64,000 bases of DNA, taken from contig NZ_CP008884.1 of the NCBI RefSeq assembly GCF_000725385.1, forward strand, positions 3,720,001 through 3,784,000. Reading direction: 5' to 3'. Source of the stretch: Dyella japonica A8 (lineage in GTDB: Bacteria > Pseudomonadota > Gammaproteobacteria > Xanthomonadales > Rhodanobacteraceae). How positions within the stretch are numbered: the stretch's first letter is position 1; each line of letters begins with the position of its first letter. The notes below the pieces were generated by a model, which did no database searches, had not been told where the DNA came from, and saw only the letters and a program-made list of their open reading frames with translations. This document shows, one piece after another, positions 1-64,000 of this stretch. A program made the translations under genes and the position numbers.

Positions 1-1176
1 ACCTGCCGTCGCCCTTCCCGGCCCCGGCGGCAGCTGCACAAAGCCATGCGTGCGCGGCAGGGAGGAAAAATCGCCCGACGTGCGTGAAGGTACCGGATAG
101 GCCACCAGGCGGCCCATGGCGTCGCTCTCCACTCGGGCGGGCACAAAGCTGGCCAGCGTCGGGTTGGTATCCACGTCCTGGTCGAGGCAGACATATTCCG
201 GCGCAGGCCTGGCCATGCCCTGTGCCTGGCGCAAGGCTGGCCGCGCGTAGCGCGTGGCGCATACCAGCGCCGATACCGGGTTGCCAGGCAAGGCGAACAC
301 CGCCTGCCCACGCGGCCCGATGCCGAACCACATCGGCTTGCCCGGCTTCTGCGCGATGCGATGGAATACCTTGCGCACGCCCTGCGCGGCCAGCGCGGCC
401 GGCACGTAGTCGCGCTGGCCCATGGATACGCCACCGGAAAGCAGCAGCACGTCATGCCGTTCGAGCAGATGGGCGATGCGCTCACGCGTGGCGGTTTCAT
501 CGTCGACGATATGCTCCATCGCCACCCGATCGAAACCATCCATGCGCAGCGCGGTGCGCACCGCCGTGTCGTTGGAGCGGCGGATCTGGCCTTCGCCCAG
601 CGGCGCGCCGACGTCCACCAGCTCATCGCCGGTCGACACGATGGCGATCGAAGGCATGGCCGCCACCTCGACGCTGGCGACGCCGTTGGCCGCCAGCAGG
701 GCCATTTCGGCGGGCCCCAGGCGCATGCCGGGCGACAGCAGCAGCGTTCCCTGCACGCAGTCCGAGCCGCGCCGGTGGATGAACTGACCGGCGAACGGAT
801 GGCAGTCGTCCGCCAGCACGACGTCGTCGCCGTCGCGACGCAGTTGCTCGACCGGAATCACGCAATCGCTGCCGGCTGGCAGCATGGCGCCGGTGGTGAC
901 TTCCAGGCAGCTGCCTTCGCCGGGCAAGGATTGCATCCGCATGCCGGCCATCTGTGCCCCGGCCACCCGCAGGCGGCGCGGCAAGGCATCGGACCAGTGA
1001 GTGGCGATGCCGTCCATCATCACGCGGTCGAACGGGGGATGGTCGTGCTCGGCATGCACGGCCTGCCGGAGTACCCGCCCTGCTGCATCGTCCAAACGTA
1101 CGCGCTCACTGCCAAACGTGGGCATATGTTCGGCGATCAAGGCTTCCGCCTGACTGACGCTGATCAATTCGCTCAT
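1..1176 (-). CDS. moeA: Molybdopterin molybdenumtransferase MoeA, divergent copy (3' end outside window)
   Basis: MoeA inserts molybdate into adenylylated molybdopterin in the cytoplasm, the last step of molybdenum cofactor synthesis. The frame is open for 392 codons from ATG 1176 to base 1 without a stop, so the C-terminal end is missing. Visible signatures are the N-terminal PPFDRVMMDGIA segment (the family usually has FDNSAMDGYA), TTGAMLPAGSDCVIPVE, IVSTGDELV, SGGVSMGQRDYVP and FALPGNPVSA. It lies 54 nt downstream of modC and is probably last, or nearly last, in the mod operon. It is clearly different from the second MoeA at 4184-5446. The changed MDGIA motif suggests a specialised paralogue, but it could still be an active enzyme. 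Confidence 0.9.
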   Translation of the reverse strand, partial: MSELISVSQAEALIAEHMPTFGSERVRLDDAAGRVLRQAVHAEHDHPPFDRVMMDGIATHWSDALPRRLRVAGAQMAGMRMQSLPGEGSCLEVTTGAMLPAGSDCVIPVEQLRRDGDDVVLADDCHPFAGQFIHRRGSDCVQGTLLLSPGMRLGPAEMALLAANGVASVEVAAMPSIAIVSTGDELVDVGAPLGEGQIRRSNDTAVRTALRMDGFDRVAMEHIVDDETATRERIAHLLERHDVLLLSGGVSMGQRDYVPAALAAQGVRKVFHRIAQKPGKPMWFGIGPRGQAVFALPGNPVSALVCATRYARPALRQAQGMARPAPEYVCLDQDVDTNPTLASFVPARVESDAMGRLVAYPVPSRTSGDFSSLPRTHGFVQLPPGPGRATAG

Positions 1177-1230
1177 GGTCCCGATCATGCAAGGAAGAAG
1201 GGTCGCACGCCGCTGAGCATAGCGCGCCCG

Positions 1231-2316
1231 TCAAAGACCCAGCGCAACGGCCTTCACCTGCGCCCATGCGGCACTGCCCGGAGCCAACGCCAGGGCGTGC
1301 CACGAGCGACGCGTGATGCGCGCCAGCAGCATGCAGCCGCCCACGTCCAGTTGCACGAGCACCTGCGAGGGATGATCCGCATCGGCCACGGCAATGATCC
1401 GGCACGGCAGTTGGTTGAGCGCACTGGTGTGGTCATGCGCGGCATTGGTCAGCACCACGTCGCGCGCACCGATGCGGCAACGCAGTCGCTGGCCCACCTT
1501 TTCGTGGCGATACGGCAGCCACAACCGTCCGCCCGCAAATTCCAACGCAATCAGCTGGTCGTGCGCGTCGTAGTCGACCACCTGCCCTTCGATCACCGCC
1601 CCCACCGCCTCGCCCAGGGCTGGCGGCAGGTCCAGGCGGGTCAGGGTGTCCTGCAACGGGCCCTGCGCGACCACGTGGCCGGCCTCCATCAGCACCAGGT
1701 GATCGGCCAGGCGTGCCACCTCGTCCACGTTGTGGCTCACGTAGACCATCGGCACGCGCAACGTGGCGTGCAACGATTCCAGACAGCCCAGCAGGTCGCT
1801 GCGGGCCGTGCCGTCCAGCGCCGACAGGGGTTCGTCGAACAGCAGCAACGCGGGGTCGGACAACAGCGCCCGCACCATCGACACGCGCTGGCGCTCGCCA
1901 CCGGACAGCGTGCCGACACGGCGTTCCAGCAGGGCACGCAAACCGAAGCGGTCGATCAGGCCGTCGCGATCCAGATGAGCGGGCCGCCCGGCCCGGCGAT
2001 AACCGAAATCCAGGTTGCCGGCCACGGTGCGATGGCTGAACAGGCTGGGTTCCTGGAACACATAGCCGATACGGCGGCGATGCGTCGGCACGAACACACG
2101 ATGCAAGCTGTCCTGCCACACGGACTGGCCAAAGCTCACCCGGCCCACCGCATCGGGCTCAAGGCCGGCGATGGCGCGCAGGCAACTCGTCTTGCCCGCC
2201 CCGGAGGGCCCGAACAGGGCCGTGATGCCCTGCGGCGGCAGGGCCAGGTCGACATCGAAGGCCAGCGCCCCGCGGCGCCAGGCGAGCTTGGCCGCCAGCC
2301 CGTGCGACTCAGTCAT
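1231..2316 (-). CDS. modC: Molybdate ABC transporter ATPase ModC
   Basis: This is the cytoplasmic ATPase that powers molybdate import through ModB. The 361-residue protein has the Walker A motif GPSGAGKT (about 36-43), a Q-loop region at YVFQEP, the ABC signature LSGGERQRV (137-145), Walker B LLLFDEP (157-163) and the H-loop VSHNVDE. The last 70 or so residues form a TOBE/Mop-type domain, which binds molybdate in ModC proteins. The length fits ModC (about 350-360). The start overlaps the end of modB by 8 nt, indicating translational coupling. Position after modA and modB and before moeA supports molybdate rather than sulfate or iron as substrate. Confidence 0.96.
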   Translation of the reverse strand: MTESHGLAAKLAWRRGALAFDVDLALPPQGITALFGPSGAGKTSCLRAIAGLEPDAVGRVSFGQSVWQDSLHRVFVPTHRRRIGYVFQEPSLFSHRTVAGNLDFGYRRAGRPAHLDRDGLIDRFGLRALLERRVGTLSGGERQRVSMVRALLSDPALLLFDEPLSALDGTARSDLLGCLESLHATLRVPMVYVSHNVDEVARLADHLVLMEAGHVVAQGPLQDTLTRLDLPPALGEAVGAVIEGQVVDYDAHDQLIALEFAGGRLWLPYRHEKVGQRLRCRIGARDVVLTNAAHDHTSALNQLPCRIIAVADADHPSQVLVQLDVGGCMLLARITRRSWHALALAPGSAAWAQVKAVALGL

Positions 2317-2992
2317 GCGCCTGCCTGCGTGTGCGCAGCAGCGACATGGCGAGCAGCGCCAGGAACGACACCGCCAGCAGGCACAGCGAAAGCACGTTCG
2401 CCTGGTGGTACTCGCCCGCCTGCACGTGGTCGTAGATGCGCATGGACAGCACGCGCGTCTGGCCCGGGATGTTGCCGCCGATCATCAGCACCACGCCGAA
2501 CTCGCCCACGGTATGCGCAAAACCCAGCACCGCCGCCGTGGCGACGCCGGGCAAGGCAAGCGGCAAGGCGACGTTGAAGAAGCGATCCAGCGGCCCGGCA
2601 CGCAGGCAGGCAGCCGCCTCCAGCGGGCGGTTGCCCACGGCCTCGAAGGCGTTGTGCAGCGGCTGCACCACGAACGGCAGCGAATAGATCATGGAGGCGA
2701 CGACCAGCCCCTTGAACGTGAACGGCAAGGTCGCCAGCCCGAGCGCGGCCATGGCCTGCCCCACGACGCCATCGGGCCCCAGCAGCATCAGCAGATAAAA
2801 ACCCAGCACGGTCGGCGGCAGTACCAGCGGCAAGGCGACCACGGCGGCGATGGGGCGCCGCCAGCGCGACCGCGTGTGTGCCAGCCACCACGCCAACGGC
2901 ATGCCGAGCACCAGGAGCAGCACGGTGACTGTCGTCGCCAGCCGCAGGGTCAGGCCGAGTGCCTCGATGTCCGATGGGGTTAGCAGGGCCAT
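2309..2992 (-). CDS. modB: Molybdate ABC transporter permease ModB
   Basis: This is the inner-membrane channel of the molybdate importer. The 227-residue protein has about five hydrophobic spans, beginning with a long segment near residues 15-40. The binding-protein-dependent permease EAA motif appears as EAAACLRAGPLDRFFNVALP, where the coupling helix docks on ModC. Length matches ModB (about 225-230). It starts 9 nt after the modA stop and ends inside the modC start, so modA, modB and modC form one tight transcription unit. Nothing looks broken. Confidence 0.95.
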   Translation of the reverse strand: MALLTPSDIEALGLTLRLATTVTVLLLVLGMPLAWWLAHTRSRWRRPIAAVVALPLVLPPTVLGFYLLMLLGPDGVVGQAMAALGLATLPFTFKGLVVASMIYSLPFVVQPLHNAFEAVGNRPLEAAACLRAGPLDRFFNVALPLALPGVATAAVLGFAHTVGEFGVVLMIGGNIPGQTRVLSMRIYDHVQAGEYHQANVLSLCLLAVSFLALLAMSLLRTRRQAHD

Positions 2993-3001
2993 GGACGCGA
3001 C

Positions 3002-3778
3002 TCAGTTCGCTCCGTCATCGGGAAGGTTGAATCCGTAGTGCGAAAGAATGGCCTTGGCCTGCTCGCCCTGCACGTAGCGCGCAAAGTCCTGCGCCAGCGC
3101 ATTGCTGGCGCCGCGCCGGGTGATGACAAAACTTTGCTTCAGCGGCTCGTAGAGCGATGGCGGCACCGGCATGGAGGTGCCTTTGACCGACGAGTTGATC
3201 ACCAGCGATTCGGCCACCAGCCCCACCTGCGCGTTGCCACTCTGCGCGAACTGTGCGGTCTGCGCGATGTTGTCGCCATACACCAGCCGCGACTGCAGCT
3301 TGTCCCACACGCCTGCCGCGCGCAGCGCCTGCTCGGCGCGCTTGCCGTAGGGCGCATGCTGCGGATTGGCGATGGCGATGCGCCCGAACCTGGGCTCAGC
3401 CAGGTCCACGACTTGTACGCCGCGCATGTCGATGCTCGCGCTCCACATCACCAGATGGCCCAGCGCATAAGGCACCGGCGTGCCGCCTGCCTTGCCATGC
3501 TCCACCAGCTGTTGGGGATAGCTGCTGTCGGCGGAAAAGAAGATCTCGAACGGGGCGCCCTGCTCGATCTGGGTCAGCAGATTGCCGGAGGAACCATACG
3601 TCACGTCGATCTTGCTGTCGGGATGCTCATGGCGATAGGCCGCCACCACGTCGTCCAGCGCTTGGTGCAGGTCGGCCGCCGCGGCCACCGTGATGTGCCC
3701 GTCGGCAGGCGTGGCCAGCGATGCCGATGCCCAGGCCGCACCCAAAACGAGCAAACCCCGCAACAGCCCGCGCCTCAT
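3002..3778 (-). CDS. modA: Periplasmic molybdate-binding protein ModA
   Basis: ModA captures molybdate or tungstate in the periplasm for ModBC. The 258-residue product starts at ATG 3778, preceded by AAAGGAG, and has a signal peptide (MRRGLLRGLLVLGAAWASA...). The mature part opens with ITVAAAADLHQALDDV, followed by YGSSGNLLTQIEQGAPFEIFFSAD and LAIANPQ-type segments typical of ModA (here GRIAIANPQHAPYGKRAEQ). The frame stays open upstream to 4117, but that extension overlaps the preceding gene and lacks a signal-like start, so 3778 is preferred. It lies 67 nt after the small upstream gene and 9 nt before modB. Confidence 0.95.
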   Translation of the reverse strand: MRRGLLRGLLVLGAAWASASLATPADGHITVAAAADLHQALDDVVAAYRHEHPDSKIDVTYGSSGNLLTQIEQGAPFEIFFSADSSYPQQLVEHGKAGGTPVPYALGHLVMWSASIDMRGVQVVDLAEPRFGRIAIANPQHAPYGKRAEQALRAAGVWDKLQSRLVYGDNIAQTAQFAQSGNAQVGLVAESLVINSSVKGTSMPVPPSLYEPLKQSFVITRRGASNALAQDFARYVQGEQAKAILSHYGFNLPDDGAN

Positions 3779-3845
3779 CGTGTCGCTCCTTTCAACTGGT
3801 CGGTCGATGGGTCCGAGAGTAGCCCAGGCCCGTGTGCGGCCGTGT

Positions 3846-4187
3846 TCATTTGGCGCGACGGTGACGCACGCTGTCACGCACGTCGATATCGAACAACAAC
3901 TCAAGCGGCTCGCCCGCGCCACTTTCCAGCACAAAGGTAAGCCCCTCGCGTGTGGGCAAGGTCGCGGCGTGGGCGCGCACGGAGGCCTCCGGCACGTCGA
4001 TGGACCACGCATCCGGCGCGCCACTGAAGCGCGCAACCGCACCGGCCACGGTGCGCAGCGTGCATGACCATGACAGGGTGTGCGTGAAACGTGTGCGGGC
4101 AACCACCGGCTGGCCACTCAGCAAGGCAGCCAGTTCGTCTTCGACGATGCGCACGCGCAGGCTCTGCCCTTCGATCTGCAATTTCAT
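3846..4187 (-). CDS. Small conserved protein of the molybdate operon, function unknown
   Basis: The 113-residue cytoplasmic protein has no signal peptide, membrane segment or cysteine cluster. It begins MKLQIEGQSLRVRIVEDELAA and contains short beta-strand-like stretches (WSIDVPEASVRA, LTFVLESG, LELLFDIDV). It resembles the small proteins found next to molybdenum cofactor genes and now grouped as DUF7009. That assignment is from memory of the N-terminal pattern and is uncertain. Its ATG overlaps the stop of the upstream moeA (ATGA), and modA follows 67 nt later, so it is co-expressed with molybdate uptake and cofactor insertion. A role in molybdate handling or regulation is only inferred from context. 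Confidence 0.7.
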   Translation of the reverse strand: MKLQIEGQSLRVRIVEDELAALLSGQPVVARTRFTHTLSWSCTLRTVAGAVARFSGAPDAWSIDVPEASVRAHAATLPTREGLTFVLESGAGEPLELLFDIDVRDSVRHRRAK

Positions 4188-5446
4188 AGTGCGACTCCTG
4201 ATGGATCCGGCCCGGCAAGTGCGGGCGCCCCGGCATGCACGCCGACGACTACCACCCGCGCCCCCGCCGCCACGCTACCCACGTCCTCCGGCAGCACCAC
4301 CCAGGCACCGGCCTGGGCAAATGGCAGGATGCGGAACGGCTGCTGCTGCGCCAGCACCTGCGCGTGAAGCCGCCCCTCCCCGTCCTGCGTCACGGTGGCG
4401 CGCAGGAAATGACGCAGGCCCGGCTTGGGCTGCTGCGGCGTGTCGAGGATGGCACGCCACGCCGGTTCCGCGGCCTGCCCGCGCATGGCCCGCAACACCG
4501 GGGCGATGAAGAAGCGCAGCCCGACAGCAACGGCCATGGGCGTACCCGGCAAGGCGAACACCATGGCGTCACCCAGCACGGCCGCCAGCTGCGGCTTGCC
4601 CGGGCGAATGGCCACCTTGTGGAACAACACCGTCGCGCCAAGTTCCATCAGCGCCTCCGGCACAAAGTCGTAGCGCCCCATGGATACCGCGCCGGTACTC
4701 ACGATCAGGTCGGCCCCGGCCTGTCGCGCTCGCTGCATGGCGCTCACGAAGGGTGGGCCCGTGTCATCGACGGTTTCGCAGGACAACACCTGCGCTCCCA
4801 TCGAGGCACAGGCGGCAACCAGGTACGGGCCATTGGAGCCATAGATCTCGCCATCACCCAATGGCTTCGACGGATCGCACTGCAACTCCTTGCCGGTGCA
4901 GATGATGGCCACTTTCGGCGCGCGCACCACTTCCACGGTGGCGATGCCAAGCGCCGCGGACAGCATAAGGTGATTGGCCTGGATCGACGTGCCCGCAGCC
5001 ACCACCACCGCGCCCTTCGCCACGTCGCTTCCGGCATAGCGAACATTGGCCGCCGGCATCAGCGTTTCGAGCAGGCGGATACGTGCGGGCGAGCCATCGC
5101 TCCTGCGCTCCAGCAACTCGGTGCGCTCCACCGGCACCACGGTGTCGAGCCCGTCGGGAAGACGCGCGCCGGTCATGATCTCCCATGCCATGCCCGCCGA
5201 CGCGTGGTGGGCGTCGCCGGCCGCCTGCGAGCCCTGCACCGCGTGTTCGGAGCCCGCCTGCCATGGCTGCGTGGCGTGCAAGGCGTACCCATCCATCGCC
5301 GAGTGGTCGAACGATGGCAGGTCCATCGGGCTCACCACGTCGCCGGCCAGCACCTTGCCCAGTGCGTCGCCCACGGGGCAGGACACCGCGTCGAGAGGCC
5401 TGGCGTGTCGCAGGAGTTCGTGCAGGGCGTCGGCGTAAGCGATCAT
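4184..5446 (-). CDS. moeA: Molybdopterin molybdenumtransferase MoeA, canonical copy
   Basis: This is the second MoeA of the operon, inserting molybdenum into molybdopterin-AMP. With a start at ATG 5446 the protein has 420 residues, the usual MoeA length. The frame extends to 5695, but the extra part is non-conserved and overlaps fdhD. It has the canonical PSFDHSAMDGYA motif, EIMTGARLPDGLDTVVPVE, IICTGKEL, STGAVSMGRYDFVPEAL and FALPGTPMAVAVG, covering the MoCF-like core. No strong Shine-Dalgarno precedes 5446. It is the first gene of the minus-strand molybdenum operon and diverges from fdhD. Confidence 0.95.
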   Translation of the reverse strand: MIAYADALHELLRHARPLDAVSCPVGDALGKVLAGDVVSPMDLPSFDHSAMDGYALHATQPWQAGSEHAVQGSQAAGDAHHASAGMAWEIMTGARLPDGLDTVVPVERTELLERRSDGSPARIRLLETLMPAANVRYAGSDVAKGAVVVAAGTSIQANHLMLSAALGIATVEVVRAPKVAIICTGKELQCDPSKPLGDGEIYGSNGPYLVAACASMGAQVLSCETVDDTGPPFVSAMQRARQAGADLIVSTGAVSMGRYDFVPEALMELGATVLFHKVAIRPGKPQLAAVLGDAMVFALPGTPMAVAVGLRFFIAPVLRAMRGQAAEPAWRAILDTPQQPKPGLRHFLRATVTQDGEGRLHAQVLAQQQPFRILPFAQAGAWVVLPEDVGSVAAGARVVVVGVHAGAPALAGPDPSGVAL

Positions 5447-5619
5447 GCGGGGGCGTGGCCTGGGTCGTCGTGCGGGCGGGAACCCGTGCGGACATGCTCG
5501 GCGCGGCAGGCGTCGCATGCAAGGGTTCAACGTACATTGATAGGATGCGTGGCGTCGACCGGCACACGCCGTTTCCGGTTGCGGCGTGACGCCGCTGTCG
5601 CCAGAGGAACCGCCAGACC

Positions 5620-6468
5620 ATGCCCGAGCGCGAAGAAACCTCACCCGGCTACGCCGTCCGCCCCATTGACCGCTGGCGGCATGGCGGATCCACACACGAA
5701 GAGGACTTTGTCGCCGAGGAGGTACCCGTCGCCATGGTCTACAACGGCGCGACCTTCGCCGTGATGATGGCCTCGCCCCATGACCTGGACGATTTCGCGC
5801 TGGGTTTCTCCCTGACCGAACGCCTGGTCGGCGACGCCTCGCAGTTGTTGCAGTTGGAGACGCACACCCTGCTCGAGGGCATCGAGCTGGCGATCAAGGT
5901 CACCGACAGCGCACCGGGCGCGCATCTGGACAAGGAGCGGGAACGCCTGCTGCCTGGGCGCAGTGGCTGCGGCATCTGCGGCACGCGCGACCTGGAAAAC
6001 GCCGTGCGCCACGACAGCGCCGTCGGCACCGGGCCCCACGTGTCCCACGACGCACTGGAACGGGCGCTCGGCGAATTGAAGGACCGCCAGCCGATGAACC
6101 ACGCCACCGGTGCGGTGCACGCGGCGGCATGGGCGGATGCGGAAGGCCACATCGTGATCGTCCGCGAGGATGTCGGCCGCCACAACGCGCTGGACAAGCT
6201 GATCGGTGCACTCACCCGCGCCGGCATCGACGTGGACACGGGCTTCGCGGTGGTCACCAGCCGCGCCAGCTACGAGATGGTCACCAAGGCCGCCAGCGCC
6301 GGCATCAGCCTGCTCGCCGCCATTTCCGCGCCCACCGCGCTGGCCGTGGAGCTCGCGCGCAGCGCAGGCCTCACCCTGGTCGGCTTTGCACGGCCCGGCA
6401 GCCACAACGTCTATACCCATCCTGACCGTTTGGGGTCTTCCGCGTCGACGGAAGCCTCCGGCGGATAG
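5620..6468 (+). CDS. fdhD: Formate dehydrogenase accessory sulfurtransferase FdhD
   Basis: FdhD transfers sulfur from a cysteine desulfurase to the molybdenum cofactor, which activates formate dehydrogenases. The 282-residue protein has the paired-cysteine loop GRSGCGICG (about residues 110-118), the sulfur-carrying site, and the conserved REDVGRHNALDKLIG and SRASYEMVTKAASAGI blocks of the family. The start at ATG 5620 has AGAGGA about 10 nt upstream. It is transcribed away from the moeA/mod operon and converges with the gene at 6517-7068. No formate dehydrogenase gene is in this window, so its client lies elsewhere. Confidence 0.95.
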   Translation: MPEREETSPGYAVRPIDRWRHGGSTHEEDFVAEEVPVAMVYNGATFAVMMASPHDLDDFALGFSLTERLVGDASQLLQLETHTLLEGIELAIKVTDSAPGAHLDKERERLLPGRSGCGICGTRDLENAVRHDSAVGTGPHVSHDALERALGELKDRQPMNHATGAVHAAAWADAEGHIVIVREDVGRHNALDKLIGALTRAGIDVDTGFAVVTSRASYEMVTKAASAGISLLAAISAPTALAVELARSAGLTLVGFARPGSHNVYTHPDRLGSSASTEASGG

Positions 6469-6516
6469 CGAGTCGGTCAAGTCGACCTGATAACGCCCCA
6501 CCCGCGTGCGGACCGG

Positions 6517-7068
6517 TCATGGGCGCGCCGTGGTTCCACCATCCACCACTTCGATGGATGTCACATTGCGCACCCAGCGCGCGGGCCGCTTGTCCCCCGG
6601 CACCAGCAGGCGGAAAGGACCATCCTTGTCCAGTGGCTTGCCGTCGCGCGTATCGACCAGCAGAACCTGCGTGTGTCCCAGCGTGGCATCGAGATCGGCA
6701 AGACCGAACACGACCTGATACTGATCGGCGGCAGTGACGCGAACGAAGGAGGCCAGGGCCTTGCCGTGCAGCGGTTTGTCCAGCGACACGCCAGCCCTGG
6801 CCAGCACGTCTTCCAGCTTCACGCCTCGCCACTGGCTGGCAGGTTCATCGTGCGCAGACGCCGTCACCTCTTCGTGAGGCATGCCAGCCAGGGTTTTGGC
6901 ATCCAGCGTCAACGGAGGCTTGCCTGCCGTGAGCACCTTCACTTCCGTCGCCCCATTGGACGACACCACATCGGCAGCATGCGCCGCAAACACCAAACAC
7001 GTAGCAAGCAGAAAACTACTTAGGTAAAACCGCGTCCCCATCCGTTTTGTCATGCGCTGGTCCTTCAA
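6517..7068 (-). CDS. Exported sulfite-oxidase-fold (molybdopterin-binding-like) protein without cysteine ligand
   Basis: The product has 183 residues from ATG 7068, or 178 from the in-frame ATG 7053. It has a hydrophobic signal peptide (FYLSSFLLATCLVFAAHAA). The mature part shows the single-domain oxidoreductase molybdopterin-binding pattern: LTLDAKTLAGMP, WRGVKLEDVLARAGV, FVRVTAADQYQVVFGLADLD, LLVDTRDGKPL and GPFRLLVPGDKRPARWVRNV. The mature protein contains no cysteine, so the molybdenum-ligating cysteine of true sulfite oxidases is absent. It may bind something else or be structural. Placement between fdhD and the nap operon is consistent with a molybdenum-related neighbourhood, but the function is unknown. 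Confidence 0.8.
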   Translation of the reverse strand: MKDQRMTKRMGTRFYLSSFLLATCLVFAAHAADVVSSNGATEVKVLTAGKPPLTLDAKTLAGMPHEEVTASAHDEPASQWRGVKLEDVLARAGVSLDKPLHGKALASFVRVTAADQYQVVFGLADLDATLGHTQVLLVDTRDGKPLDKDGPFRLLVPGDKRPARWVRNVTSIEVVDGGTTARP

Positions 7069-7264
7069 AAGGGAAATTCACACGGCTTTCATGGCAAGAG
7101 AAAAGTACCGCGCGTAGACTCGCTCGCGTTTGCATCGAAGCATGCTTCGTAGGCCATTGCCAACCATGGCAGCCGGCCTGATCCAGGTCAGCAACCCAGG
7201 GGAACCACCGGTTTAGCTTAAAGCACAGATCTGGGTCGAGCCGTCCAGCGGGAAGGAGGTGCGC

Positions 7265-7423
7265 GTGGAATCATCGAACAACGCAGTCACAGGCAAACAG
7301 GAACGGACCACCTTCCTTCTTTTGCTCGTGCTGTTTCCCGTGCTGTCGGTCATGTTCATCGCCGCCTACGGTTTCGCCGTGTGGTTCTGGCAGATGTTCG
7401 TGAGTGGCCCGCCCCATGTCTGA
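7265..7423 (+). CDS. napE: Periplasmic nitrate reductase small membrane subunit NapE
   Basis: A 52-codon gene begins at GTG 7265, with a strong GGAAGGAGG site at 7251-7259. The protein has a short polar N-terminus, then one membrane helix (TFLLLVLFPVLSVMFIAAYG) and the family-typical end FAVWFWQMFVSGPP. NapE is a small inner-membrane protein of unknown role in nap operons. Its TGA overlaps the start of napD by 8 nt, so napE heads the napEDABC unit. Confidence 0.85.
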   Translation: MESSNNAVTGKQERTTFLLLLVLFPVLSVMFIAAYGFAVWFWQMFVSGPPHV

Positions 7424-7748
7424 CGTCCATGCGCCCCGCCCAGGAGCCCCCGCAAGGGACGAACACCACATCTCCAGCCTGGTAGTGCTGCATCGTCCTG
7501 AGGCTACCGACGCGCTGAAGGCTTTTGTCGATCACCGCCCCGCCCTGGACATCGCCGTACAGGGAGACTGCCGCTGCGTGATGGTGTGCGAAACCGACAG
7601 CCAGCGCGCGGTGATGGACCACATCGATGCCCTGGAGGCCTTGCCCGGCGTCATCAACGTATCGCTGATCTACCACCACGTGGAACCCCGCGCCGTCATG
7701 GACGACGTGATGGAAACGGGCGCTACGCCCCGAGGAACCGACGCATGA
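7416..7748 (+). CDS. napD: NapA maturation chaperone NapD
   Basis: NapD is a cytoplasmic chaperone that binds the twin-arginine signal peptide of NapA and holds it back until the molybdenum cofactor is loaded. From ATG 7416 the product has 110 residues. An in-frame GTG at 7404 would add four. The ferredoxin-like fold pattern is visible: [13 protein letters not shown], then [16 protein letters not shown], and the end [19 protein letters not shown]. The stop overlaps the napA start as ATGA, which couples chaperone and client translation. Confidence 0.93.
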
Positions 7749-10246
7749 CACTGACCCTGACGCGAAGGGATTTCATCCGCAACTCCGCCATTGCCGTGGC
7801 GGCGAACGTGGCCGGCCTTGCCCTGCCCGCCAACGCCACGAACGTCCTGCTGGAAGGGGACATGACCCAGCTCAAGTGGAGCAAGGCGCCCTGCCGCTTC
7901 TGCGGCACCGGCTGCGGGGTCAACGTGGCAGTGAAGGACGGCCGCGTGGTGGCCACGCACGGCGACCAGCTGGCCGAGGTCAATCGCGGCATCAACTGCG
8001 TGAAGGGCTATTTCCTTTCCAAGATCATGTATGGCGCGGACCGCCTGACCATGCCGCTGCTGCGCAAGAAAGATGGTGTCTATGCCAAGGACGGCACCTT
8101 CACCGAAGTCTCGTGGGACGAAGCCTTCGACGTGATGGCCCAGCAGTTCAAGCGCGTGCTGAAGGAAAAGGGCCCCGAGTACGTCGGCATGTTCGGTTCC
8201 GGCCAGTGGACCGTGTGGGAGGGCTATGCCGCCAACAAGCTGTTCAAGGGCGGCTTCCGCAGCAACAACCTCGACCCGAACGCACGCCATTGCATGGCCT
8301 CGGCGGTCATGGGCTTCATGCGCAGCTTCGGCATGGACGAGCCGATGGGTTGCTATGACGACATCGAAGCCACCGACGCCTTCGTGCTGTGGGGTTCGAA
8401 CATGGCGGAGATGCATCCCATCCTGTGGACGCGCGTCACCGATCGGCGGCTGTCCAACCCCAACGTGAAGGTGGCGGTGCTGTCGACCTTCGAGCATCGC
8501 AGCTTCGAGCTGGCCGACATCCCCATCGTGTTCACGCCGCAGACGGACCTGGTGATCCTGAACTACATCGCCAACCACATCATCCAGACCGGCCGGGTCA
8601 ACAAGGATTTCGTCAACAAGCACACCACCTTCAAGCGCGGCGTCACCGACATTGGCTACGGTCTGCGCCCGGACAATCCGCTGGAAGTGAATGCCAAGAA
8701 CGCCAAGGACCCGAACGCCAGCGAGCCCATCGACTTCGAACAGTTCGCCGCCTTCGTCAAGCCGTACACGCTGGAAAAAACCGTCGAAATGACGGGCGTG
8801 GAAAAGGGCTGGCTGGAAAAGCTGGCCGAACTCTATGCCGACCCGAACACCAAGGTCGTGTCGTTCTGGACCATGGGTTTCAACCAGCACACGCGCGGCG
8901 TGTGGGCCAACAACATGGTCTACAACCTGCACCTGCTCACCGGCAAGATTTCCACGCCGGGCAATAGCCCGTTCTCGCTCACCGGCCAACCTTCCGCCTG
9001 CGGTACCGCACGAGAGGTGGGCACGTTCAGCCATCGCCTGCCGGCCGACATGGTGGTGACCAACCCGGAGCACCGCAAGCACGCCGAGGAGATCTGGAAG
9101 GTCCCGCACGGCATCATCCAGCCCAAGCCCGGCTACCACGCCGTGCAGCAAAACCGCATGCTGCGCGACGGCAAGCTCAATGCGTACTGGGTGCAGGTCA
9201 ACAACAACGTACAGGCCGGCGCGAACCTGATGCAGGAGACGTACCTGGGCTATCGCGATCCGCGCAACTTCATCGTCGTGTCGGATGCCTACCCCACGGT
9301 CACCGCGCAGTCGGCGGACCTGATCCTTCCCGCCGCCATGTGGGTGGAGAAGGAAGGTGCCTATGGCAATGCCGAACGCCGCACGCAGTTCTGGCACCAG
9401 CTGGTGAAGGCACCGGGACAGGCACGCTCGGATCTGTGGCAACTCATGGAGTTCTCCAAGCGATTCACTACGGACGAAGTCTGGCCGGCGGACATCCTCG
9501 CCGCCAATCCGCAGTTCAAGGGCAAGACACTGTTCGACGTGCTGTACCGCAACGGCAATGTCGACAAGTTCCCCTCCTCCGAGATGGAGGCCGGTTACGA
9601 CAATGACGAAACCGCCGCCTTCGGCTTCTACGTGCAGAAGGGCCTGTTCGAGGAGTACGCGACGTTCGGCCGGGGGCATGGCCATGACCTCGCGCCGTTC
9701 GACGATTACCACAAGGCACGCGGCCTGCGCTGGCCCGTGGTCAATGGCAAGGAAACCCGCTGGCGTTATCGCGAAGGCTCCGACCCCTACGTGAAGGCCG
9801 GCACGGAGTTCCAGTTCTATGGCAACCCGGATGGCCGCGCGGTGATCTGGGCGCTGCCGTATGAACCACCCGCCGAGATGCCGGACAAGGAATACGACCT
9901 GTGGCTGTCCACCGGACGCGTACTGGAGCACTGGCACTCCGGCTCGATGACCATGCGCGTGCCGGAGCTGTACCGCGCCTTCCCTGAAGCCATGGTGTTC
10001 ATGAACCCCGATGACGCACGTGCGCGTGGCCTCAAGCGCGGGGACGAGGTGAAGGTGATCTCCCGGCGCGGCGAAATGCGCTCGCGAGTGGAAACGCGTG
10101 GCCGTAACCGTCCGCCACAAGGCCTGGTGTTCGTGCCCTGGTTCGACGCGGGCCAGCTGATCAACAAGGTGACGCTGGACGCGACCGATCCGATCTCCAA
10201 GCAGACCGACTACAAGAAGTGCGCGGTCAAGGTCGTGGCCGTCTAG
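7745..10246 (+). CDS. napA: Periplasmic nitrate reductase catalytic subunit NapA
   Basis: NapA reduces nitrate to nitrite in the periplasm using bis-MGD molybdenum and one [4Fe-4S] cluster. The start at ATG 7745 gives 833 residues. A Tat signal is plain ([19 protein letters not shown], ending near PANA). The iron-sulfur cysteines appear as CRFCGTGC and, further on, GINCVKGYF. The molybdenum-ligating cysteine sits in [11 protein letters not shown]. The C-terminal cofactor-binding part contains [21 protein letters not shown], as in NapA/NarB enzymes. Length and motifs indicate a complete enzyme. It is followed by napB after 11 nt. Confidence 0.98.
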
Positions 10247-10257
10247 GAGTGCCTTCC

Positions 10258-10821
10258 ATGCGCGACAAATCCCTTATCGTTATCGCAGCGCTGGTGGTGC
10301 TCGTGGCCGCTGCCATTGGTTTCGCCGTCGGCCGGAAATCCACGCCCGAGCCGCAGGTCGCCACCCCGCCCGCCGCGACGCAACCCGCCGTCGCAAGCAC
10401 GGCGGAACCCGTTTCGGCCGGCGATCAGATCGACGGCATCCGCCGAGGCGCCGCAGTCAATCGGGAAATCGCCCCGCCGCTGATGGCCCGCGTGGAGAAC
10501 ACGGACATCAAGCGTAACCGCGCCTACCCGATGCAGCCGCCCACCATCCCGCACTCGATCGACAACTACCAGATCGACAAGAACTCCAACCGCTGCCTGC
10601 TGTGTCATTCGCGCGCCAACGCGGACAAGTTCCAGGCGCCGCCGGTCAGCGTGACCCACTACATGGATCGCAACGACCAGTTCCTTGCCACCATTTCGCC
10701 GCGCCGTTATTTCTGCAACCAGTGCCACGTGGTGCAGACCGACGCCAAGACGCTGGTGGCCAACAACTTCAAGGACATTGACACCATTCTGTCCGAAGAA
10801 AACGCGAAGAAGGCGAACTGA
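10258..10821 (+). CDS. napB: Diheme cytochrome c subunit NapB
   Basis: NapB passes electrons from NapC to NapA in the periplasm. The 187-residue product starts at ATG 10258, with an N-terminal membrane/signal helix ([21 protein letters not shown]) followed by a proline/alanine linker. Two c-type heme sites are present, CLLCH and CNQCH, with further histidines ([15 protein letters not shown]) that can serve as second ligands. The NapB hallmark [10 protein letters not shown] is present. It lies 11 nt after napA and 2 nt before napC. Confidence 0.96.
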
Positions 10822-10823
10822 CC

Positions 10824-11423
10824 ATGTGGCAGCGACTCAAGCAGGGGTTCGCCATGCTTTGGCGGACCGTTCGCCGCCCCAGCGTCCATTACAGCCTTGG
10901 CTTCCTCACGCTGGGCGGTTTCGTTGCCGGCGTGCTGTTCTGGGGCGCGTTCAACACGGGCCTGGAGATGACCAATACGGAGGCGTTCTGCACGGGTTGC
11001 CATGAGATGCGCGACAACGTCTTCCAGGAACTGAAGTCGACCATCCACTACACCAATCGCTCCGGCGTGCGTGCCAGTTGTCCCGACTGCCATGTACCGC
11101 ACAAGTGGACGGACAAGATCGCGCGCAAGATGCAGGCATCGAAGGAAGTGTGGGGAAAGATCTTCGGCACGGTGGATACGCGCGAGAAATTCCTCGACCA
11201 CCGGCTGGAGCTGGCCGAGCATGAATGGGCACGCCTGAAGGCCAACGATTCGCTCGAGTGCCGCAATTGCCACAACTACACATCGATGGACCTGACGCGG
11301 CAATCCACACGCGCTGCGGAGATCCACAAACGCTGGCTGGGCACGGGCGAAAAGACCTGCATCGATTGCCACAAGGGCATCGCGCATCACCTTCCTGACA
11401 TGACGGGGATCCCGCAGGGGTAA
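10824..11423 (+). CDS. napC: Tetraheme quinol dehydrogenase NapC
   Basis: NapC is an inner-membrane-anchored cytochrome of the NapC/NirT family that oxidises quinol and feeds NapB. The 199-residue protein has one N-terminal membrane helix (about residues 22-42) and four CxxCH heme sites: CTGCH, CPDCH, CRNCH and CIDCH. It is the last gene of napEDABC. No napF, napG or napH lies here, so quinol oxidation probably depends on NapC alone. No clear hairpin terminator was seen after it. Confidence 0.96.
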
Positions 11424-11536
11424 GTCGCCCATATCGCCAGTAAGGGGCAAAACTCCTCCCTCGGACATGCAAATCGGCGGCCCCGCGACCTGCTGGGAGC
11501 ACTCGCCTCCTCGCAGCGCTCCAGTGGCATTGGTCA

Positions 11537-12457
11537 TCAACCAACGCTATGCATGAAGCCGTAGACCATTCCGTCTGCCAGAAGAAAACCCAAACCAAGC
11601 ATCAATCCAAGAGCGAGGACGTTACCGATGCCGCCAAACCGCCGCGTGCGCAGAGCGAGCACCTCCCAATGCCCGCCTCCCTCCCTCGTGTTGGAGAGAG
11701 CGATGTAGTAGACGAGGCGAAGCATGGCCCCTACTCCAGCTATCGTGATAAATAGAGCAGCTGAAAGCTCGTATGTTATCCATTGAACGTATTCGCTGCT
11801 CAGCGAACGAATGAATAGAAATGCAGCGCGCAAGATCGTGCCAACATTGATGGCATCCCCAGCCAGAAGGCCCCGCGCGTAAGTAGCCACTTCAGGCGAG
11901 ATAGCCTGCTGCACTTTCTGAATAAGCCAGAAGCATCCTAACGAAACCAGCATGGGCACGATGGTCTGAAGCCACCAGTCTCGCGTATTGAACCGACCCG
12001 TCACGCAAGCCAACAATGCAGCCGTTAGGCAAAAAGCCGCTACCGTGGCATTGAACACGCAGAGCGTATCCACAATGGTCTGCAGGAAAGCCGCAAATAG
12101 GAAAATGGACACGGCAGCGACCATGAGAAGTACAACCAACAAGGATCCGTCCCCATCCCCTTGTGAGGAACGATGGTGATTTCCTTGTCGACGAGGCTCT
12201 GCATCTTTGTACTTATCGAGTGCTCGTCTTACTTCCCTGGGAGAGACTTCCGTTTGCTCCGCCTCAGGGCGAACACTTAGCTTCACAAACAAGGCGCCCA
12301 GCAGAACACCGGCCAAAGGACCGCCGACGTATGCCTCGAAATGAGCGTTTCCAAATATTTCCAGCAGCTTGTCCAGCACTCGATATCCTTCTCGTCCTCG
12401 GAAACTCTTCGTCGCAGAGGCGAGTTCCTTGGCCATGACACGACGGTGGGACGCCAT
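11537..12457 (-). CDS. Polytopic membrane protein, unknown function, low-GC
   Basis: The 306-residue protein (285-299 if a later ATG such as 12436 is used) has a short basic N-terminus, one hydrophobic segment near residues 40-58, and a charged cytoplasmic-type loop (ALDKYKDAEPRRQGNHHRSSQ). At least four further membrane spans follow, ending GNVLALGLMLGLGFLLADGM. I recognise no family. The gene is visibly richer in A/T than its neighbours, and no good ribosome binding site precedes either start. It stands alone between napC and the GYD gene. The base composition suggests recent acquisition. Confidence 0.7.
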   Translation of the reverse strand: MASHRRVMAKELASATKSFRGREGYRVLDKLLEIFGNAHFEAYVGGPLAGVLLGALFVKLSVRPEAEQTEVSPREVRRALDKYKDAEPRRQGNHHRSSQGDGDGSLLVVLLMVAAVSIFLFAAFLQTIVDTLCVFNATVAAFCLTAALLACVTGRFNTRDWWLQTIVPMLVSLGCFWLIQKVQQAISPEVATYARGLLAGDAINVGTILRAAFLFIRSLSSEYVQWITYELSAALFITIAGVGAMLRLVYYIALSNTREGGGHWEVLALRTRRFGGIGNVLALGLMLGLGFLLADGMVYGFMHSVG

Positions 12458-12576
12458 CTGATCGGATGGTTATAACTTAGTTTCTCGGCTCGGGTGAGAC
12501 AAACTTGAGTACACGCCACGCAATGAGTGGAACCAAACCCATCGCAACGGATTTGGTCCACCCGGTTTGGCCTGCC

Positions 12577-12870
12577 CTACCCCATCTTGACGAGCACCGC
12601 CTGCATCTCCTCGCCGGAGAATGCGCGCAAGGTTTCGGATCGCGTGTTTCCGGCCGCGCTGATGGACAGGCCGAAGGCGGTCGCGGACAACTCATCCGGG
12701 GCCTCGATGATGGCCACCAGGTCGTACTGCCCAAGCGTCCAGTACAGGTCCTTGACCTTGGCGCCGAACTTTCCCGCCGCGGCCTTTACCGCATCACCCC
12801 GTTTGGTGGTGTCCTTGATCGATCGCATGCCCTGCTCGGTGATGCGCGCGAGCGCAATGTATGTCGCCAT
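12577..12870 (-). CDS. GYD domain protein
   Basis: Starting at ATG 12870 (preceded by GGGAG), the product has 97 residues. The frame continues upstream to 12993, but that part is not domain-like. It matches the GYD pattern of small alpha/beta dimeric proteins: MATYIALARITEQGMRSIKDT, then KFGAKVKDLYWTLGQYDLVAII and the C-terminal half with FSGEEMQAVLVKM. The family name comes from a conserved G-Y/Q-D, here LGQYD. Its biochemical role is not established. It appears monocistronic. Confidence 0.85.
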   Translation of the reverse strand: MATYIALARITEQGMRSIKDTTKRGDAVKAAAGKFGAKVKDLYWTLGQYDLVAIIEAPDELSATAFGLSISAAGNTRSETLRAFSGEEMQAVLVKMG

Positions 12871-13081
12871 GCTCGTTTCTCCCGTTTGGATCAAACGTGA
12901 CAGTGGGACCGTGGGCGGCATCAGACACTGCGTTTGTCCCGTGACGCCGGACTGCGGCTCACCAGGGACGGGGCACCACCGGCGGCGCGACATCCGCGCT
13001 ACCGGGCCATACGGTCGGCGACTATAGGCAAGATATTGCGACCACCAGGTGAAGGTGATGGCGCGGTGCGGCTGGCGGCGC

Positions 13082-13501
13082 TCAGGCGTGCGGCGGGCCC
13101 TTAAGCTCGATCATGTTTCCCTGCGGGTCGTACAGGTAGATGGACGGGCCCTCGCCCTTGGCGCCGTAGCGCGAGCCGATATCGCCGACGCGCACGCCAT
13201 GGGCTTTCAGGTGGGCCACGATGGCGGCCTCGTCGTAATCCTCCACCTGCAGGCACAGGTGGTCCATGTTGTGCCCCTCCTTGCCCGGGCCCGCGCCGCC
13301 CAGGCGGCCCAGCTTGCTGTCCAGCGCCACCAGGTCGATCAGGGAGTCGCCGGCGCGCAGCTGCACCAGGCCGATCTCGTCCTGCCGGCGCTCTTCCTTG
13401 CAGCCCAGCACGTCGCAATAGAAGCGCTGCATGGCGGCCACGTCAGTCACGCGCAGCACCACGTGGTCGATACGGCTCAATCGGAATGGGGGCTTGGGCA
13501 T
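13082..13501 (-). CDS. VOC family (glyoxalase/dioxygenase-fold) protein
   Basis: The 139-residue protein has two beta-alpha-beta-beta-beta modules. The first is RIDHVVLRVTDVAAMQRFYCDVLGC, here with a His near the start that can bind metal. The second is HNMDHLCLQVEDYDEAAIVAHLKAHGV, ending SIYLYDPQGNMIELKG with the metal-binding Glu. The pattern is that of metal-dependent vicinal oxygen chelate enzymes, and the substrate cannot be told. It is a stand-alone gene followed downstream by 80 nt of non-coding sequence. Confidence 0.88.
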   Translation of the reverse strand: MPKPPFRLSRIDHVVLRVTDVAAMQRFYCDVLGCKEERRQDEIGLVQLRAGDSLIDLVALDSKLGRLGGAGPGKEGHNMDHLCLQVEDYDEAAIVAHLKAHGVRVGDIGSRYGAKGEGPSIYLYDPQGNMIELKGPPHA

Positions 13502-13554
13502 GGGGAGACTCCGTAGGAGGGGTTTCGGGGGACGTCGAATACGCGGGTGTTTTG

Positions 13555-13685
13555 CCCGTCATCCCCGCGAACCCCGCAAAAGGGGGCAAGAGCGGGGATC
13601 CAGCGCCTTTGCGTTCTGTAGTGGCGCTGAAAGACGCTGGATTCCCGCTCTTGCCCCCTTTTGCGGGGTTCGCGGGAATGACGGG
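13555..13685. repeat. Long inverted repeat of the ATTCCCGC type
   Basis: Two 51-nt arms (13555-13605 and 13635-13685) are inverted copies with about two mismatches, separated by 29 nt. Each arm begins or ends with the GTCATTCCCGCG-type sequence that recurs at 22.0, 23.9, 40.0 and 47.9 kb. It lies between the VOC gene start and the glycine riboswitch and could fold into a very stable hairpin. Confidence 0.85.
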
Positions 13686-13799
13686 CTCGGTGGTGGCCCG
13701 CTATCTTATGACGCCTGAGACACGGACCGCGCCGTGGCTGAAGCCATGCTCCGCCGGGGAGGCAATCGCGGCCAAGGCGCCTTATAATCGTCGTTTAGC

Positions 13800-13980
13800 G
13801 TGTGGTGGGAGAAGCGGCGAGAGCCGCTGCCGAAGGCGCAACGCCCGTAATCGCTCAGGCCCCATACCATCACCCGCACCAACACTCTGGAGAGACCGGT
13901 TGAATCCGGCGCCGAAGGGGCACGAAGCCTGGGTTTCCCAACCCGGTCTTCCAAACTCTCAGGCAAAAGGACAGAGGGGC
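13800..13980 (+). promoter_or_regulatory. Tandem glycine riboswitch
   Basis: Two glycine aptamers lie in series upstream of gcvP. The first (about 13804-13875) has GTGGGAGAAG and GCCGAAGGCGCAAC, closing with CGCTCAGGC. The second (about 13880-13980) has CTGGAGAGACCGG, GCCGAAGGGGCACG and the strongly conserved end ACTCTCAGGCAAAAGGACAGA. Tandem glycine riboswitches commonly activate glycine cleavage genes when glycine is abundant. There is no obvious terminator between the aptamers and gcvP (start 14024), so control may act on translation. Confidence 0.95.
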
Positions 13981-14023
13981 GCTTCGCGTGCGGCTTGCAC
14001 GTTTCTTACGGACGCCCCTGCCA

Positions 14024-16915
14024 ATGAGTCAGAACGCCAATCCTTCCCTGCGCGACCTCGAGCACCACGACGCCTTCATCGAGCGTCACATCGGCCCCAA
14101 CGAAGCGGAAATTGCCACCATGCTGGCGCTGCTGGGCTATGACTCGCTGGAAGCGATGACCGACGCCATCGTGCCGGGCAAGATCAAGTCGCCGGCCCCG
14201 CTGGCCCTGCCCGCGCCGATCACCGAAGTGGAAGCGATCGCCAAGATCCGCGCCATCGCCGACAAGAACCAGGTGCTCAAGAGCTTCATCGGCCAGGGTT
14301 ACTACGGCACGCTGACCCCCAACGTCATCCTGCGCAACATCCTGGAGAACCCGGCGTGGTACACGGCCTATACGCCGTACCAGGCGGAAATCTCGCAGGG
14401 CCGCATGGAGGCGCTGATCAACTTCCAGACCATGTGCGCCGACCTCACCGGCATGGAGATCGCCAACGCGTCCCTGCTCGACGAGGGCACCGCCGCCGCC
14501 GAAGCCATGACGCTGGCCAAGCGCTCGGCCAAGTCCAAGTCCGACACCTTCTTCGTTTCCAACGCCGTGCACCCGCAGACGCTGGAAGTGCTCAAGACCC
14601 GCGCCGAGGCGATGGGCATCAAGCTGCACATCGGTGACGACGCCGAGGCCACCAAGGTGGACAGCTACGGCGTGCTGCTGCAGTACCCCAACACCTTCGG
14701 CCAGATCAACGACTACAAGGCGCTGGCGGACACCGTGCACGCGCGCCACGGCGTGGTCTGCGTGGCCACCGACCTGCTCGCCCTGACCCTGATCGCCTCG
14801 CCGGGCGAATGGGGCGCCGACATCGTGGTGGGCAACACCCAGCGCTTCGGCGTGCCGTTCGGCTTCGGCGGCCCGCACGCTGCTTTCATGGCCTGCCGCG
14901 ACAGCTACAAGCGTTCGATGCCGGGCCGCCTGATCGGCGTGTCCATCGACGCCGAAGGCAAGCCCGCCTACCGCCTCACGCTGCAGACGCGCGAGCAGCA
15001 CATCCGCCGCGAGAAGGCCACCTCCAACATCTGTACCGCGCAGGTGCTGCTGGCCGTGATGGCGAGCATGTATGCCGTGTACCATGGCCCGGAAGGCCTG
15101 ACCCGCATTGCCCGTCGCGTGCATCGCCTGGCCTCGATCCTGTTTGTGGCACTGCGTCAGGCTGGTGTCGCCGCCGACACGCACTTCTTCGACACGCTGC
15201 ACGTCACCGGCGTCGATGCCGCCGCCCTGCATGCCAAGGCTCGCGCTGCCGGCTTCAACCTGCGTGCGATCGACGCGAACAGCGTCGGCGTCAGCCTCGA
15301 TGAAACCACCACGCGCGCCGACGTCATCGCGCTGGCTGAAGTGTTCGGCGCCAAGATCGCCGACATCGATGCGCTCGATGCCAGCGTGCACGACGCCCTG
15401 CCGCCGCAGCTGCTGCGCCAGACCAAGTTCCTGACCCACCCGGCCTTCAACACGCACCACAGCGAGCACGAGCTGCTGCGCTACATGCGTTCGCTGGCGG
15501 ACAAGGATCTGGCGATGGATCGCACCATGATCCCGCTGGGCAGCTGCACCATGAAGCTCAACGCCACCGCCGAGATGATTCCGGTGACGTGGCCGGAATT
15601 TGCCAACATCCATCCGCTGGCGCCGGCCGACCAGGCCGTCGGCTACAAGCAGCTCATCGACGAGTTGGAAGCGATGCTGGTGGAGTGCACCGGCTACGAC
15701 GCCGTCAGCCTGCAGCCGAACTCCGGCGCGCAGGGCGAATACGCCGGCCTGCTCGCCATTCGCGCCTACCACCGCTCGCGCGGCGAAGGCCATCGCGATA
15801 TCTGCCTGATCCCGGAATCGGCCCACGGTACCAACCCCGCTTCCGCGCAGATGTGCGGCATGCAGGTGGTGGTGACCAAGTGCGATGCGAACGGCAACGT
15901 GGACGTGGCCGACATCCAGCGCGCCGCCGAGAAGTTCAGCGACCGCCTGGCCGCACTGATGATCACCTACCCGTCCACGCACGGCGTGTTCGAGGAAGAC
16001 ATCGTCAAGATCTGCGAGATCGTGCACCAGCACGGTGGCCAGGTGTATACCGACGGCGCCAACATGAACGCGCTGGTCGGCGTGGCCAAGCCGGGCAAGT
16101 GGGGTTCGGACGTCTCGCACCTCAACCTGCACAAGACCTTCTGCATTCCGCACGGCGGTGGCGGCCCGGGCGTGGGCCCGTGCGCGGTCAAGTCGCATCT
16201 CGCCCCGTTCCTGCCGCGTACCTTCGGCGGCGAAGGCGACGTGGGCATGGTGTCGGCCGCGAGCTTCGGCTCGGCCTCCATCCTGCCGATCAGCTGGATG
16301 TACATCACCATGATGGGCGCCGCCGGCCTGCGCCGCGCCACCCAGGTGGCCCTGCTCAACGCCAACTACATCGCCAAGCGCCTGGCGCCGCACTACGAGA
16401 CGCTCTACACCGGCCGCAACGGCCTGGTGGCGCATGAGTGCATCCTCGACCTGCGCCCGCTCAAGGACGCCACCGGCATCGGCGCGGAAGACGTGGCCAA
16501 GCGCCTGATCGACTTCGGCTTCCACGCCCCGACGCTGAGCTTCCCGGTGGCCGGTACGCTGATGGTCGAACCGACCGAAAGCGAATCGCAGTACGAACTG
16601 GACCGCTTCATCGACGCGATGATCCAGATCCGCGACGAAATCCGCGCCGTGGACGAAGGCAAGCTCGATCGCGAGGACAACCCGCTCAAGCACGCCCCGC
16701 ACACCGCCGTGATGGTGTCGGCTTCCGAGTGGACCCACGCCTATCCGCGCGAGCTGGCTGCCTTCCCGCTGCCCAGCCTGAAGTTCCAGAAGTACTGGTC
16801 GCCGGTGGCGCGCGTGGACAACGTCTACGGCGACAAGAACGTGTTCTGCAGCTGCGTGCCGGTGGAAGCCTTCAAGGGTGAAATCGAAGCCTTCAGCGAA
16901 CCGAACGTCGCGTAA
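14024..16915 (+). CDS. gcvP: Glycine dehydrogenase (decarboxylating), P-protein GcvP
   Basis: GcvP is the PLP enzyme that decarboxylates glycine and loads the aminomethyl group on the H-protein. From ATG 14024 it has 963 residues, the usual size of fused alpha/beta GcvP. An in-frame start at 13988 would overlap the riboswitch end and is not preferred. The N-terminal [17 protein letters not shown], the mid segment [12 protein letters not shown] and the PLP lysine in [18 protein letters not shown] are present. gcvT and gcvH are not adjacent. The tandem glycine riboswitch just upstream ties expression to glycine, which the tdh/kbl pair at 35-41 kb can supply from threonine. Confidence 0.98.
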
Positions 16916-16943
16916 ACCGTTCCAGCTCGATGCAAGGACGAAG

Positions 16944-16965
16944 GGCCCCGCAAGGGGCCCTTTTT
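16944..16965 (+). terminator. Intrinsic terminator after gcvP
   Basis: GGGCCCC-GCAA-GGGGCCC followed by TTTTT, 29 nt after the gcvP stop: a textbook rho-independent terminator. Confidence 0.9.
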
Positions 16966-16988
16966 CTTGGGCATGTCACCGACACGTA

Positions 16989-17129
16989 GCCCAGATGAAG
17001 CGCAGCGGGAATCCGGGATGACCATGCGAAAGCGGCCCCATGCGTCACCACGCTTTCGCTCGCTCCGTGAGCGCATGTTTTACGCCTTCGCGGCGTGTTC
17101 CCGGATTACGCCATTGGCTCCATCCGGGC
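16989..17129. repeat. Inverted GCCCGGATG...AATCCGGG repeat pair
   Basis: A 29-nt segment (16989-17017, GCCCAGATGAAGCGC...AATCCGGG) and a 30-nt inverted relative (17100-17129, read on the other strand GCCCGGATGGAGCC...AATCCGGG) flank about 80 nt. Elements of this kind are common between genes in gammaproteobacteria. No gene is seen in 16970-17190. Confidence 0.6.
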
Positions 17130-17193
17130 GACGTCGCTGGGGCACGCCCTCCCCGGATGCGTTCGCAGGCTCCACCGGGTGAGCCGCTCACTG

Positions 17194-17205
17194 GACAACG
17201 TTGTC
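17194..17205. promoter_or_regulatory. Operator-like palindrome GACAACGTTGTC, distal copy
   Basis: A perfect 12-bp palindrome with a central CG, typical of LacI-family operators. An identical copy lies at 17424-17435. Both are in the 420 nt upstream of the chitinase gene. Between them, at 17235-17246, is another perfect palindrome, CCAGACGTCTGG. Confidence 0.6.
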
Positions 17206-17423
17206 AGGAAAGTCCTGACCAACACGGAAGACGTCCAGACGTCTGGATCGGTCTAGACGCATCGCACCATGGCAACGCCGCGCCGTCCAGGCGTAACCAC
17301 ACTGCCAAGCGTAAAAAATAGCGCCAAAAGACGCTGCAATGCGGCAATAAAGCTGCCTTGCCAGCGCATGACAGCCGCGTGTCATTTTCACCACCGGGAT
17401 CACAGTTCGCGGTGACTATTCAC

Positions 17424-17435
17424 GACAACGTTGTC
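17424..17435. promoter_or_regulatory. Operator-like palindrome GACAACGTTGTC, proximal copy
   Basis: Second perfect copy of the palindrome, with flanks ACGACAACGTTGTCAT, 153 nt before the chitinase ATG. Two copies 230 bp apart would allow looping by a tetrameric LacI-type repressor. A GlcNAc- or chitin-responsive regulator is a plausible binder, but the regulator is not in this window. Confidence 0.65.
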
Positions 17436-17587
17436 ATGACAGGACACAAAGACGACACGCCACGGCCCGGGCTGGCCATGGCACGCAAGGACGCCGGGAC
17501 ATCAGGGGACCGCCAGCCAAGGAATGGCAACCGTTCGCCAAGGACACCTTCCGCTTTAGTCATGCAGCACAACCAGGAGATCCTTCC

Positions 17588-19147
17588 ATGCGCTTGAAGA
17601 AGTCGGTTGTTTGGCTACGCACGGCACTCAACGCGATAGGCACCACCGCAGGTGGCGCGATGGCGATGAGCTTGATGACCATGGCTCCCGTGCAGACGGC
17701 GCACGCGCAGAGCACGCCCGCCTGTGCCGCAGCGTGGAGTTCGAGCACCGCTTACAACGGCGGCGCCGTGGTCAGCGAGAACGGCATCAACTACGTCGCC
17801 AACTGGTGGACGCAAGGCAATGACCCGGCCACCAGCAACGGTGTCACCGGTTCCGGGCAACCGTGGACCTCGCAGGGCGCATGTGGCGGCAGCAGCGGCT
17901 CGGGCAGTGGCAGTGGCACGGGTGGCGGCACCGGCACAGGCGGTTCGTCAGGCTCGTGCGCAGCGGCATGGGTTTCCAGCACCGCTTACAACGGCGGCGC
18001 GGTGGTGAGCGAGAACGGCATCAACTACACCGCCAACTGGTGGACGCAGGGCAACGACCCCGCCACCAACAGCGGCCCCAGCGGCTCGGGCAAGCCGTGG
18101 ACGTCTGACGGTTCCTGCACGGGCGGCTCTTCCTCCGGAGGCGGCACACCGCCACCGCCTCCGCCGCCGCCGACGGGTGGTGGCGGGCCGGGCACGGGCG
18201 CCAACCTGCTCTACAGCCCGTACAAGGACGTCACGGTGAACCTCAACTGGAACACCAACGTGATGCAGACGGCCACGGCCACCGGCTCGGCGATTCCAGT
18301 CGTCGGCACCGGCAGCCTCAAGTCGAACTACGTCACCAACCTCAGCGCGCTCACGCTCGCCTTCGCCACCGGCGAATGCGGCAGCGAGAACTGGGGTGGC
18401 GTGCCGGGCGCGACGTTTGCCAGCGCGAATATCTCCGGGCTCTCCAGCGCGAGCCTGCCCTACGTGGTCGGCACGGGCGGCGCCGCCGGCACCTTCACCT
18501 GCGGCAGCACGGCGGGCTTCGCCAGCTTCCTGTCGCGCTACATGTCCTCGCAGATGGTGGGCGTGGACTTCGACATCGAGGGCGGCCAGTCGCAGGCGGA
18601 CATCAACAACCTCGTTGCCGCTGCCGTGTACGGCCAGGGCCTGTACCCGAACCTGCGTTTCTCGTTCACGCTGGCCACGCTGGCCTCGTCGGATGGCAGC
18701 TACGGCGGCCTCAACAGCCTGGGCGACACGGTGGTGAAGGCGATCAAGGCTTCTTCGCTCACCAACTACACCATCAACCTGATGGTGATGGACTTCGGCA
18801 GCCCCGGCGCGACGGTGTGCGTGGTGTCCAACGGCAAGTGCGACATGGGCCAGTCCGCCATCCAGGCCGTGGCCAACTTGCAGCACACCTACGGCATCCC
18901 GGCCAGCAAGATCGAGCTGACCCCGATGATCGGCGTGAACGATGCGTCGGACGAGAACTTCAGCATCGCCAATACCGACACCATCACCAGCTACGCCGTC
19001 TCCAACGGCCTTGCCGGCCTGCACTTCTGGTCGCTGGACCGCGACAACCCGTGCAGCCAGACCACGGCATCGTCGACGTGTAACTCGGTGCCCTCCACTA
19101 CGCCACTGCAGTACACCAAGCGGTTCCTGAGCGATCTGGGCCGATAA
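17588..19147 (+). CDS. Secreted GH18 chitinase with two N-terminal chitin-binding modules
   Basis: The enzyme hydrolyses chitin outside the cell. The 519-residue product starts at ATG 17588, preceded by AGGAG. A long signal peptide ends near AHAQS (about 40). Two near-identical CBM5/12-type modules follow (about 46-99 and 124-177), each with AW, YNGG, NWWTQGNDP and PWTS motifs. They are separated by a Gly/Ser/Thr linker and followed by a Gly/Pro linker (about 178-206). The catalytic domain (about 207-519) has the GH18 motif as VDFDIE (327 to 331), where Glu331 is the proton donor. The two modules arose by tandem duplication. Two operator-like palindromes lie upstream. Confidence 0.95.
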   Translation: MRLKKSVVWLRTALNAIGTTAGGAMAMSLMTMAPVQTAHAQSTPACAAAWSSSTAYNGGAVVSENGINYVANWWTQGNDPATSNGVTGSGQPWTSQGACGGSSGSGSGSGTGGGTGTGGSSGSCAAAWVSSTAYNGGAVVSENGINYTANWWTQGNDPATNSGPSGSGKPWTSDGSCTGGSSSGGGTPPPPPPPPTGGGGPGTGANLLYSPYKDVTVNLNWNTNVMQTATATGSAIPVVGTGSLKSNYVTNLSALTLAFATGECGSENWGGVPGATFASANISGLSSASLPYVVGTGGAAGTFTCGSTAGFASFLSRYMSSQMVGVDFDIEGGQSQADINNLVAAAVYGQGLYPNLRFSFTLATLASSDGSYGGLNSLGDTVVKAIKASSLTNYTINLMVMDFGSPGATVCVVSNGKCDMGQSAIQAVANLQHTYGIPASKIELTPMIGVNDASDENFSIANTDTITSYAVSNGLAGLHFWSLDRDNPCSQTTASSTCNSVPSTTPLQYTKRFLSDLGR

Positions 19148-19152
19148 GACGA

Positions 19153-19179
19153 ACGGGCGCTGCATGCGGCGCCCGTTTT
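19153..19179 (+). terminator. Terminator after the chitinase gene
   Basis: The stem ACGGGCGC / GCGCCCGT with an 8-nt loop is followed by TTTTC, starting 6 nt after the chitinase stop. Confidence 0.8.
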
Positions 19180-19191
19180 CTCCGCACCAAA

Positions 19192-19220
19192 AAAAGGGCC
19201 TCGCTTGGCGAGGCCCTTTT
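19192..19220 (-). terminator. Terminator of the M1 aminopeptidase gene (works in both directions)
   Basis: The stem AAAAGGGCCTCG / CGAGGCCCTTTT with a 5-nt loop is flanked by A and T runs on both sides. Read on the minus strand, the hairpin ends in a run of seven T, fitting the gene that stops at 19255. Confidence 0.85.
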
Positions 19221-19254
19221 CTTTACGGGCAATCCATAGCGAAGTGACGATGAA

Positions 19255-21906
<2,652 letters not shown>

Positions 21907-22034
21907 GCTGTATCCCCTCATTGAATGGGCCGATGCGGTCCTGCTCGGCGCACATTGCTTTCATAGTGAGACATGGGGAGAGGCGGCGCACATGGCCGGA
22001 AGTCATGGTGTCGCGTGGCCGAAAGGCGCTGAAT

Positions 22035-22398
22035 GACCGGCCATTCGACCCATGAAGGTGCTGGATTCCCGCCTTCGCGGGAATGACGTGGGTGAGGGGC
22101 CTTCATTCCCGCAAAGGCGCGGGATGACCGGCCATTCGACCCATGAAGGCGCTGGATTTCCGCCTTCGCGGGAATGACGCGGGTGTGGGGCCTTCATTCC
22201 CGCAAAGGCGCGGGATGACCGGCCATTCGACCCATGAAGGCAATGGATTTCCGCCTTCGCGGGAATGACGCGGGTGTGGGGCCTTCATTCCCGCAAAGGC
22301 GCGGGATGACCGGCCATTCGACCCATGAAGGCAATGGATTCCCGCCTTCGCGGGAATGACGGCCCTGGAGGGGACTCTCATCCTCGTCATTCCCGCGA
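22035..22398. repeat. Tandem array of 91-bp units, four copies
   Basis: The marker GACCGGCCATTCGACCCATG recurs at 22035, 22126, 22217 and 22308, exactly 91 bp apart. Each unit carries an ATTCCCGCCTTCGCGGGAAT-type palindrome (copies 2 and 3 have ATTTCCGCC) and a related GCGGGATG palindrome. The units differ only at a few bases, and the fourth runs into unrelated sequence. The region holds no gene. It lies between the start of the M1 peptidase gene and the end of purA. Confidence 0.92.
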
Positions 22399-22464
22399 AA
22401 GCGGGAAGCGTTGTTCAACAGCCGAAGGGCTGGTCATCCAGCGCCTCTACGGGTCGAAGCGAGA

Positions 22465-22483
22465 CCCCCCCCCCCCCCCCCCC
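22465..22483. repeat. Run of 19 cytosines
   Basis: An uninterrupted C19 tract lies between the 91-bp array and the purA terminator, in non-coding DNA. Runs of this length are prone to slipped-strand changes and to assembly error. Confidence 0.9.
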
Positions 22484-22493
22484 TCCGCCCCAC

Positions 22494-22521
22494 AAAAAAA
22501 GCCCCGCACTGCGGCGGGGCT
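22494..22521 (-). terminator. purA terminator
   Basis: On the minus strand AGCCCCGC / GCGGGGCT forms an 8-bp stem followed by seven T, 29 nt past the purA stop. Confidence 0.9.
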
Positions 22522-22549
22522 CCTTTGCATCACCATTCCGTGCACCGAA

Positions 22550-24001
<1,452 letters not shown>

Positions 24002-24055
24002 GTGAGGCTTCGTTGGAAATCCCGATGGGTTGAGCGGCCCATCCGCCGCATTAAC

Positions 24056-24244
24056 TCAATGCACCAGTTGCAATGCCGCCAGCCCGATGACAATCGCCAC
24101 CGCGCCGAATATGCGCAGGGATCGCGGACTCATGTTGGCGGCCTGGCGCATGGTGGCTTGCCACCCGCGCGGCACGGCGAACAACACCAGCCCTTCGATC
24201 ACCAGCACCAGGCACAACGCGCCGGCCAACTCATTGGACATCAC
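24056..24244 (-). CDS. Small inner-membrane protein, DUF2065 (YjeT-like)
   Basis: The 62-residue protein has two membrane helices: ALCLVLVIEGLVLFAVP and FGAVAIVIGLAALQLV, joined by a basic loop (GWQATMRQAANMSPRSLR). Such proteins occur between hflC and purA in many gammaproteobacteria, as YjeT does in E. coli, and have no defined role. Two Met codons stand at the start (24244 and 24241), and either may be used. It begins 11 nt after the hflC stop, so it is part of the hfl transcript. Confidence 0.85.
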   Translation of the reverse strand: MMSNELAGALCLVLVIEGLVLFAVPRGWQATMRQAANMSPRSLRIFGAVAIVIGLAALQLVH

Positions 24245-24255
24245 TCGTCATCCCA

Positions 24256-25125
24256 TCAGTGACGGGACGACGCGCCGTCGTTGAAATATTTCAGGAACTC
24301 CGAATCCGGCTTGAGCACCAGCACGCCCTTGCCGTCCTTGAACGACGTACGGTACGCGTTCAGGCTTCGATAAAACGCGAAGAACTCCGGATCCTGCCCA
24401 TAAGCCTGCGCGTAGATCGCTGCAGCCTGGGCATCGCCCTCGCCCTTCACCTTGGCCGCTTCACGCTCGGCCTCCGCCTTGATCACCTGCGCCTGGCGAT
24501 CGGCGTCGGCCTTGATCGTCTCGGCGGCCTGCTGGCCGGTGTAACGCAGTTCGTTGGCCAGCTGCGCACGTTCGGCGCGCATGCGCTTGTAGACCGACTC
24601 GCTCACTTCGTCCGGCAGGTCGATGCGCTTGATGCGCACGTCGATCACCGCGATGCCCAGGTTCTTGCGGGCGGCGGCATCGGTCTGCTTGCGCACGCGC
24701 TCGGTGACGTCCTTGCGGCCGGCAGCCACCAGTTCCTGCAGGGTGCGGCCGTTGAACTCGAAGCGCAGCGCGTCCTTCACGATGGGCGTGAGGCGGTTGG
24801 CCGCCTGCAGCTCGTCGCCGGCGGTGGCGCGGTAGTAGGCGGCGTTGTCGGCAATGCGCCACTTCACGTAGAAGTCGACGTTGACGCTCTTCTTTTCCGA
24901 AGTGAAGTAACGCTCGGGCTGCGCTTCCAGGGTGAGGATGCGGTTGTCGAACGTCATCACCTGCTGGATGAACGGGATCTTGGCGTGCAGGCCGGGCTGG
25001 TCGCCGGTGCGCACGATGCGGCCGAACTGCAGCACGAGCGCGGTCTGGCCTTCACGCACGACGAACAGGCTGTTGAACCCGAGCAGCACGAGCAGCACGG
25101 CGATGATGGCGGAGCCGAACTTCAT
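24256..25125 (-). CDS. hflC: FtsH protease modulator HflC
   Basis: HflC forms a large inner-membrane complex with HflK that surrounds FtsH and tempers its proteolysis. The 289-residue protein has an N-terminal membrane anchor (SAIIAVLLVLLGFNSLFVV), then the SPFH/band-7 domain beginning EGQTALVLQFGRIV. A long Ala/Glu-rich helix follows (KADADRQAQVIKAEAEREA) and an end LKPDSEFLKYF typical of HflC. Its start overlaps the hflK stop by 4 nt (ATGA-type coupling). Confidence 0.97.
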   Translation of the reverse strand: MKFGSAIIAVLLVLLGFNSLFVVREGQTALVLQFGRIVRTGDQPGLHAKIPFIQQVMTFDNRILTLEAQPERYFTSEKKSVNVDFYVKWRIADNAAYYRATAGDELQAANRLTPIVKDALRFEFNGRTLQELVAAGRKDVTERVRKQTDAAARKNLGIAVIDVRIKRIDLPDEVSESVYKRMRAERAQLANELRYTGQQAAETIKADADRQAQVIKAEAEREAAKVKGEGDAQAAAIYAQAYGQDPEFFAFYRSLNAYRTSFKDGKGVLVLKPDSEFLKYFNDGASSRH

Positions 25126-26315
25126 GGCTGTTTCTCCTTGCCGCCGCCGAGGCTGCTGTCGCTACCCGCAGATTGCATGACCGAACCCACGCCCTGCACT
25201 TCCTTGCCGGTGGCACGGTCCAGCGGGAGATAGATCATGTTGCGGCCGCCGGAACCATCCAGCACCTTGGGATTGTTGGACATCACGTCCTCGACGGTTT
25301 CCAGCCACAGGCGGCGGCGCGTGACATCCGGCGCGGCCTTGTATTCCTTGAGGATGAGGCTGAAGCGCGAGGCGTCGCCGGTGGCGGTGGCCACGCGCGC
25401 GGCGGCGTAACCCTGTGCCTCGGCGGCGATGCGCGAGGCGTCGCCACGGGCCACCGGCACTACCTGGCTGGCGTAGGCGCGGGCGTTGTTCTCGGTACCC
25501 TGCTTGTCTTCGCGCGCGGCGTTGACGTCGTCGAAGGCGTCCTTCACTTCCTGCGGCGGCGCCACGTTCTGGAAGCTCACGTCAGTGACCAGCAGGCCGG
25601 CGTCGTACTCGTCCAGCGTGGCCTGCAGGATCTCGCGCGTCTGCTGCTGCAGCGTGTCGCGGGTCTGCGCCTTGGCGGACGCCGGAAGGGCGGCGGGTGC
25701 AGCGGCCGCCACGGCGGGCGCGGAGGAAGCCGCGGCCGCACTGCTTGCCGGTGCAGGCGCGGCAGCCACGGCCTCGGTGCCCTGGCTGGTGAGGATGTTG
25801 TCCATCACATTGGCGCCCACCACCGTGCGCACGGCGGCCTCGGCGGCCTGGCGCAGCGTGTCTTCCGGCGGGCCGCTCAGCGAGAACAGGAACTTGCGAG
25901 CATCGGAGACCTGATACTGCACGTTGAAGTCGACCGAGATGATGTTCTCGTCGCTGGTCAGCATGCGCACCTTGTCAGACACCGAACGGATTTCCGTGGT
26001 GCCCACCTTGGTGACGGTCTCGATGGGGCTGGGCGCCTTGAGGTGGAAGCCCGGCTGCAGGGTGCGTGCGTACTTGCCGAAGCGCAGCACCACGCCGGCC
26101 TGGCGGGCATCGACAATGGTGAAGCTGCTCATGCCGACCCACACGATCACGAAGGCCAGCAGGATGGTGAAGACGCCGCCGGCGCCGCCGCCGAGCCTGC
26201 CCAGGCGATTGCGCAGCTGCTTGAGCATGTCCTCCAGCCCCGGTTTGTTGCCGGGCTGGCGATTCCTGTTCCACGGATCACGCTGCCCGTTGTTGCCGGG
26301 TTCGTTCCAGGCCAT
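25122..26315 (-). CDS. hflK: FtsH protease modulator HflK, with an alanine-rich insertion
   Basis: HflK is the partner of HflC at the inner membrane. The start at ATG 26315 gives 397 residues. The frame extends to 26480, but those residues are not HflK-like. The order is a Gly/Asn/Pro-rich cytoplasmic N-terminus (1-40), a membrane helix (about 46-62), the SPFH domain from DARQAGVVLRFG, and the C-terminal helix. After ILTSQGT (about residue 180) comes an Ala/Pro/Ser-rich stretch of about 35-38 residues, before TRDTLQQQTREIL. As I recall the E. coli protein, it lacks such an insertion at this point. hflC follows with overlap. Confidence 0.96.
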   Translation of the reverse strand: MAWNEPGNNGQRDPWNRNRQPGNKPGLEDMLKQLRNRLGRLGGGAGGVFTILLAFVIVWVGMSSFTIVDARQAGVVLRFGKYARTLQPGFHLKAPSPIETVTKVGTTEIRSVSDKVRMLTSDENIISVDFNVQYQVSDARKFLFSLSGPPEDTLRQAAEAAVRTVVGANVMDNILTSQGTEAVAAAPAPASSAAAASSAPAVAAAAPAALPASAKAQTRDTLQQQTREILQATLDEYDAGLLVTDVSFQNVAPPQEVKDAFDDVNAAREDKQGTENNARAYASQVVPVARGDASRIAAEAQGYAAARVATATGDASRFSLILKEYKAAPDVTRRRLWLETVEDVMSNNPKVLDGSGGRNMIYLPLDRATGKEVQGVGSVMQSAGSDSSLGGGKEKQP

Positions 26316-26576
26316 GGTCAGTCTCCTTGAGGCCGCTGGGAGGCCGGCTGCATTGGCCGGAAAACACGTTGAACGGGTTTGGACATGGTCTCGGGTGCTT
26401 GTCGTGGCAGTGTGCCGTCCAGGCCCTGATGGCCGCACAAACGCCGTCCATTCTACCAGACCCGGGCGACGTTTCCCCACTCGCCAGACAGCTTCCGCCG
26501 GCAGGACCGCCCCGGGGCGCGGTCGTTCAGTGGAAGTGTTCGGGCCAGGGCAAGGCGGTCACGCCCACGGGCGCCC

Positions 26577-27893
26577 CTACAGGGTTTCCGGCTCTTCCAC
26601 CGTACCCAGCAGGTCTTTCAGCAGTGCCGCCTCGACTGCCCCGCCACCACTCAGCGGGGCGATGACGCTGCGCGGCGCGTCGATGGTCAGGCGCCAGCCC
26701 TCCTCGTCCACCACTTCGCCGACGATGGCGCCGGCCGCCTTGAGGCGGGCATGCAGGCGTCCGGCCGAATGCGGCAGGCGCAACTCGGATTGCACGCGGT
26801 CGCCGCCGAGCAGTTCGCCCAGCGCCTGCCGCAGCAGATCCAGGCCCTGCCCGGTGGCCGCCGACAGCCACACCGTGGTGGGACGGCCATCGGCGTCCCG
26901 ATCGATGCGCGGCTCGGTGCCCGCCAGGTCGATCTTGTTCATCACGCGCAACTGCGGCAGATCGCCCGCGTCGATTTCCTCCAGCACGTTGTCGACCACC
27001 TGGGCAAGGCGTTCGCGCTCCTCGTCGGACGCGTCGCTCACATGCAGCAGCAGGTCGGCATCGCGCGCTTCGGCCAGCGTGCCGCGGAACGCCGCGACCA
27101 GGTCATGCGGCAGTTCGCGGATGAAACCCACCGTATCGGCCAGCACCGCCGGGCCGCAGGAAAGCCCGTCCAGCTTGCGCACGGTCGGGTCCAGCGTGGC
27201 GAACAGCAGGTTCGCAGCGAACACTTCACCCTCGGTCAGCACGTTGAACAAGGTCGACTTGCCCGCATTGGTGTAGCCGACCAAGGCGACCCTGGGCACC
27301 GTGTTGCGCAGGCGGGCGCGGCGCTGCTGCCCGCGCTGGGTTTGCACCTTCTCCAGGCGCTTGGTGAGCATTTTCACGCGCTCGGCCAACAGTCGGCGGT
27401 CGGTTTCCAGCTGGGTTTCACCGGGACCGCGGTTGCCGATGGCACCGCCGCGCTGGGCGTCAAGGTGGGTCCAGCCCCGTACCAGCCGCGTCGCGAGGTG
27501 CTTGAGCTGGGCCAGCTCCACCTCGAGCTTGCCTTCGTGGGAACGGGCCCGCTGGGCGAAGATGTCCAGGATCAGGCCCGCGCGGTCCACCACGCGGATG
27601 CCAAGGTGTTTTTCGAGGTTGCGCTCCTGCACCGGTGACAGCAGGTGGTCGATCAGGACCAGGTCCGCGCCCAGTGCACGGGCGGCCTCGGCCACCTCGT
27701 CGGCCTTGCCGGTGCCGATGTAGTAGCGGGGATTGGGCACGTCAACGCGCGCGGGGATGTTGCCGAGGATCTCGGCACCGGCCGAACGGACCAGTTCGGC
27801 GAATTCTTCGGCGCGGCGCTCCACATCGCCCATGCCACGGGAATGCGGCAGGACCAGGAGGGCGCGTTCGCCTTTCTTTTGACGATCAAACAC
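26577..27893 (-). CDS. hflX: Ribosome-associated GTPase HflX
   Basis: HflX binds the large ribosomal subunit and splits stalled ribosomes. The preferred start is GTG 27893, giving MFDRQKKGERALLV, the usual N-terminus, and 438 residues. A GTG at 27947 would start inside a hairpin. The N-terminal HflX domain contains VPNPRYYIGTGKADEV and IDHLLSPVQERNLE. The central helix has RGPGETQLETDRR. The G domain has G1 GYTNAGKSTLF, G3 DTVGFI and G4 NKIDL. hfq lies upstream, and 261 nt separate it from hflK. Confidence 0.96.
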   Translation of the reverse strand: MFDRQKKGERALLVLPHSRGMGDVERRAEEFAELVRSAGAEILGNIPARVDVPNPRYYIGTGKADEVAEAARALGADLVLIDHLLSPVQERNLEKHLGIRVVDRAGLILDIFAQRARSHEGKLEVELAQLKHLATRLVRGWTHLDAQRGGAIGNRGPGETQLETDRRLLAERVKMLTKRLEKVQTQRGQQRRARLRNTVPRVALVGYTNAGKSTLFNVLTEGEVFAANLLFATLDPTVRKLDGLSCGPAVLADTVGFIRELPHDLVAAFRGTLAEARDADLLLHVSDASDEERERLAQVVDNVLEEIDAGDLPQLRVMNKIDLAGTEPRIDRDADGRPTTVWLSAATGQGLDLLRQALGELLGGDRVQSELRLPHSAGRLHARLKAAGAIVGEVVDEEGWRLTIDAPRSVIAPLSGGGAVEAALLKDLLGTVEEPETL

Positions 27894-27922
27894 GAGGGCG
27901 GAAAGACCTGTATGGAGACGCT

Positions 27923-27952
27923 GCGCCGTGGGCCCGCAGGGGCCCACGGCGC
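27923..27952. other. GC-rich hairpin between hfq and hflX
   Basis: GCGCCGTGGGCCC / GGGCCCACGGCGC is a perfect 13-bp stem with loop GCAG, 30 nt before the hflX GTG. No T run follows on the minus strand, so it may be an RNA processing or partial termination site. Confidence 0.7.
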
Positions 27953-28048
27953 GACTCGGAGAGGAAAGTGTATGTGGATACGCCGCTGCCCGCTAAGTGC
28001 GGGCCCCGGGCGCCTTCCCTACTCAGATGGGTCGACCACCCTGGTGAA

Positions 28049-28312
28049 TCAAGCTTCCGGCTCGGCCGTACCCGAACCTTCGTGCCCCTCGTGGCCATTG
28101 CCGACGCGGACGTTGCGGCTGGGAACCACGGTGGAGATGGCGTGCTTGTAGACCATCTGGCTCACCTGGTTGCGCAGCAGGACGACGAACTGATCGAACG
28201 ATTCGATCGTGCCTTGCAGCTTGATGCCATTGACCAGGTAGATGGCGACCGGAACGCGCTCGCGGCGCAGTGCATTGAGAAATGGATCTTGCAACGATTG
28301 CCCTTTGGACAT
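28049..28312 (-). CDS. hfq: RNA chaperone Hfq
   Basis: Hfq forms a hexameric ring that pairs small RNAs with mRNAs. The start at ATG 28312 has GGGGAG upstream and gives 87 residues. The Sm1 motif ([20 protein letters not shown]) and the Sm2 motif YKHAIST are intact, with the N-terminal [13 protein letters not shown] that carries the RNA-contacting Gln and Phe. The short C-terminal tail is Gly/His/Glu-rich. It lies between miaA and hflX as in other gammaproteobacteria. Confidence 0.98.
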
Positions 28313-28472
28313 TTCTTGTTCTCCCCTCGCATCGGACGGACCGGGATAAAAGACGCATGACGCGCCCCGGTCCAAGGCCGAAGAATATTAACCACTTTTA
28401 AATCGTTGATGAAAGAGCAAATGCACGCTTTCATCAGGTGTGAAGAAGACGTTTATAAAACTGCACGGAACA

Positions 28473-29423
28473 CTATTCGCGACGTCCCACGAACAGCGCC
28501 ATCGCATCCTCCCCGATACGCGTGATATCCGGCCTTTCCGGGTCCATCACCCGCGCGTCCAGCTCGCTGCGCAACCAGGTCATCTGCCGCTTTGCCAGCT
28601 GCCGGGTCGCGAAAATGCCGCGATCGCGAAACTCTGCGGCGCTCGTTTGGCCATCCAGATGTTCCCAGGCCTGGCGGTAGCCCACGGCCCGGATGGCGGG
28701 AAGATCGGCATGCAGGTCGCCGCGCGCGCGCAGCGCACGCACCTCGTCCAGGAAACCGTCCCCCAGCATGGCGTCGAAGCGCTGCGCGATCCTGGCGTGC
28801 AGCGGCGCGCGGTCGCCCGGCACCAGCGCCAGCTTGAGCACGCGCCACGGAAAGCGCTCGCCATGGCCGCCGCGTTGCTGCTCCGACAAGGGGCGCCCGG
28901 TGAGCTCGATCACTTCCAGCGCACGCTGGATGCGCTGGGCGTCGTTGGGGCCGATGCGCTCCGCCGCGGACGGATCCAGCTGCTGCAGCCGCTCGTGCAA
29001 CGCGGGCCAGCCTTCGAGCAACGCTTGCGCGGTGAGACGTTCGCGGACGGCGGGGTCGGCCTGCGGCAACTGGGAAAGCCCCTGCTGCAGCGCACGGAAA
29101 TACAGCCCCGTGCCGCCGACGAGCAGCGGGATCCTGCCCCTGGCCGTGATGTCCTGCATGGCGGCGACGGCATCTCCGCGGAAATCCGCCGCCGAATACG
29201 GTTCGGTGGGATCGCGGATATCGATCAGCCGATGCGGGTAACGCGCCAGCGTCGCCGCGTCGGGCTTGGCCGAGCCGATGTCCAGCCCGCGATAGACGAG
29301 GGCCGAATCCACGCTCACCAGTTCGACGGGAAACCGGTCGCTCAGCGCGCAGGCGAGCGCGGTCTTGCCCGACGCGGTCGGGCCCATCAGGAACACGGCG
29401 AGTGGGCGCTGATCGATCGGCAT
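28473..29423 (-). CDS. miaA: tRNA dimethylallyltransferase MiaA
   Basis: MiaA adds a dimethylallyl group to A37 of tRNAs reading UNN codons. The 316-residue protein has the P-loop [15 protein letters not shown] (about 10-22), the [14 protein letters not shown] segment with the catalytic Asp, the [12 protein letters not shown] motif, and [13 protein letters not shown] followed by [13 protein letters not shown], which contacts the tRNA. Length matches the family. It is first of the miaA-hfq-hflX-hflKC series and starts right after a REP-type hairpin region. Confidence 0.97.
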
Positions 29424-29455
29424 CCGCCCATTTTAGCGGGGAACACCACCGCACG

Positions 29456-29535
29456 GTGGGAGCGCACCCTGTGCGCGACTGCGGCGAGGCGATCCGCGTC
29501 GCCCTGAAAAAGTCGCGCACAGGGTGCGCTCCCAC
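29456..29535. repeat. REP-like hairpin, family copy 1
   Basis: Perfect 25-bp arms (29456-29480 and 29511-29535), GTGGGAGCGCACCCTGTGCG and its inverse, with a 30-nt loop. Related copies lie at 30378, 41344 and 59670. Confidence 0.9.
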
Positions 29536-29552
29536 AGGGGAGCCGCCATGCG

Positions 29553-30299
29553 TCAGGCGTAGAACTCCACCTTGCCGCCCACCAAGTAGTACATCGACCC
29601 GACGATCTTGAGCTTGCCGTCCTTCTCCAGCCCGGCCAGCACGTCGCTGCGGTGGCGTATCTCCTCGACGGTGCGGCGCACGTTGGTCGCCGCCACGGCA
29701 TCCACGAAGGCGTCGTTCTTGCTCGTGCGCTCACCGCTGAACTGCGTGGCGTCCACGGCGGGCTTGATCTTGTCGAGCAGGCCGGTGAGGTTGCCCAGCT
29801 TGGCGCCATCGATGGCTCCCTTGATGGCGCCACAGGCGGTGTGCCCCATCACCAGCACGAGCTTGGAGCCCGCGACGGCGCAGGCGAACTCCAGGCTGCC
29901 CAGCAAGTCGTCATTGGAGATATTGCCGGCGACGCGCGCGGTGAACGTTTCGCCAATACCTGTGTCGAGGATGATCTCGGTGGGCGCACGCGAGTCGATG
30001 CAGCCCAGGATGACCGCCGCGGGATATTGCCCGCCCGCGCTGGCCCGTTTCTGCGCCAGGTAGTCGTGCCCCTGCATCTTGCCGGCGCGGAAGCGCTCGT
30101 TGCCCTCCTTGAGCATGGCGATGACCTGGTCCGGGGTCATCGCGTCGCGCTGCGCCTTGGTCAGGGCAGCGGCCTGGGCGATTCCGGGCAGCAGCCATGA
30201 CACGCCACCCACCGCCGAAAAGGCCGCCACACCCAGCGTCGAGCCCAGCAGCCTCCGGCGCGAAGCGTCCGCGCAGCAGCCTTCGTTCTGGTGATTCAT
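29553..30299 (-). CDS. Beta-class carbonic anhydrase with twin-arginine signal
   Basis: The enzyme interconverts CO2 and bicarbonate. The start at ATG 30299 gives 248 residues. The N-terminus has SRRRLLGSTLGVAAFSAVGG, a Tat-type signal peptide ending near AQA, so the enzyme is predicted to be periplasmic and exported folded. Zinc and catalytic residues are in ILGCIDSRAPTE (Cys, Asp-Ser-Arg) and VMGHTACGAIKGA (His, Cys). Most bacterial beta enzymes are cytoplasmic, so the signal is worth noting. The gene lies between two REP-like hairpins and looks monocistronic. Confidence 0.93.
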   Translation of the reverse strand: MNHQNEGCCADASRRRLLGSTLGVAAFSAVGGVSWLLPGIAQAAALTKAQRDAMTPDQVIAMLKEGNERFRAGKMQGHDYLAQKRASAGGQYPAAVILGCIDSRAPTEIILDTGIGETFTARVAGNISNDDLLGSLEFACAVAGSKLVLVMGHTACGAIKGAIDGAKLGNLTGLLDKIKPAVDATQFSGERTSKNDAFVDAVAATNVRRTVEEIRHRSDVLAGLEKDGKLKIVGSMYYLVGGKVEFYA

Positions 30300-30377
30300 A
30301 ACGCCCCCGAAGCGACATGAGGCGGTTACTTCGCGCCGGGGGCGATGAAACGGGTGTGAACCCAGGCAAGGCATGAC

Positions 30378-30449
30378 TTGTAGGAGCGCACTTGTGCGCG
30401 ACCGCGGAGTCTCGGTGTGCCGCGGTCGCGCACAAGTGCGCTCCTACAA
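30378..30449. repeat. REP-like hairpin, family copy 2
   Basis: Perfect 30-bp arms (30378-30407 and 30420-30449) containing GTAGGAGCGCACTTGTGCGC, with a 12-nt loop, between the carbonic anhydrase and the S46 peptidase genes. Confidence 0.92.
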
Positions 30450-30466
30450 AAGGGGCGGCGCGTCGC

Positions 30467-32620
30467 TCAGCGCGCCGGCACGCCCATTTCCTTCAACAAC
30501 GGCGGTGCCGGGTAGACCTTGTCCATCAGCCAGCGCATGTAGCGCATATCGACATGGATGGCGCGCTTGTAACGCGGGTCGAACATCCAGCTGGCGCTGA
30601 CCGCTTCCCAGTTGCTGTCGAAGTTCAGGCCCACCAGCTCGCCCCGGGCATTGAGCACGGGGGAGCCGGAGTTGCCGCCGGTGGTGTCGAGGTTGCTCAG
30701 GAAATCCACGGGCATGGCACCGCTCTTCGCATCGGCGTAGCCCTCGTAATCGCCCTTGGCGATGGCGTCGAGCAAGGGCCTGGGCGCGTCGAACGGCGCC
30801 ACGCCCGTGTTCTTTTCGACGATGCCCGCGGTGGTGGTGAGCGGCTCATACTGCACGCCGTCGCGCGCCTTGAGCGGCGTGACCTTGCCGTAACTCACGC
30901 GCAGCGTGGCGTTGGCGTCGGGATACACCGCGCGCCCCTGCTTTTCGCGATACGCAATGAGCGCGTCCATGTAGGCCGGACGCAGGCGCAGCAGATCACC
31001 CTCGCGCGCTTTGCGCTCGTCCTCCATGCGCAACAACGCGGGCAGCAATTGTGCGGCCAGCGACAGCAGCGCATCGTTTGACTGCCCGAGCGCGGCCGGC
31101 TCGGCCTTCAGCCACGCCAGGCGCTGCGCCTCGTCACCCAGGTGGGTGGCGCCATATACCTGGTCGAGTTTTTGCGCCAGCGACTCGGGCGTGCGGCCAA
31201 AGGCGGTATCGAATGCCTGCAGGCGCTGCGCATCGGGCAGCTTCTGGTAGCGCGTGAGCAAGGCGATGAGCAGGCGCTTTTCAATCAGCGGGTCGTAGCG
31301 ACGCTGCACCTGGCGCAGCGTGCCGGCGATCAGGTCTTCGTCGCGCATCTGATAACCCGCCTCGCGCTGCGCGTCGGGGCGGTCACGCTCGTGGGCCAAT
31401 CGTTGCAGCAGGATGGCCGAGCGCATCAGCTGGGTTTGCGATGACATCAGGGTCAGCAGCAGGTCGCGCTCGCGCGTTGCATTGACGGAGGCGATGAGCT
31501 GGTTGACCTGGTCGATCTGCGGACGCAGCGTGCCGGCCTGCGGCTGCGCGGCCAGCCACGCCATCATGGCGTCCTCGTCACTGCGTCGCACGGCGACGGC
31601 GTCGCTGCGCTTGAGGCCATCCAGCTCGCCCTGGAAACGCTTGATGTTGTTCTTCAACGACTGCAGCTGGGAGGCGTAGCGGATCGCCGCCTGCCGGTCG
31701 TCGCGCCCGGTGTCTTCGATGATGTGCTGCAACTGCTGCATCACCTGCACCGTGGCTGGCAGGCGCCACTGCACCTGATCGGCGAACTCGGCCGCCGTGC
31801 GGTGCCGGTAGGTGATGCCCGGGTAACCGGCCAGCATCACGAAATCCCCTTCGCGCACTCCCTCGCGTGCGAGCTGCAGATGCGCGGGCGGGTGGTAGGG
31901 CACGTTGTCTTTGGCGTAGTCGGCAGGTTTGCCGTCCGGCCCCACGTAGGCACGCAGCAGGGTGAAGTCGCCCGCATGGCGCGGCCACACGAAGTTGTCC
32001 ACCTCGTCCCCGTAGTTGCCGATGGCGCGCGGCGGTGCGTAGACCAGGCGCACATCGCGCAGCTCCAGCTGCTTTACCAGGTAGAAGTCGCGGCCATAGA
32101 ACATGTTGACCACGCTGCAACGCATGCCGGGCTCGCGCTCGCATTCGGCCACCAGCGTCTTACTGATGGCGTCCACGGCATCGAAGTAAGCGCGCCCCGT
32201 TTTGCCCCTGGCCGCCGCCAGCACCTGCTCGGTGATCTTGTCGAAGCCGGTGGTGACGCGCAGGCGGAAATCCGGGTTCGCCGGTAGTTCTTCGCTGCGC
32301 TCGTGCGAGACGAACCCGTTCTGGATCAGGTCGCGCTGCGCGTTGCTGTTGTACTGGATGACGCCGAATGCCACGTGGTGATTGGTCAGCACCAGGCCCT
32401 CGTCGCTCACGAAGGAACCCGTGGCACCGCCCACCTTCACCACCGCATTGAGCGGGGCGCGGGTCAGGTCGGCGAGATCCGCGGGGTTGCCCTGGAAGCC
32501 GGCCGCTCGCAGCTGCTTGCCGATGGCCGGCAGCTGCGAGGGCATCCACATGCCTTCGTCAGCCTGCACGGCCGGAGCCAGCAGCATGGCCATCGCCAGT
32601 CCCATCGTCTTCAAGCGCAT
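30467..32620 (-). CDS. S46 family dipeptidyl-peptidase (DPP7/DPP11 type)
   Basis: S46 enzymes release dipeptides from oligopeptides, usually in the periplasm. The start at ATG 32620 gives 717 residues with a signal peptide (LKTMGLAMAMLLAPAVQA). The mature N-terminus DEGMWMPSQLPAI is characteristic of S46. The catalytic triad is visible: His in LTNHHVAFG (about residue 82), Asp in NYGDEVDNFVWPRH, and Ser in TTGGNSGSPVLN near the C-terminus. A helical insertion domain lies between. Whether it prefers hydrophobic (DPP7) or acidic (DPP11) residues cannot be decided here. No good ribosome binding site is seen, so the start rests on the signal peptide. Confidence 0.93.
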   Translation of the reverse strand: MRLKTMGLAMAMLLAPAVQADEGMWMPSQLPAIGKQLRAAGFQGNPADLADLTRAPLNAVVKVGGATGSFVSDEGLVLTNHHVAFGVIQYNSNAQRDLIQNGFVSHERSEELPANPDFRLRVTTGFDKITEQVLAAARGKTGRAYFDAVDAISKTLVAECEREPGMRCSVVNMFYGRDFYLVKQLELRDVRLVYAPPRAIGNYGDEVDNFVWPRHAGDFTLLRAYVGPDGKPADYAKDNVPYHPPAHLQLAREGVREGDFVMLAGYPGITYRHRTAAEFADQVQWRLPATVQVMQQLQHIIEDTGRDDRQAAIRYASQLQSLKNNIKRFQGELDGLKRSDAVAVRRSDEDAMMAWLAAQPQAGTLRPQIDQVNQLIASVNATRERDLLLTLMSSQTQLMRSAILLQRLAHERDRPDAQREAGYQMRDEDLIAGTLRQVQRRYDPLIEKRLLIALLTRYQKLPDAQRLQAFDTAFGRTPESLAQKLDQVYGATHLGDEAQRLAWLKAEPAALGQSNDALLSLAAQLLPALLRMEDERKAREGDLLRLRPAYMDALIAYREKQGRAVYPDANATLRVSYGKVTPLKARDGVQYEPLTTTAGIVEKNTGVAPFDAPRPLLDAIAKGDYEGYADAKSGAMPVDFLSNLDTTGGNSGSPVLNARGELVGLNFDSNWEAVSASWMFDPRYKRAIHVDMRYMRWLMDKVYPAPPLLKEMGVPAR

Positions 32621-32743
32621 TCGTGACACCCGCAAAATCGCAATAACTTGCGACTGTAGAACGAAACGACCTGGTCCGTAACGCTGCAGTGCACCGGGCG
32701 GCATCGGCGGAAGCGGCGCCCGCGCGACGGGCATCGGCCATGC

Positions 32744-34867
32744 TCATCGGCAGGACTGCCCGGCCGGCGGCGGCAACGCCAGGAACACGGTGCTCCACAG
32801 TTGCGCCGCGTTGGATTCGTCCTCGTGGGCGCCTTCCGCGCCGAACGGTTCGATGCGGTAGTGACCGTTGGCGTACGACCAGGACCACAGTTCCGACGTG
32901 CGCATCGAGCCGGCGGCACAGATGCCCCGCCACAGTTCGGCCTGGGCCGTTTCCAGATGCGTGCGGGTGCTCGCTGGCAAATCGTCGCGCGCCAGCTGTC
33001 GCTTCAGGCCGGCAGCCAGGATGGCTTGTTGCCATGCCCACACCACGGTGCCGTGGTAGGCGTTGTTGCCGAAGCGCGACCACACATCGTGACCGGCATA
33101 AGCCGGATTGGCGACCACCATGCCGACGTCGGTCATCAGGCCCGCCGGGAACGGCCGCATCAGGTTGCCGACATTGCGATCCAGCACAGCCGCGTCCGGC
33201 TTGCCGAACAGCAGGCGGAACCCTTCGTCCGAATGCAGCACGGGAACCGGCTGGCCCTGCGCATCCAGCGAGATGGCGGGAAACTCCAGCGCGGAATCGC
33301 CCAAGGCTTTCAACGCCGGGGCGTCGGCCACGCCGATTTCTTTAGCGTAATCACGCACCTGCTGGGCGGCGCGATCCTTGGGCAGGTGCACGGTGAACAA
33401 GGCGCTGGCGTGCTGTTCCCAATCACCCGCGCTGCGCGCAGCGGTGCGCAATTGCTCACGCTGCGCCGGCGTGGTGTAGTCGTCGAGCAGGCCCGCATCG
33501 AGGAATTGGCCGATCGCGCGCAGTGCGGCGGGCATCCACACCGCGTTGACGTCATAGGGATAACGGCCGCGCCCGATGCCTTCATTGCTGTCGCGCCACT
33601 GCCCCACCTTGGCGTCAGGCTTGAGCGAGACGAGGTTCGAATACACCGGCTGCTTCGCGAAGGCTTCACTGCTATGGGCAACGAACAATAGGTTGCGCAC
33701 CAGTGCGTCGCCCTGCCGTTGATCGCCCCGCTTGCTCGCCAGGAAAGCGCCGGCATTCGCCCGGCCGCGCGGGTCGTCCAGCAGCCACGCTGCGGCGACG
33801 GCGGGCAGCATGTAGTCGTCGTCCACCATCACATAGTCGTAGATGGGATCGACCGAGGGCTTGCCCTGTTCCTTCAGGTGTTGCAGCACGGCGAATTCGC
33901 CGATGCCTTCCTCGTGCGCGACCTGCCCATCGGACGAAAGACGCGCCAGCACCGAGCCGATGCCGGCGTCGACGGCCGCCGGCTGCAGTACCGGCATCAA
34001 CAGGCGCAGCGACATCAGCGTGTCGCGCCCGAAATAGGTATCGAAGCGCCACGAGCCGGCAAGGAATTTCTCGCGGTAGCTGAGGAACTGCAGCGCGTCG
34101 TGGCTGCGCTCGTCAGGCAGTGCTTGGTCGTTGAGCAGGTCGGTGAACGGGGTCAGCGGCGTCTCGCCGGTGCCGGCCTCGATGCGCAGGTGCACGGCCT
34201 CGCCCGCATGATCCGGGTGCAGCACGATGTGCCCGTCCTCGCGCACGAAGCGCCCATCGTTCGTGCTCAGTGCGATGGCGTAGCCCGGCGCGCCATCCAG
34301 CCGCTGCCGTTGCCAGCGCACGGAACGCTCCGTCAGCTCGGGCGCGGCGACGATGCCCGGGGTGGCGGCCACCTGCGCCGCGTAACCCTGGCCAAGCTGG
34401 TAGTCGCGCAGCACGCGAATGCTGCCCAGCACGGCATCCTTGATCACCAGGGTGTCGCCGGTGACCGTGGCCTGGGCAACGATACCGTTCAAGGGGTGGC
34501 CATCCACCGTGCGGGTCTGGCCCGTGACCGGCCCAAGGGTCCAGCGTACGCGCGCCACGGTGGGTTCAAACCAGATGCCAGCGCCGCTGTCCCCGGCCGG
34601 AAAGGCCACCAGGATGCGCGGCTTGTCGCCGGAACTCAGCAGCAGATGGGCGGCGACATCGCCCTGCTGGAAAAATGCATTCTCGATGCTGCCCTCGGTC
34701 ATGCGGAACTGGAGCGGCGCCTTGGCGCCCGGGTCCGTCCCCGGACCTGCCCAGGCCAACGGCAAAACCCCAAGGCCCGCCATCAACACCCATGAAGAAG
34801 CCGCGCAACGCCACCACTGTGCTCGCCCCGCCGTCCCGACCGCCCGGCCCATCGTGTTCAAACGCAT
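32744..34867 (-). CDS. Secreted six-hairpin glycosidase-like protein, substrate unknown
   Basis: From ATG 34867 the product has 707 residues and a signal peptide with an unusually long N-region (hydrophobic core ASSWVLMAGLGVLPLAWA). The first third looks beta-rich (VRVLRDYQLGQGYAAQVAAT and similar). The rest looks like an (alpha/alpha)6 glycosidase, with RFDTYFGRDTLMSLRLLMPV, AHEEGIGEFAVLQH, IGRGRYPYDVNAVWMPAALR and RFGNNAYHGTVVWAWQQA as candidate active-site segments. I recognise the fold type but not the family. Acidic residues in FGRDT and EEGIGE are candidates for catalysis. It is divergent from tdh. Confidence 0.75.
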   Translation of the reverse strand: MRLNTMGRAVGTAGRAQWWRCAASSWVLMAGLGVLPLAWAGPGTDPGAKAPLQFRMTEGSIENAFFQQGDVAAHLLLSSGDKPRILVAFPAGDSGAGIWFEPTVARVRWTLGPVTGQTRTVDGHPLNGIVAQATVTGDTLVIKDAVLGSIRVLRDYQLGQGYAAQVAATPGIVAAPELTERSVRWQRQRLDGAPGYAIALSTNDGRFVREDGHIVLHPDHAGEAVHLRIEAGTGETPLTPFTDLLNDQALPDERSHDALQFLSYREKFLAGSWRFDTYFGRDTLMSLRLLMPVLQPAAVDAGIGSVLARLSSDGQVAHEEGIGEFAVLQHLKEQGKPSVDPIYDYVMVDDDYMLPAVAAAWLLDDPRGRANAGAFLASKRGDQRQGDALVRNLLFVAHSSEAFAKQPVYSNLVSLKPDAKVGQWRDSNEGIGRGRYPYDVNAVWMPAALRAIGQFLDAGLLDDYTTPAQREQLRTAARSAGDWEQHASALFTVHLPKDRAAQQVRDYAKEIGVADAPALKALGDSALEFPAISLDAQGQPVPVLHSDEGFRLLFGKPDAAVLDRNVGNLMRPFPAGLMTDVGMVVANPAYAGHDVWSRFGNNAYHGTVVWAWQQAILAAGLKRQLARDDLPASTRTHLETAQAELWRGICAAGSMRTSELWSWSYANGHYRIEPFGAEGAHEDESNAAQLWSTVFLALPPPAGQSCR

Positions 34868-35007
34868 TCGCCCGCTCCGTTCAGTGCCGCACAAAATTAC
34901 GACAGTAAAAGCAAGGGCCCGGATCGGCAACGCTGCACTGCACGAAGCCGCCGCCCCACCCGCCTTCTATAATGTCGCTTTTCCCCGCCCTGCCCCACGG
35001 AAATCCC

Positions 35008-36042
35008 ATGCCTCAGATGATGAAAGCCCTGGTCAAGCGCAATCCCGAACAGGGCATCTGGATGGAAGAAGTACCTGTTCCCGAGGTCGGCCCCAACGAG
35101 GTGCTGATCAAGATGGAAAAAACCGCGATCTGCGGTACCGATCTGCACATCTATAAGTGGGACGACTGGTCCCAGCGCACCATCAAGCCCGGCCTGACCA
35201 TCGGCCACGAATTCGTCGGCCGCATCATGGAGATCGGCCCCGGCGTGACCGGCTACAAGGTCGGTGACCGCGTCTCGGCCGAAGGCCACATCGTGTGCGG
35301 CCATTGCCGCAACTGCCGTGCCGGCCGCCAGCACCTGTGCCCGAACACCATCGGCATCGGCGTGAACCGCAACGGCGCATTCGCTGAATACATGACCATG
35401 CCGGCCTCGAACCTGTGGCCGATCCCGGACCAGATCCCCTCCGAGCTGGCCGCCTTCTTCGACCCCTACGGCAACGCCGCGCACTGCGCGCTGGAGTTCG
35501 ACCTGATCGGTGAAGACGTGCTGATCACCGGCGCCGGCCCCATCGGCATCATCGCAGCCGGCATCGCCAAGCACGTGGGCGCCCGCAACGTGGTGGTCAC
35601 CGACATCAACGACTACCGCCTGAAGCTGGCGGCGGACATGGGCGCCACCCGCGTGGTGAACGTGGCCAACCAGTCGCTGAAGGACGTGATGAAGGACCTT
35701 CACATGGAAGGCTTCGACGTGGGCCTGGAGATGAGCGGCAACCCGCGCGCCTTCAACGATATGCTCGACTGCATGTACCACGGCGGCAAGATCGCCCTAC
35801 TCGGCATCCTGCCCAAGGGCGCGGGCATCGACTGGGACAAGGTGATCTTCAAGGGCCTCACCCTGCAGGGCATCTACGGCCGTCGCATGTACGAGACCTG
35901 GTACAAGATGACCCAGATGGTGCTCACGGGCTTCCCGCTGCAGAAGGTGCTGACCCACCAGATCCACATTGACGACTTCCAGAAGGGTTTCGACCTGATG
36001 GATGCCGGCAAGTGCGGCAAGGTGGTCTGCTCCTGGACCTGA
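35008..36042 (+). CDS. tdh: L-threonine 3-dehydrogenase Tdh
   Basis: Tdh oxidises L-threonine to 2-amino-3-ketobutyrate with NAD+. From ATG 35008 it has 344 residues. Catalytic zinc residues appear in [15 protein letters not shown] and TIGHEFVG. The structural zinc cysteines are in [15 protein letters not shown]. The nucleotide fold is [20 protein letters not shown]. The C-terminal [14 protein letters not shown] block is typical of Tdh. Its partner kbl lies 4.1 kb downstream on the same strand, beyond a large DUF748 gene, rather than directly adjacent as in E. coli. Confidence 0.97.
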
Positions 36043-36093
36043 GCGGATCCTGTCACACCTGGGATGTCTGCTTAGGAAATCCATCCTGAAATC

Positions 36094-36130
36094 TCGGCCG
36101 CCCTAGTACACTCCGGCTCAGGGCGGCCGA
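36094..36130. other. Perfect inverted repeat after tdh
   Basis: TCGGCCGCCCT (36094-36104) and AGGGCGGCCGA (36120-36130) form an 11-bp stem with a 15-nt loop, between tdh and the DUF748 gene. There is no T run. It may be a weak terminator or an operator. Confidence 0.65.
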
Positions 36131-36205
36131 CAGAATCGCTGGGATTGTGAAGGTGTGTGGCCCGATGGCCATGCACGGTCGGCGCGATGTCATGGGAGCA
36201 TCGTG

Positions 36206-39200
36206 ATGGCAGGCCTTTTCAGCAATCCACGTCTGGCCGCGGGACGCGACCGCGCCCTCACCATTTACAAGTCACACCGCACGCGCAAGATCGCCTTGAT
36301 CTTTGCCATCGTGGTGGCCGTGTTCGGCCTGCTGGGCTTCTTCGCCGCGCCGGGCATCATCCGTAGCCAGATCGAGAAGCACGCCAGCGCCGCGCTGCAA
36401 CGCCCCGTCACCCTGGGCGCCGTGCACCTCAATCCGTACACGCTGCGGCTGCAGCTGGACCAGTTGCACATCGCCGACCATGACGGCAAATCACCTTTCG
36501 TAGACATCGACCAGACGGTGATCAACGCTTCGTGGGGTTCGGTGTTTCGCCTGAAGCCCGTGCTCGATGAACTGACCGTGCAACACCCGCGCATCCGCAT
36601 CGTGCGCACGGGTGACCAGCGCTTCAACTTCAGCGACATCATCGACCGCATCAACGCGACGCCCTCGGATCCGAATGCGCCGCCCACGCGCTTCTCGCTT
36701 TCCAACATCAGCGTGCACAACGGCGACATCCAGTTCGATGACGAAGCGCTGAGATCCCAGCACCGGGTGGAAAACCTGGAGCTGGGCATCCCCTTCATCG
36801 CCAACCTGCCCAGCGACACCGACGTGTTCGTGCAGCCGTTGCTGTCGATGAAGGTGGACGGCAGCCCGCTGCGCATCGACGGCCACACCAAGCCGTTCGC
36901 GGACAGTCGTGAATCGACCGTCGACTTCAGGCTCGACCGGCTCGATCTTGCGCGCTACATGAGCTACGTGCCCACGAAGCTGCCGGTGGCCATACCCAAG
37001 GGCTTCGTCAGTGGCGACCTCACCCTGCACTTCGTCCAGGCCAAGCCGACGCCGCAGCTGCAACTCACCGGCAAGGTGGAGCTGGACGACTTTGCCCTCA
37101 ACAGCAGCGATGGCCAGGCCATCCTGAGCCTTGGCAAGGGCAATGCCGATCTCGCCGACGTGCAGCCGCTGCAATCACGTTATGCGCTGGGCGCACTGAC
37201 GCTCGACCAGGCGCAGCTCTATGTCACCTCGACGGCGGATGGCCACAGCAATTTCGACACGCTGACGGCGCCTCCGGCCCAGCCCCCCGCCGCCGACACC
37301 AAGGCCCAGCCGACCGACCTGCGCATCGCCTCGATCACGCTGGCCAACAGCGCCATCCACTACGGCAATGCCACCGGCAAGATCGACCTGGACAAGCTGC
37401 ATGGCGGCATCCAGGGACTGAGCATGCTGCCTGCCCCGCCAGCCAAGCTGGATGTGGCAGCGCAGTTCTTCGGCGGCGAGCTGTCGATGAAGGGCACGGT
37501 GGACCTCGCCAAGGACAAGCTCGTTGCCGCGCTGGGCACCAAGCAGGTCGACATGGCGCCGCTGCAGGCGGCTACCTACCAGGGGCTGGCGGCCCGCCTG
37601 ACCAGCGGCAAGCTGGATGCCACAGGCCAGCTCCAGGTGGATTGGGGCAAGCCGTTCAATGTGCACCTGTCCGATGCGCACACCACCGTTACCGATTTTG
37701 CGATGGAGCCGCAGTTCAAGGGTCACGGTTCGCCGGTGGCGTGGAAGACGCTGGAGTCGGAGATCAAGCAGATCGACCTGGCCACGCAGCAGGCACAGCT
37801 CGGCACCGTCAAAGCCACCGGCCTGGCGCTGGACGTGCAGCGCAACAGCAATAAGTACATCAGCCTGGTGGACCTGTTCGCCGCCAAGAACGCGCCCAAG
37901 AAAAAGGCGGCGGACAACAGCCCGCCGTGGCACTGGAGCATCGAGCACCTGGCGTTCGACAACGCCGCCGTCGTGTTCACCGACCTGGCGGCCGGCGACA
38001 AGCCGGTGAAGATCAAGATCGATTCGCTCAGTGGCGGCATGGACAACCTGAGCGACAAGCTCAACGAGCCGCGCGAGATGAAGCTCTCGGGCAGCATCGA
38101 CAAGGGTCTTTTCACCGCCAACGGCAAGGTGCAGCCGCTGCCGACGCTGGCCGACATCCAGCTCGACACCAAGCGCCTGGACGTCTCGACCTTCCAGCCG
38201 TACATCAGCGTGCCGCTGAACGTGACCATTTCCAGCGCGCGCGTGAGCAGCAGCGGCAAGCTGCATTACGACGGGCGCAGTGCCGAGCCCAAGATGACCT
38301 ACAAGGGCAATGCCGCGCTGGAGCAGGTGCGCATCCAGGACAAGCTCACGGGTGACGACTTCCTGCGTTGGCGCACGCTGAGCGGATCCAGCCTGGATGT
38401 CGCCTACGGGTACGGCGCGCCGCGCATGCACGTCGGCAGCCTGGTGCTCAGCGCGTTCTATGCGCGCATGATCGTCAACTCGAACGGCACGCTGAACCTC
38501 TCCGAGGTGGTGGCCAATCCCGAGGCGGCCCCCGTGTCGGTGACGCGTGCCGAGAACGAGCAGCCGGTAGGAGCGGCAAAGCCGGCGCAAGCCGCCTCCG
38601 CTCCCACCCCGCCACCGGCGGCACCTTCGCCGGCCAAGGCGCAAGTCGCCGCGGCCCCTGCGCCCGCCAGTTCCGCGCCGGAGACGCCGCCCGCCGATAT
38701 CCGCATCGGTGGCATCACCCTGGTCAACGGCCAGCTCAACTACACCGACAATTTCATCAAGCCCAACTACACCGCCAACATGACCAAGGTCACCGGCAAG
38801 ATCGGGGCCTTTGGCACCAAGCCCGGTGACCCGCCGGCCGATCTCGCGGTGCAGGCGGCACTGAACGACGACTCGCCGATCGATATCGACGGCACCATCA
38901 ATCCGCTCCAGCCCGTGGCCTTCCTCGACATCAAGGGCAAGGCGAACGAGGTGGAGCTGACCGGCATGAGCGCGTACTCCACCAAGTACACGGGCTACCC
39001 CATCACTGCGGGCAAGCTGACGGTGGACGTCCATTACATGCTGGACCAGCGCAAGCTCAATGCCGACAACCACATCTTCATCACGCAGCTGACCTTCGGC
39101 GAACGCGACGAAAGCCCGGGCGTCAAGCACTTGCCGGTGAAGCTGGCCGTAGCCCTGCTCAAGGACACGCAGGGCAATATCGACGTGAACGTGCCGGTGT

Positions 39201-39922
39201 CGGGTTCGCTGGACGATCCGCAGTTCAGCATGGGCAGCCTGATCTGGCACGCGCTCGGCAATCTCATCGCCAAGGCCGCCACGGCGCCCTTCCGCCTGCT
39301 GGGCGCGGCCTTCGGTGGCGGCAACCATGAGGATCTGGGCTACGTGGAGTTCGATCCGGGCTCGGCCGTGCTCGACAAGAGTGCGCAGGAGCGACTGGGC
39401 AAGATCGTCGCCATGCTCAACCAGAAGACCTCGCTGAACCTCGACATCATCGGTCGCGTCGATCCGTCGAAGGATCAGGATGGACTGCGCAAGGTCACCG
39501 TGGAGAACATGGTGCGCAAGCAGAAGGTACTGGACCAGGGTGGCAAGAACGCCGACACGTCCGATGCCGCGCTGGCGGCGGTCAACATCACGCCCGACGA
39601 GTACGAGAAGTACCTAAAGCGCGCGTACAAGGACGATGACTTCAAGGGCAAGCCGAAGAATTTCATCGGCCTCAAGAAGTCGCTCGAACCGGACGATATG
39701 CGCAGCCTGATGGAAACCAACGTGTACCGTCGACGAGGCCGCCATGCGCGACCTGGCACAGCGACGCGCTGCCGCCGTGCAGGCCTGGCTGAAGGGCAAG
39801 CTGGACGACAAGCGTGTCTCCATCAAGGATCCGAAGCTGGATACCAAGGACATCGACGACAAGGGCAAGACGACGCGGGTGGAGTTTGGGTTGCATCAGG
39901 GGTGATGCCGAGGCGAGGCTGA
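36206..39922 (+). CDS. Large AsmA-like DUF748 envelope protein with a C-terminal frameshift
   Basis: ATG 36206 has GGGAGC upstream. The protein has one N-terminal membrane helix (about residues 30-51) and then a long repetitive beta-rich part, as in AsmA/TAM-like DUF748 proteins that span the periplasm. An Ala/Pro-rich linker lies near residues 790-830. The region GYVEFDPGSAVLDKSAQERL resembles an OmpA-like segment. At 39722-39728 the frame breaks. Residues up to METNV are normal, but the next codons read YRRRGRHARPG. One base over (39726-39905) the frame reads TVDEAAMRDLAQRRAAAVQ and ends VEFGLHQG. An extra T at about 39725 explains this. The restored protein would have 1232 residues. It sits between tdh and kbl. 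Confidence 0.85.
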   Translation: MAGLFSNPRLAAGRDRALTIYKSHRTRKIALIFAIVVAVFGLLGFFAAPGIIRSQIEKHASAALQRPVTLGAVHLNPYTLRLQLDQLHIADHDGKSPFVDIDQTVINASWGSVFRLKPVLDELTVQHPRIRIVRTGDQRFNFSDIIDRINATPSDPNAPPTRFSLSNISVHNGDIQFDDEALRSQHRVENLELGIPFIANLPSDTDVFVQPLLSMKVDGSPLRIDGHTKPFADSRESTVDFRLDRLDLARYMSYVPTKLPVAIPKGFVSGDLTLHFVQAKPTPQLQLTGKVELDDFALNSSDGQAILSLGKGNADLADVQPLQSRYALGALTLDQAQLYVTSTADGHSNFDTLTAPPAQPPAADTKAQPTDLRIASITLANSAIHYGNATGKIDLDKLHGGIQGLSMLPAPPAKLDVAAQFFGGELSMKGTVDLAKDKLVAALGTKQVDMAPLQAATYQGLAARLTSGKLDATGQLQVDWGKPFNVHLSDAHTTVTDFAMEPQFKGHGSPVAWKTLESEIKQIDLATQQAQLGTVKATGLALDVQRNSNKYISLVDLFAAKNAPKKKAADNSPPWHWSIEHLAFDNAAVVFTDLAAGDKPVKIKIDSLSGGMDNLSDKLNEPREMKLSGSIDKGLFTANGKVQPLPTLADIQLDTKRLDVSTFQPYISVPLNVTISSARVSSSGKLHYDGRSAEPKMTYKGNAALEQVRIQDKLTGDDFLRWRTLSGSSLDVAYGYGAPRMHVGSLVLSAFYARMIVNSNGTLNLSEVVANPEAAPVSVTRAENEQPVGAAKPAQAASAPTPPPAAPSPAKAQVAAAPAPASSAPETPPADIRIGGITLVNGQLNYTDNFIKPNYTANMTKVTGKIGAFGTKPGDPPADLAVQAALNDDSPIDIDGTINPLQPVAFLDIKGKANEVELTGMSAYSTKYTGYPITAGKLTVDVHYMLDQRKLNADNHIFITQLTFGERDESPGVKHLPVKLAVALLKDTQGNIDVNVPVSGSLDDPQFSMGSLIWHALGNLIAKAATAPFRLLGAAFGGGNHEDLGYVEFDPGSAVLDKSAQERLGKIVAMLNQKTSLNLDIIGRVDPSKDQDGLRKVTVENMVRKQKVLDQGGKNADTSDAALAAVNITPDEYEKYLKRAYKDDDFKGKPKNFIGLKKSLEPDDMRSLMETNVYRRRGRHARPGTATRCRRAGLAEGQAGRQACLHQGSEAGYQGHRRQGQDDAGGVWVASGVMPRRG

Positions 39923-39974
39923 GGTGAAACCAAAGCAAAGCCGAAACATCAACCCGGCGAAACACCACCAAAGC

Positions 39975-40004
39975 CGTCATTCCGGCCTGCGCCGGAATGA
40001 CGGC
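39975..40004. repeat. CCGTCATTCCGGC palindrome
   Basis: CCGTCATTCCGGC and its inverse with loop CTGC form a 13-bp stem about 100 nt before kbl. It is a shorter relative of the ATTCCCGC palindromes. Confidence 0.8.
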
Positions 40005-40104
40005 CGTGGGGCTTGGCCTAAGCCTGGGGGAATGGGGCCGCCCATTCCTTCCCACCCAGCCCCCAAGGGGTCAAAATAGCCTTTTGACCCCACGGGACAC
40101 CCCC

Positions 40105-41298
40105 ATGAGCTACCCCGGCCAGTCGCGCTACGCCAGCGAACTCGAATCGATCCGCGAGCAGGGCCTGTTCAAGGCCGAGCGCATCATCACCTCACCGCAG
40201 TCGGCGAAGATCCGCCTCGACAGCGGCAAGGAAGTGCTGAACTTCTGCGCCAACAACTACCTTGGACTGGCCGATCATCCGGACGTGATCCAGGCTGCGA
40301 AAGACGCGCTGGATACCCACGGCTTCGGCATGGCCTCGGTACGCTTTATCTGCGGCACCCAGGACCTGCACAAGGAACTGGAGAAGAAGATCGCCGACTT
40401 CTTCGGCACCGAGGACACCATCCTCTACGCTGCCTGCTTCGATGCCAACGGCGGTTTGTTCGAGCCGCTGCTGGGCGAAGAGGATGCGATCATCTCCGAC
40501 GCGCTCAACCACGCGTCCATCATCGACGGCATCCGCCTGTGCAAGGCCAAGCGCTTCCGCTACGCCAACTGCGACATGGCCGACCTGGAAAAGCAGCTGC
40601 AGGCCGCTGACGCCGCCGGCGCACGCACCAAGCTGATCACCACCGACGGCGCGTTCTCGATGGACGGCTTCATCGCGCCGCTGGACAAGATCACCGCGCT
40701 GGCCGAGAAGTACAACGCGCTGGTGCACATCGACGAATGCCATTGCACCGGCTTCCTTGGCGACACCGGCCGTGGCTCCGCTGAAGTCAACGGCGTGCTC
40801 AACAAGATCGACATCATCACCGGCACGCTGGGCAAGGCGCTGGGCGGCGCGCTGGGTGGCTTCACCACCGGCCACAAGGAAGTGATCGAGATGCTGCGCC
40901 AGCGCTCGCGCCCTTACCTGTTCTCCAACTCGCTGCCGCCGCACGTGGTCGCCGCGGGCATCAAGGTGTTCGACATGCTGTCCGCCGCGGGTGAGCTGCG
41001 TGACCAGGTGAAGGAAAACACACGCTACTTCCGCGAGCAGATGACCAAGGCTGGCTTCGACATCAAGCCGGGCGTGCACCCCATCGTGCCGGTCATGATC
41101 TACGACGCCAAGAAGGCGCAGGCCATGGCGTCCGAGCTGCTCGACGAAGGCATCTACGTCACCGGCTTCTTCTACCCCGTGGTGCCGCAGGGCCAGGCGC
41201 GCATCCGCACGCAGATGAGCGCCGCGCATACGCGCGAGCATCTCGACCAGGCGATTACCGCCTTCACCAAGGTCGGCAAGAAGCTCGGCGTGATCTGA
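40105..41298 (+). CDS. kbl: Glycine C-acetyltransferase (2-amino-3-ketobutyrate CoA ligase) Kbl
   Basis: Kbl cleaves 2-amino-3-ketobutyrate with CoA into glycine and acetyl-CoA, using PLP. From ATG 40105 it has 397 residues. Alpha-oxoamine synthase features are present: [64 protein letters not shown] and the PLP lysine in [17 protein letters not shown]. With tdh upstream it completes threonine breakdown to glycine, the inducer of the riboswitch before gcvP. Confidence 0.97.
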
Positions 41299-41343
41299 TC
41301 GAAACCGCATGGACCTGCCCACGCGGCAGGTCCATGCGCCTCT

Positions 41344-41424
41344 TGTAGGAGCGCACTTGTGCGCGACCGCAACGCCATGGGGTCCACGCTCCGCAAGGCG
41401 GTCGCGCACAAGTGCGCTCCCACA
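41344..41424. repeat. REP-like hairpin, family copy 3
   Basis: Arms 41344-41370 and 41398-41424 (TGTAGGAGCGCACTTGTGCG and inverse, one mismatch) with a 27-nt loop, between the convergent kbl and pseudouridine synthase genes. It may also act as terminator for both. Confidence 0.9.
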
Positions 41425-41462
41425 GAAAAGCGATCACCCGCAGGTTGAGGTCAAAAGAAACG

Positions 41463-42230
41463 TCAGCGCGTTTCGTCGCCACCCAGCAACCGGACCTCAT
41501 CCGGCGACAGGTGCCGCCATTGCCCCTTGGGCAACTCCCCCAGCACCAACGACCCGATGGCCACCCGCAGCAGGCGCAACACCTCGATGCCATGCGCGGC
41601 CAGTAGCCGCCGTATATGCCGGTTGCGCCCCTCGTCGAGCACGATCTCCAGCCACGCGTTCTTCTCGCCATGCCTGAGCAAGGTGGCGCGACGCGCGGCC
41701 AAGCGCTCACCTTCTTCCACGACGCCTTCCACCAACCGATCAAGCAGCGCCTGATCGGGAATGTCGTCGACCTGCACGTGATACGTCTTGTCCACGTGAT
41801 GCTTCGGCTCGGTAAGGCGCGCGGCCCACACGCTGTCATTGCTCAGCAGCAACAGCCCCTCGCTCGCCTTGTCGAGCCTCCCCACCGGGCCGAGCCACGG
41901 CAGACCCGCGTCCTTCAACAAGTCGTAGACCGTATCGCGGCCGCGCTCATCGGCTGCGCTGACCACAATGCCGCGGGGCTTGTTGAGCGCGATATAGACG
42001 CGCTTGCTCGCCGCTACCGGTTCGCCGTCGAGCAGAATGCGCTGTCGCTCCGAATCGGCAGGCCGTTCCGGATCGAGCACCACCCTGCCATCTACCTGCA
42101 CCCTTCCCTCGCGTATCGCCTTCTCCGCCTGGCTGCGCGAGCACACGCCAAGCTTGCTGAGCACGCGTGCCAAACCGTGGCGCGGCGCCGATGGCGTGGA
42201 GGTTCGCGATGAGGGGCGGGATGGACGCAT
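41463..42230 (-). CDS. RsuA/RluB-family rRNA pseudouridine synthase
   Basis: This enzyme isomerises a specific uridine in ribosomal RNA. The product has 255 residues from ATG 42230, or 267 from ATG 42266. Neither start has a clear ribosome binding site. An S4 RNA-binding domain comes first (GLARVLSKLGVCSRSQAEKAI, then VQVDGRVV). The catalytic part follows, with ALNKPRGIVVS, the catalytic Asp in GRLDKASEGLLLLSND, KTYHVQVDD and EGRNRHIRRLLAAHG. These fit the RsuA/RluB/RluE group. Which uridine is modified cannot be told. Confidence 0.9.
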   Translation of the reverse strand: MRPSRPSSRTSTPSAPRHGLARVLSKLGVCSRSQAEKAIREGRVQVDGRVVLDPERPADSERQRILLDGEPVAASKRVYIALNKPRGIVVSAADERGRDTVYDLLKDAGLPWLGPVGRLDKASEGLLLLSNDSVWAARLTEPKHHVDKTYHVQVDDIPDQALLDRLVEGVVEEGERLAARRATLLRHGEKNAWLEIVLDEGRNRHIRRLLAAHGIEVLRLLRVAIGSLVLGELPKGQWRHLSPDEVRLLGGDETR

Positions 42231-42300
42231 GGAAAGACTCGAACAACGGAGAACGGCACCGCGCATGGTAGGCGATCCGGCCGGTGCTTACTCGCAAAAG

Positions 42301-42326
42301 AAAAGCCCGGCTTGCGCCGGGCTTTT
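42301..42326 (-). terminator. Terminator of the downstream ompA-like gene
   Basis: AAAAGCCCGGC / GCCGGGCTTTT with loop TTGC, 24 nt past the stop of the OmpA-like gene at 42350. Confidence 0.9.
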
Positions 42327-42349
42327 CAGTACTACCTAGACAGATCCGA

Positions 42350-43438
42350 TTACTGCTGGACCTGCAGTTCCGTGCGACGGTTCTGGGCGCGGCCAGCGTC
42401 CGTGTCGTTGGAACCGATCGGGTCGTTCTTGCCGTGACCGAACGGACCAACCAGACGGTCGGCGGTGACGCCGTGCGCGGTCAGGTACTTGTAGACGATC
42501 GCAGCGCGACGCTCGGACAGATCCTGGTTGTAGGCGTCCTTACCGACCGAGTCGGTGTAGCCGGCAACCGTGACCTTGACCTGCGGGTAACGCTGCAGGG
42601 TGTCCACAGCCTGGTCGAGGATGGCGACCGAGTCAGCGGTCGGCTCAGCCAGCGCCTTCTTGATGTCCGTCTCGCCCTTCTTCGGGCGGTCGAACTTGAA
42701 GTTGACGCCGCGCAGGTCGATCACGACCTTCTGCGGGCAGCCGTCCGGACCGACGATCGTGCCTTCCGGCAGATCCGGGCACTTGTTGTCGCACAGGTTC
42801 ACGCCGTTGCGGAACTGCTTGGAGCAGTCCGGAGCGACCGGAGCCACCGGAGCCGGGGCCGGGGCAGCAGCCGGGGTGCCGAAGCGCGACACGATGCTGA
42901 AGCCCAGGAACCAGTCGCCGTAACCGTTCTTCGAGGTCTGGCTCTTGTCGTCCCAGTCGTAACGGTAGCCGGCTTCCGCACGGAAGTCGGTGCTGTCGGT
43001 GATGGTCTTGGAGATACCAGCGCCGAGCTCGGCGGCCGGCGACCAGGCCTTGTCGGCCGGGTTGGAGTGGTAGCTGCCCATCACGCCGACGAGGGCGTAC
43101 GGACGCCATGCGTTCCAGTCACCGTAGTAGAAGCGAGCGGCAACGCCGACGTTGTTGTTCGACCAGCGACCACCGCCAACGGCGTTGTCGACCGTGCGCT
43201 TGGTGCGATCGAAGAACAGATCGAGCGAGGTGTACGAGTTAATGAAGCGACCGAAGCCCAGGCCGTAGTAGACCTGACGGCTGTTGGTGTTGCGGTCGGT
43301 GTCGTTGTAGTAGCCGCCAACGGTCGGCGCGATGTACCAACGGCCGTCGTAGCTCTGCGTGGCACTGTCCTGCGCGTGAGCGGCACCCACGCCGCCCAGG
43401 GCCAGGGCGATCACGAAATACAAGCCCTTACGATTCAT
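42350..43438 (-). CDS. OmpA-family outer-membrane protein, copy 1
   Basis: The 362-residue protein has a signal peptide (LYFVIALALGGVGAAHA), an N-terminal eight-strand-type barrel of about 180 residues ending GYGDWFLGFSIVSRFG, and a Pro/Ala linker. A cysteine-containing hinge (CSKQFRNGVNLCDNKCP) follows. The C-terminal OmpA peptidoglycan-binding domain has VTVAGYTDSVGKDAYNQDLSE and GKNDPIGSNDTDAGRAQNRR, including the Asp and Arg that contact diaminopimelate. A close paralogue lies upstream at 43798-44910. Each has its own terminator and leader. Confidence 0.94.
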   Translation of the reverse strand: MNRKGLYFVIALALGGVGAAHAQDSATQSYDGRWYIAPTVGGYYNDTDRNTNSRQVYYGLGFGRFINSYTSLDLFFDRTKRTVDNAVGGGRWSNNNVGVAARFYYGDWNAWRPYALVGVMGSYHSNPADKAWSPAAELGAGISKTITDSTDFRAEAGYRYDWDDKSQTSKNGYGDWFLGFSIVSRFGTPAAAPAPAPVAPVAPDCSKQFRNGVNLCDNKCPDLPEGTIVGPDGCPQKVVIDLRGVNFKFDRPKKGETDIKKALAEPTADSVAILDQAVDTLQRYPQVKVTVAGYTDSVGKDAYNQDLSERRAAIVYKYLTAHGVTADRLVGPFGHGKNDPIGSNDTDAGRAQNRRTELQVQQ

Positions 43439-43748
43439 CTGGTGTCTCCTCGTTTTATTGGTATTCGCGTCCGTTCCACCCCAGACGGAAAACGCGCGTC
43501 AAAACTGACTTCCACTACGGGACTTTCTCCTGTCCCGTGCTTTGCGTCCCGATCAAAGATAAGTGTCACAAGATCACAAGCGGCGCGAAGTGTAGCAAAA
43601 CCGTTAAGTGCATCGCACGCGTAAATAGACGCAGTTGGTGAACACCGGTTCAGACAATCATTGAGCTCGCATCGACAGCGTCATCAACTGCGACAATCTG
43701 TCACCACCAAACAATGCGTTACTCCAAGACGTGGTGTTGCAAAAAAAG
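43439..43748 (-). promoter_or_regulatory. Leader region of ompA copy 1
   Basis: No gene is seen in this 310-nt gap. The first 50 nt upstream of the ATG (43441-43490) closely match the same position before copy 2 (44913-44960), with CGAGGAGACACC as ribosome binding region and a shared CGTCTGGGGTG block. The rest is A/T-richer and likely holds the promoter. Confidence 0.55.
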
Positions 43749-43774
43749 AAAAGCCCGGTTTTCACCGGGCTTTT
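43749..43774 (-). terminator. Terminator of ompA copy 2
   Basis: AAAAGCCCGG / CCGGGCTTTT with a 6-nt loop, then TTCTTTTTTT on the minus strand, 24 nt past the stop of copy 2. Confidence 0.92.
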
Positions 43775-43797
43775 CTGACTTTCCGAGAGTTGTCGGA

Positions 43798-44910
43798 TTA
43801 CTGCTGAACCTGCAACTCCGTACGACGGTTGCGGGCGCGACCTGCATCCGTGTCGTTGCTGTCGATCGGATCGTTCTTGCCATGACCGATCGGACCATCC
43901 AGGCGCGTGGCGGCAATGCCGTGTGCGGTCAGATAGTCGTAGACGATCTTCGCGCGACGCTCCGACAGGCTCTGGTTGTACGCGTCCTTGCCGACCGAGT
44001 CGGTGTAACCGGCGACAGTCGCGCGCACGTTCGGATAACGCTGCAGGGTATCGATGGCCTGGTCGAGCACGGCCAGCGAATCCTTCGTCGGTTCGGCCAG
44101 CGCCTTCGAGATGTCCTTCTCGCCCTTCTTCGGACGGTCGAACTTGAAGTTGACGCCACGCAGGTCGATCACGACCTTCTGCGGGCAGCCATCCGGACCG
44201 ACGATCGTGCCTTCCGGCAGATCCGGGCACTTGTTGTCGCACAGGTTCACGCCATTGCGGAACTGCTTGGAGCAGTCCGGCGGCGGCGGTGCAACTGGCG
44301 CGGCCGGCGCGGCCGGCGGCGCACCGATGCGCGACACGATGCTGAAGCCCAGGAACCAGTCGCCGTAACCGCTCTTGTTGGGCTGGCTCTTGTCGTCCCA
44401 GTCGTAACGGTAGCCACCTTCGACGCGGACGTCGGAGCTGTCGGTGATGGTCTTGGACACACCCACGCCCACTTCGGCGGCCGGATCGAAGCCGTGATCG
44501 AAGTTGTTGAGGTGCTGGCTGCCCATCACGCCGCCCAACAGGTACGGGCGCCATGCAGTCCAGTCGAGGAAGTAGTAGCGCGCGGCTACACCGTACACGT
44601 TGTTGGACCAGCGACCGCCACCGGCCGCATTGTCAACGGTGCGCTTGGTGCGGTCACCGAAGAAGTCCAGCGAAAAGTTGGGCGAGAAGAAACGACCGAA
44701 GCCGATGCCGTAATAGAACTGGCGGCTGTTGGTGTTGCGGTCGGTATCGTTGTAGTAGCCACCGACGGTCGGTGCGATGTACCAGCGATCGTCGTAGGTC
44801 GGCGTTGTGGTCGGAGCGGAGCTGCCAGCGGCGGTATTGTCCTGCGCGTGAACGGCGCCTACGCCGCCCAGGGCGAGGGCAATCAGGATGTACAAGCCCT
44901 TACGTTTCAT
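43798..44910 (-). CDS. OmpA-family outer-membrane protein, copy 2
   Basis: This 370-residue paralogue of the 42350-43438 product has the same plan: signal peptide (LYILIALALGGVGAVHA), barrel, cysteine hinge and C-terminal OmpA domain (ATVAGYTDSVGKDAYNQSLSE, GKNDPIDSNDTDAGRARNRR). The OmpA half is almost identical to copy 1. The barrel half, likely exposed at the surface, differs more, with extra Ala/Ser/Thr after the signal peptide (NTAAGSSAPTTTPTYDD). This points to tandem duplication followed by divergence of the exposed part. Confidence 0.94.
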   Translation of the reverse strand: MKRKGLYILIALALGGVGAVHAQDNTAAGSSAPTTTPTYDDRWYIAPTVGGYYNDTDRNTNSRQFYYGIGFGRFFSPNFSLDFFGDRTKRTVDNAAGGGRWSNNVYGVAARYYFLDWTAWRPYLLGGVMGSQHLNNFDHGFDPAAEVGVGVSKTITDSSDVRVEGGYRYDWDDKSQPNKSGYGDWFLGFSIVSRIGAPPAAPAAPVAPPPPDCSKQFRNGVNLCDNKCPDLPEGTIVGPDGCPQKVVIDLRGVNFKFDRPKKGEKDISKALAEPTKDSLAVLDQAIDTLQRYPNVRATVAGYTDSVGKDAYNQSLSERRAKIVYDYLTAHGIAATRLDGPIGHGKNDPIDSNDTDAGRARNRRTELQVQQ

Positions 44911-45119
44911 CAGGTGTCTCCTCGTTTATTGGTGTACGCGTCCGTTCACCCCAGACGGGAAAAGCATCAGGCCTCGATTCTCAATCCTCTGAATCTCGAA
45001 CCTGACTTCGAACCTAAGTGATGCAGGTTTTACCCGAAACGGGCGCGGAGTAGTTTAGCAAAAGTTAAACAATTGCAAATCGACCCCAAACGCCCGTTCA
45101 TTTTCTGCTCACGCCGTCT

Positions 45120-46571
45120 TTACAGCGTGAAGAAGGCAAGGAATTCCGAGATCGGCATGGCGTCCAGGCGGGCCGGGGCCGCCGTGACGTTCAGGATCGC
45201 CTTGACCTGATGGGCCGGCAAATGTCCCCTCAGCGCGCCCTCGAACTTGCTAAGCAGGACTGGGATACCCTCGGCCCGGCGCCTGCGGTGGCCGATCGGG
45301 TAGTCGATGGACACCTTATCAGTGTGGCTGCCGTCCTTGAAGAACACCTGGACCGAGTTGCCGATGTAGCGCTTGCCGGGGTCGAAGTAGTCCCGGGTGA
45401 ACCGTGGGTTCTCGCTGACCGCCGTTTTTTCCCGCAGGGCGTCGATGCGCGGGTCGGCGGCGATGTTGTCGTTGTAATCATCGGCGGTGAGACGGCCGAA
45501 GATCAGGGGCACGGCCACCATGTACTGGATGCAGTGGTCCCGGTCGGCGTAGTTGGCCAGTGGGCCCGTCTTGTCGATGATGCGCATGCCCGCTTCCTGG
45601 GTCTCGATCACCACCTTCTCGATCTGGTCGAGCTCGCCGGCCACGGCCCCGTGCAACTTCATGGCGCACTCCACCGCCGTCTGGGCATGGAATTCGGCCG
45701 GGTAACTGATCTTGAACAGCACGTTCTCCATCACGTAGCTGCCAAACGGGCGCTCGAACTGGAATGTCTCGCCCTTGAAGGCGACATCGTAATAACCCCA
45801 GGTCGTGGCGCTCAGGGCCGATGGGTAGCCGACAACGCCCCGGTAGACCGCATTGATGGCGTGGATCACGGCGCGGCGGCAGGCGTCGCCGGCGGCCCAG
45901 CTCTTGCGTGGCCCGGTGTTCGGGGCGTGGCGGTAGGCGCGCAGGGCGCCGTTGTCGATCCAGCTATGGGAGACGGCGGTGATGATCTGCTCCCTGGTGC
46001 CGCCCAGCATGGCCGTGGCCACGGCCGTGGAGGCCAGCCGGACCAGGATCACGTGATCCTGCCCCACCCGGTTGAAGCTGTTCTTCAGGGCGTAGCAACC
46101 CTGGATCTCATAAGCCTTGATGGCCCAGGTCAGCACGTCGCGTACCGTCATGGGCTTGCCGCCCTCGCGCTCTGACTTGCGGCCCAGGTAGTCGGCCACG
46201 GCCAGGATGGCGCCCAGGTTGTCCGACGGGTGCCCCCACTCGGCGGCCAGCCAGGTGTCGTTGAAGTCCAGCCAGCGGATCTGCGTGCCGATGGCGAACG
46301 CGGCCTGCACGGGGTCCAGCTCGTGGCTGGTGCCCGGTACCCGGGCGCCGCCTGGCAGGCTGGCGCCCGGCACGACCGGCCCGAGGTGCTTGACGCATTC
46401 GGGGAATTTCATGGCCATCATCGCCGTGGCCAGGGAGTCCAGCAGCACGTAGCGCGCGGTGTCGTAGGCCTCGCTGGAGTTGATCGCGTAGTCGAGGACG
46501 TAATCGGCCACGTCCACCATGGGCTGATCGGGGTCCGGACGCCTGGCAGAGCGGATGTCATGCGCACTCAT
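45120..46571 (-). CDS. prpD: 2-methylcitrate dehydratase PrpD
   Basis: PrpD dehydrates 2-methylcitrate to 2-methyl-cis-aconitate in propionate degradation. From ATG 46571 (GGAGACGAG upstream) it has 483 residues. The MmgE/PrpD family is shown by YDTARYVLLDSLATAMMAM, QIRWLDFNDTWLAAEWGHPSDNLGAILAVADYLGR, HSWIDNGALRAYRHAPNTGPRKSWAAGDA and SYPAEFHAQTAVE. It is last of prpF-prpD here, 127 nt after prpF. acnD and prpF, which are often an alternative to PrpD, are also present. Confidence 0.96.
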   Translation of the reverse strand: MSAHDIRSARRPDPDQPMVDVADYVLDYAINSSEAYDTARYVLLDSLATAMMAMKFPECVKHLGPVVPGASLPGGARVPGTSHELDPVQAAFAIGTQIRWLDFNDTWLAAEWGHPSDNLGAILAVADYLGRKSEREGGKPMTVRDVLTWAIKAYEIQGCYALKNSFNRVGQDHVILVRLASTAVATAMLGGTREQIITAVSHSWIDNGALRAYRHAPNTGPRKSWAAGDACRRAVIHAINAVYRGVVGYPSALSATTWGYYDVAFKGETFQFERPFGSYVMENVLFKISYPAEFHAQTAVECAMKLHGAVAGELDQIEKVVIETQEAGMRIIDKTGPLANYADRDHCIQYMVAVPLIFGRLTADDYNDNIAADPRIDALREKTAVSENPRFTRDYFDPGKRYIGNSVQVFFKDGSHTDKVSIDYPIGHRRRRAEGIPVLLSKFEGALRGHLPAHQVKAILNVTAAPARLDAMPISEFLAFFTL

Positions 46572-46698
46572 AAGGCTCGTCTCCGGGCGGCACGGGGGAG
46601 CCGCCGTGGTGTCGGGATGGTTCAACCCCGTCGTTTGACGCAAAACCTTGTGGACGCCAGCCAACCCTGCCGATGGCCGTCAGCGCCCTTCCCCGGGC

Positions 46699-47883
46699 TC
46701 ACGCCGCAGGGATACGCACCCAGCCTTCCATCAGCACGCGTGCGCTTCGGCTCATGATGGCCTTGGTGACGGTCCACGTGCCGTCAACCAGCGTCGCCTC
46801 GGCGCCCACCCGCAGCGTCCCCGACGGATGGCCAAAGCGCACTGCCTGGCGCTCGCCGCCACCGGCCGCAAGATTCACCAGGGTGCCCGGGATCGCCGCC
46901 GCGGTACCGATGGCCACGGCTGCCGTACCCATCATGGCGTGATGCAGCTTGCCCATGGACATGGCGCGCACGAGCAGGTCGACGTCAGCCGCCTTCACGG
47001 GCTTGCCGCTGGATGCGACGTAATCGGCCGGCCTGGCGACGAAGGCCACCTTGGGCGTGTGCTGGCGCGTGGCGATCTCGTCGAGCGAGTTGATCAGGCC
47101 CATGCGCAGTGCGCCGTGCGCGCGGATGGTCTCGAACATGGCCAGTGCCTTGGCGTCACTGTTGATGGCGTCCTGCAGCTCCGTGCCGGTGTAGCCGATC
47201 GCCGCGGCCTCGACGAAGATCGTCGGAATGCCGGCGTTGATCATGGTCGCCGTCAGCGTGCCGACGCCCGGCACGTCCAGATCGTCGACCAGGTTGCCGG
47301 TGGGGAACATGGCGCCGCCCGCGCCGTCTTCCTCAGCGGCTGGGTCCAGGAACTCCAGTTGCACTTCGGCCGCGGGGAACGTCACGCCATCCAGCTCGAA
47401 ATCGCCGGTTTCCTGCACCGCGCCGTCAGTCATCGGCACGTGGGCAATGATGGTCTTGCCGATATTGGCCTGCCAGATGCGCACGGTGGCCATGCCGTCG
47501 TGCGGCACGCGCGCAGAATCAACCAGACCGCCGGTGATGGCGAACGGACCGACCGCCGCCGACAGGTTGCCGCAGTTGCCGCTCCAGTCCACGAAGGCCT
47601 TGTCGATGGCCACCTGGCCGAACAGGTAATCCACGTCGTGATCTGGCCGGCTGCTCTTGGACACGATCACCGTCTTGCTGGTGCTGGAGGTGGCGCCACC
47701 CATGCCATCGATCTGCTTGGCGTAGGGATCGGGGCTGCCGATCACGCGCAGGAGCAACGCATCGCGCGCCGCACCCGGCACCTGCGCTGTCTCGGGCAGA
47801 TCCTGCAGGCGGAAGAACACACCCTTGCTGGTGCCGCCGCGCAGGTAGGTGGCGGGGATGCGGATCTGGGGGGCGTGTGCCAT
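46699..47883 (-). CDS. prpF: 2-methylaconitate isomerase-like AcnD-accessory protein PrpF
   Basis: PrpF isomerises the 2-methylaconitate made by AcnD so that aconitase-type hydration can go on. The 394-residue protein has the PrpF pattern: IPATYLRGGTSKGVFFRLQDLP at the start, QIDGMGGATSSTSKTVIVS, VDWSGNCGNLSAAVGPFAI with the active-site Cys, and GTPTIFV-like segments (here NAGIPTIFVEAAAIG). It follows acnD with an ATTCCCGC repeat in the 155-nt gap, and precedes prpD. Confidence 0.95.
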   Translation of the reverse strand: MAHAPQIRIPATYLRGGTSKGVFFRLQDLPETAQVPGAARDALLLRVIGSPDPYAKQIDGMGGATSSTSKTVIVSKSSRPDHDVDYLFGQVAIDKAFVDWSGNCGNLSAAVGPFAITGGLVDSARVPHDGMATVRIWQANIGKTIIAHVPMTDGAVQETGDFELDGVTFPAAEVQLEFLDPAAEEDGAGGAMFPTGNLVDDLDVPGVGTLTATMINAGIPTIFVEAAAIGYTGTELQDAINSDAKALAMFETIRAHGALRMGLINSLDEIATRQHTPKVAFVARPADYVASSGKPVKAADVDLLVRAMSMGKLHHAMMGTAAVAIGTAAAIPGTLVNLAAGGGERQAVRFGHPSGTLRVGAEATLVDGTWTVTKAIMSRSARVLMEGWVRIPAA

Positions 47884-47929
47884 GGTGGTGTTGGTCCTGT
47901 AGAAAACGTCAAGAAGTCAGGCTTTTGCC

Positions 47930-48015
47930 CGTCATTCCCGCGAAGGCGGGAATCCAGTGACTTTGCTTTCGAGCGCTTTGAAAGTCGCTGGATTCCCGCC
48001 TTCGCGGGAATGACG
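47930..48015. repeat. Double ATTCCCGCGAAGGCGGGAAT palindrome
   Basis: Perfect 28-bp arms (47930-47957 and 47988-48015), each itself an ATTCCC-N8-GGGAAT palindrome, lie between acnD and prpF. It is a textbook member of the dispersed family in this window. Confidence 0.92.
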
Positions 48016-48038
48016 AGAAAGACTGAGGTCAACAGAGA

Positions 48039-50633
48039 TCAAGCTGCCTGCGAAGCCTCGATGAAGTCCTGCGCAAAACGCTGCAGCACACCACCCGCCT
48101 CGTAGATCGACACTTCCTCCGCCGTATCCAGGCGGCACGTCACCGGTACCTCGACGCGCTCGCCATTCTTGCGGTGGATGACCAGCGTGAGATCCGCGCG
48201 CGGCGTGCGCGCACCGATCACGTCGAAGGTCTCGGTGCCGTCGATGCCTAGCGTCTTGCGGTTGGTGCCGGGCTTGAACTCCAGCGGCAGCACGCCCATG
48301 CCGATCAGGTTGGTGCGGTGGATGCGCTCGAAGCCTTCGGCCGCGATCGCTTCCACGCCGGCAAGACGCACACCCTTGGCTGCCCAGTCACGCGACGAGC
48401 CCTGGCCGTAGTCGGCGCCGGCGATCACGATCAAGGGCTGCTTGCGATCCATGTAGGTCTCGATCGCTTCCCACATGCGCATGACCTTGCCTTCCGGCTC
48501 TACGCGGGCCAGCGAGCCCTTCTTCACCTCACCATCGACCACCGCCATTTCGTTGATCAGCGTGGGGTTGGCGAAGGTGGCGCGCTGCGCGGTCAGGTGA
48601 TCGCCGCGGTGGGTCGCATACGAATTGAAGTCCTCTTCCGGCAAGCCCATCTTGGCGAGGTACTCGCCAGCGGCGCTGTCGAGCAGGATCGCGTTCGACG
48701 GCGACAGGTGATCCGTGGTGATGTTGTCGCCGAGCACCGCCAGCGGGCGCATGCCCTTGAGCGTGCGCTCACCGGCAAGCGCGCCTTCCCAGTACGGCGG
48801 TCGGCGGATATAGGTGCTCTGCGGACGCCAGTCGTACAGCGGCGCAGCACTTGTGCCGGTGTGACCCGTGCGCGCGAACATCGGCTCGTAGACCTTGCGG
48901 AACTGCTCAGGCTTCACGCTGGAGGAAACAATGGCGTCGATCTCTTCGTCGCTCGGCCAGATGTCCTTGAGCGTCACCGGCTGGCCGTTGGCATCGATGC
49001 CGAGCACATCCTTCTCGATATCGAAGCGAATGGTGCCTGCAATGGCATAGGCGACAACCAGAGGCGGCGAGGCCAGGAAGGCCTGCTTGGCATACGGATG
49101 GATGCGGCCGTCGAAGTTGCGGTTGCCCGACAGCACGGCGGTGGCGTACAGGTCGCGATCGATGATCTCCTGCTGGATCGCCGGATCAAGCGCGCCGGAC
49201 ATACCGTTGCAGGTGGTGCAGGCAAACGCGACGATGCCAAAGCCGAGCTTCTCCAGATCCGGCAGCAGGTTCGCTTCCTTCAGGTACAACTCCACCGCCT
49301 TGGACCCGGGCGCGAGCGAGCTCTTCACCCACGGTTTGCGCGTGAGGCCGCGCGCATTGGCATTGCGTGCAAGCAAGGCGGCGGCGATGACGTTGCGCGG
49401 GTTGCTGGTGTTGGTGCAGCTGGTGATGGCAGCGATGATCACCGCGCCATCGGGCATCTGGCCCGGTTGCTCCGTCCACTCACCGGCAATGCCGCGTGCA
49501 GCCAGATCAGACGTCGGCAGGCGCTTGTGCGGGTTGGAAGGTCCGGCCATGTTCCGCACCACGGAGGACAGGTCGAACGTCAGCGTGCGTTCGTACTGGG
49601 CTGCGGCAAGCGTGTCGGCCCACAGGCCCGCAGCCTTGGCATAGGTTTCCACCAGCTTGACCTGCTCGTCGCTGCGGCCGGTGAGGCGCAGGTAATCGAT
49701 GGTCTGGCCGTCGATGAAGAACATCGCGGCAGTGGCGCCATATTCGGGCGCCATGTTGGAGATGGTCGCGCGATCGCCCAGCGTGAGGCTGGCCGCGCCT
49801 TCACCGCGGAATTCCAGATACGCGCCGACCACCTTCTCCTTGCGCAGGAATTCGGTGAGTGCGAGCACGATGTCGGTGGCGGTGATGCCGGGCTGGCGCT
49901 TGCCGGTGAGCTCCACGCCCACGATGTCGGGCAGGCGCATCCACGACGCGCGGCCGAGCATCACGTTCTCTGCTTCCAGGCCGCCCACGCCAATGGCGAT
50001 GACGCCGAGCGCATCGACGTGCGGCGTATGGCTGTCGGTGCCCACGCAGGTGTCCGGATAGGCGACACCGTCCTGGACCTGGATCACCGGCGACATCTTC
50101 TCCAGGTTGATCTGGTGCATGATGCCGTTGCCCGGCGGGATCACGTCGACGTTCTCGAACGCCTTCTTGGTCCAGTTGATGAAGTGGAAACGGTCTTCGT
50201 TGCGGCGATCCTCGATGGCGCGGTTCTTCGCGAACGCATTCGGATCGAAACCGCCGCACTCCACGGCCAGCGAGTGATCGACGATCAGCTGCACCGGCAC
50301 CACCGGGTTCACTTTCGCCGGGTCGCCGCCGCGCTCGGCGATGGCGTCGCGCAGGCCGGCAAGGTCCACCAGCGCTGTCTGGCCGAGGATGTCATGGCAC
50401 ACCACGCGCGCCGGGAACCACGGGAAGTCGCGCTCGCGCTTGCGCTCGATGATCTGCTTCAGCGACTCGGAGAGGATCGCCGGATCGCAACGGCGCACCA
50501 GGTTCTCGGCGAGCACGCGCGAGGTATAGGGCAGCGCGTCATAGGCGCCCGGCTGGATCGCCTCCACGGCGGCGCGCACATCGAAATAATCCAGCGACGT
50601 GCCGGGGAGGGATTGGCGGTAAGCGGTATTCAT
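48039..50633 (-). CDS. acnD: Fe/S-dependent 2-methylcitrate dehydratase AcnD
   Basis: AcnD is an aconitase-like [4Fe-4S] enzyme that dehydrates 2-methylcitrate together with PrpF. From ATG 50633 it has 864 residues. An ATG at 50642 would add three. Cluster cysteines lie in AITSCTNTSNPRN and FACTTCNGMSG. Substrate motifs include GTDSHTPHVDALGVIAIGVGG near the middle and GADYGQGSSRDWAAKG at the C-terminal swivelling domain. Length and motifs match AcnD rather than AcnA. It leads prpF and prpD. prpC and prpB lie 6 kb away on the same strand. Confidence 0.95.
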   Translation of the reverse strand: MNTAYRQSLPGTSLDYFDVRAAVEAIQPGAYDALPYTSRVLAENLVRRCDPAILSESLKQIIERKRERDFPWFPARVVCHDILGQTALVDLAGLRDAIAERGGDPAKVNPVVPVQLIVDHSLAVECGGFDPNAFAKNRAIEDRRNEDRFHFINWTKKAFENVDVIPPGNGIMHQINLEKMSPVIQVQDGVAYPDTCVGTDSHTPHVDALGVIAIGVGGLEAENVMLGRASWMRLPDIVGVELTGKRQPGITATDIVLALTEFLRKEKVVGAYLEFRGEGAASLTLGDRATISNMAPEYGATAAMFFIDGQTIDYLRLTGRSDEQVKLVETYAKAAGLWADTLAAAQYERTLTFDLSSVVRNMAGPSNPHKRLPTSDLAARGIAGEWTEQPGQMPDGAVIIAAITSCTNTSNPRNVIAAALLARNANARGLTRKPWVKSSLAPGSKAVELYLKEANLLPDLEKLGFGIVAFACTTCNGMSGALDPAIQQEIIDRDLYATAVLSGNRNFDGRIHPYAKQAFLASPPLVVAYAIAGTIRFDIEKDVLGIDANGQPVTLKDIWPSDEEIDAIVSSSVKPEQFRKVYEPMFARTGHTGTSAAPLYDWRPQSTYIRRPPYWEGALAGERTLKGMRPLAVLGDNITTDHLSPSNAILLDSAAGEYLAKMGLPEEDFNSYATHRGDHLTAQRATFANPTLINEMAVVDGEVKKGSLARVEPEGKVMRMWEAIETYMDRKQPLIVIAGADYGQGSSRDWAAKGVRLAGVEAIAAEGFERIHRTNLIGMGVLPLEFKPGTNRKTLGIDGTETFDVIGARTPRADLTLVIHRKNGERVEVPVTCRLDTAEEVSIYEAGGVLQRFAQDFIEASQAA

Positions 50634-50765
50634 AGATATCAAGAACCCTGGGGACGAACGCCGGGCTGACGTGGTCTGCCTATTTTAGCGGGAGAAAACC
50701 TTTTCCTTAAGGGGTTTGGCTTGACTGGTATGCACGGCGGCATCGACAATAGTGGGATACTGATC

Positions 50766-50905
50766 CCAAAAGGGAGTAGTTCCGGGCACAGGCTTCATCC
50801 GTGCTCTTGCGGTGGTCGTCATCACGGGTGCAACCGCACCCCGGTCACTGCAGCGGCTCTGCCGCGAACGAGACTTTTGCAGTAACAACGGGCCGCGCGT
50901 GTCCG
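50766..50905 (+). promoter_or_regulatory. yybP-ykoY-type (manganese) riboswitch before terC
   Basis: The 310-nt gap upstream of the TerC gene holds AAAAGGGAGTAG (50768-50779), the signature 5' loop of yybP-ykoY RNAs. Paired segments and GTGCAACCGCACC follow, then the closing CGAGACTTTTGC (50891-50902). In other bacteria this RNA senses Mn2+ and controls TerC-like or MntP exporters. I see the two hallmark loops but have not folded the RNA. Confidence 0.8.
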
Positions 50906-50942
50906 TCGTTGCTGCATTTGTCTTACGCGCAGAGACACGCTC

Positions 50943-51629
50943 ATGGAACTTGCCGTTACCGAATTCCTCTCCGGCCTGATGGCCATCGTGCTGCTCGATC
51001 TCGTGCTCGCGGGCGACAACGCCATCGTGATTGCACTGGCGGCACGCAACCTGCCCCGCCAGATCCAGAAGAAGGCCGTGCTCTGGGGCACCGTGGGCGC
51101 CGTCGCGGTGCGCCTGGTGCTCACCGGCATGGTCGTGTTCCTGCTCGAGCTGCCGGGCCTGATGCTGGTGGGCGGCCTGCTGCTGGTGCCGATCGCCTGG
51201 AAGCTGCTGCAACCCGATGACAAGCCCACGCACGCCATCGGCGCGGCCGGCAGCTTCTGGACGGCGATGCGCACGATCATCGTCGCCGACGCACTGATGG
51301 GCCTGGACAACGTGCTGGCCATCGCGGGCGCCGCCAAGGGCCATATGGCGCTGGTGATCATCGGCCTGGCGATCAGCGTCCCGCTGGTGGTGTGGGGCTC
51401 GTCGCTGATCCTGCGCCTGATCGAACGCTTCCCGGTGATCGTCACCATCGGCGCGGGCGCCATCGCCTGGACCGCCGCGCGCATGATCGCGCACGACCGC
51501 TGGCTGGCCCCCTGGTTCGAAACGCATGCGTGGACGGCCTATGTACTCGATGTCCTGCTGGTCGTCGGCGTGTGCCTGGGGGGATGGCTGATGCAGCGTC
51601 GCCGCCTTCGCGCCCAGGCATCCGCTTGA
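50943..51629 (+). CDS. TerC-family integral membrane protein (probable manganese exporter)
   Basis: The 228-residue protein has about seven membrane helices. The TerC signatures are LDLVLAGDNAIVIALAARNLP in the first part and IIVADALMGLDNVLAIAGAAKGH in the second, each with the conserved Asp-Asn that can coordinate metal. Family members such as YkoY and MeeF/Alx are linked to Mn2+ export and metalation of exported proteins. The yybP-ykoY-type leader just upstream supports manganese control. A GST gene follows 57 nt downstream. Confidence 0.9.
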   Translation: MELAVTEFLSGLMAIVLLDLVLAGDNAIVIALAARNLPRQIQKKAVLWGTVGAVAVRLVLTGMVVFLLELPGLMLVGGLLLVPIAWKLLQPDDKPTHAIGAAGSFWTAMRTIIVADALMGLDNVLAIAGAAKGHMALVIIGLAISVPLVVWGSSLILRLIERFPVIVTIGAGAIAWTAARMIAHDRWLAPWFETHAWTAYVLDVLLVVGVCLGGWLMQRRRLRAQASA

Positions 51630-51686
51630 GGGCGACGCGGCCGGCGCGCGACACTTTAGGGATAACGCCAACCGGGGAAACTCCGC

Positions 51687-52295
51687 ATGAAGCTGTACTA
51701 CCTGCCGGGCGCCTGCTCGCTCGCCGACCATATCGTCCTTGAATGGATTGGCCAGCCCTACGAAGCCCATCGCGTCGCACGCGAGGAGCTGGGCTCGCCA
51801 GACTACCTGCACATCAACCCGTCGGGCGTGGTCCCTGCCCTGCAGGAGCCTGATGGCTGGGTGCTGACGGAGAACGTGGCGATCCTCAACTACCTCGCCG
51901 ACAAATTTCCGCTGGCGGGCCTTGGCGGCGACGGCGCACGAGGCCGTGCCGAAGTGAACCGCTGGCTGGCCTTCCTCAATTCGGACCTGCACCCGCTGTT
52001 CAGGCTCGTGTTTCGCCCCGAGCGCTACATCGACGGCGAAGGCGCCCAGGAACAGCTTCGCGCCAAGGCCATTGCCCGCCTGCGGGGCTACTACGAGCGC
52101 CTCGACGCGCAACTGGAAGGCCGCGACTGGCTGACCGGCACGCGCTCGTTTGCCGACCCGTACCTGTTCGTCGTGCTGCGCTGGGCCATGGGCAAGGGCG
52201 TGGACCTGTCCGGCCTGGACCGTCTGGCCCGCTTCCACCAGCGGATGAGCGACGACGCCGGCGTGAAGGCGGCGATGCAACAGGAAGGGCTCTGA
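51687..52295 (+). CDS. Glutathione S-transferase family protein
   Basis: The 202-residue cytoplasmic protein has the GST N-terminal thioredoxin-like domain: MKLYYLPGACSLADHIVLEW with the Cys-Ser pair of beta-class enzymes, then NPSGVVPALQEPDGWVLTENVAIL with the cis-Pro and glutathione gamma-glutamyl site. The C-terminal helical domain contains LTGTRSFADPYLFVVLRWA. The substrate is unknown. It follows terC on the same strand, probably in one unit, and converges with the export cluster. Confidence 0.92.
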   Translation: MKLYYLPGACSLADHIVLEWIGQPYEAHRVAREELGSPDYLHINPSGVVPALQEPDGWVLTENVAILNYLADKFPLAGLGGDGARGRAEVNRWLAFLNSDLHPLFRLVFRPERYIDGEGAQEQLRAKAIARLRGYYERLDAQLEGRDWLTGTRSFADPYLFVVLRWAMGKGVDLSGLDRLARFHQRMSDDAGVKAAMQQEGL

Positions 52296-52326
52296 GCACG
52301 CCGGGCACGCGCACGTGCCCGACGCC

Positions 52327-53772
52327 CTAGAACATCATCGGCATGCGCACAGTCACCGTGACATCAGGCGTGTCGCGCGTGACGCCCACACCCAGCGTGA
52401 AGTTGAGCGTCCGCTTGTCGCTGAAGCGCCATGAGCCACCGATCAGCAGCGTGCCGAGCACGGTTTTCACCGAACCCGGCACGGTCTGACCGTTCTGCTT
52501 GGTCAGGCCGACGAAGCTCTGGTCGTAGCCGATGCTCATCGACGCTTTCTCGTTGAGCGACAGGCCCATGCCGATGCTGACGTCGGCAATATTGCCCACC
52601 TTCACCTTGCCCAGATATTCCGTGCCGCCCAACAGGATGTTGCGGCTCACGTTGTTGCGCGGCACGTTGTACAGGTAACTCAGGTTGCCGAAGAACACCA
52701 CCGGATCGGTGGGATACAGCCACGTCACGCCGGGCTGGATGGACCAGAAGCCCGTTCCCGTCGGCTGCTGCAGCGGCAGTCCGGTGCCGGTGGCGGAAAG
52801 ATCCACTTCGTTGATCACGTTTTCCACGCAGCGATGGACGCAATCAGTGGTGACCTCGAACGGATCCTTGCCGGTGCGCGATTTGACGCGCAACCAGCCG
52901 ACATAGAAAGCCTTGTCCGGACCGCCAACGTTGAGCTGGTAACGAAGGGTCGCTTCGATATCGCCCAAGCCATGGCCACTGGAGCCGAAGGCGTTGTCGG
53001 TGGCGGTGCCGGTGAAGATCTCGCGGCTGATGGTGTCCTGATGCGCATACACGTAGGGCACGCGTACCTCCACCTCCATGCGGTTGGTAATGCCGTAGCG
53101 CGTCGTCAGCCAGCCGATCTGCGTGGTGTTCTTCACCTGACGGGCATCGATCAGGCCGATCAGAATGGCCGGGATCACCGTGTAGCCGACCAGTGCGACA
53201 CGATCGAGCGAGGAATAGCCGAACTGGTAGGCCGGCTCGATGATCACCTTGCCCCTGGGGGTAAGCACACCGGGTTGCTGGAAGATGGGCGCCACCTCGG
53301 GCGGGCGCGTGTCCTGCCTGGGCGCCTGCCCCACCGGCTGCTGCGCCTGATCGGTCGAAGGGGCACTCGCCGCGACGGCATCCGCCGCTGGCATCGGCAA
53401 GGCCGATGCCATGGCGCCGCCTGCGGCGATGTTGCCGGCGCGCTGCTTGTCGAGCACGTCCATGCCCACGGCATGACGCAGGGCCTGGTAGTCGGCCTCC
53501 TGCTGCGCCAGCGCGCGCTTCATGGCATCGAGTTCTTCGATCTGCGCACTGATCTGGCTGCGCATGGCATCGATGCGCTCACCCTGCTCCGCCACCTGCT
53601 TGCGCAGGTCGCTGGCTGGAACGTCGTTCGCCGTTGCGTTCGCTGGCGACGGCGCTGCCGCAGGCAAAGGCACCGGCGGCGTTGAGGATTGTTGCGCCGA
53701 TACGGGCGCGCCAAGCATCGCCAGTCCAGCACACCCTGACGTCAAGAGATACCGCCACGTTGTCTGTCGCAT
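52327..53772 (-). CDS. Outer-membrane barrel with N-terminal coiled coil (FapF-like), probable fibre exporter
   Basis: From ATG 53772 the product has 481 residues. A signal peptide (LLTSGCAGLAMLGAPVSA) is followed by an Ala/Pro-rich spacer, then a coiled coil (about 54-103: DLRKQVAEQGERIDAMRSQI and onward), a second Ala-rich linker to about 160, and a beta-barrel from GVLTPRGKVIIEPAYQFGYS to the C-terminal ...VRMPMMF, whose final Phe is typical of outer-membrane proteins. Signal peptide, coiled coil and barrel in this order are the plan of FapF, the channel of the Pseudomonas Fap amyloid system. Similar proteins are often labelled only as transporter. It is the last gene of the cluster, after a strong hairpin. 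Confidence 0.8.
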   Translation of the reverse strand: MRQTTWRYLLTSGCAGLAMLGAPVSAQQSSTPPVPLPAAAPSPANATANDVPASDLRKQVAEQGERIDAMRSQISAQIEELDAMKRALAQQEADYQALRHAVGMDVLDKQRAGNIAAGGAMASALPMPAADAVAASAPSTDQAQQPVGQAPRQDTRPPEVAPIFQQPGVLTPRGKVIIEPAYQFGYSSLDRVALVGYTVIPAILIGLIDARQVKNTTQIGWLTTRYGITNRMEVEVRVPYVYAHQDTISREIFTGTATDNAFGSSGHGLGDIEATLRYQLNVGGPDKAFYVGWLRVKSRTGKDPFEVTTDCVHRCVENVINEVDLSATGTGLPLQQPTGTGFWSIQPGVTWLYPTDPVVFFGNLSYLYNVPRNNVSRNILLGGTEYLGKVKVGNIADVSIGMGLSLNEKASMSIGYDQSFVGLTKQNGQTVPGSVKTVLGTLLIGGSWRFSDKRTLNFTLGVGVTRDTPDVTVTVRMPMMF

Positions 53773-53815
53773 CGTGCTCCCCCTCCAAAGTACTCCTGGC
53801 TTGGTGTCACACAGA

Positions 53816-53849
53816 CGAAGGCGCCGCGGGGTCGCCCGCGGCGCCTTCG
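53816..53849. terminator. Strong hairpin inside the export cluster
   Basis: CGAAGGCGCCGCGGG / CCCGCGGCGCCTTCG is a perfect 15-bp stem with loop GTCG, in the 113-nt gap between the 171-residue protein and the barrel gene. No clear T run follows, so it may reduce rather than end transcription. Confidence 0.7.
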
Positions 53850-53885
53850 CCATCCCGGATATTTCGTGGCGGTGCGCGTTCCATC

Positions 53886-54401
53886 TCAGTGCACCAATGA
53901 CTGAAGTTGTGCCTGCTGCAGCGCGTCCTGGAAATTCGCCGAGCGGAAGACGTTGAGCGAATTGACCGACGTGTTCAGCGTGGTAATGGTCTGGATCTTC
54001 TGATTGTCCAGCGTGTTCTGGATCAGCGTGCCGGCGCTGACCTGCCCGAGCGACGATGGGTCGAACGTATTGTTGGGCCCGATCTGCGTGAGCGACATGG
54101 AGTTGAGCGCCGTCTGCATGGCCGAGGCCTGTGCGGCCGTCATGCGCCCGATGTCCGGCACGTTGAAACTGGTCTGGGTGACGAGATTGCCGTTGACATA
54201 GACAGCGCGGTTGATGCCGAACGACGCCAGCAACCCATTGCCCACCTCGAATCCACCGCGTATGCCGTCCAGCACGTCCTGACTGACAGGAACCCAGCCG
54301 CCGGCCTGGGGTGCGCCGTCCTCCGCCCTTGCGCCCATGGCATAGGTGGCGCCAAGGCAGAACATCGAACCGATGCAAATGATGCGGAGCGCGGCTCTCA
54401 T
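53886..54401 (-). CDS. Exported protein with a double-glycine motif after its signal peptide
   Basis: ATG 54401 has GAGG 8 nt upstream and gives 171 residues. An ATG at 54407 is too close to that site. A signal peptide (ALRIICIGSMFCLGATYAMGARA) is followed by VPVSQDVLDGIRGGFEVGNG. Leu at -7, Ile at -4 and Gly-Gly at -2/-1 form a double-glycine site of the kind cut by C39 peptidases. The part after it contains FGINRAVYVNGNLVTQT and a C-terminal half rich in N, Q, T and S (GTLIQNTLDNQKIQTIT). It starts 11 nt after the C39 gene. It has the position of fapE in Fap loci. Function inferred only: secreted substrate or matrix part. Confidence 0.8.
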   Translation of the reverse strand: MRAALRIICIGSMFCLGATYAMGARAEDGAPQAGGWVPVSQDVLDGIRGGFEVGNGLLASFGINRAVYVNGNLVTQTSFNVPDIGRMTAAQASAMQTALNSMSLTQIGPNNTFDPSSLGQVSAGTLIQNTLDNQKIQTITTLNTSVNSLNVFRSANFQDALQQAQLQSLVH

Positions 54402-54411
54402 CGCCATATCC

Positions 54412-55092
54412 TCAAAGATCGTCCGGCCCTTTCTTGGGCATCACCATGTTGAAGAGACTGTTGCGATCGACGGCTGTGTCGATCGGCGCCGACGGTGCGA
54501 CCTTCCAGTCATTGGGGCTGTTGAACACCGCCAGGTTGCGGCGGTTGTGGATGACGAACACGAGCCCGCTCGTCCACATGGCCATGAACCGGCTTTGCGC
54601 GATCACCCTCGTACCCCGCGCCGGATCGCCCACCAGCACGCGATCGTTGCGAATGCCCTTGATGACCACGAAGTGGTGATAGCCCTTCTCGTCGATCAGC
54701 ACGATCGCCGGGAGCTTTTCCTGCGCGAGCTTGTCGAGCGGCACGCGGAACCCATCGGCATCAAAACCGTTGGCATCCAGGAAACGCTTGATGTCGAGCA
54801 GCGAGAAGCCTTCTTTGTTGATCTTGGCCCGGTCGCCGTGGGTATACATCTGCTCGAAAGCCACCTGTTCGTCCACCGGGTAGCCGTACTGGTAGGTAAG
54901 CAGCGTGGCGACCGCCGCGGAGCCGCAGCTGAAGTCGTACTTCTGATGGATCGTGGTCTTGTAACGAGCCTCCTTGAGGCTCGTCAGATGAATGCTGTAG
55001 TTGCCGCTGCCGCTGATGACACCCACCGTGGAGGCAGGGCTCCCGGATGGCAGCGCCACCAACATCATCAGTAGCGCTGCGGGAATTTTCAC
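54412..55092 (-). CDS. Exported C39-family cysteine peptidase (FapD-like)
   Basis: C39 peptidases cut after double glycines. The 226-residue protein starts at GTG 55092, which overlaps the preceding stop (GTGA). It begins with a signal peptide (IPAALLMMLVALPSGSPA). The catalytic Cys is Cys56 in YDFSCGSAAVATLLTY, the His is 139/140 in YHHFVVIKG, and the Asp is 156 in VGDPARGT. There is no transporter domain, unlike bacteriocin ABC exporters with fused C39 domains, so the enzyme should work in the periplasm. FapD of Pseudomonas is of this type. The genes on both sides encode proteins with double-glycine motifs. Confidence 0.88.
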   Translation of the reverse strand: MKIPAALLMMLVALPSGSPASTVGVISGSGNYSIHLTSLKEARYKTTIHQKYDFSCGSAAVATLLTYQYGYPVDEQVAFEQMYTHGDRAKINKEGFSLLDIKRFLDANGFDADGFRVPLDKLAQEKLPAIVLIDEKGYHHFVVIKGIRNDRVLVGDPARGTRVIAQSRFMAMWTSGLVFVIHNRRNLAVFNSPNDWKVAPSAPIDTAVDRNSLFNMVMPKKGPDDL

Positions 55093-55514
55093 GGTTTGAA
55101 CTCGACACTGATGACGGTCGCGTTCTGGATGAGCACGTTGCTGCCGGAGTTCTGGATCACTACCGGAATACCCACCTCGCCGTTGAAGGCCCCGCCATTG
55201 ATGACGTTAGCGCCGGAAATGACATGGTCGGCGCTGTCGTTGGTCACCGTGCCATTGAGGCTGGTGTTCTGGGCAATTAGCGTTCCGCCACTCATGCCCG
55301 CGAGTGTGGCGTTGTCGACGCCCGAACCCAGGCCGGGCGCACTGACGGCCTCGCCCTTCGTCACGTCGACGGCCGCGGCGTAGACCGCGATGGGCGATTG
55401 CGCACCATTGAGCAGATAGGTCGCCGGTGTCTGCGCGTTTTGAGCGCTCAGCACCGTAGGCACCACCATCACACATAGCGCGATTGCGCCGGTCATCCCA
55501 TTGAGAATCCGCAC
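55089..55514 (-). CDS. Small exported protein with a double-glycine motif and a QNSG-type C-terminus
   Basis: The start at GTG 55514, with GGGAG upstream, gives 141 residues (ATG 55496 is an alternative). The signal peptide (TGAIALCVMVVPTVLSA) is followed by a region ending NATLAGMSGGTLIAQN. Leu at -7, Met at -4 and Gly-Gly (76-77) form a double-glycine site. The 64 residues after it are rich in N, S, T and G and end in VVIQNSGSNVLIQNATVISV, which resembles the end of the glycine-rich protein encoded just upstream. A beta-rich fibre subunit or nucleator is plausible. The stop overlaps the C39 start. Confidence 0.8.
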   Translation of the reverse strand: MRILNGMTGAIALCVMVVPTVLSAQNAQTPATYLLNGAQSPIAVYAAAVDVTKGEAVSAPGLGSGVDNATLAGMSGGTLIAQNTSLNGTVTNDSADHVISGANVINGGAFNGEVGIPVVIQNSGSNVLIQNATVISVEFKP

Positions 55515-55641
55515 GGCACTATCTCCCTCGGCCTGCGTATCGGACGCGGACGCGCTTTTTGCGCGCCCCGTCCTCAAGGCCTTTGCAGGTGCAGCCGGAC
55601 ATGGCGGAGCGTTGGCTCCACCATGCCGGATACCGTCTCAC

Positions 55642-56568
55642 TCAATGCGCAAAGTTCAGGTTGGCCTGGACATTGACGCTCTGCTGGATCAACGATGCCG
55701 CGCCACTGTTCTGCGCGAGGATCGAGACACCAGCCGCCGCTGCTGCCGAACCGTTCATCTGGTTCGACATGTCGAAGGCACCCGTGGTTGAGTACGCCGT
55801 ACCGCCGTTGCCGCCGTTGCCGCCGGCACCGCCAGCACCTGCGCCACCCGTGCCGCCGCTGCCCGCACCGCCTGCACCACCCATGCCCGCCGTTGCATCC
55901 GACGAACCGCTGGTGCCGCCGGTTGAGGTCGATGCACCGCTATAGCTGCTCGGTGACGAGGCACCCGAAGTGCCTGCACCACCTGCGCCGCCTGCACCTC
56001 CGGCACCGCCAGTGCCGCCGGTCGAGCTGCCACCGCCGGCCGTGCCACTGCCACCGCCGGCATGCGAGTGACTGTGGTTGCTGGCATTGGCGTCGCCGCC
56101 ATCATTGCCGCCGCCGCCACTGCCGCCACCGGCCAGCGAAGCACCGAAAGCGCCCGAATCACCCGATGAACTGCCGGAACCACCGGCGTGACCGCTACGC
56201 GAATGGGCGTCGCCACCGGAGCCGCCGTCACCGCCGTTGCCGCCGATAGCCTTGCCGCCGCGGCCATCGCCGCCACTGCCGCCGCGTCCGCCATTGGCGT
56301 CGCCGTTGTTCGTGCTCCAGTTGCCGATGCCAGAAACACTAAGGTTGGAAACAGTGCCGGTGAGGACGCTGTTGGCTACCGCCGAACTTGAGTTGAAGGA
56401 ATCAGCATTGCCACCGCTACTCGCTGCGGAGCCGTACTGACCAGTCGCATACGTGCTGTAACTGTTGTTGGAATCACTGCTTCCGTGGTTATGGTCATTA
56501 TCCGCAAGTGCGGGGAGAGCCAATCCCATGCCCAGCACGATTGCGGTCGCAATTAGAGTCTTACGCAT
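55642..56568 (-). CDS. Secreted glycine-rich low-complexity protein, possible fibre subunit
   Basis: ATG 56568 lies 8 nt after AGGAG and gives 308 residues. An ATG at 56574 is too close to that site. The signal peptide (LIATAIVLGMGLALPALA) is followed by a Ser/Asn/Tyr-rich stretch (25-90) and a Val-rich patch (VANSVLTGTVSNLSVSGIG). About 170 residues of Gly, Ser and Ala with scattered Asp/His come next. The ordered end has NQMNGSAAAAAGVSILAQNSG and LIQQSVNVQANLNF. The end resembles segments of Fap-type and other amyloid-like secreted proteins. It is the first gene of the cluster and likely the most abundant product. This assignment is inference. Confidence 0.78.
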   Translation of the reverse strand: MRKTLIATAIVLGMGLALPALADNDHNHGSSDSNNSYSTYATGQYGSAASSGGNADSFNSSSAVANSVLTGTVSNLSVSGIGNWSTNNGDANGGRGGSGGDGRGGKAIGGNGGDGGSGGDAHSRSGHAGGSGSSSGDSGAFGASLAGGGSGGGGNDGGDANASNHSHSHAGGGSGTAGGGSSTGGTGGAGGAGGAGGAGTSGASSPSSYSGASTSTGGTSGSSDATAGMGGAGGAGSGGTGGAGAGGAGGNGGNGGTAYSTTGAFDMSNQMNGSAAAAAGVSILAQNSGAASLIQQSVNVQANLNFAH

Positions 56569-56884
56569 AGTCATTACTCCTGGAACGATGCGGTGACCCC
56601 CTGTGAGGCTGGTGTTGCGAGTCCAGCACGGCTTATTCGCAACTTGCATGCCATCGGGGACCGCGTCTCGCCCGCTCACGCGACCGGCGTCATATCGGCG
56701 TTTTCAAGGATTCATGACACGCGGATGGGGCCCTGTAAGGGCGAAGTAATGTAAGAAGTGATGCATCGCCGTTACACCACGGCTGGTGGCGTCCGCGCAT
56801 GCCGGCCTGGAAGCTGTGCAACTAGCGACGGAAGTTCAATGCGTTGCGGGACATTGATGCACCCGGGCTTCGTTTTCGCGGCGA

Positions 56885-56902
56885 TGTATCAAAGCTGATA
56901 CA
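56885..56902. promoter_or_regulatory. Operator-like inverted repeat TGTATCA-N4-TGATACA
   Basis: A perfect 7-bp dyad with a 4-nt spacer lies in the 442-nt gap between the prpC terminator and the export cluster. It is about 315 nt upstream of the first gene of the cluster, so it could be a site for that promoter. No gene is visible in this gap. Confidence 0.55.
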
Positions 56903-56964
56903 CCGGTGCATACGAAACGATAGCAATCCCGTACAGACACATGAACCTCAACGAAACCTGAAAG

Positions 56965-56990
56965 AAAAGGGAGCCTTTCGGCTCCCTTTT
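56965..56990 (-). terminator. prpC terminator (works in both directions)
   Basis: AAAAGGGAGCC / GGCTCCCTTTT with loop TTTC, 20 nt past the prpC stop, with A and T runs on both sides. Confidence 0.92.
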
Positions 56991-57010
56991 TTTGACGCGG
57001 CGCGTGGCGA

Positions 57011-58156
57011 TCAGCGCTTCTCGATCGGCACGTAGGCCTGGTCTTCCGGGCCCGTGTAGTTGGCGCTAGGGCGGATGATCTTGCCGTCCTCGCGCTGTTC
57101 GATCACATGCGCGCTCCAGCCAGAGGTACGGGCGATCACGAACAGCGGGGTGAACATGGCCGTCGGCACGCCCATCATGTGGTAGGCGCTGGCCGAGAAC
57201 CAGTCGAGGTTGGGGAACATCTTCTTCTGCTCCCACATCAGCTTCTCGATCTTCTCCGACACGTCGAACAGGGTCGGATTGCCGCCCTCCGTGCAGAGCT
57301 TGCGCGAGACTTCCTTGATGATCTCGTTGCGCGGATCGGACACGGTGTAGACCGGGTGACCGAAGCCGATGATGATTTCCTTGCGCTCGACGCGGGCGCG
57401 GATGTCCGCCTCCGCCTCAGCCGCGTTGCGATAGCGCGCGATGATTTCCATCGCCACTTCGTTCGCACCGCCGTGCTTGGGACCACGCAGTGCGCCAATG
57501 GCGCCGGTGATGGCCGAGTACATGTCCGAACCGGTACCGGCGATGACACGGGCCGTGAAGGTGGACGCGTTGAACTCGTGCTCGGCGTAAAGGATCAGCG
57601 ACTTGTCCAGCGAGTGCGCGTGCAGTTCGCTCGGCTTCTTGCCGTGGAGCAGGTGCAGGAAGTGCCCGGCGATGGACTCATCGTCCGTCTCCGTTTCGAT
57701 GCGCTTGCCGTTGTGGCTGTAGTGGAACCAGTACAGCAGCATGGAGCCGAAGCTGGCCATCAGGCGGTCGGCGATATCGCGGGCGCCGGTGACGTTGTGG
57801 TCATCCTTCTCCGGCAGCACGGTGCCCAGCACCGAACAACCCGTGCGCATCACGTCCATCGGGTGCGTGGCGGCCGGCAGCAGTTCCAGCGCGCTCTTCA
57901 CCGGCGCCGGCAGGCCGCGCAGGCGCTTGAGCTTGGCGCGGTAGGCGTTCAGTTCCGCCCAGTTCGGCAGTACGCCGTGCACCAGCAGGTAAGCCACTTC
58001 CTCGAAGCAACCCTTGGCGGCCAGGTCGTGGATGTCATAACCGCGGTAATGCAGGTCGTTGCCGCTGCGCCCCACCGTGCAAAGCGCGGTGTTGCCTGCG
58101 GCCACGCCGGACAGCGCGACGGATTTCTTGGGCTTGGGAAGGGTTTGCTCGCTCAT
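57011..58156 (-). CDS. prpC: 2-methylcitrate synthase PrpC
   Basis: PrpC condenses propionyl-CoA and oxaloacetate to 2-methylcitrate. From ATG 58156 it has 381 residues, typical of type II-like methylcitrate synthases. It opens with [19 protein letters not shown] and the citrate-synthase-family [12 protein letters not shown]. Catalytic residues fall in [19 protein letters not shown] (His), [13 protein letters not shown] (His) and ANYTGP near the end, with [12 protein letters not shown] between. It lies 75 nt after prpB in one unit and ends in a strong terminator. Confidence 0.96.
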
Positions 58157-58231
58157 CGGATACGTCTCCTCAATGCATGCGACTCTGCCGGCCACGGCAG
58201 GCGTGCCGTGGCCGACGAATGGGGTGGCTGG

Positions 58232-59122
58232 TCAGGCCTTCTTCTGGCTGGCGAACAGCGCGTCGAGCTTGTCTTCGTAGGCGTTGTAGCCAAGGAAGTC
58301 GTACAGGTCGGCGCGGGTCTGCAGCGTGTCGATGATGTTCTTCTGCGTACCTTCGCGTCGCACCGTCTCGTAGAAGTTCAGCGCGGCCTTGTTCATGGCG
58401 CGGTAGGCGCCGCAGCAGTACAGCGCGATGTCCACGTTGGCTTCACGCAGCTCGTCGGTGGTGAAGAACGGCGTGGAACCGAACTCGGTGAGGTTGGCCA
58501 GGATCGGCACCTTCACAGCGGCCTTGAAGCGGCGGTAGTCGTCCAGCGACTTCATCGCCTCGGGGAAGATCATGTCCGCACCCGCCTCGACATAGGCGCA
58601 GGCGCGATCGATGGCGGCATCAATGCCTTCCGCGGCGGCGGCGTCGGTGCGCGCCATGATCACGAAACCGGCATCGGTACGCGCATCCACGGCAGCCTTC
58701 ACGCGGTCGACCATCTCCTCCTTGGGCACCACTTCCTTGCCCGGGCGGTGGCCGCAACGCTTCTGGCCGACCTGGTCCTCAATGTGCACGGCGGCGACGC
58801 CGACGTTGATGAACGAACGGATCGTGCGCGCGATGTTGAACGCGCCGCCCCAACCCGTATCAATGTCCACCAGCAGCGGCATCTGCGTGGCATCGACGAT
58901 GCGGCGTGCGTCGGTGAGCACGTCCTCCATGGTCGAAATGCCCAGGTCCGGGATACCCAGGGAGTTGGCCGCAACACCGCCACCGGACAGGTACAGCGCC
59001 TTGTAACCCACGCGCTTGGCCATCAGGCCAGCATAGGCGGTGATGGCGCCCATCACCTGGAGGGGACTTTCGGCGGCGACGGCGGCGCGGAACCGTGCGC
59101 CGGGGGATTCGATCTGGGCCAT
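58232..59122 (-). CDS. prpB: 2-methylisocitrate lyase PrpB
   Basis: PrpB splits 2-methylisocitrate into pyruvate and succinate. The 296-residue protein is a PEP mutase/isocitrate lyase family TIM barrel. [18 protein letters not shown] and [18 protein letters not shown] bring the metal-binding Asp residues. The active-site loop is [14 protein letters not shown], with the catalytic Cys. [18 protein letters not shown] follows. It is the first gene of prpB-prpC. No PrpR-type regulator is seen next to it. Confidence 0.97.
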
Positions 59123-59413
59123 GAAACCTCCGCTTATAAAGGCGGGATTTTACCGCAGTACGCGTTCAAGGCCTGTTGCGCGGCAGCATGAATGGTTTCG
59201 AACGGAGCATGTGATGAAAGTAGGTGGTGCTGGCTGCAGGGGCCTACTCATGCAAGGTGCTTTTCAAAGGACGAAGGCTGGTCGTCCAGTGACCTTTCGC
59301 TCGATCGGTGCGTGATGACGACCTGGCTCGCCTGCCGCGGGCTTCCGACCTCCTGCCGGAGGCCGGTCACTTTCCCTTGCTTGCCCAAGTCCCACAGGGA
59401 TTAGCTTCACGTC

Positions 59414-59995
59414 AGAAAGTAACCAAAGAGAAGGGCCCCCGGATGACGCGCCTTCCGGGCCTTCAGCCCGGAAGGTTCGCAGGCGGGTTCCGGGCTTTTC
59501 GACGGGGCTCCTGCCCCGACGAAAAGTGCCGACGATCCCTCCCTGGCACCCCTACGGGGCCTGATCTCCACCCGCTCGCCGCGTCATCAGGGGACCCGGG
59601 AGATCAAGAGCCAAAAGCCAAAGCGAGAACCCGAGCCGTCAGCGGAGCATCTCAAGGTGGCGGGACCCTTGTGGGAGCGCACCCTGTGCGCGACAGCGGC
59701 GTCTCGTAGTCACCGCTCCGTTAGGTTGTCGCGCACAGGGTGCGCTCCCACAGAAAAGCGGGGCGACCGTGCGTATTCCATCGGCGCCGAAGCGAAGCGA
59801 GGCCCCGCTTTAAGTCCTCATCGCCAGGGCGCGTTGCGAAGCGCTTGGAAGTACCCGCTGTGTAGAGGCGGAGGTTGCCAAGCAACAACCTGCCTCACGC
59901 GTTCGGGCTTATCCCCACGAAATGCTGCCAGCTCTGGCTCTTCAGGCCATTTTCTTTGGGTTACTTTTCTTTTGGGCCAGCAAAAGAAAAGTGAC
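59414..59995. repeat. Non-coding repeat block with inverted ends
   Basis: The 1.1-kb gap between prpB and prpE (59123-60237) holds no credible gene. It has AGAAAGTAACCAAAGAGAAG at 59414 and a related inverted TTTTCTTTGGGTTACTTTTC at 59950-59969. The latter flows into a hairpin (59960-59995, GTTACTTTTCTTTTG with its inverse). A REP-like hairpin sits between them at 59670. Blocks of this kind recur in Xanthomonadales genomes as far as I know. Confidence 0.6.
59670..59752. repeat. REP-like hairpin, family copy 4
   Basis: Perfect 26-bp arms (59670-59695 and 59727-59752), TGTGGGAGCGCACCCTGTGC and inverse, 31-nt loop. Confidence 0.92.
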
Positions 59996-60237
59996 TCGGC
60001 CTTCGGCAGAAGGTCGAAACGCCCGCTGCGCAAGCGGCCAGATCCCGGGAAAGTCTGAGGCGAAGACCCAACGTGGCCGAAACTGGATGACCAGCCTTCG
60101 GCTGTTGTGAAGCGCCTCCGGCCTACGCCGGGATGATGGTGCTTAGGAAGTCATGAGGCTAGATTGCGCGCCCCCAACCTATCCCCGCGGGGAGCGGCTA
60201 ATTCCGCACGAGAGCGGCAGATAGACGGCGCCCAGAC

Positions 60238-62133
60238 CTACTCACCCTGCTCCGGCCCCCTCTCCAACGCCCTGCGCACCTCATCCAGCGCCCCCGGATC
60301 ATCCAAAGTCGAAAGATCACCCGGATCAGCGTGCTGCACCAAGGCCTGCAACGACCGCCGCAGCAACTTGCCCGAGCGTGTCTTGGGCAACGCATTGACC
60401 ACATAAACCCGCGCCGGCTTCGCCACCTTGCCCAACTGGTCGGATACGCGCTGCTGCATGGCCTTCGCCACATTCGCGGGATCCTCGGTCACGCCCTGCC
60501 TCAACGTGGCGAACACCACCGGCACCTGCCCTTTCAGTTCGTCCTGCATGCCGACGACGGCGGCTTCTGCACAGGCCGGATGCGTTGCCACGGATTCCTC
60601 GATCTCGCGCGTGCCCAGTCGATGCCCTGCCACATTGATCACATCGTCGGTGCGTCCGAGGATGTTGGTGTAGCCGTTCTCGTCGCGGATCGCCCAATCC
60701 AGCGAGCTGTAAAGCAGTTCGTTGAAGTGGCTGAAGTAGCTCGTGACGTAGCGCTCGTCGTCGCCCCACACCGTGGTGAGGCAGCCCGGCGGCAGTGGCG
60801 GCACGAACACCAGCACGCCCTTCTCATGCGGCGGCAGTTCTTCTCCCGTGACCTCGTCGATCACCTTCATGCGATAGCCCGGCGCAGGCAGCCCGGGCGA
60901 ACCGAACTTCACCGGCTTCAGGTCCAGCCCCGGCATCAGCGTAATCGCCGGCCAGCCGGTTTCGGTTTGCCAGTAGTTGTCGATCACGGGAACCCCGAGC
61001 CCGTCGGTGATCCAGTGCGCGGTAGGTTCGTCCAAGGGTTCGCCGGCAAGGAACAGCCATTTGAGCCGGGACAGGTCGTATTTCTTCAGCCAGCCTGCGT
61101 CCTGCTTCTTCAGCACGCGGATGCCGGTGGGCGACGAAAACATCGTGCGTACCCCGTAGCGTTCGCACAGCTGCCACCAGATGCCGGGGCCGGGATGGGT
61201 CGGCAGGCCTTCGTACAGCAGCGACGTGGCGCCACCGATCAATGGGCCGTACACATTGTACGAATGACCCACGGCCCAGCCGACATCGGAAGTGGAGAAC
61301 ATCACCTGCCCCGGCGCGACGTCGAAGATCGTCGCGATCGACATCGCCATGGCAACGGCGTAGCCACCGACGTCGCGCTGGATGCCCTTGGGCTTGCCTG
61401 TGGTGCCCGAGGTGTAGAGCAGGTAGCTGGGTTCATTCGACTCCAGCCACACCACCGGCACTTCGGCACCTTCGTAGGAGGCGCGCAAACTGTTGTAGTC
61501 GAGGTCGCGGCCCGCAACGCGCGTCATCTGGGGATCGAGCCCGCGGTCGACCATGAGCACCTGCGATGGCGGGTGCTTCGCCTCTTCCAGTGCCGCGTCC
61601 ACCAGCGGCTTGTAGGGAATGACTTTGCCACCGCGCATGCCGGCATCGGCCGCGATCAACAGCTTCGGTTGCGCGTCGTCGATGCGCAATGCCAGGTTGT
61701 GCGCCGCGAAACCGCCGAACACCACCGAATGAATGGCCCCGATGCGCGCGCAGGCAAGCATCGCGAACACGGCCTCGGCGATGTTGGGCAGGTAGATCAC
61801 CACACGGTCACCCTTGCCCACGCCCAGCGAAGCAAGCACCGCCGCGAACGTATTCACCTCGCGATAAAGATCGCGGTAGGTCAGTTCACGCGTAATGCCG
61901 GTCTCGCTGGAAATCGCCACTAGCGCCAGCTGGCCGCCACGCGCATCCAGGTGCCGGTCGATGGCGTTGTAGCAGAGGTTGGTGGTACCACCGACGAACC
62001 AGCGGCGGAACGGCGGGTTGGATACGTCGAGGATGCGTTCGGGCGGCGTATGCCAGTGGATGCGTTGCGCCTGCTCGGCCCAGAAGGCTTCCGGCTGCTC
62101 TATCGAGCGTTGATAGAACTCCTCGTAGCGCAT
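60238..62133 (-). CDS. prpE: Propionyl-CoA synthetase PrpE
   Basis: PrpE activates propionate with ATP and CoA and so feeds PrpC. From ATG 62133 (GAGGG 8 nt upstream; an in-frame GTG at 62142 lies inside that site) it has 631 residues. The adenylate-forming motifs are present: LYTSGTTGKPKGI (P-loop-like), DNYWQTETGWPAI, and the C-terminal lysine in KTRSGKLLRR that is acetylated in related enzymes. The N-terminal MRYEEFYQRSIEQPEAFW and GGTTNLCYNAIDRHL are typical of PrpE rather than Acs. It is separated from prpB by a non-coding repeat block and has its own promoter region. Confidence 0.95.
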   Translation of the reverse strand: MRYEEFYQRSIEQPEAFWAEQAQRIHWHTPPERILDVSNPPFRRWFVGGTTNLCYNAIDRHLDARGGQLALVAISSETGITRELTYRDLYREVNTFAAVLASLGVGKGDRVVIYLPNIAEAVFAMLACARIGAIHSVVFGGFAAHNLALRIDDAQPKLLIAADAGMRGGKVIPYKPLVDAALEEAKHPPSQVLMVDRGLDPQMTRVAGRDLDYNSLRASYEGAEVPVVWLESNEPSYLLYTSGTTGKPKGIQRDVGGYAVAMAMSIATIFDVAPGQVMFSTSDVGWAVGHSYNVYGPLIGGATSLLYEGLPTHPGPGIWWQLCERYGVRTMFSSPTGIRVLKKQDAGWLKKYDLSRLKWLFLAGEPLDEPTAHWITDGLGVPVIDNYWQTETGWPAITLMPGLDLKPVKFGSPGLPAPGYRMKVIDEVTGEELPPHEKGVLVFVPPLPPGCLTTVWGDDERYVTSYFSHFNELLYSSLDWAIRDENGYTNILGRTDDVINVAGHRLGTREIEESVATHPACAEAAVVGMQDELKGQVPVVFATLRQGVTEDPANVAKAMQQRVSDQLGKVAKPARVYVVNALPKTRSGKLLRRSLQALVQHADPGDLSTLDDPGALDEVRRALERGPEQGE

Positions 62134-62154
62134 CGCGATCACCCTCGTTTCAAC

Positions 62155-62181
62155 GGCTGATCCAGCTAGCCTAGATCAGCC
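62155..62181. promoter_or_regulatory. Inverted repeat in the prpE promoter region
   Basis: GGCTGATC (62155-62162) and GATCAGCC (62174-62181) form an 8-bp dyad, 22 nt upstream of the prpE ATG. It may be an operator or a leader hairpin. Confidence 0.45.
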
Positions 62182-62260
62182 ACGCCAAACGGGCTTTGCG
62201 ACCTTGGTCGAGTCGCCTGCGAGCGGCATCACCAGTGCGGCGATGCCGCTCGCCGTTACA

Positions 62261-62599
62261 TCACAGGCAGGATACCGCCGCGTCGCGGTAGGCGGGGTTG
62301 TAATCCTTCTTGATGTTCTGCGTTTCGTACATCACGGCCTGTGCGCCGGTGCCGTCAGCCGTCACCTCGATCAGCTCATGCGCGCCGGCCTTGTCGCTGC
62401 CGGACACCGTGCCCGACTGATCCTTGTGCGAGGCGCTCGCCTCGCCGGTCTCCGCCCACTTCGCGCGCACGCATTCCAGATAGGTCGGAATGTCCTTGTT
62501 GGTGCGGCTGCTCATCTTGGGCGTGGTGTCGCGCAGGCCGTAGCTTCCGCAGGCGGCGAGCAGGACGCAGGAGGTGGTGATCGCAAGGAGTTGCTTCAT
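62261..62599 (-). CDS. Small lipoprotein, unknown function
   Basis: From ATG 62599 (AAGGAG upstream) the protein has 112 residues. The lipobox is LLAAC, with Cys17 as the predicted lipidation site after LLAITTSCVLLAA. The mature part (SYGLRDTTPKMSSRTNKDIP and YLECVRAKWAETG) shows no family I know. Cys residues near positions 43 and 111 could form a disulfide in the envelope. It is divergent from the MerR-type regulator and may be controlled by it. Confidence 0.8.
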   Translation of the reverse strand: MKQLLAITTSCVLLAACGSYGLRDTTPKMSSRTNKDIPTYLECVRAKWAETGEASASHKDQSGTVSGSDKAGAHELIEVTADGTGAQAVMYETQNIKKDYNPAYRDAAVSCL

Positions 62600-62659
62600 G
62601 TCCGGATTCCAGTCGAGGATCGGCTGATTTAACCATGAAGCACCGTCTGACGGAGAGGC

Positions 62660-62690
62660 TTGACCCTCACGTAACGTGAGCCCCCAGAGT
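62660..62690 (+). promoter_or_regulatory. MerR-type promoter with 15-bp dyad
   Basis: A -35-like TTGACC (62660-62665), then the dyad CTCACGT-A-ACGTGAG (62666-62680) and a weak -10-like CAGAGT (62685-62690), spaced 19 bp. Long spacers with the dyad between the two hexamers are the mark of MerR-family promoters. The regulator gene begins at 62716. Confidence 0.7.
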
Positions 62691-62715
62691 CCCTGCACGC
62701 AACGAGGACACCCAA

Positions 62716-63750
62716 ATGGAACTGACGGTTGGCGAACTTGCCCGGCGCAGCGGACTCACCGTCCGCACGCTCCACCACTACGACGCCATCGGCCTGCTGG
62801 TGCCTTCGTTGCGCTCCGCTGCCGGCTACCGGCTGTACGACCGGGCCAATATCGAGCGCCTGCATCGTATCCAGGCCCTGCGCCAGCTGGGCCTGTCGCT
62901 GGCCGACATCGGAGAAGCCCTGTCCGGGCCGGAGTTGCCGCTGGCCGAACTGATCGACCGCCAGCTGGTGCAGCTCGATCGCGAAATGGCGCGCGCCGAG
63001 CGGCTACGCGGCAAGCTCATCCAGCTGCGTGCGCAGCTGGCGACCGGACAGCCCCCTGATCTGGCCGAATGGCTGGACACCCTGGAGCTGATGACCATGT
63101 ACGAGAACTACTTTTCCGCCGAAGAAATCAAGCAACTGCCGCTGCTGCATGACGCCGACACCCGCGCCGAATGGGGTGCCATGGTCAGCGCCGTGCAAGC
63201 CGCGCTGGATCGTGGCGTTTCGCCGGAGGCACCCGAGGCGCAGATCCTGGCGCTGCGCTGGATGCGCACGCTGTACCGCGACACCGGAGGCAACCCGGAT
63301 TTTCTGGTGCGCCTCAACAACATGCATGACAACGAGCCGGGTTCCTGGGATGCCATGGGTGTCACCCAAGCCGTGCGGGGTTTCGTCGAACAGGCCTTCG
63401 TGGAGGGCCGGCTGGCGATTTACCAGCGTTACCTGAAGCCCGATGAATTCGCTTTCATGCGCCAGCACTACGGCGCGACGTTCAACGCATGGCCGCCCCT
63501 GCTGGTGGCCTTGCGCAAGGCCATGGCCGATGGCGTGCGACCGGACCAACCGCAGGCCCGCGCACTCGGCGAACGCTGGGGCATGCTGTTCCGCAGCTAC
63601 GCGGGCGACGACCCAGGCACGCACGAACGTATCCGCGAGGCGCATGCGAAAGAGCCCGACCTCACCGACAGCTCATGGGCGGATGAGGCCCTGATCGCTT
63701 ACGTCAGGAGCATCCTCGCCGCGTTGCAGGCCACGCCGCGCACGCATTGA
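62716..63750 (+). CDS. MerR-family transcriptional regulator with TipAS-like domain
   Basis: The 344-residue protein has an N-terminal MerR DNA-binding domain: LTVGELARRSGLTVRTLHHYDAIGLL with the winged helix SAAGYRLYDRANIERL, then a dimerisation helix (about 80-120). The C-terminal part contains two similar helical segments (MTMYENYFSAEEIKQLPLL, and FMRQHYGATFNAWPPLLVALR later), compatible with the TipAS antibiotic-recognition fold found once in TipA. It may sense a small drug-like ligand and act on its own promoter or on the lipoprotein. The dyad just upstream is a likely self-binding site. Confidence 0.85.
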   Translation: MELTVGELARRSGLTVRTLHHYDAIGLLVPSLRSAAGYRLYDRANIERLHRIQALRQLGLSLADIGEALSGPELPLAELIDRQLVQLDREMARAERLRGKLIQLRAQLATGQPPDLAEWLDTLELMTMYENYFSAEEIKQLPLLHDADTRAEWGAMVSAVQAALDRGVSPEAPEAQILALRWMRTLYRDTGGNPDFLVRLNNMHDNEPGSWDAMGVTQAVRGFVEQAFVEGRLAIYQRYLKPDEFAFMRQHYGATFNAWPPLLVALRKAMADGVRPDQPQARALGERWGMLFRSYAGDDPGTHERIREAHAKEPDLTDSSWADEALIAYVRSILAALQATPRTH

Positions 63751-63762
63751 GGGCGCCACACG

Positions 63763-63793
63763 CGACAAGGGCGGCCCATGGCCGCCCTTGTCG
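63763..63793. terminator. Shared terminator between the MerR gene and mdh
   Basis: A perfect 14-bp stem CGACAAGGGCGGCC / GGCCGCCCTTGTCG with a 3-nt loop sits between two convergent genes. It is very stable, with no long T run. Confidence 0.75.
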
Positions 63794-63813
63794 TGGCAAC
63801 GAACGCCGTTCGC

Positions 63814-63999
63814 TTACTTCTTGGCGAACAGGTGCTCGACGCCGGCGCGCTCTTCGCGCAGTTCCTTGTTGGTGGCGTCCATGCGGGCACGCGAGAAATC
63901 ATTGATGTCCAGGCCCTGCACGATGGCGTACTTGCCATCCTTCACGGTCACCGGGTAGCCGTAGATCACGCCCGGCTCGATGCCGTACGAACCATCGGA
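63814..63999 (-). CDS. mdh: Malate dehydrogenase Mdh, C-terminal end (5' part outside window)
   Basis: Only the last 61 codons are inside the window: [20 protein letters not shown]..., then [20 protein letters not shown] and [16 protein letters not shown] before TAA. The pattern [11 protein letters not shown] and the closing AGVEHL match the C-terminus of LDH-like malate dehydrogenases, which convert malate to oxaloacetate. Oxaloacetate is the partner of propionyl-CoA in the PrpC reaction, but this is not evidence of co-regulation. It converges with the MerR-type gene. Confidence 0.9.
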
Positions 64000-64000
64000 C

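Follow-up and report, generated by a model that had tools for sequence, protein, structure and literature searches.

A Fap-related gene cluster of Dyella japonica A8 with putative double-glycine leaders in two small exported proteins

Introduction

Five adjacent genes of Dyella japonica A8 encode a periplasmic-type C39 peptidase, an outer-membrane barrel and three further exported proteins, and the question is what such a cluster exports and what its peptidase cuts. The same question has been raised for the Fap amyloid system of Pseudomonas. A 2018 review describes the substrate of the C39 peptidase FapD as “yet to be determined” (PMC6173800), and according to a 2025 review FapD is thought to process the N-terminus of FapE and the periplasmic region of FapF (PMC12822426). 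A study of 2017, in which the Pseudomonas operon was assayed in E. coli, found that FapC secretion required the active-site Cys of FapD and that, of the Fap proteins, FapE alone showed full N-terminal processing; canonical C39 sequences were said to be lacking in Fap proteins (PMC5557850). As to the cluster itself, no description of it was found among the titles and abstract openings listed from the Fap, Fil, C39-leader and Dyella literature.

Here, the cluster is analysed within a stretch of 64,000 nucleotides (the window). The reading that we favour as probable is that it represents a sister lineage of Fap, in which the periplasmic C39 protein would cut two small exported proteins, P4 and P2, after a double glycine and thereby allow their export through a FapF-like pore.

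Organization and Conservation of the Cluster

The cluster consists of five open reading frames, all on the minus strand, as an earlier note on this DNA had described; all five products have signal-peptide-like N-termini, as judged by eye. The features discussed below are the following:

52327..53772, minus strand: FapF-like outer-membrane pore with an N-terminal coiled coil, 481 aa (sequence and predicted fold)
53434..53469, minus strand: VGMDVLDKQRAG, leader-like stretch at residues 102-113 of the barrel (weak candidate cut site)
53886..54401, minus strand: P4, FapE-like exported protein, 171 aa from the ATG at 54401 or 173 aa from the ATG at 54407 (profile-profile comparison)
54252..54287, minus strand: VSQDVLDGIRGG, putative double-glycine leader of P4 at residues 41-52 in 173-aa numbering (RGG[FY] conservation)
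54412..55092, minus strand: FapD-like C39 cysteine peptidase, 226 aa, taken to be periplasmic (Pfam, NCBIfam)
55089..55514, minus strand: P2, small exported protein of 141 aa that starts with GTG and has one repeat unit; candidate for the minor (FapB-like) subunit
55284..55319, minus strand: putative double-glycine leader of P2, residues 66-77, VDNATLAGMSGG (P4-trained matrix)
55642..56568, minus strand: P1, exported protein of 308 aa, rich in glycine; candidate for the major secreted (FapC-like) subunit

The C39 and P2 frames overlap by the 4 nt GTGA, as reported before, and the spacing between C39 and P4, previously given as 11 nt, is 10 nt (or 4 nt from the alternative ATG of P4). In the protein database, the window P4 is entered with 171 aa. 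No sixth gene that might be fapA was seen in the cluster or its typed neighbours, and the five genes and five typed neighbours include no ABC transporter. A scan of 52000-57100 found no sigma-70-type promoter, and Rfam at gathering thresholds gave no match in 48000-60000.

That the genes stay together in relatives was borne out by a synteny survey of 30 named loci. The order P2-C39-P4-barrel is kept on one strand in 29 of them, so the arrangement is not due to chance; P1 was recognised upstream by homology in 26 (not in L049, L050, L056 and L057). In 23 further loci, P2 directly precedes C39 in 22 (it was not found in L161) and P4 directly follows C39 in 22 (in L152, where it was missed, open frames overlap); two of these loci rest on weak matches, namely L102 (P2 0.031, P4 0.018) and L166 (P4 1.2e-5). 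A P4 profile served to find L151-L161, so that P4 is present there by construction, the C39, P2 and barrel genes being unselected. The class sample yielded 36 matched genomes, and flanks were taken of 38 places in 33 of them (not G000, G085 and G301), plus G021 and G024. The counts of 50 P4 and 49 P2 proteins used below leave out L162, where the reading frames are cut short, as well as L163 and L166, whose P4 proteins have RGGF and RGGI and whose P2 proteins have GG and not GG, respectively.

The Peptidase, the Pore, and Their Relation to Canonical Fap

The C39 protein matches Pfam PF03412 (1.9e-22) and the NCBIfam FapD model NF058616 (6.9e-40), which supports its earlier description as FapD-like; its 136.7 bits lie below the 330-bit cut-off, which is passed by none of the 274 genomes in the class sample. 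The Cys-His-Asp pattern occurs in the C39 proteins of 50/50 relatives (again without L162), and the catalytic residues and signal peptide of the window's own protein were seen by eye, so that the FapD-type enzyme expected of a Fap system is present. The same is true of the FapF-type barrel with a periplasmic coiled coil. The window barrel is FapF-like both in sequence and in predicted fold, as the earlier note proposed, and no sign of unrelatedness to FapF was seen; it scores 154.1 bits with the NCBIfam FapF model, far under the equivalog cut-off of 700. The N-terminal coiled coil appears in the predicted model as a helix at residues 53-101, with strands from residue 176 on.

In the C39 and barrel trees, sequences of the window's type form a clade of their own (SH-aLRT 99 and 98, respectively), in line with the earlier idea of a distinct version of Fap. 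These are quick trees of 58 rows each without bootstrap, in which 34 rows of the window's kind lie outside the clade of 13 canonical rows, no row is known to be from Pseudomonas, and 17 of the 29 Rhodanobacteraceae-type loci, L111, L121, L124-L128 and L162-L166 are left out. The lineage is seen in alpha-, beta- and gammaproteobacteria; with Cupriavidus metallidurans and Croceicoccus marinus among the named members, its supposed confinement to Xanthomonadales was too narrow. Thus, of the earlier reading, the barrel and C39 homology, the gene linkage and the distinctness stand, and the Xanthomonadales limit and the claim about repeats (see below) do not.

It might be argued that the cluster is a plain canonical Fap operon minus fapA, divergence being the sole difference. 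Like Fap of Pseudomonas (fapABCDEF; FapF PDB 5o65, 5o67, 5o68), it has homologues of FapD, FapE and the coiled-coil pore FapF, whose genes follow those of the subunits in the order D-E-F, as well as two subunit-like proteins with a common repeat unit. FapA is missing at the cluster, but accepted Fap systems that have lost fapA are one of the most frequent variants known (PMC3792158), so its absence alone does not exclude Fap. However, C39 and barrel each form a separate clade, two genomes (G021 and G025) carry both a window-kind C39 and a canonical locus, P1 and P2 match no FapB or FapC model and are devoid of the three Fap repeats, and the leader of the FapE-like protein ends in GG rather than in the G[RK] of canonical FapE. 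Loss of fapA from a canonical operon is therefore a quite improbable explanation, and canonical Fap as the identity of the cluster was rejected on the separate clade and the lack of Fap-repeat subunits.

P4, a FapE-like Protein with a Putative Second Leader

In profile-profile comparison, P4 matches 12 canonical FapE proteins with an E of 3.5e-8 (probability 95%), and it is by this match that the cluster has the FapE expected of a Fap system. The NCBIfam FapE model NF058559, which matches FapE of L092, gave no match to the window P4 at E up to 1. P4 has 294 database relatives, of which the 120 listed are without a Pfam domain and, where named, are hypothetical or uncharacterized. The predicted model of P4 is of moderate confidence (pLDDT 70.8), and a fold search with it gave no PDB match at E 0.001.

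According to PMC10885120, C39 leaders have hydrophobic residues at -4, -7 and -12 and are cut after GG, GA or GS. The window P4 follows this rule with V (-12), L (-7), I (-4) and GG, and a cut is predicted after RGG52, before Phe53 (173-aa numbering). RGG[FY], as a strict pattern, is found in 50/50 P4 proteins, and RGG in 119 of the 120 listed among the 294 database relatives, the remaining one being without the region. Only four columns are invariant in an alignment of 41 P4 sequences, and R50, G51 and G52 make up three of them. RGGF is also present in 9/9 loci that came from a search with the FapD model rather than with P4 (L102-L110). The hydrophobic positions are looser: GG is kept in 50/50, and LIVMA at -4, like LIVMA at all three positions, in only 32/50.

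A leader matrix was trained on P4 leaders alone. Its training set contained the P4 proteins of L029-L058, whose top ranks thus arise by construction, but neither the window P4 nor any P2 or barrel. In one P4 (RGGM; likely source L155, leader LDDMRGGF), the scorer picked the wrong segment. Canonical FapE proteins, assigned by alignment and by the position of their genes between those of the C39 protein and the barrel (L092 alone was run against the NCBIfam FapE model), carry the same leader with Arg or Lys for the last Gly, both in 13/13 loci and in the 29/29 database FapE relatives that include the region. With the P4-trained matrix, the FapE proteins of the 13 canonical loci are the top 13 of 1042 ORFs, a ranking that reflects motif conservation and not independence because P4 and FapE are homologous.

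P2 and the Meaning of the Double Glycine

With the same P4-only matrix, the P2 leader ranks 2/398 among the window ORFs (18.57 vs 10.98 for the next), and 0/2000 shuffles score as high. It follows the C39 rule with V (-12), L (-7), M (-4) and GG; the predicted cut after SGG77 would leave a 64-aa product. GG is found in 37/49 P2 proteins of relatives, and the part after it measures 63-70 aa in 36 of these 37. In the other 12, GG is not kept or the leader was not found (RGT, RGM, RGR, RAK, SGR and others), so GG was rejected as a universal feature of P2; in three P2 proteins without GG (L057, L102, L107), the scorer chose the wrong segment. The NCBIfam bacteriocin-leader models match neither the window P2 and P4 (E up to 1) nor P4 of L103 and L109 or FapE of L092 (E up to 10), which is a partial test because of HMMER's filters. 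The leaders of P4 and P2 had been missed by the earlier note. That both proteins carry a C39-type cut signal suggests what the protease of the cluster cuts.

A small exported precursor with a double-glycine leader and a post-GG part of such constant length, encoded beside a C39 peptidase, might also yield a secreted bacteriocin or signal peptide of about 64 aa instead of a fibre subunit. The Sec-type N-terminus of P2 (by eye), the repeat unit that it has in common with P1, and the lack of an ABC transporter among the five genes and the five typed neighbours make this very improbable.

Another reading takes RGG for a docking or chaperone-binding site that remains uncut: the C39 protein would bind the leader helix of P4 and P2 while these are unfolded and pass them on to the pore, with proteolysis confined to another target or absent. 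The replacement of the last Gly in an otherwise retained element of canonical FapE, and the 12/49 P2 proteins without GG, look as if binding outweighed cutting, and C39-like chaperone domains are known (PMC5557850, PMC6173800). On the other hand, the catalytic triad is kept in all 50 C39 proteins, a FapD active-site mutant abolishes secretion (PMC5557850), and the invariance of RGG in 41 aligned P4 sequences seems beyond what docking needs. Docking without cleavage is thus unlikely, and cutting after GG remains the preferred reading.

A Leader-like Element in the Pore

Between the coiled coil and a low-confidence linker of the barrel sits the element VGMDVLDKQRAG, whose motif L-x3-[RS]-[AG]-G was found in 29/30 barrels of L029-L058. 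A double-glycine motif in FapF was already noted in PMC5135000. With the P4-leader matrix, the window element scores 7.79 and ranks 7/398 among the window ORFs, 65/2000 shuffles scoring as high. It has V at -12 and L at -7, but Q at -4 and AG, and thus departs from the C39 rule; among relatives, -4 is non-hydrophobic in 29/29 and GG occurs in 10/29 only. The failure of -4 led to its rejection as an established leader. Nor is it universal, since no L-x3-R-[AG]-G was seen by eye in the linkers of L103-L109, L156, L159-L161 and L057.

P1 and the Identity of the Subunits

P1 is mostly low-complexity Gly/Ser/Ala sequence with one repeat-like unit. Pfam gives no match to it at E 1, and the sole NCBIfam match, at 0.34, is irrelevant; a leader is not apparent in P1, the best matrix score being 2.29, with 817/2000 shuffles as high. 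Of the families in the libraries searched with the window, none matched the subunit-like genes.

In hhalign comparisons, the C-terminal unit of P1 relatives aligns with the repeats that P1-type proteins have in L103-L106 (5.3e-8), and that of P2 relatives with P1-type repeats (1.2e-7; reversed control 0.67). The P2 and P1 ends resemble the canonical Fap repeat weakly, at 0.0013-0.019 and 0.41, respectively, with reversed controls at 0.28-0.71; the P1-type repeats of relatives match it at 6.2e-5 to 6.5e-4, these two values being one comparison under two settings. The repeat sets were picked by regular expressions, and 16/28 P1 picks fitted. The earlier view that P1, P2 and P4 do not look like FapA/B/C by repeats holds insofar as NCBIfam FapB and FapC give no match for the window P1 or P2, and as each has one weakly similar unit where FapB and FapC have three Fap repeats; it has to be amended in that P4 is the counterpart of FapE and the unit of P1 and P2 does weakly resemble the Fap repeat.

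The composition of P1, and the fact that tblastn aligned only its ends or parts in many relatives, would suit a non-amyloid glycine-rich surface or matrix protein as the exported product, with P2 and P4 as secretion helpers. This is possible, if rather doubtful, for four imperfect Asn/Gln-rich repeats are present in each of the P1-type proteins of L104 and of L103, which has two such genes, and the pore belongs to an amyloid-exporting family.

Proposed Mechanism

In the favoured sister-lineage reading, all five products would enter the periplasm by Sec, and the C39 protein would then remove a second N-terminal leader from P4 and P2 at the sites predicted above. C39 peptidases of bacteriocin exporters remove leaders from their substrates likewise. 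Processed P4 may prime or anchor export, processed P2 may serve as a minor or nucleating subunit, and P1 may be the major secreted subunit, all three leaving through the FapF-like pore, whose coiled coil is perhaps itself trimmed at the linker site. The product may be an amyloid or a fibre. Of this scheme, the kinship of barrel, C39 protein and P4 with FapF, FapD and FapE, the gene order and the conservation of the leader are direct observations.

A broader proposal, to which we would give about an even chance, is that FapD-type enzymes in general are periplasmic double-glycine leader peptidases, and that removal of leaders with one motif licenses export across the superfamily of amyloid-type exporters. 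FapE-like proteins would then have a second leader behind the Sec signal; in the sister lineage, the P2 subunit and perhaps the pore would carry one as well, and in canonical Fap the specificity would have shifted from GG to G[RK]. If so, the unproven substrate of FapD and its cut site could be deduced from sequence. The fit to the C39 rule here, together with the same element in 13/13 canonical FapE, replaces an open question about FapD by an exact prediction of where cuts would fall. The cluster adds a lineage of putative matrix exporters and makes the substrate question directly testable.

Comparison with Other Known Systems

The peptidase-containing transporters (PCATs) that export class II bacteriocins, microcins and lanthipeptides share with the cluster the C39 domain and the leader rule (-12/-7/-4/GG). 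Unlike them, the window has its peptidase as a free exported protein, lacks an ABC transporter in the cluster, and encodes presumed substrates with a Sec-type N-terminus before the leader. The COG4313 outer-membrane channel of Pseudomonas putida F1 (4rl8), to which the uptake of hydrophobic compounds has been ascribed (PMC5557850, PMC6173800), differs from the window barrel, with 13% identity.

A further related system is the Fil “putative pilus” of Acinetobacter (FilA-FilF). The window C39 matches the FilB model (2.4e-34; 119 bits, cut-off 475) and the barrel matches that of FilC (1.8e-10; 40.7 bits, cut-off 630), both short of Fil membership; the barrel match is far weaker, no P4- or FapE-like protein was recognised in the Fil locus L165, and that locus has extra genes annotated as a fatty-acid transporter and FilF. 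The trees do not include L165, in whose record the C39 gene appears as two pieces. FilA of L165 has a leader-like stretch, MDDAALSAATGQ, and a Fil-like small protein of another locus, L114, shows a weak match (0.063) to the peptide pheromone VP1.

Gene order and surroundings

The five minus-strand genes of the Fap-like cluster and their neighbours in the window are listed below; each of the five products has a signal-peptide-like N-terminus, judged by eye.

Cluster genes in transcriptional order, and neighbouring features
56568-52327, minus strand: five-ORF cluster, from the window ORF reading
first gene, minus strand: P1, glycine-rich, 308 aa
second gene, minus strand: P2, 141 aa
third gene, minus strand: C39 peptidase, 226 aa
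fourth gene, minus strand: P4, 171 aa, or 173 aa from an upstream ATG
fifth gene, minus strand: barrel, 481 aa
56986-56961, after the gene upstream of the cluster: terminator-like hairpin and T-run, read directly from the sequence
58232-59122, minus strand: methylisocitrate lyase, on one side of the cluster
57011-58195, minus strand: 2-methylcitrate synthase, on the same side
48039-50642, minus strand: AcnD, on the other side
50943-51629, plus strand: R_switched_YjbE model match, from neighbour-gene typing

The P2 and C39 genes overlap by GTGA, and the C39-P4 gap is 10 nt. The terminator-like hairpin and T-run follow the gene upstream, so the cluster is probably transcribed as a separate unit; an automatic scan of the cluster region gave no promoter, and the hairpin is absent from its list. 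A 2-methylcitrate-cycle neighbourhood surrounds the cluster (window 48039-59122); a GstA-like gene and one for a YjbE-family metal transporter lie in between. YjbE-type genes often have a riboswitch; at the Rfam gathering score, no family was found in window 48000-60000, including near the R_switched_YjbE gene.

Conservation and phylogeny

Searching named genomes with the C39 protein yielded 32 loci, of which 30 (L029-L058, the family set) were taken into the counts and two (L059 and L060, Clostridiales and Butyrivibrio, 28-32% identity) were left out. The order P2, C39, P4, barrel is the same in 29/30, a citrate-synthase-type gene lies upstream within about 3 kb in 29/30, and P1 is found upstream by homology in 26/30. 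The 29 syntenic loci come from species of Dyella, Rhodanobacter and Luteibacter, except for L052, which is from a metagenome-assembled gammaproteobacterium; at the more distant L057, a first homology pass found C39 and barrel only, and a second added P2- and P4-like genes.

The FapD model has matches in 36 of the 274 genomes searched for the class. On profile scores and gene content, the flanks of 38 places in 33 of these 36, together with those in genomes G021 and G024, fall into the window's kind (L102-L110), canonical Fap (L091-L101, L129, L130) and others. The P4 profile, run on 398 genomes from the phylum, finds a match in 15, and flanks were analysed for 12. A further 23 loci are of the window's kind (L057, L102-L110, L151-L161, L163, L166). 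In 22 of them C39 is immediately preceded by P2, L161 being the one where P2 was not found, and in 22 it is immediately followed by P4, the exception being L152, whose open frames overlap by more than the test allows; the barrel shares the strand in 13 and lies on the other one in 10. Outside the family, the system is found by name in Cupriavidus metallidurans CH34 and in Croceicoccus marinus, an alphaproteobacterium. L154 (genome G437) has two tandem copies of P2-C39-P4 and a single barrel gene, which is encoded on the opposite strand.

Judged from sequence, the window's system is a clade separate from canonical Fap. In quick maximum-likelihood trees of 58 rows, with SH-aLRT as branch support and no bootstraps, 34 rows of the window's system lie on one side of a branch (99 for C39, 98 for the barrel), and the 13 canonical rows group at 93 and 99, respectively. 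Long branches are those of L057, L116 and L120 in the C39 tree and of L057, L118, L120 and L122 in the barrel tree. Genomes G021 and G025 each contain both kinds of C39.

Double-glycine leaders

Behind signal-peptide-like N-termini, P4 bears the leader VSQDVLDGIRGG, with F after the predicted cut, and P2 bears VDNATLAGMSGG, followed by T. RGG[FY] is present in 50/50 P4 proteins of other loci, and R50, G51 and G52 are three of the four invariant columns in 41 P4 sequences. The 12-column leader matrix, built from the leaders of 37 P4 proteins in other genomes, was run over every window stop-to-stop ORF of 80 aa or more (398 in all); P4 ranked first (19.97; 1/2000 shuffles as high), P2 second (18.57; 0/2000; next ORF 10.98) and the barrel seventh (7.79; 65/2000). 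Of the top 60 among 2286 ORFs from L029-L058, 29 are P4 (all of them used in training); P2 accounts for 14 and barrels for 13, and one of the remaining 4 is the P4 of L057.

The published C39 peptidase rule calls for a hydrophobic residue at each of positions -12, -7 and -4, with cleavage behind GG, GA or GS (PMC10885120). Window P4 (V, L, I, GG) and P2 (V, L, M, GG) follow it, and the barrel (V, L, Q, AG) fails it. L-x3-[RS]-[AG]-G occurs in 29/30 family-set barrels, -4 is one of LIVMA in 32/50 P4, and GG is kept in 37/49 P2. Leader-like elements are also seen in barrel linkers elsewhere, namely VPDSELERLAGRG in a canonical FapF (L091 4681-6018) and SLARKRGGQ in Cupriavidus (L163 6853-8361). 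Other C39 and barrel loci (L114 5525-6775, L116 1-3540) have small exported proteins in which stretches such as LTEAQMDQVSAG or LSDNQLDQMTAG come directly behind the signal peptide; these resemble a double-glycine leader but end in AG.

P4 and canonical FapE

By profile comparison, P4 is FapE-like: 10 P4 against 12 canonical FapE gave E 3.5e-8 (probability 95%), and the alignment spans the leader and what comes behind it. P4 has 294 database relatives. The 120 of these that were listed lack Pfam domains, and wherever a name is given it is hypothetical or uncharacterized; 119 of the 120 contain RGG, the remaining one being without that region.

For canonical Fap, the leader matrix was trained on 50 P4 leaders and used minus its last column. 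Across 1042 ORFs from 13 canonical loci, its 13 highest-scoring proteins were those in the FapE place, one per locus, every one with RG[RK][FY]. The 29 of 30 database FapE relatives that have the region agree with this motif, as does the Aeromonas caviae FapE-like protein, so that, going by the motif, FapE carries the P4-type leader with Arg or Lys at -1. In canonical FapE, a comparison set containing no Pseudomonas FapE, all three hydrophobic positions are present in 12/13 and GG in 0/13. A leader-like stretch such as LSDADYSSM or LSDEDFARL, without RGG, is found in FapA-place proteins of L129 and L130 (in part L094 and L096).

Proposed mechanism and earlier work

Sec would carry the cluster products across the inner membrane, the periplasmic C39 would take the leaders off P4 and P2, and release via the FapF-like pore would be followed by assembly outside the cell. 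The main rival explanation is that the leader serves for docking only. For the processing scheme, we infer every functional step from the observed homology and motif conservation.

In earlier papers, FapD and FapF are said likely to belong to larger families (Dueholm 2013, PMC3792158), fapD-fapF pairs are reported in five more phyla (2018 review, PMC6173800), and FapE and FapF are thought to be processed by FapD (2025 review, PMC12822426). Since the 2018 survey demanded at least four fap homologues, it would probably have passed over the window's clade (PMC6173800). No description of the cluster or leader was found in the literature searched, most subscription papers and all supplements being outside reach.

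Candidate subunits

By comparison with FapC and FapB, P1 may be the major subunit and P2 the minor one. In hhalign, P2 C-termini match the repeat of other members' P1-type proteins (NTIKDNAFQxAEGITQVQQNNGxNNAMQQ) at 1.2e-7 (reversed control 0.67), and P1 C-termini match it at 5.3e-8. This repeat has a weak likeness to the canonical Fap repeat (6.2e-5, or 6.5e-4 under other settings); compared directly with the latter, P2 ends give just 0.0013-0.019 and P1 ends just 0.41, against 0.28-0.71 for reversed controls. Four imperfect Asn/Gln-rich repeats are present in P1-type proteins of L103 (two genes, 5571-6500 and 8992-9981) and L104 (5577-6512), which make a good set for relating the single-unit Gly-rich P1 to the repeat protein.
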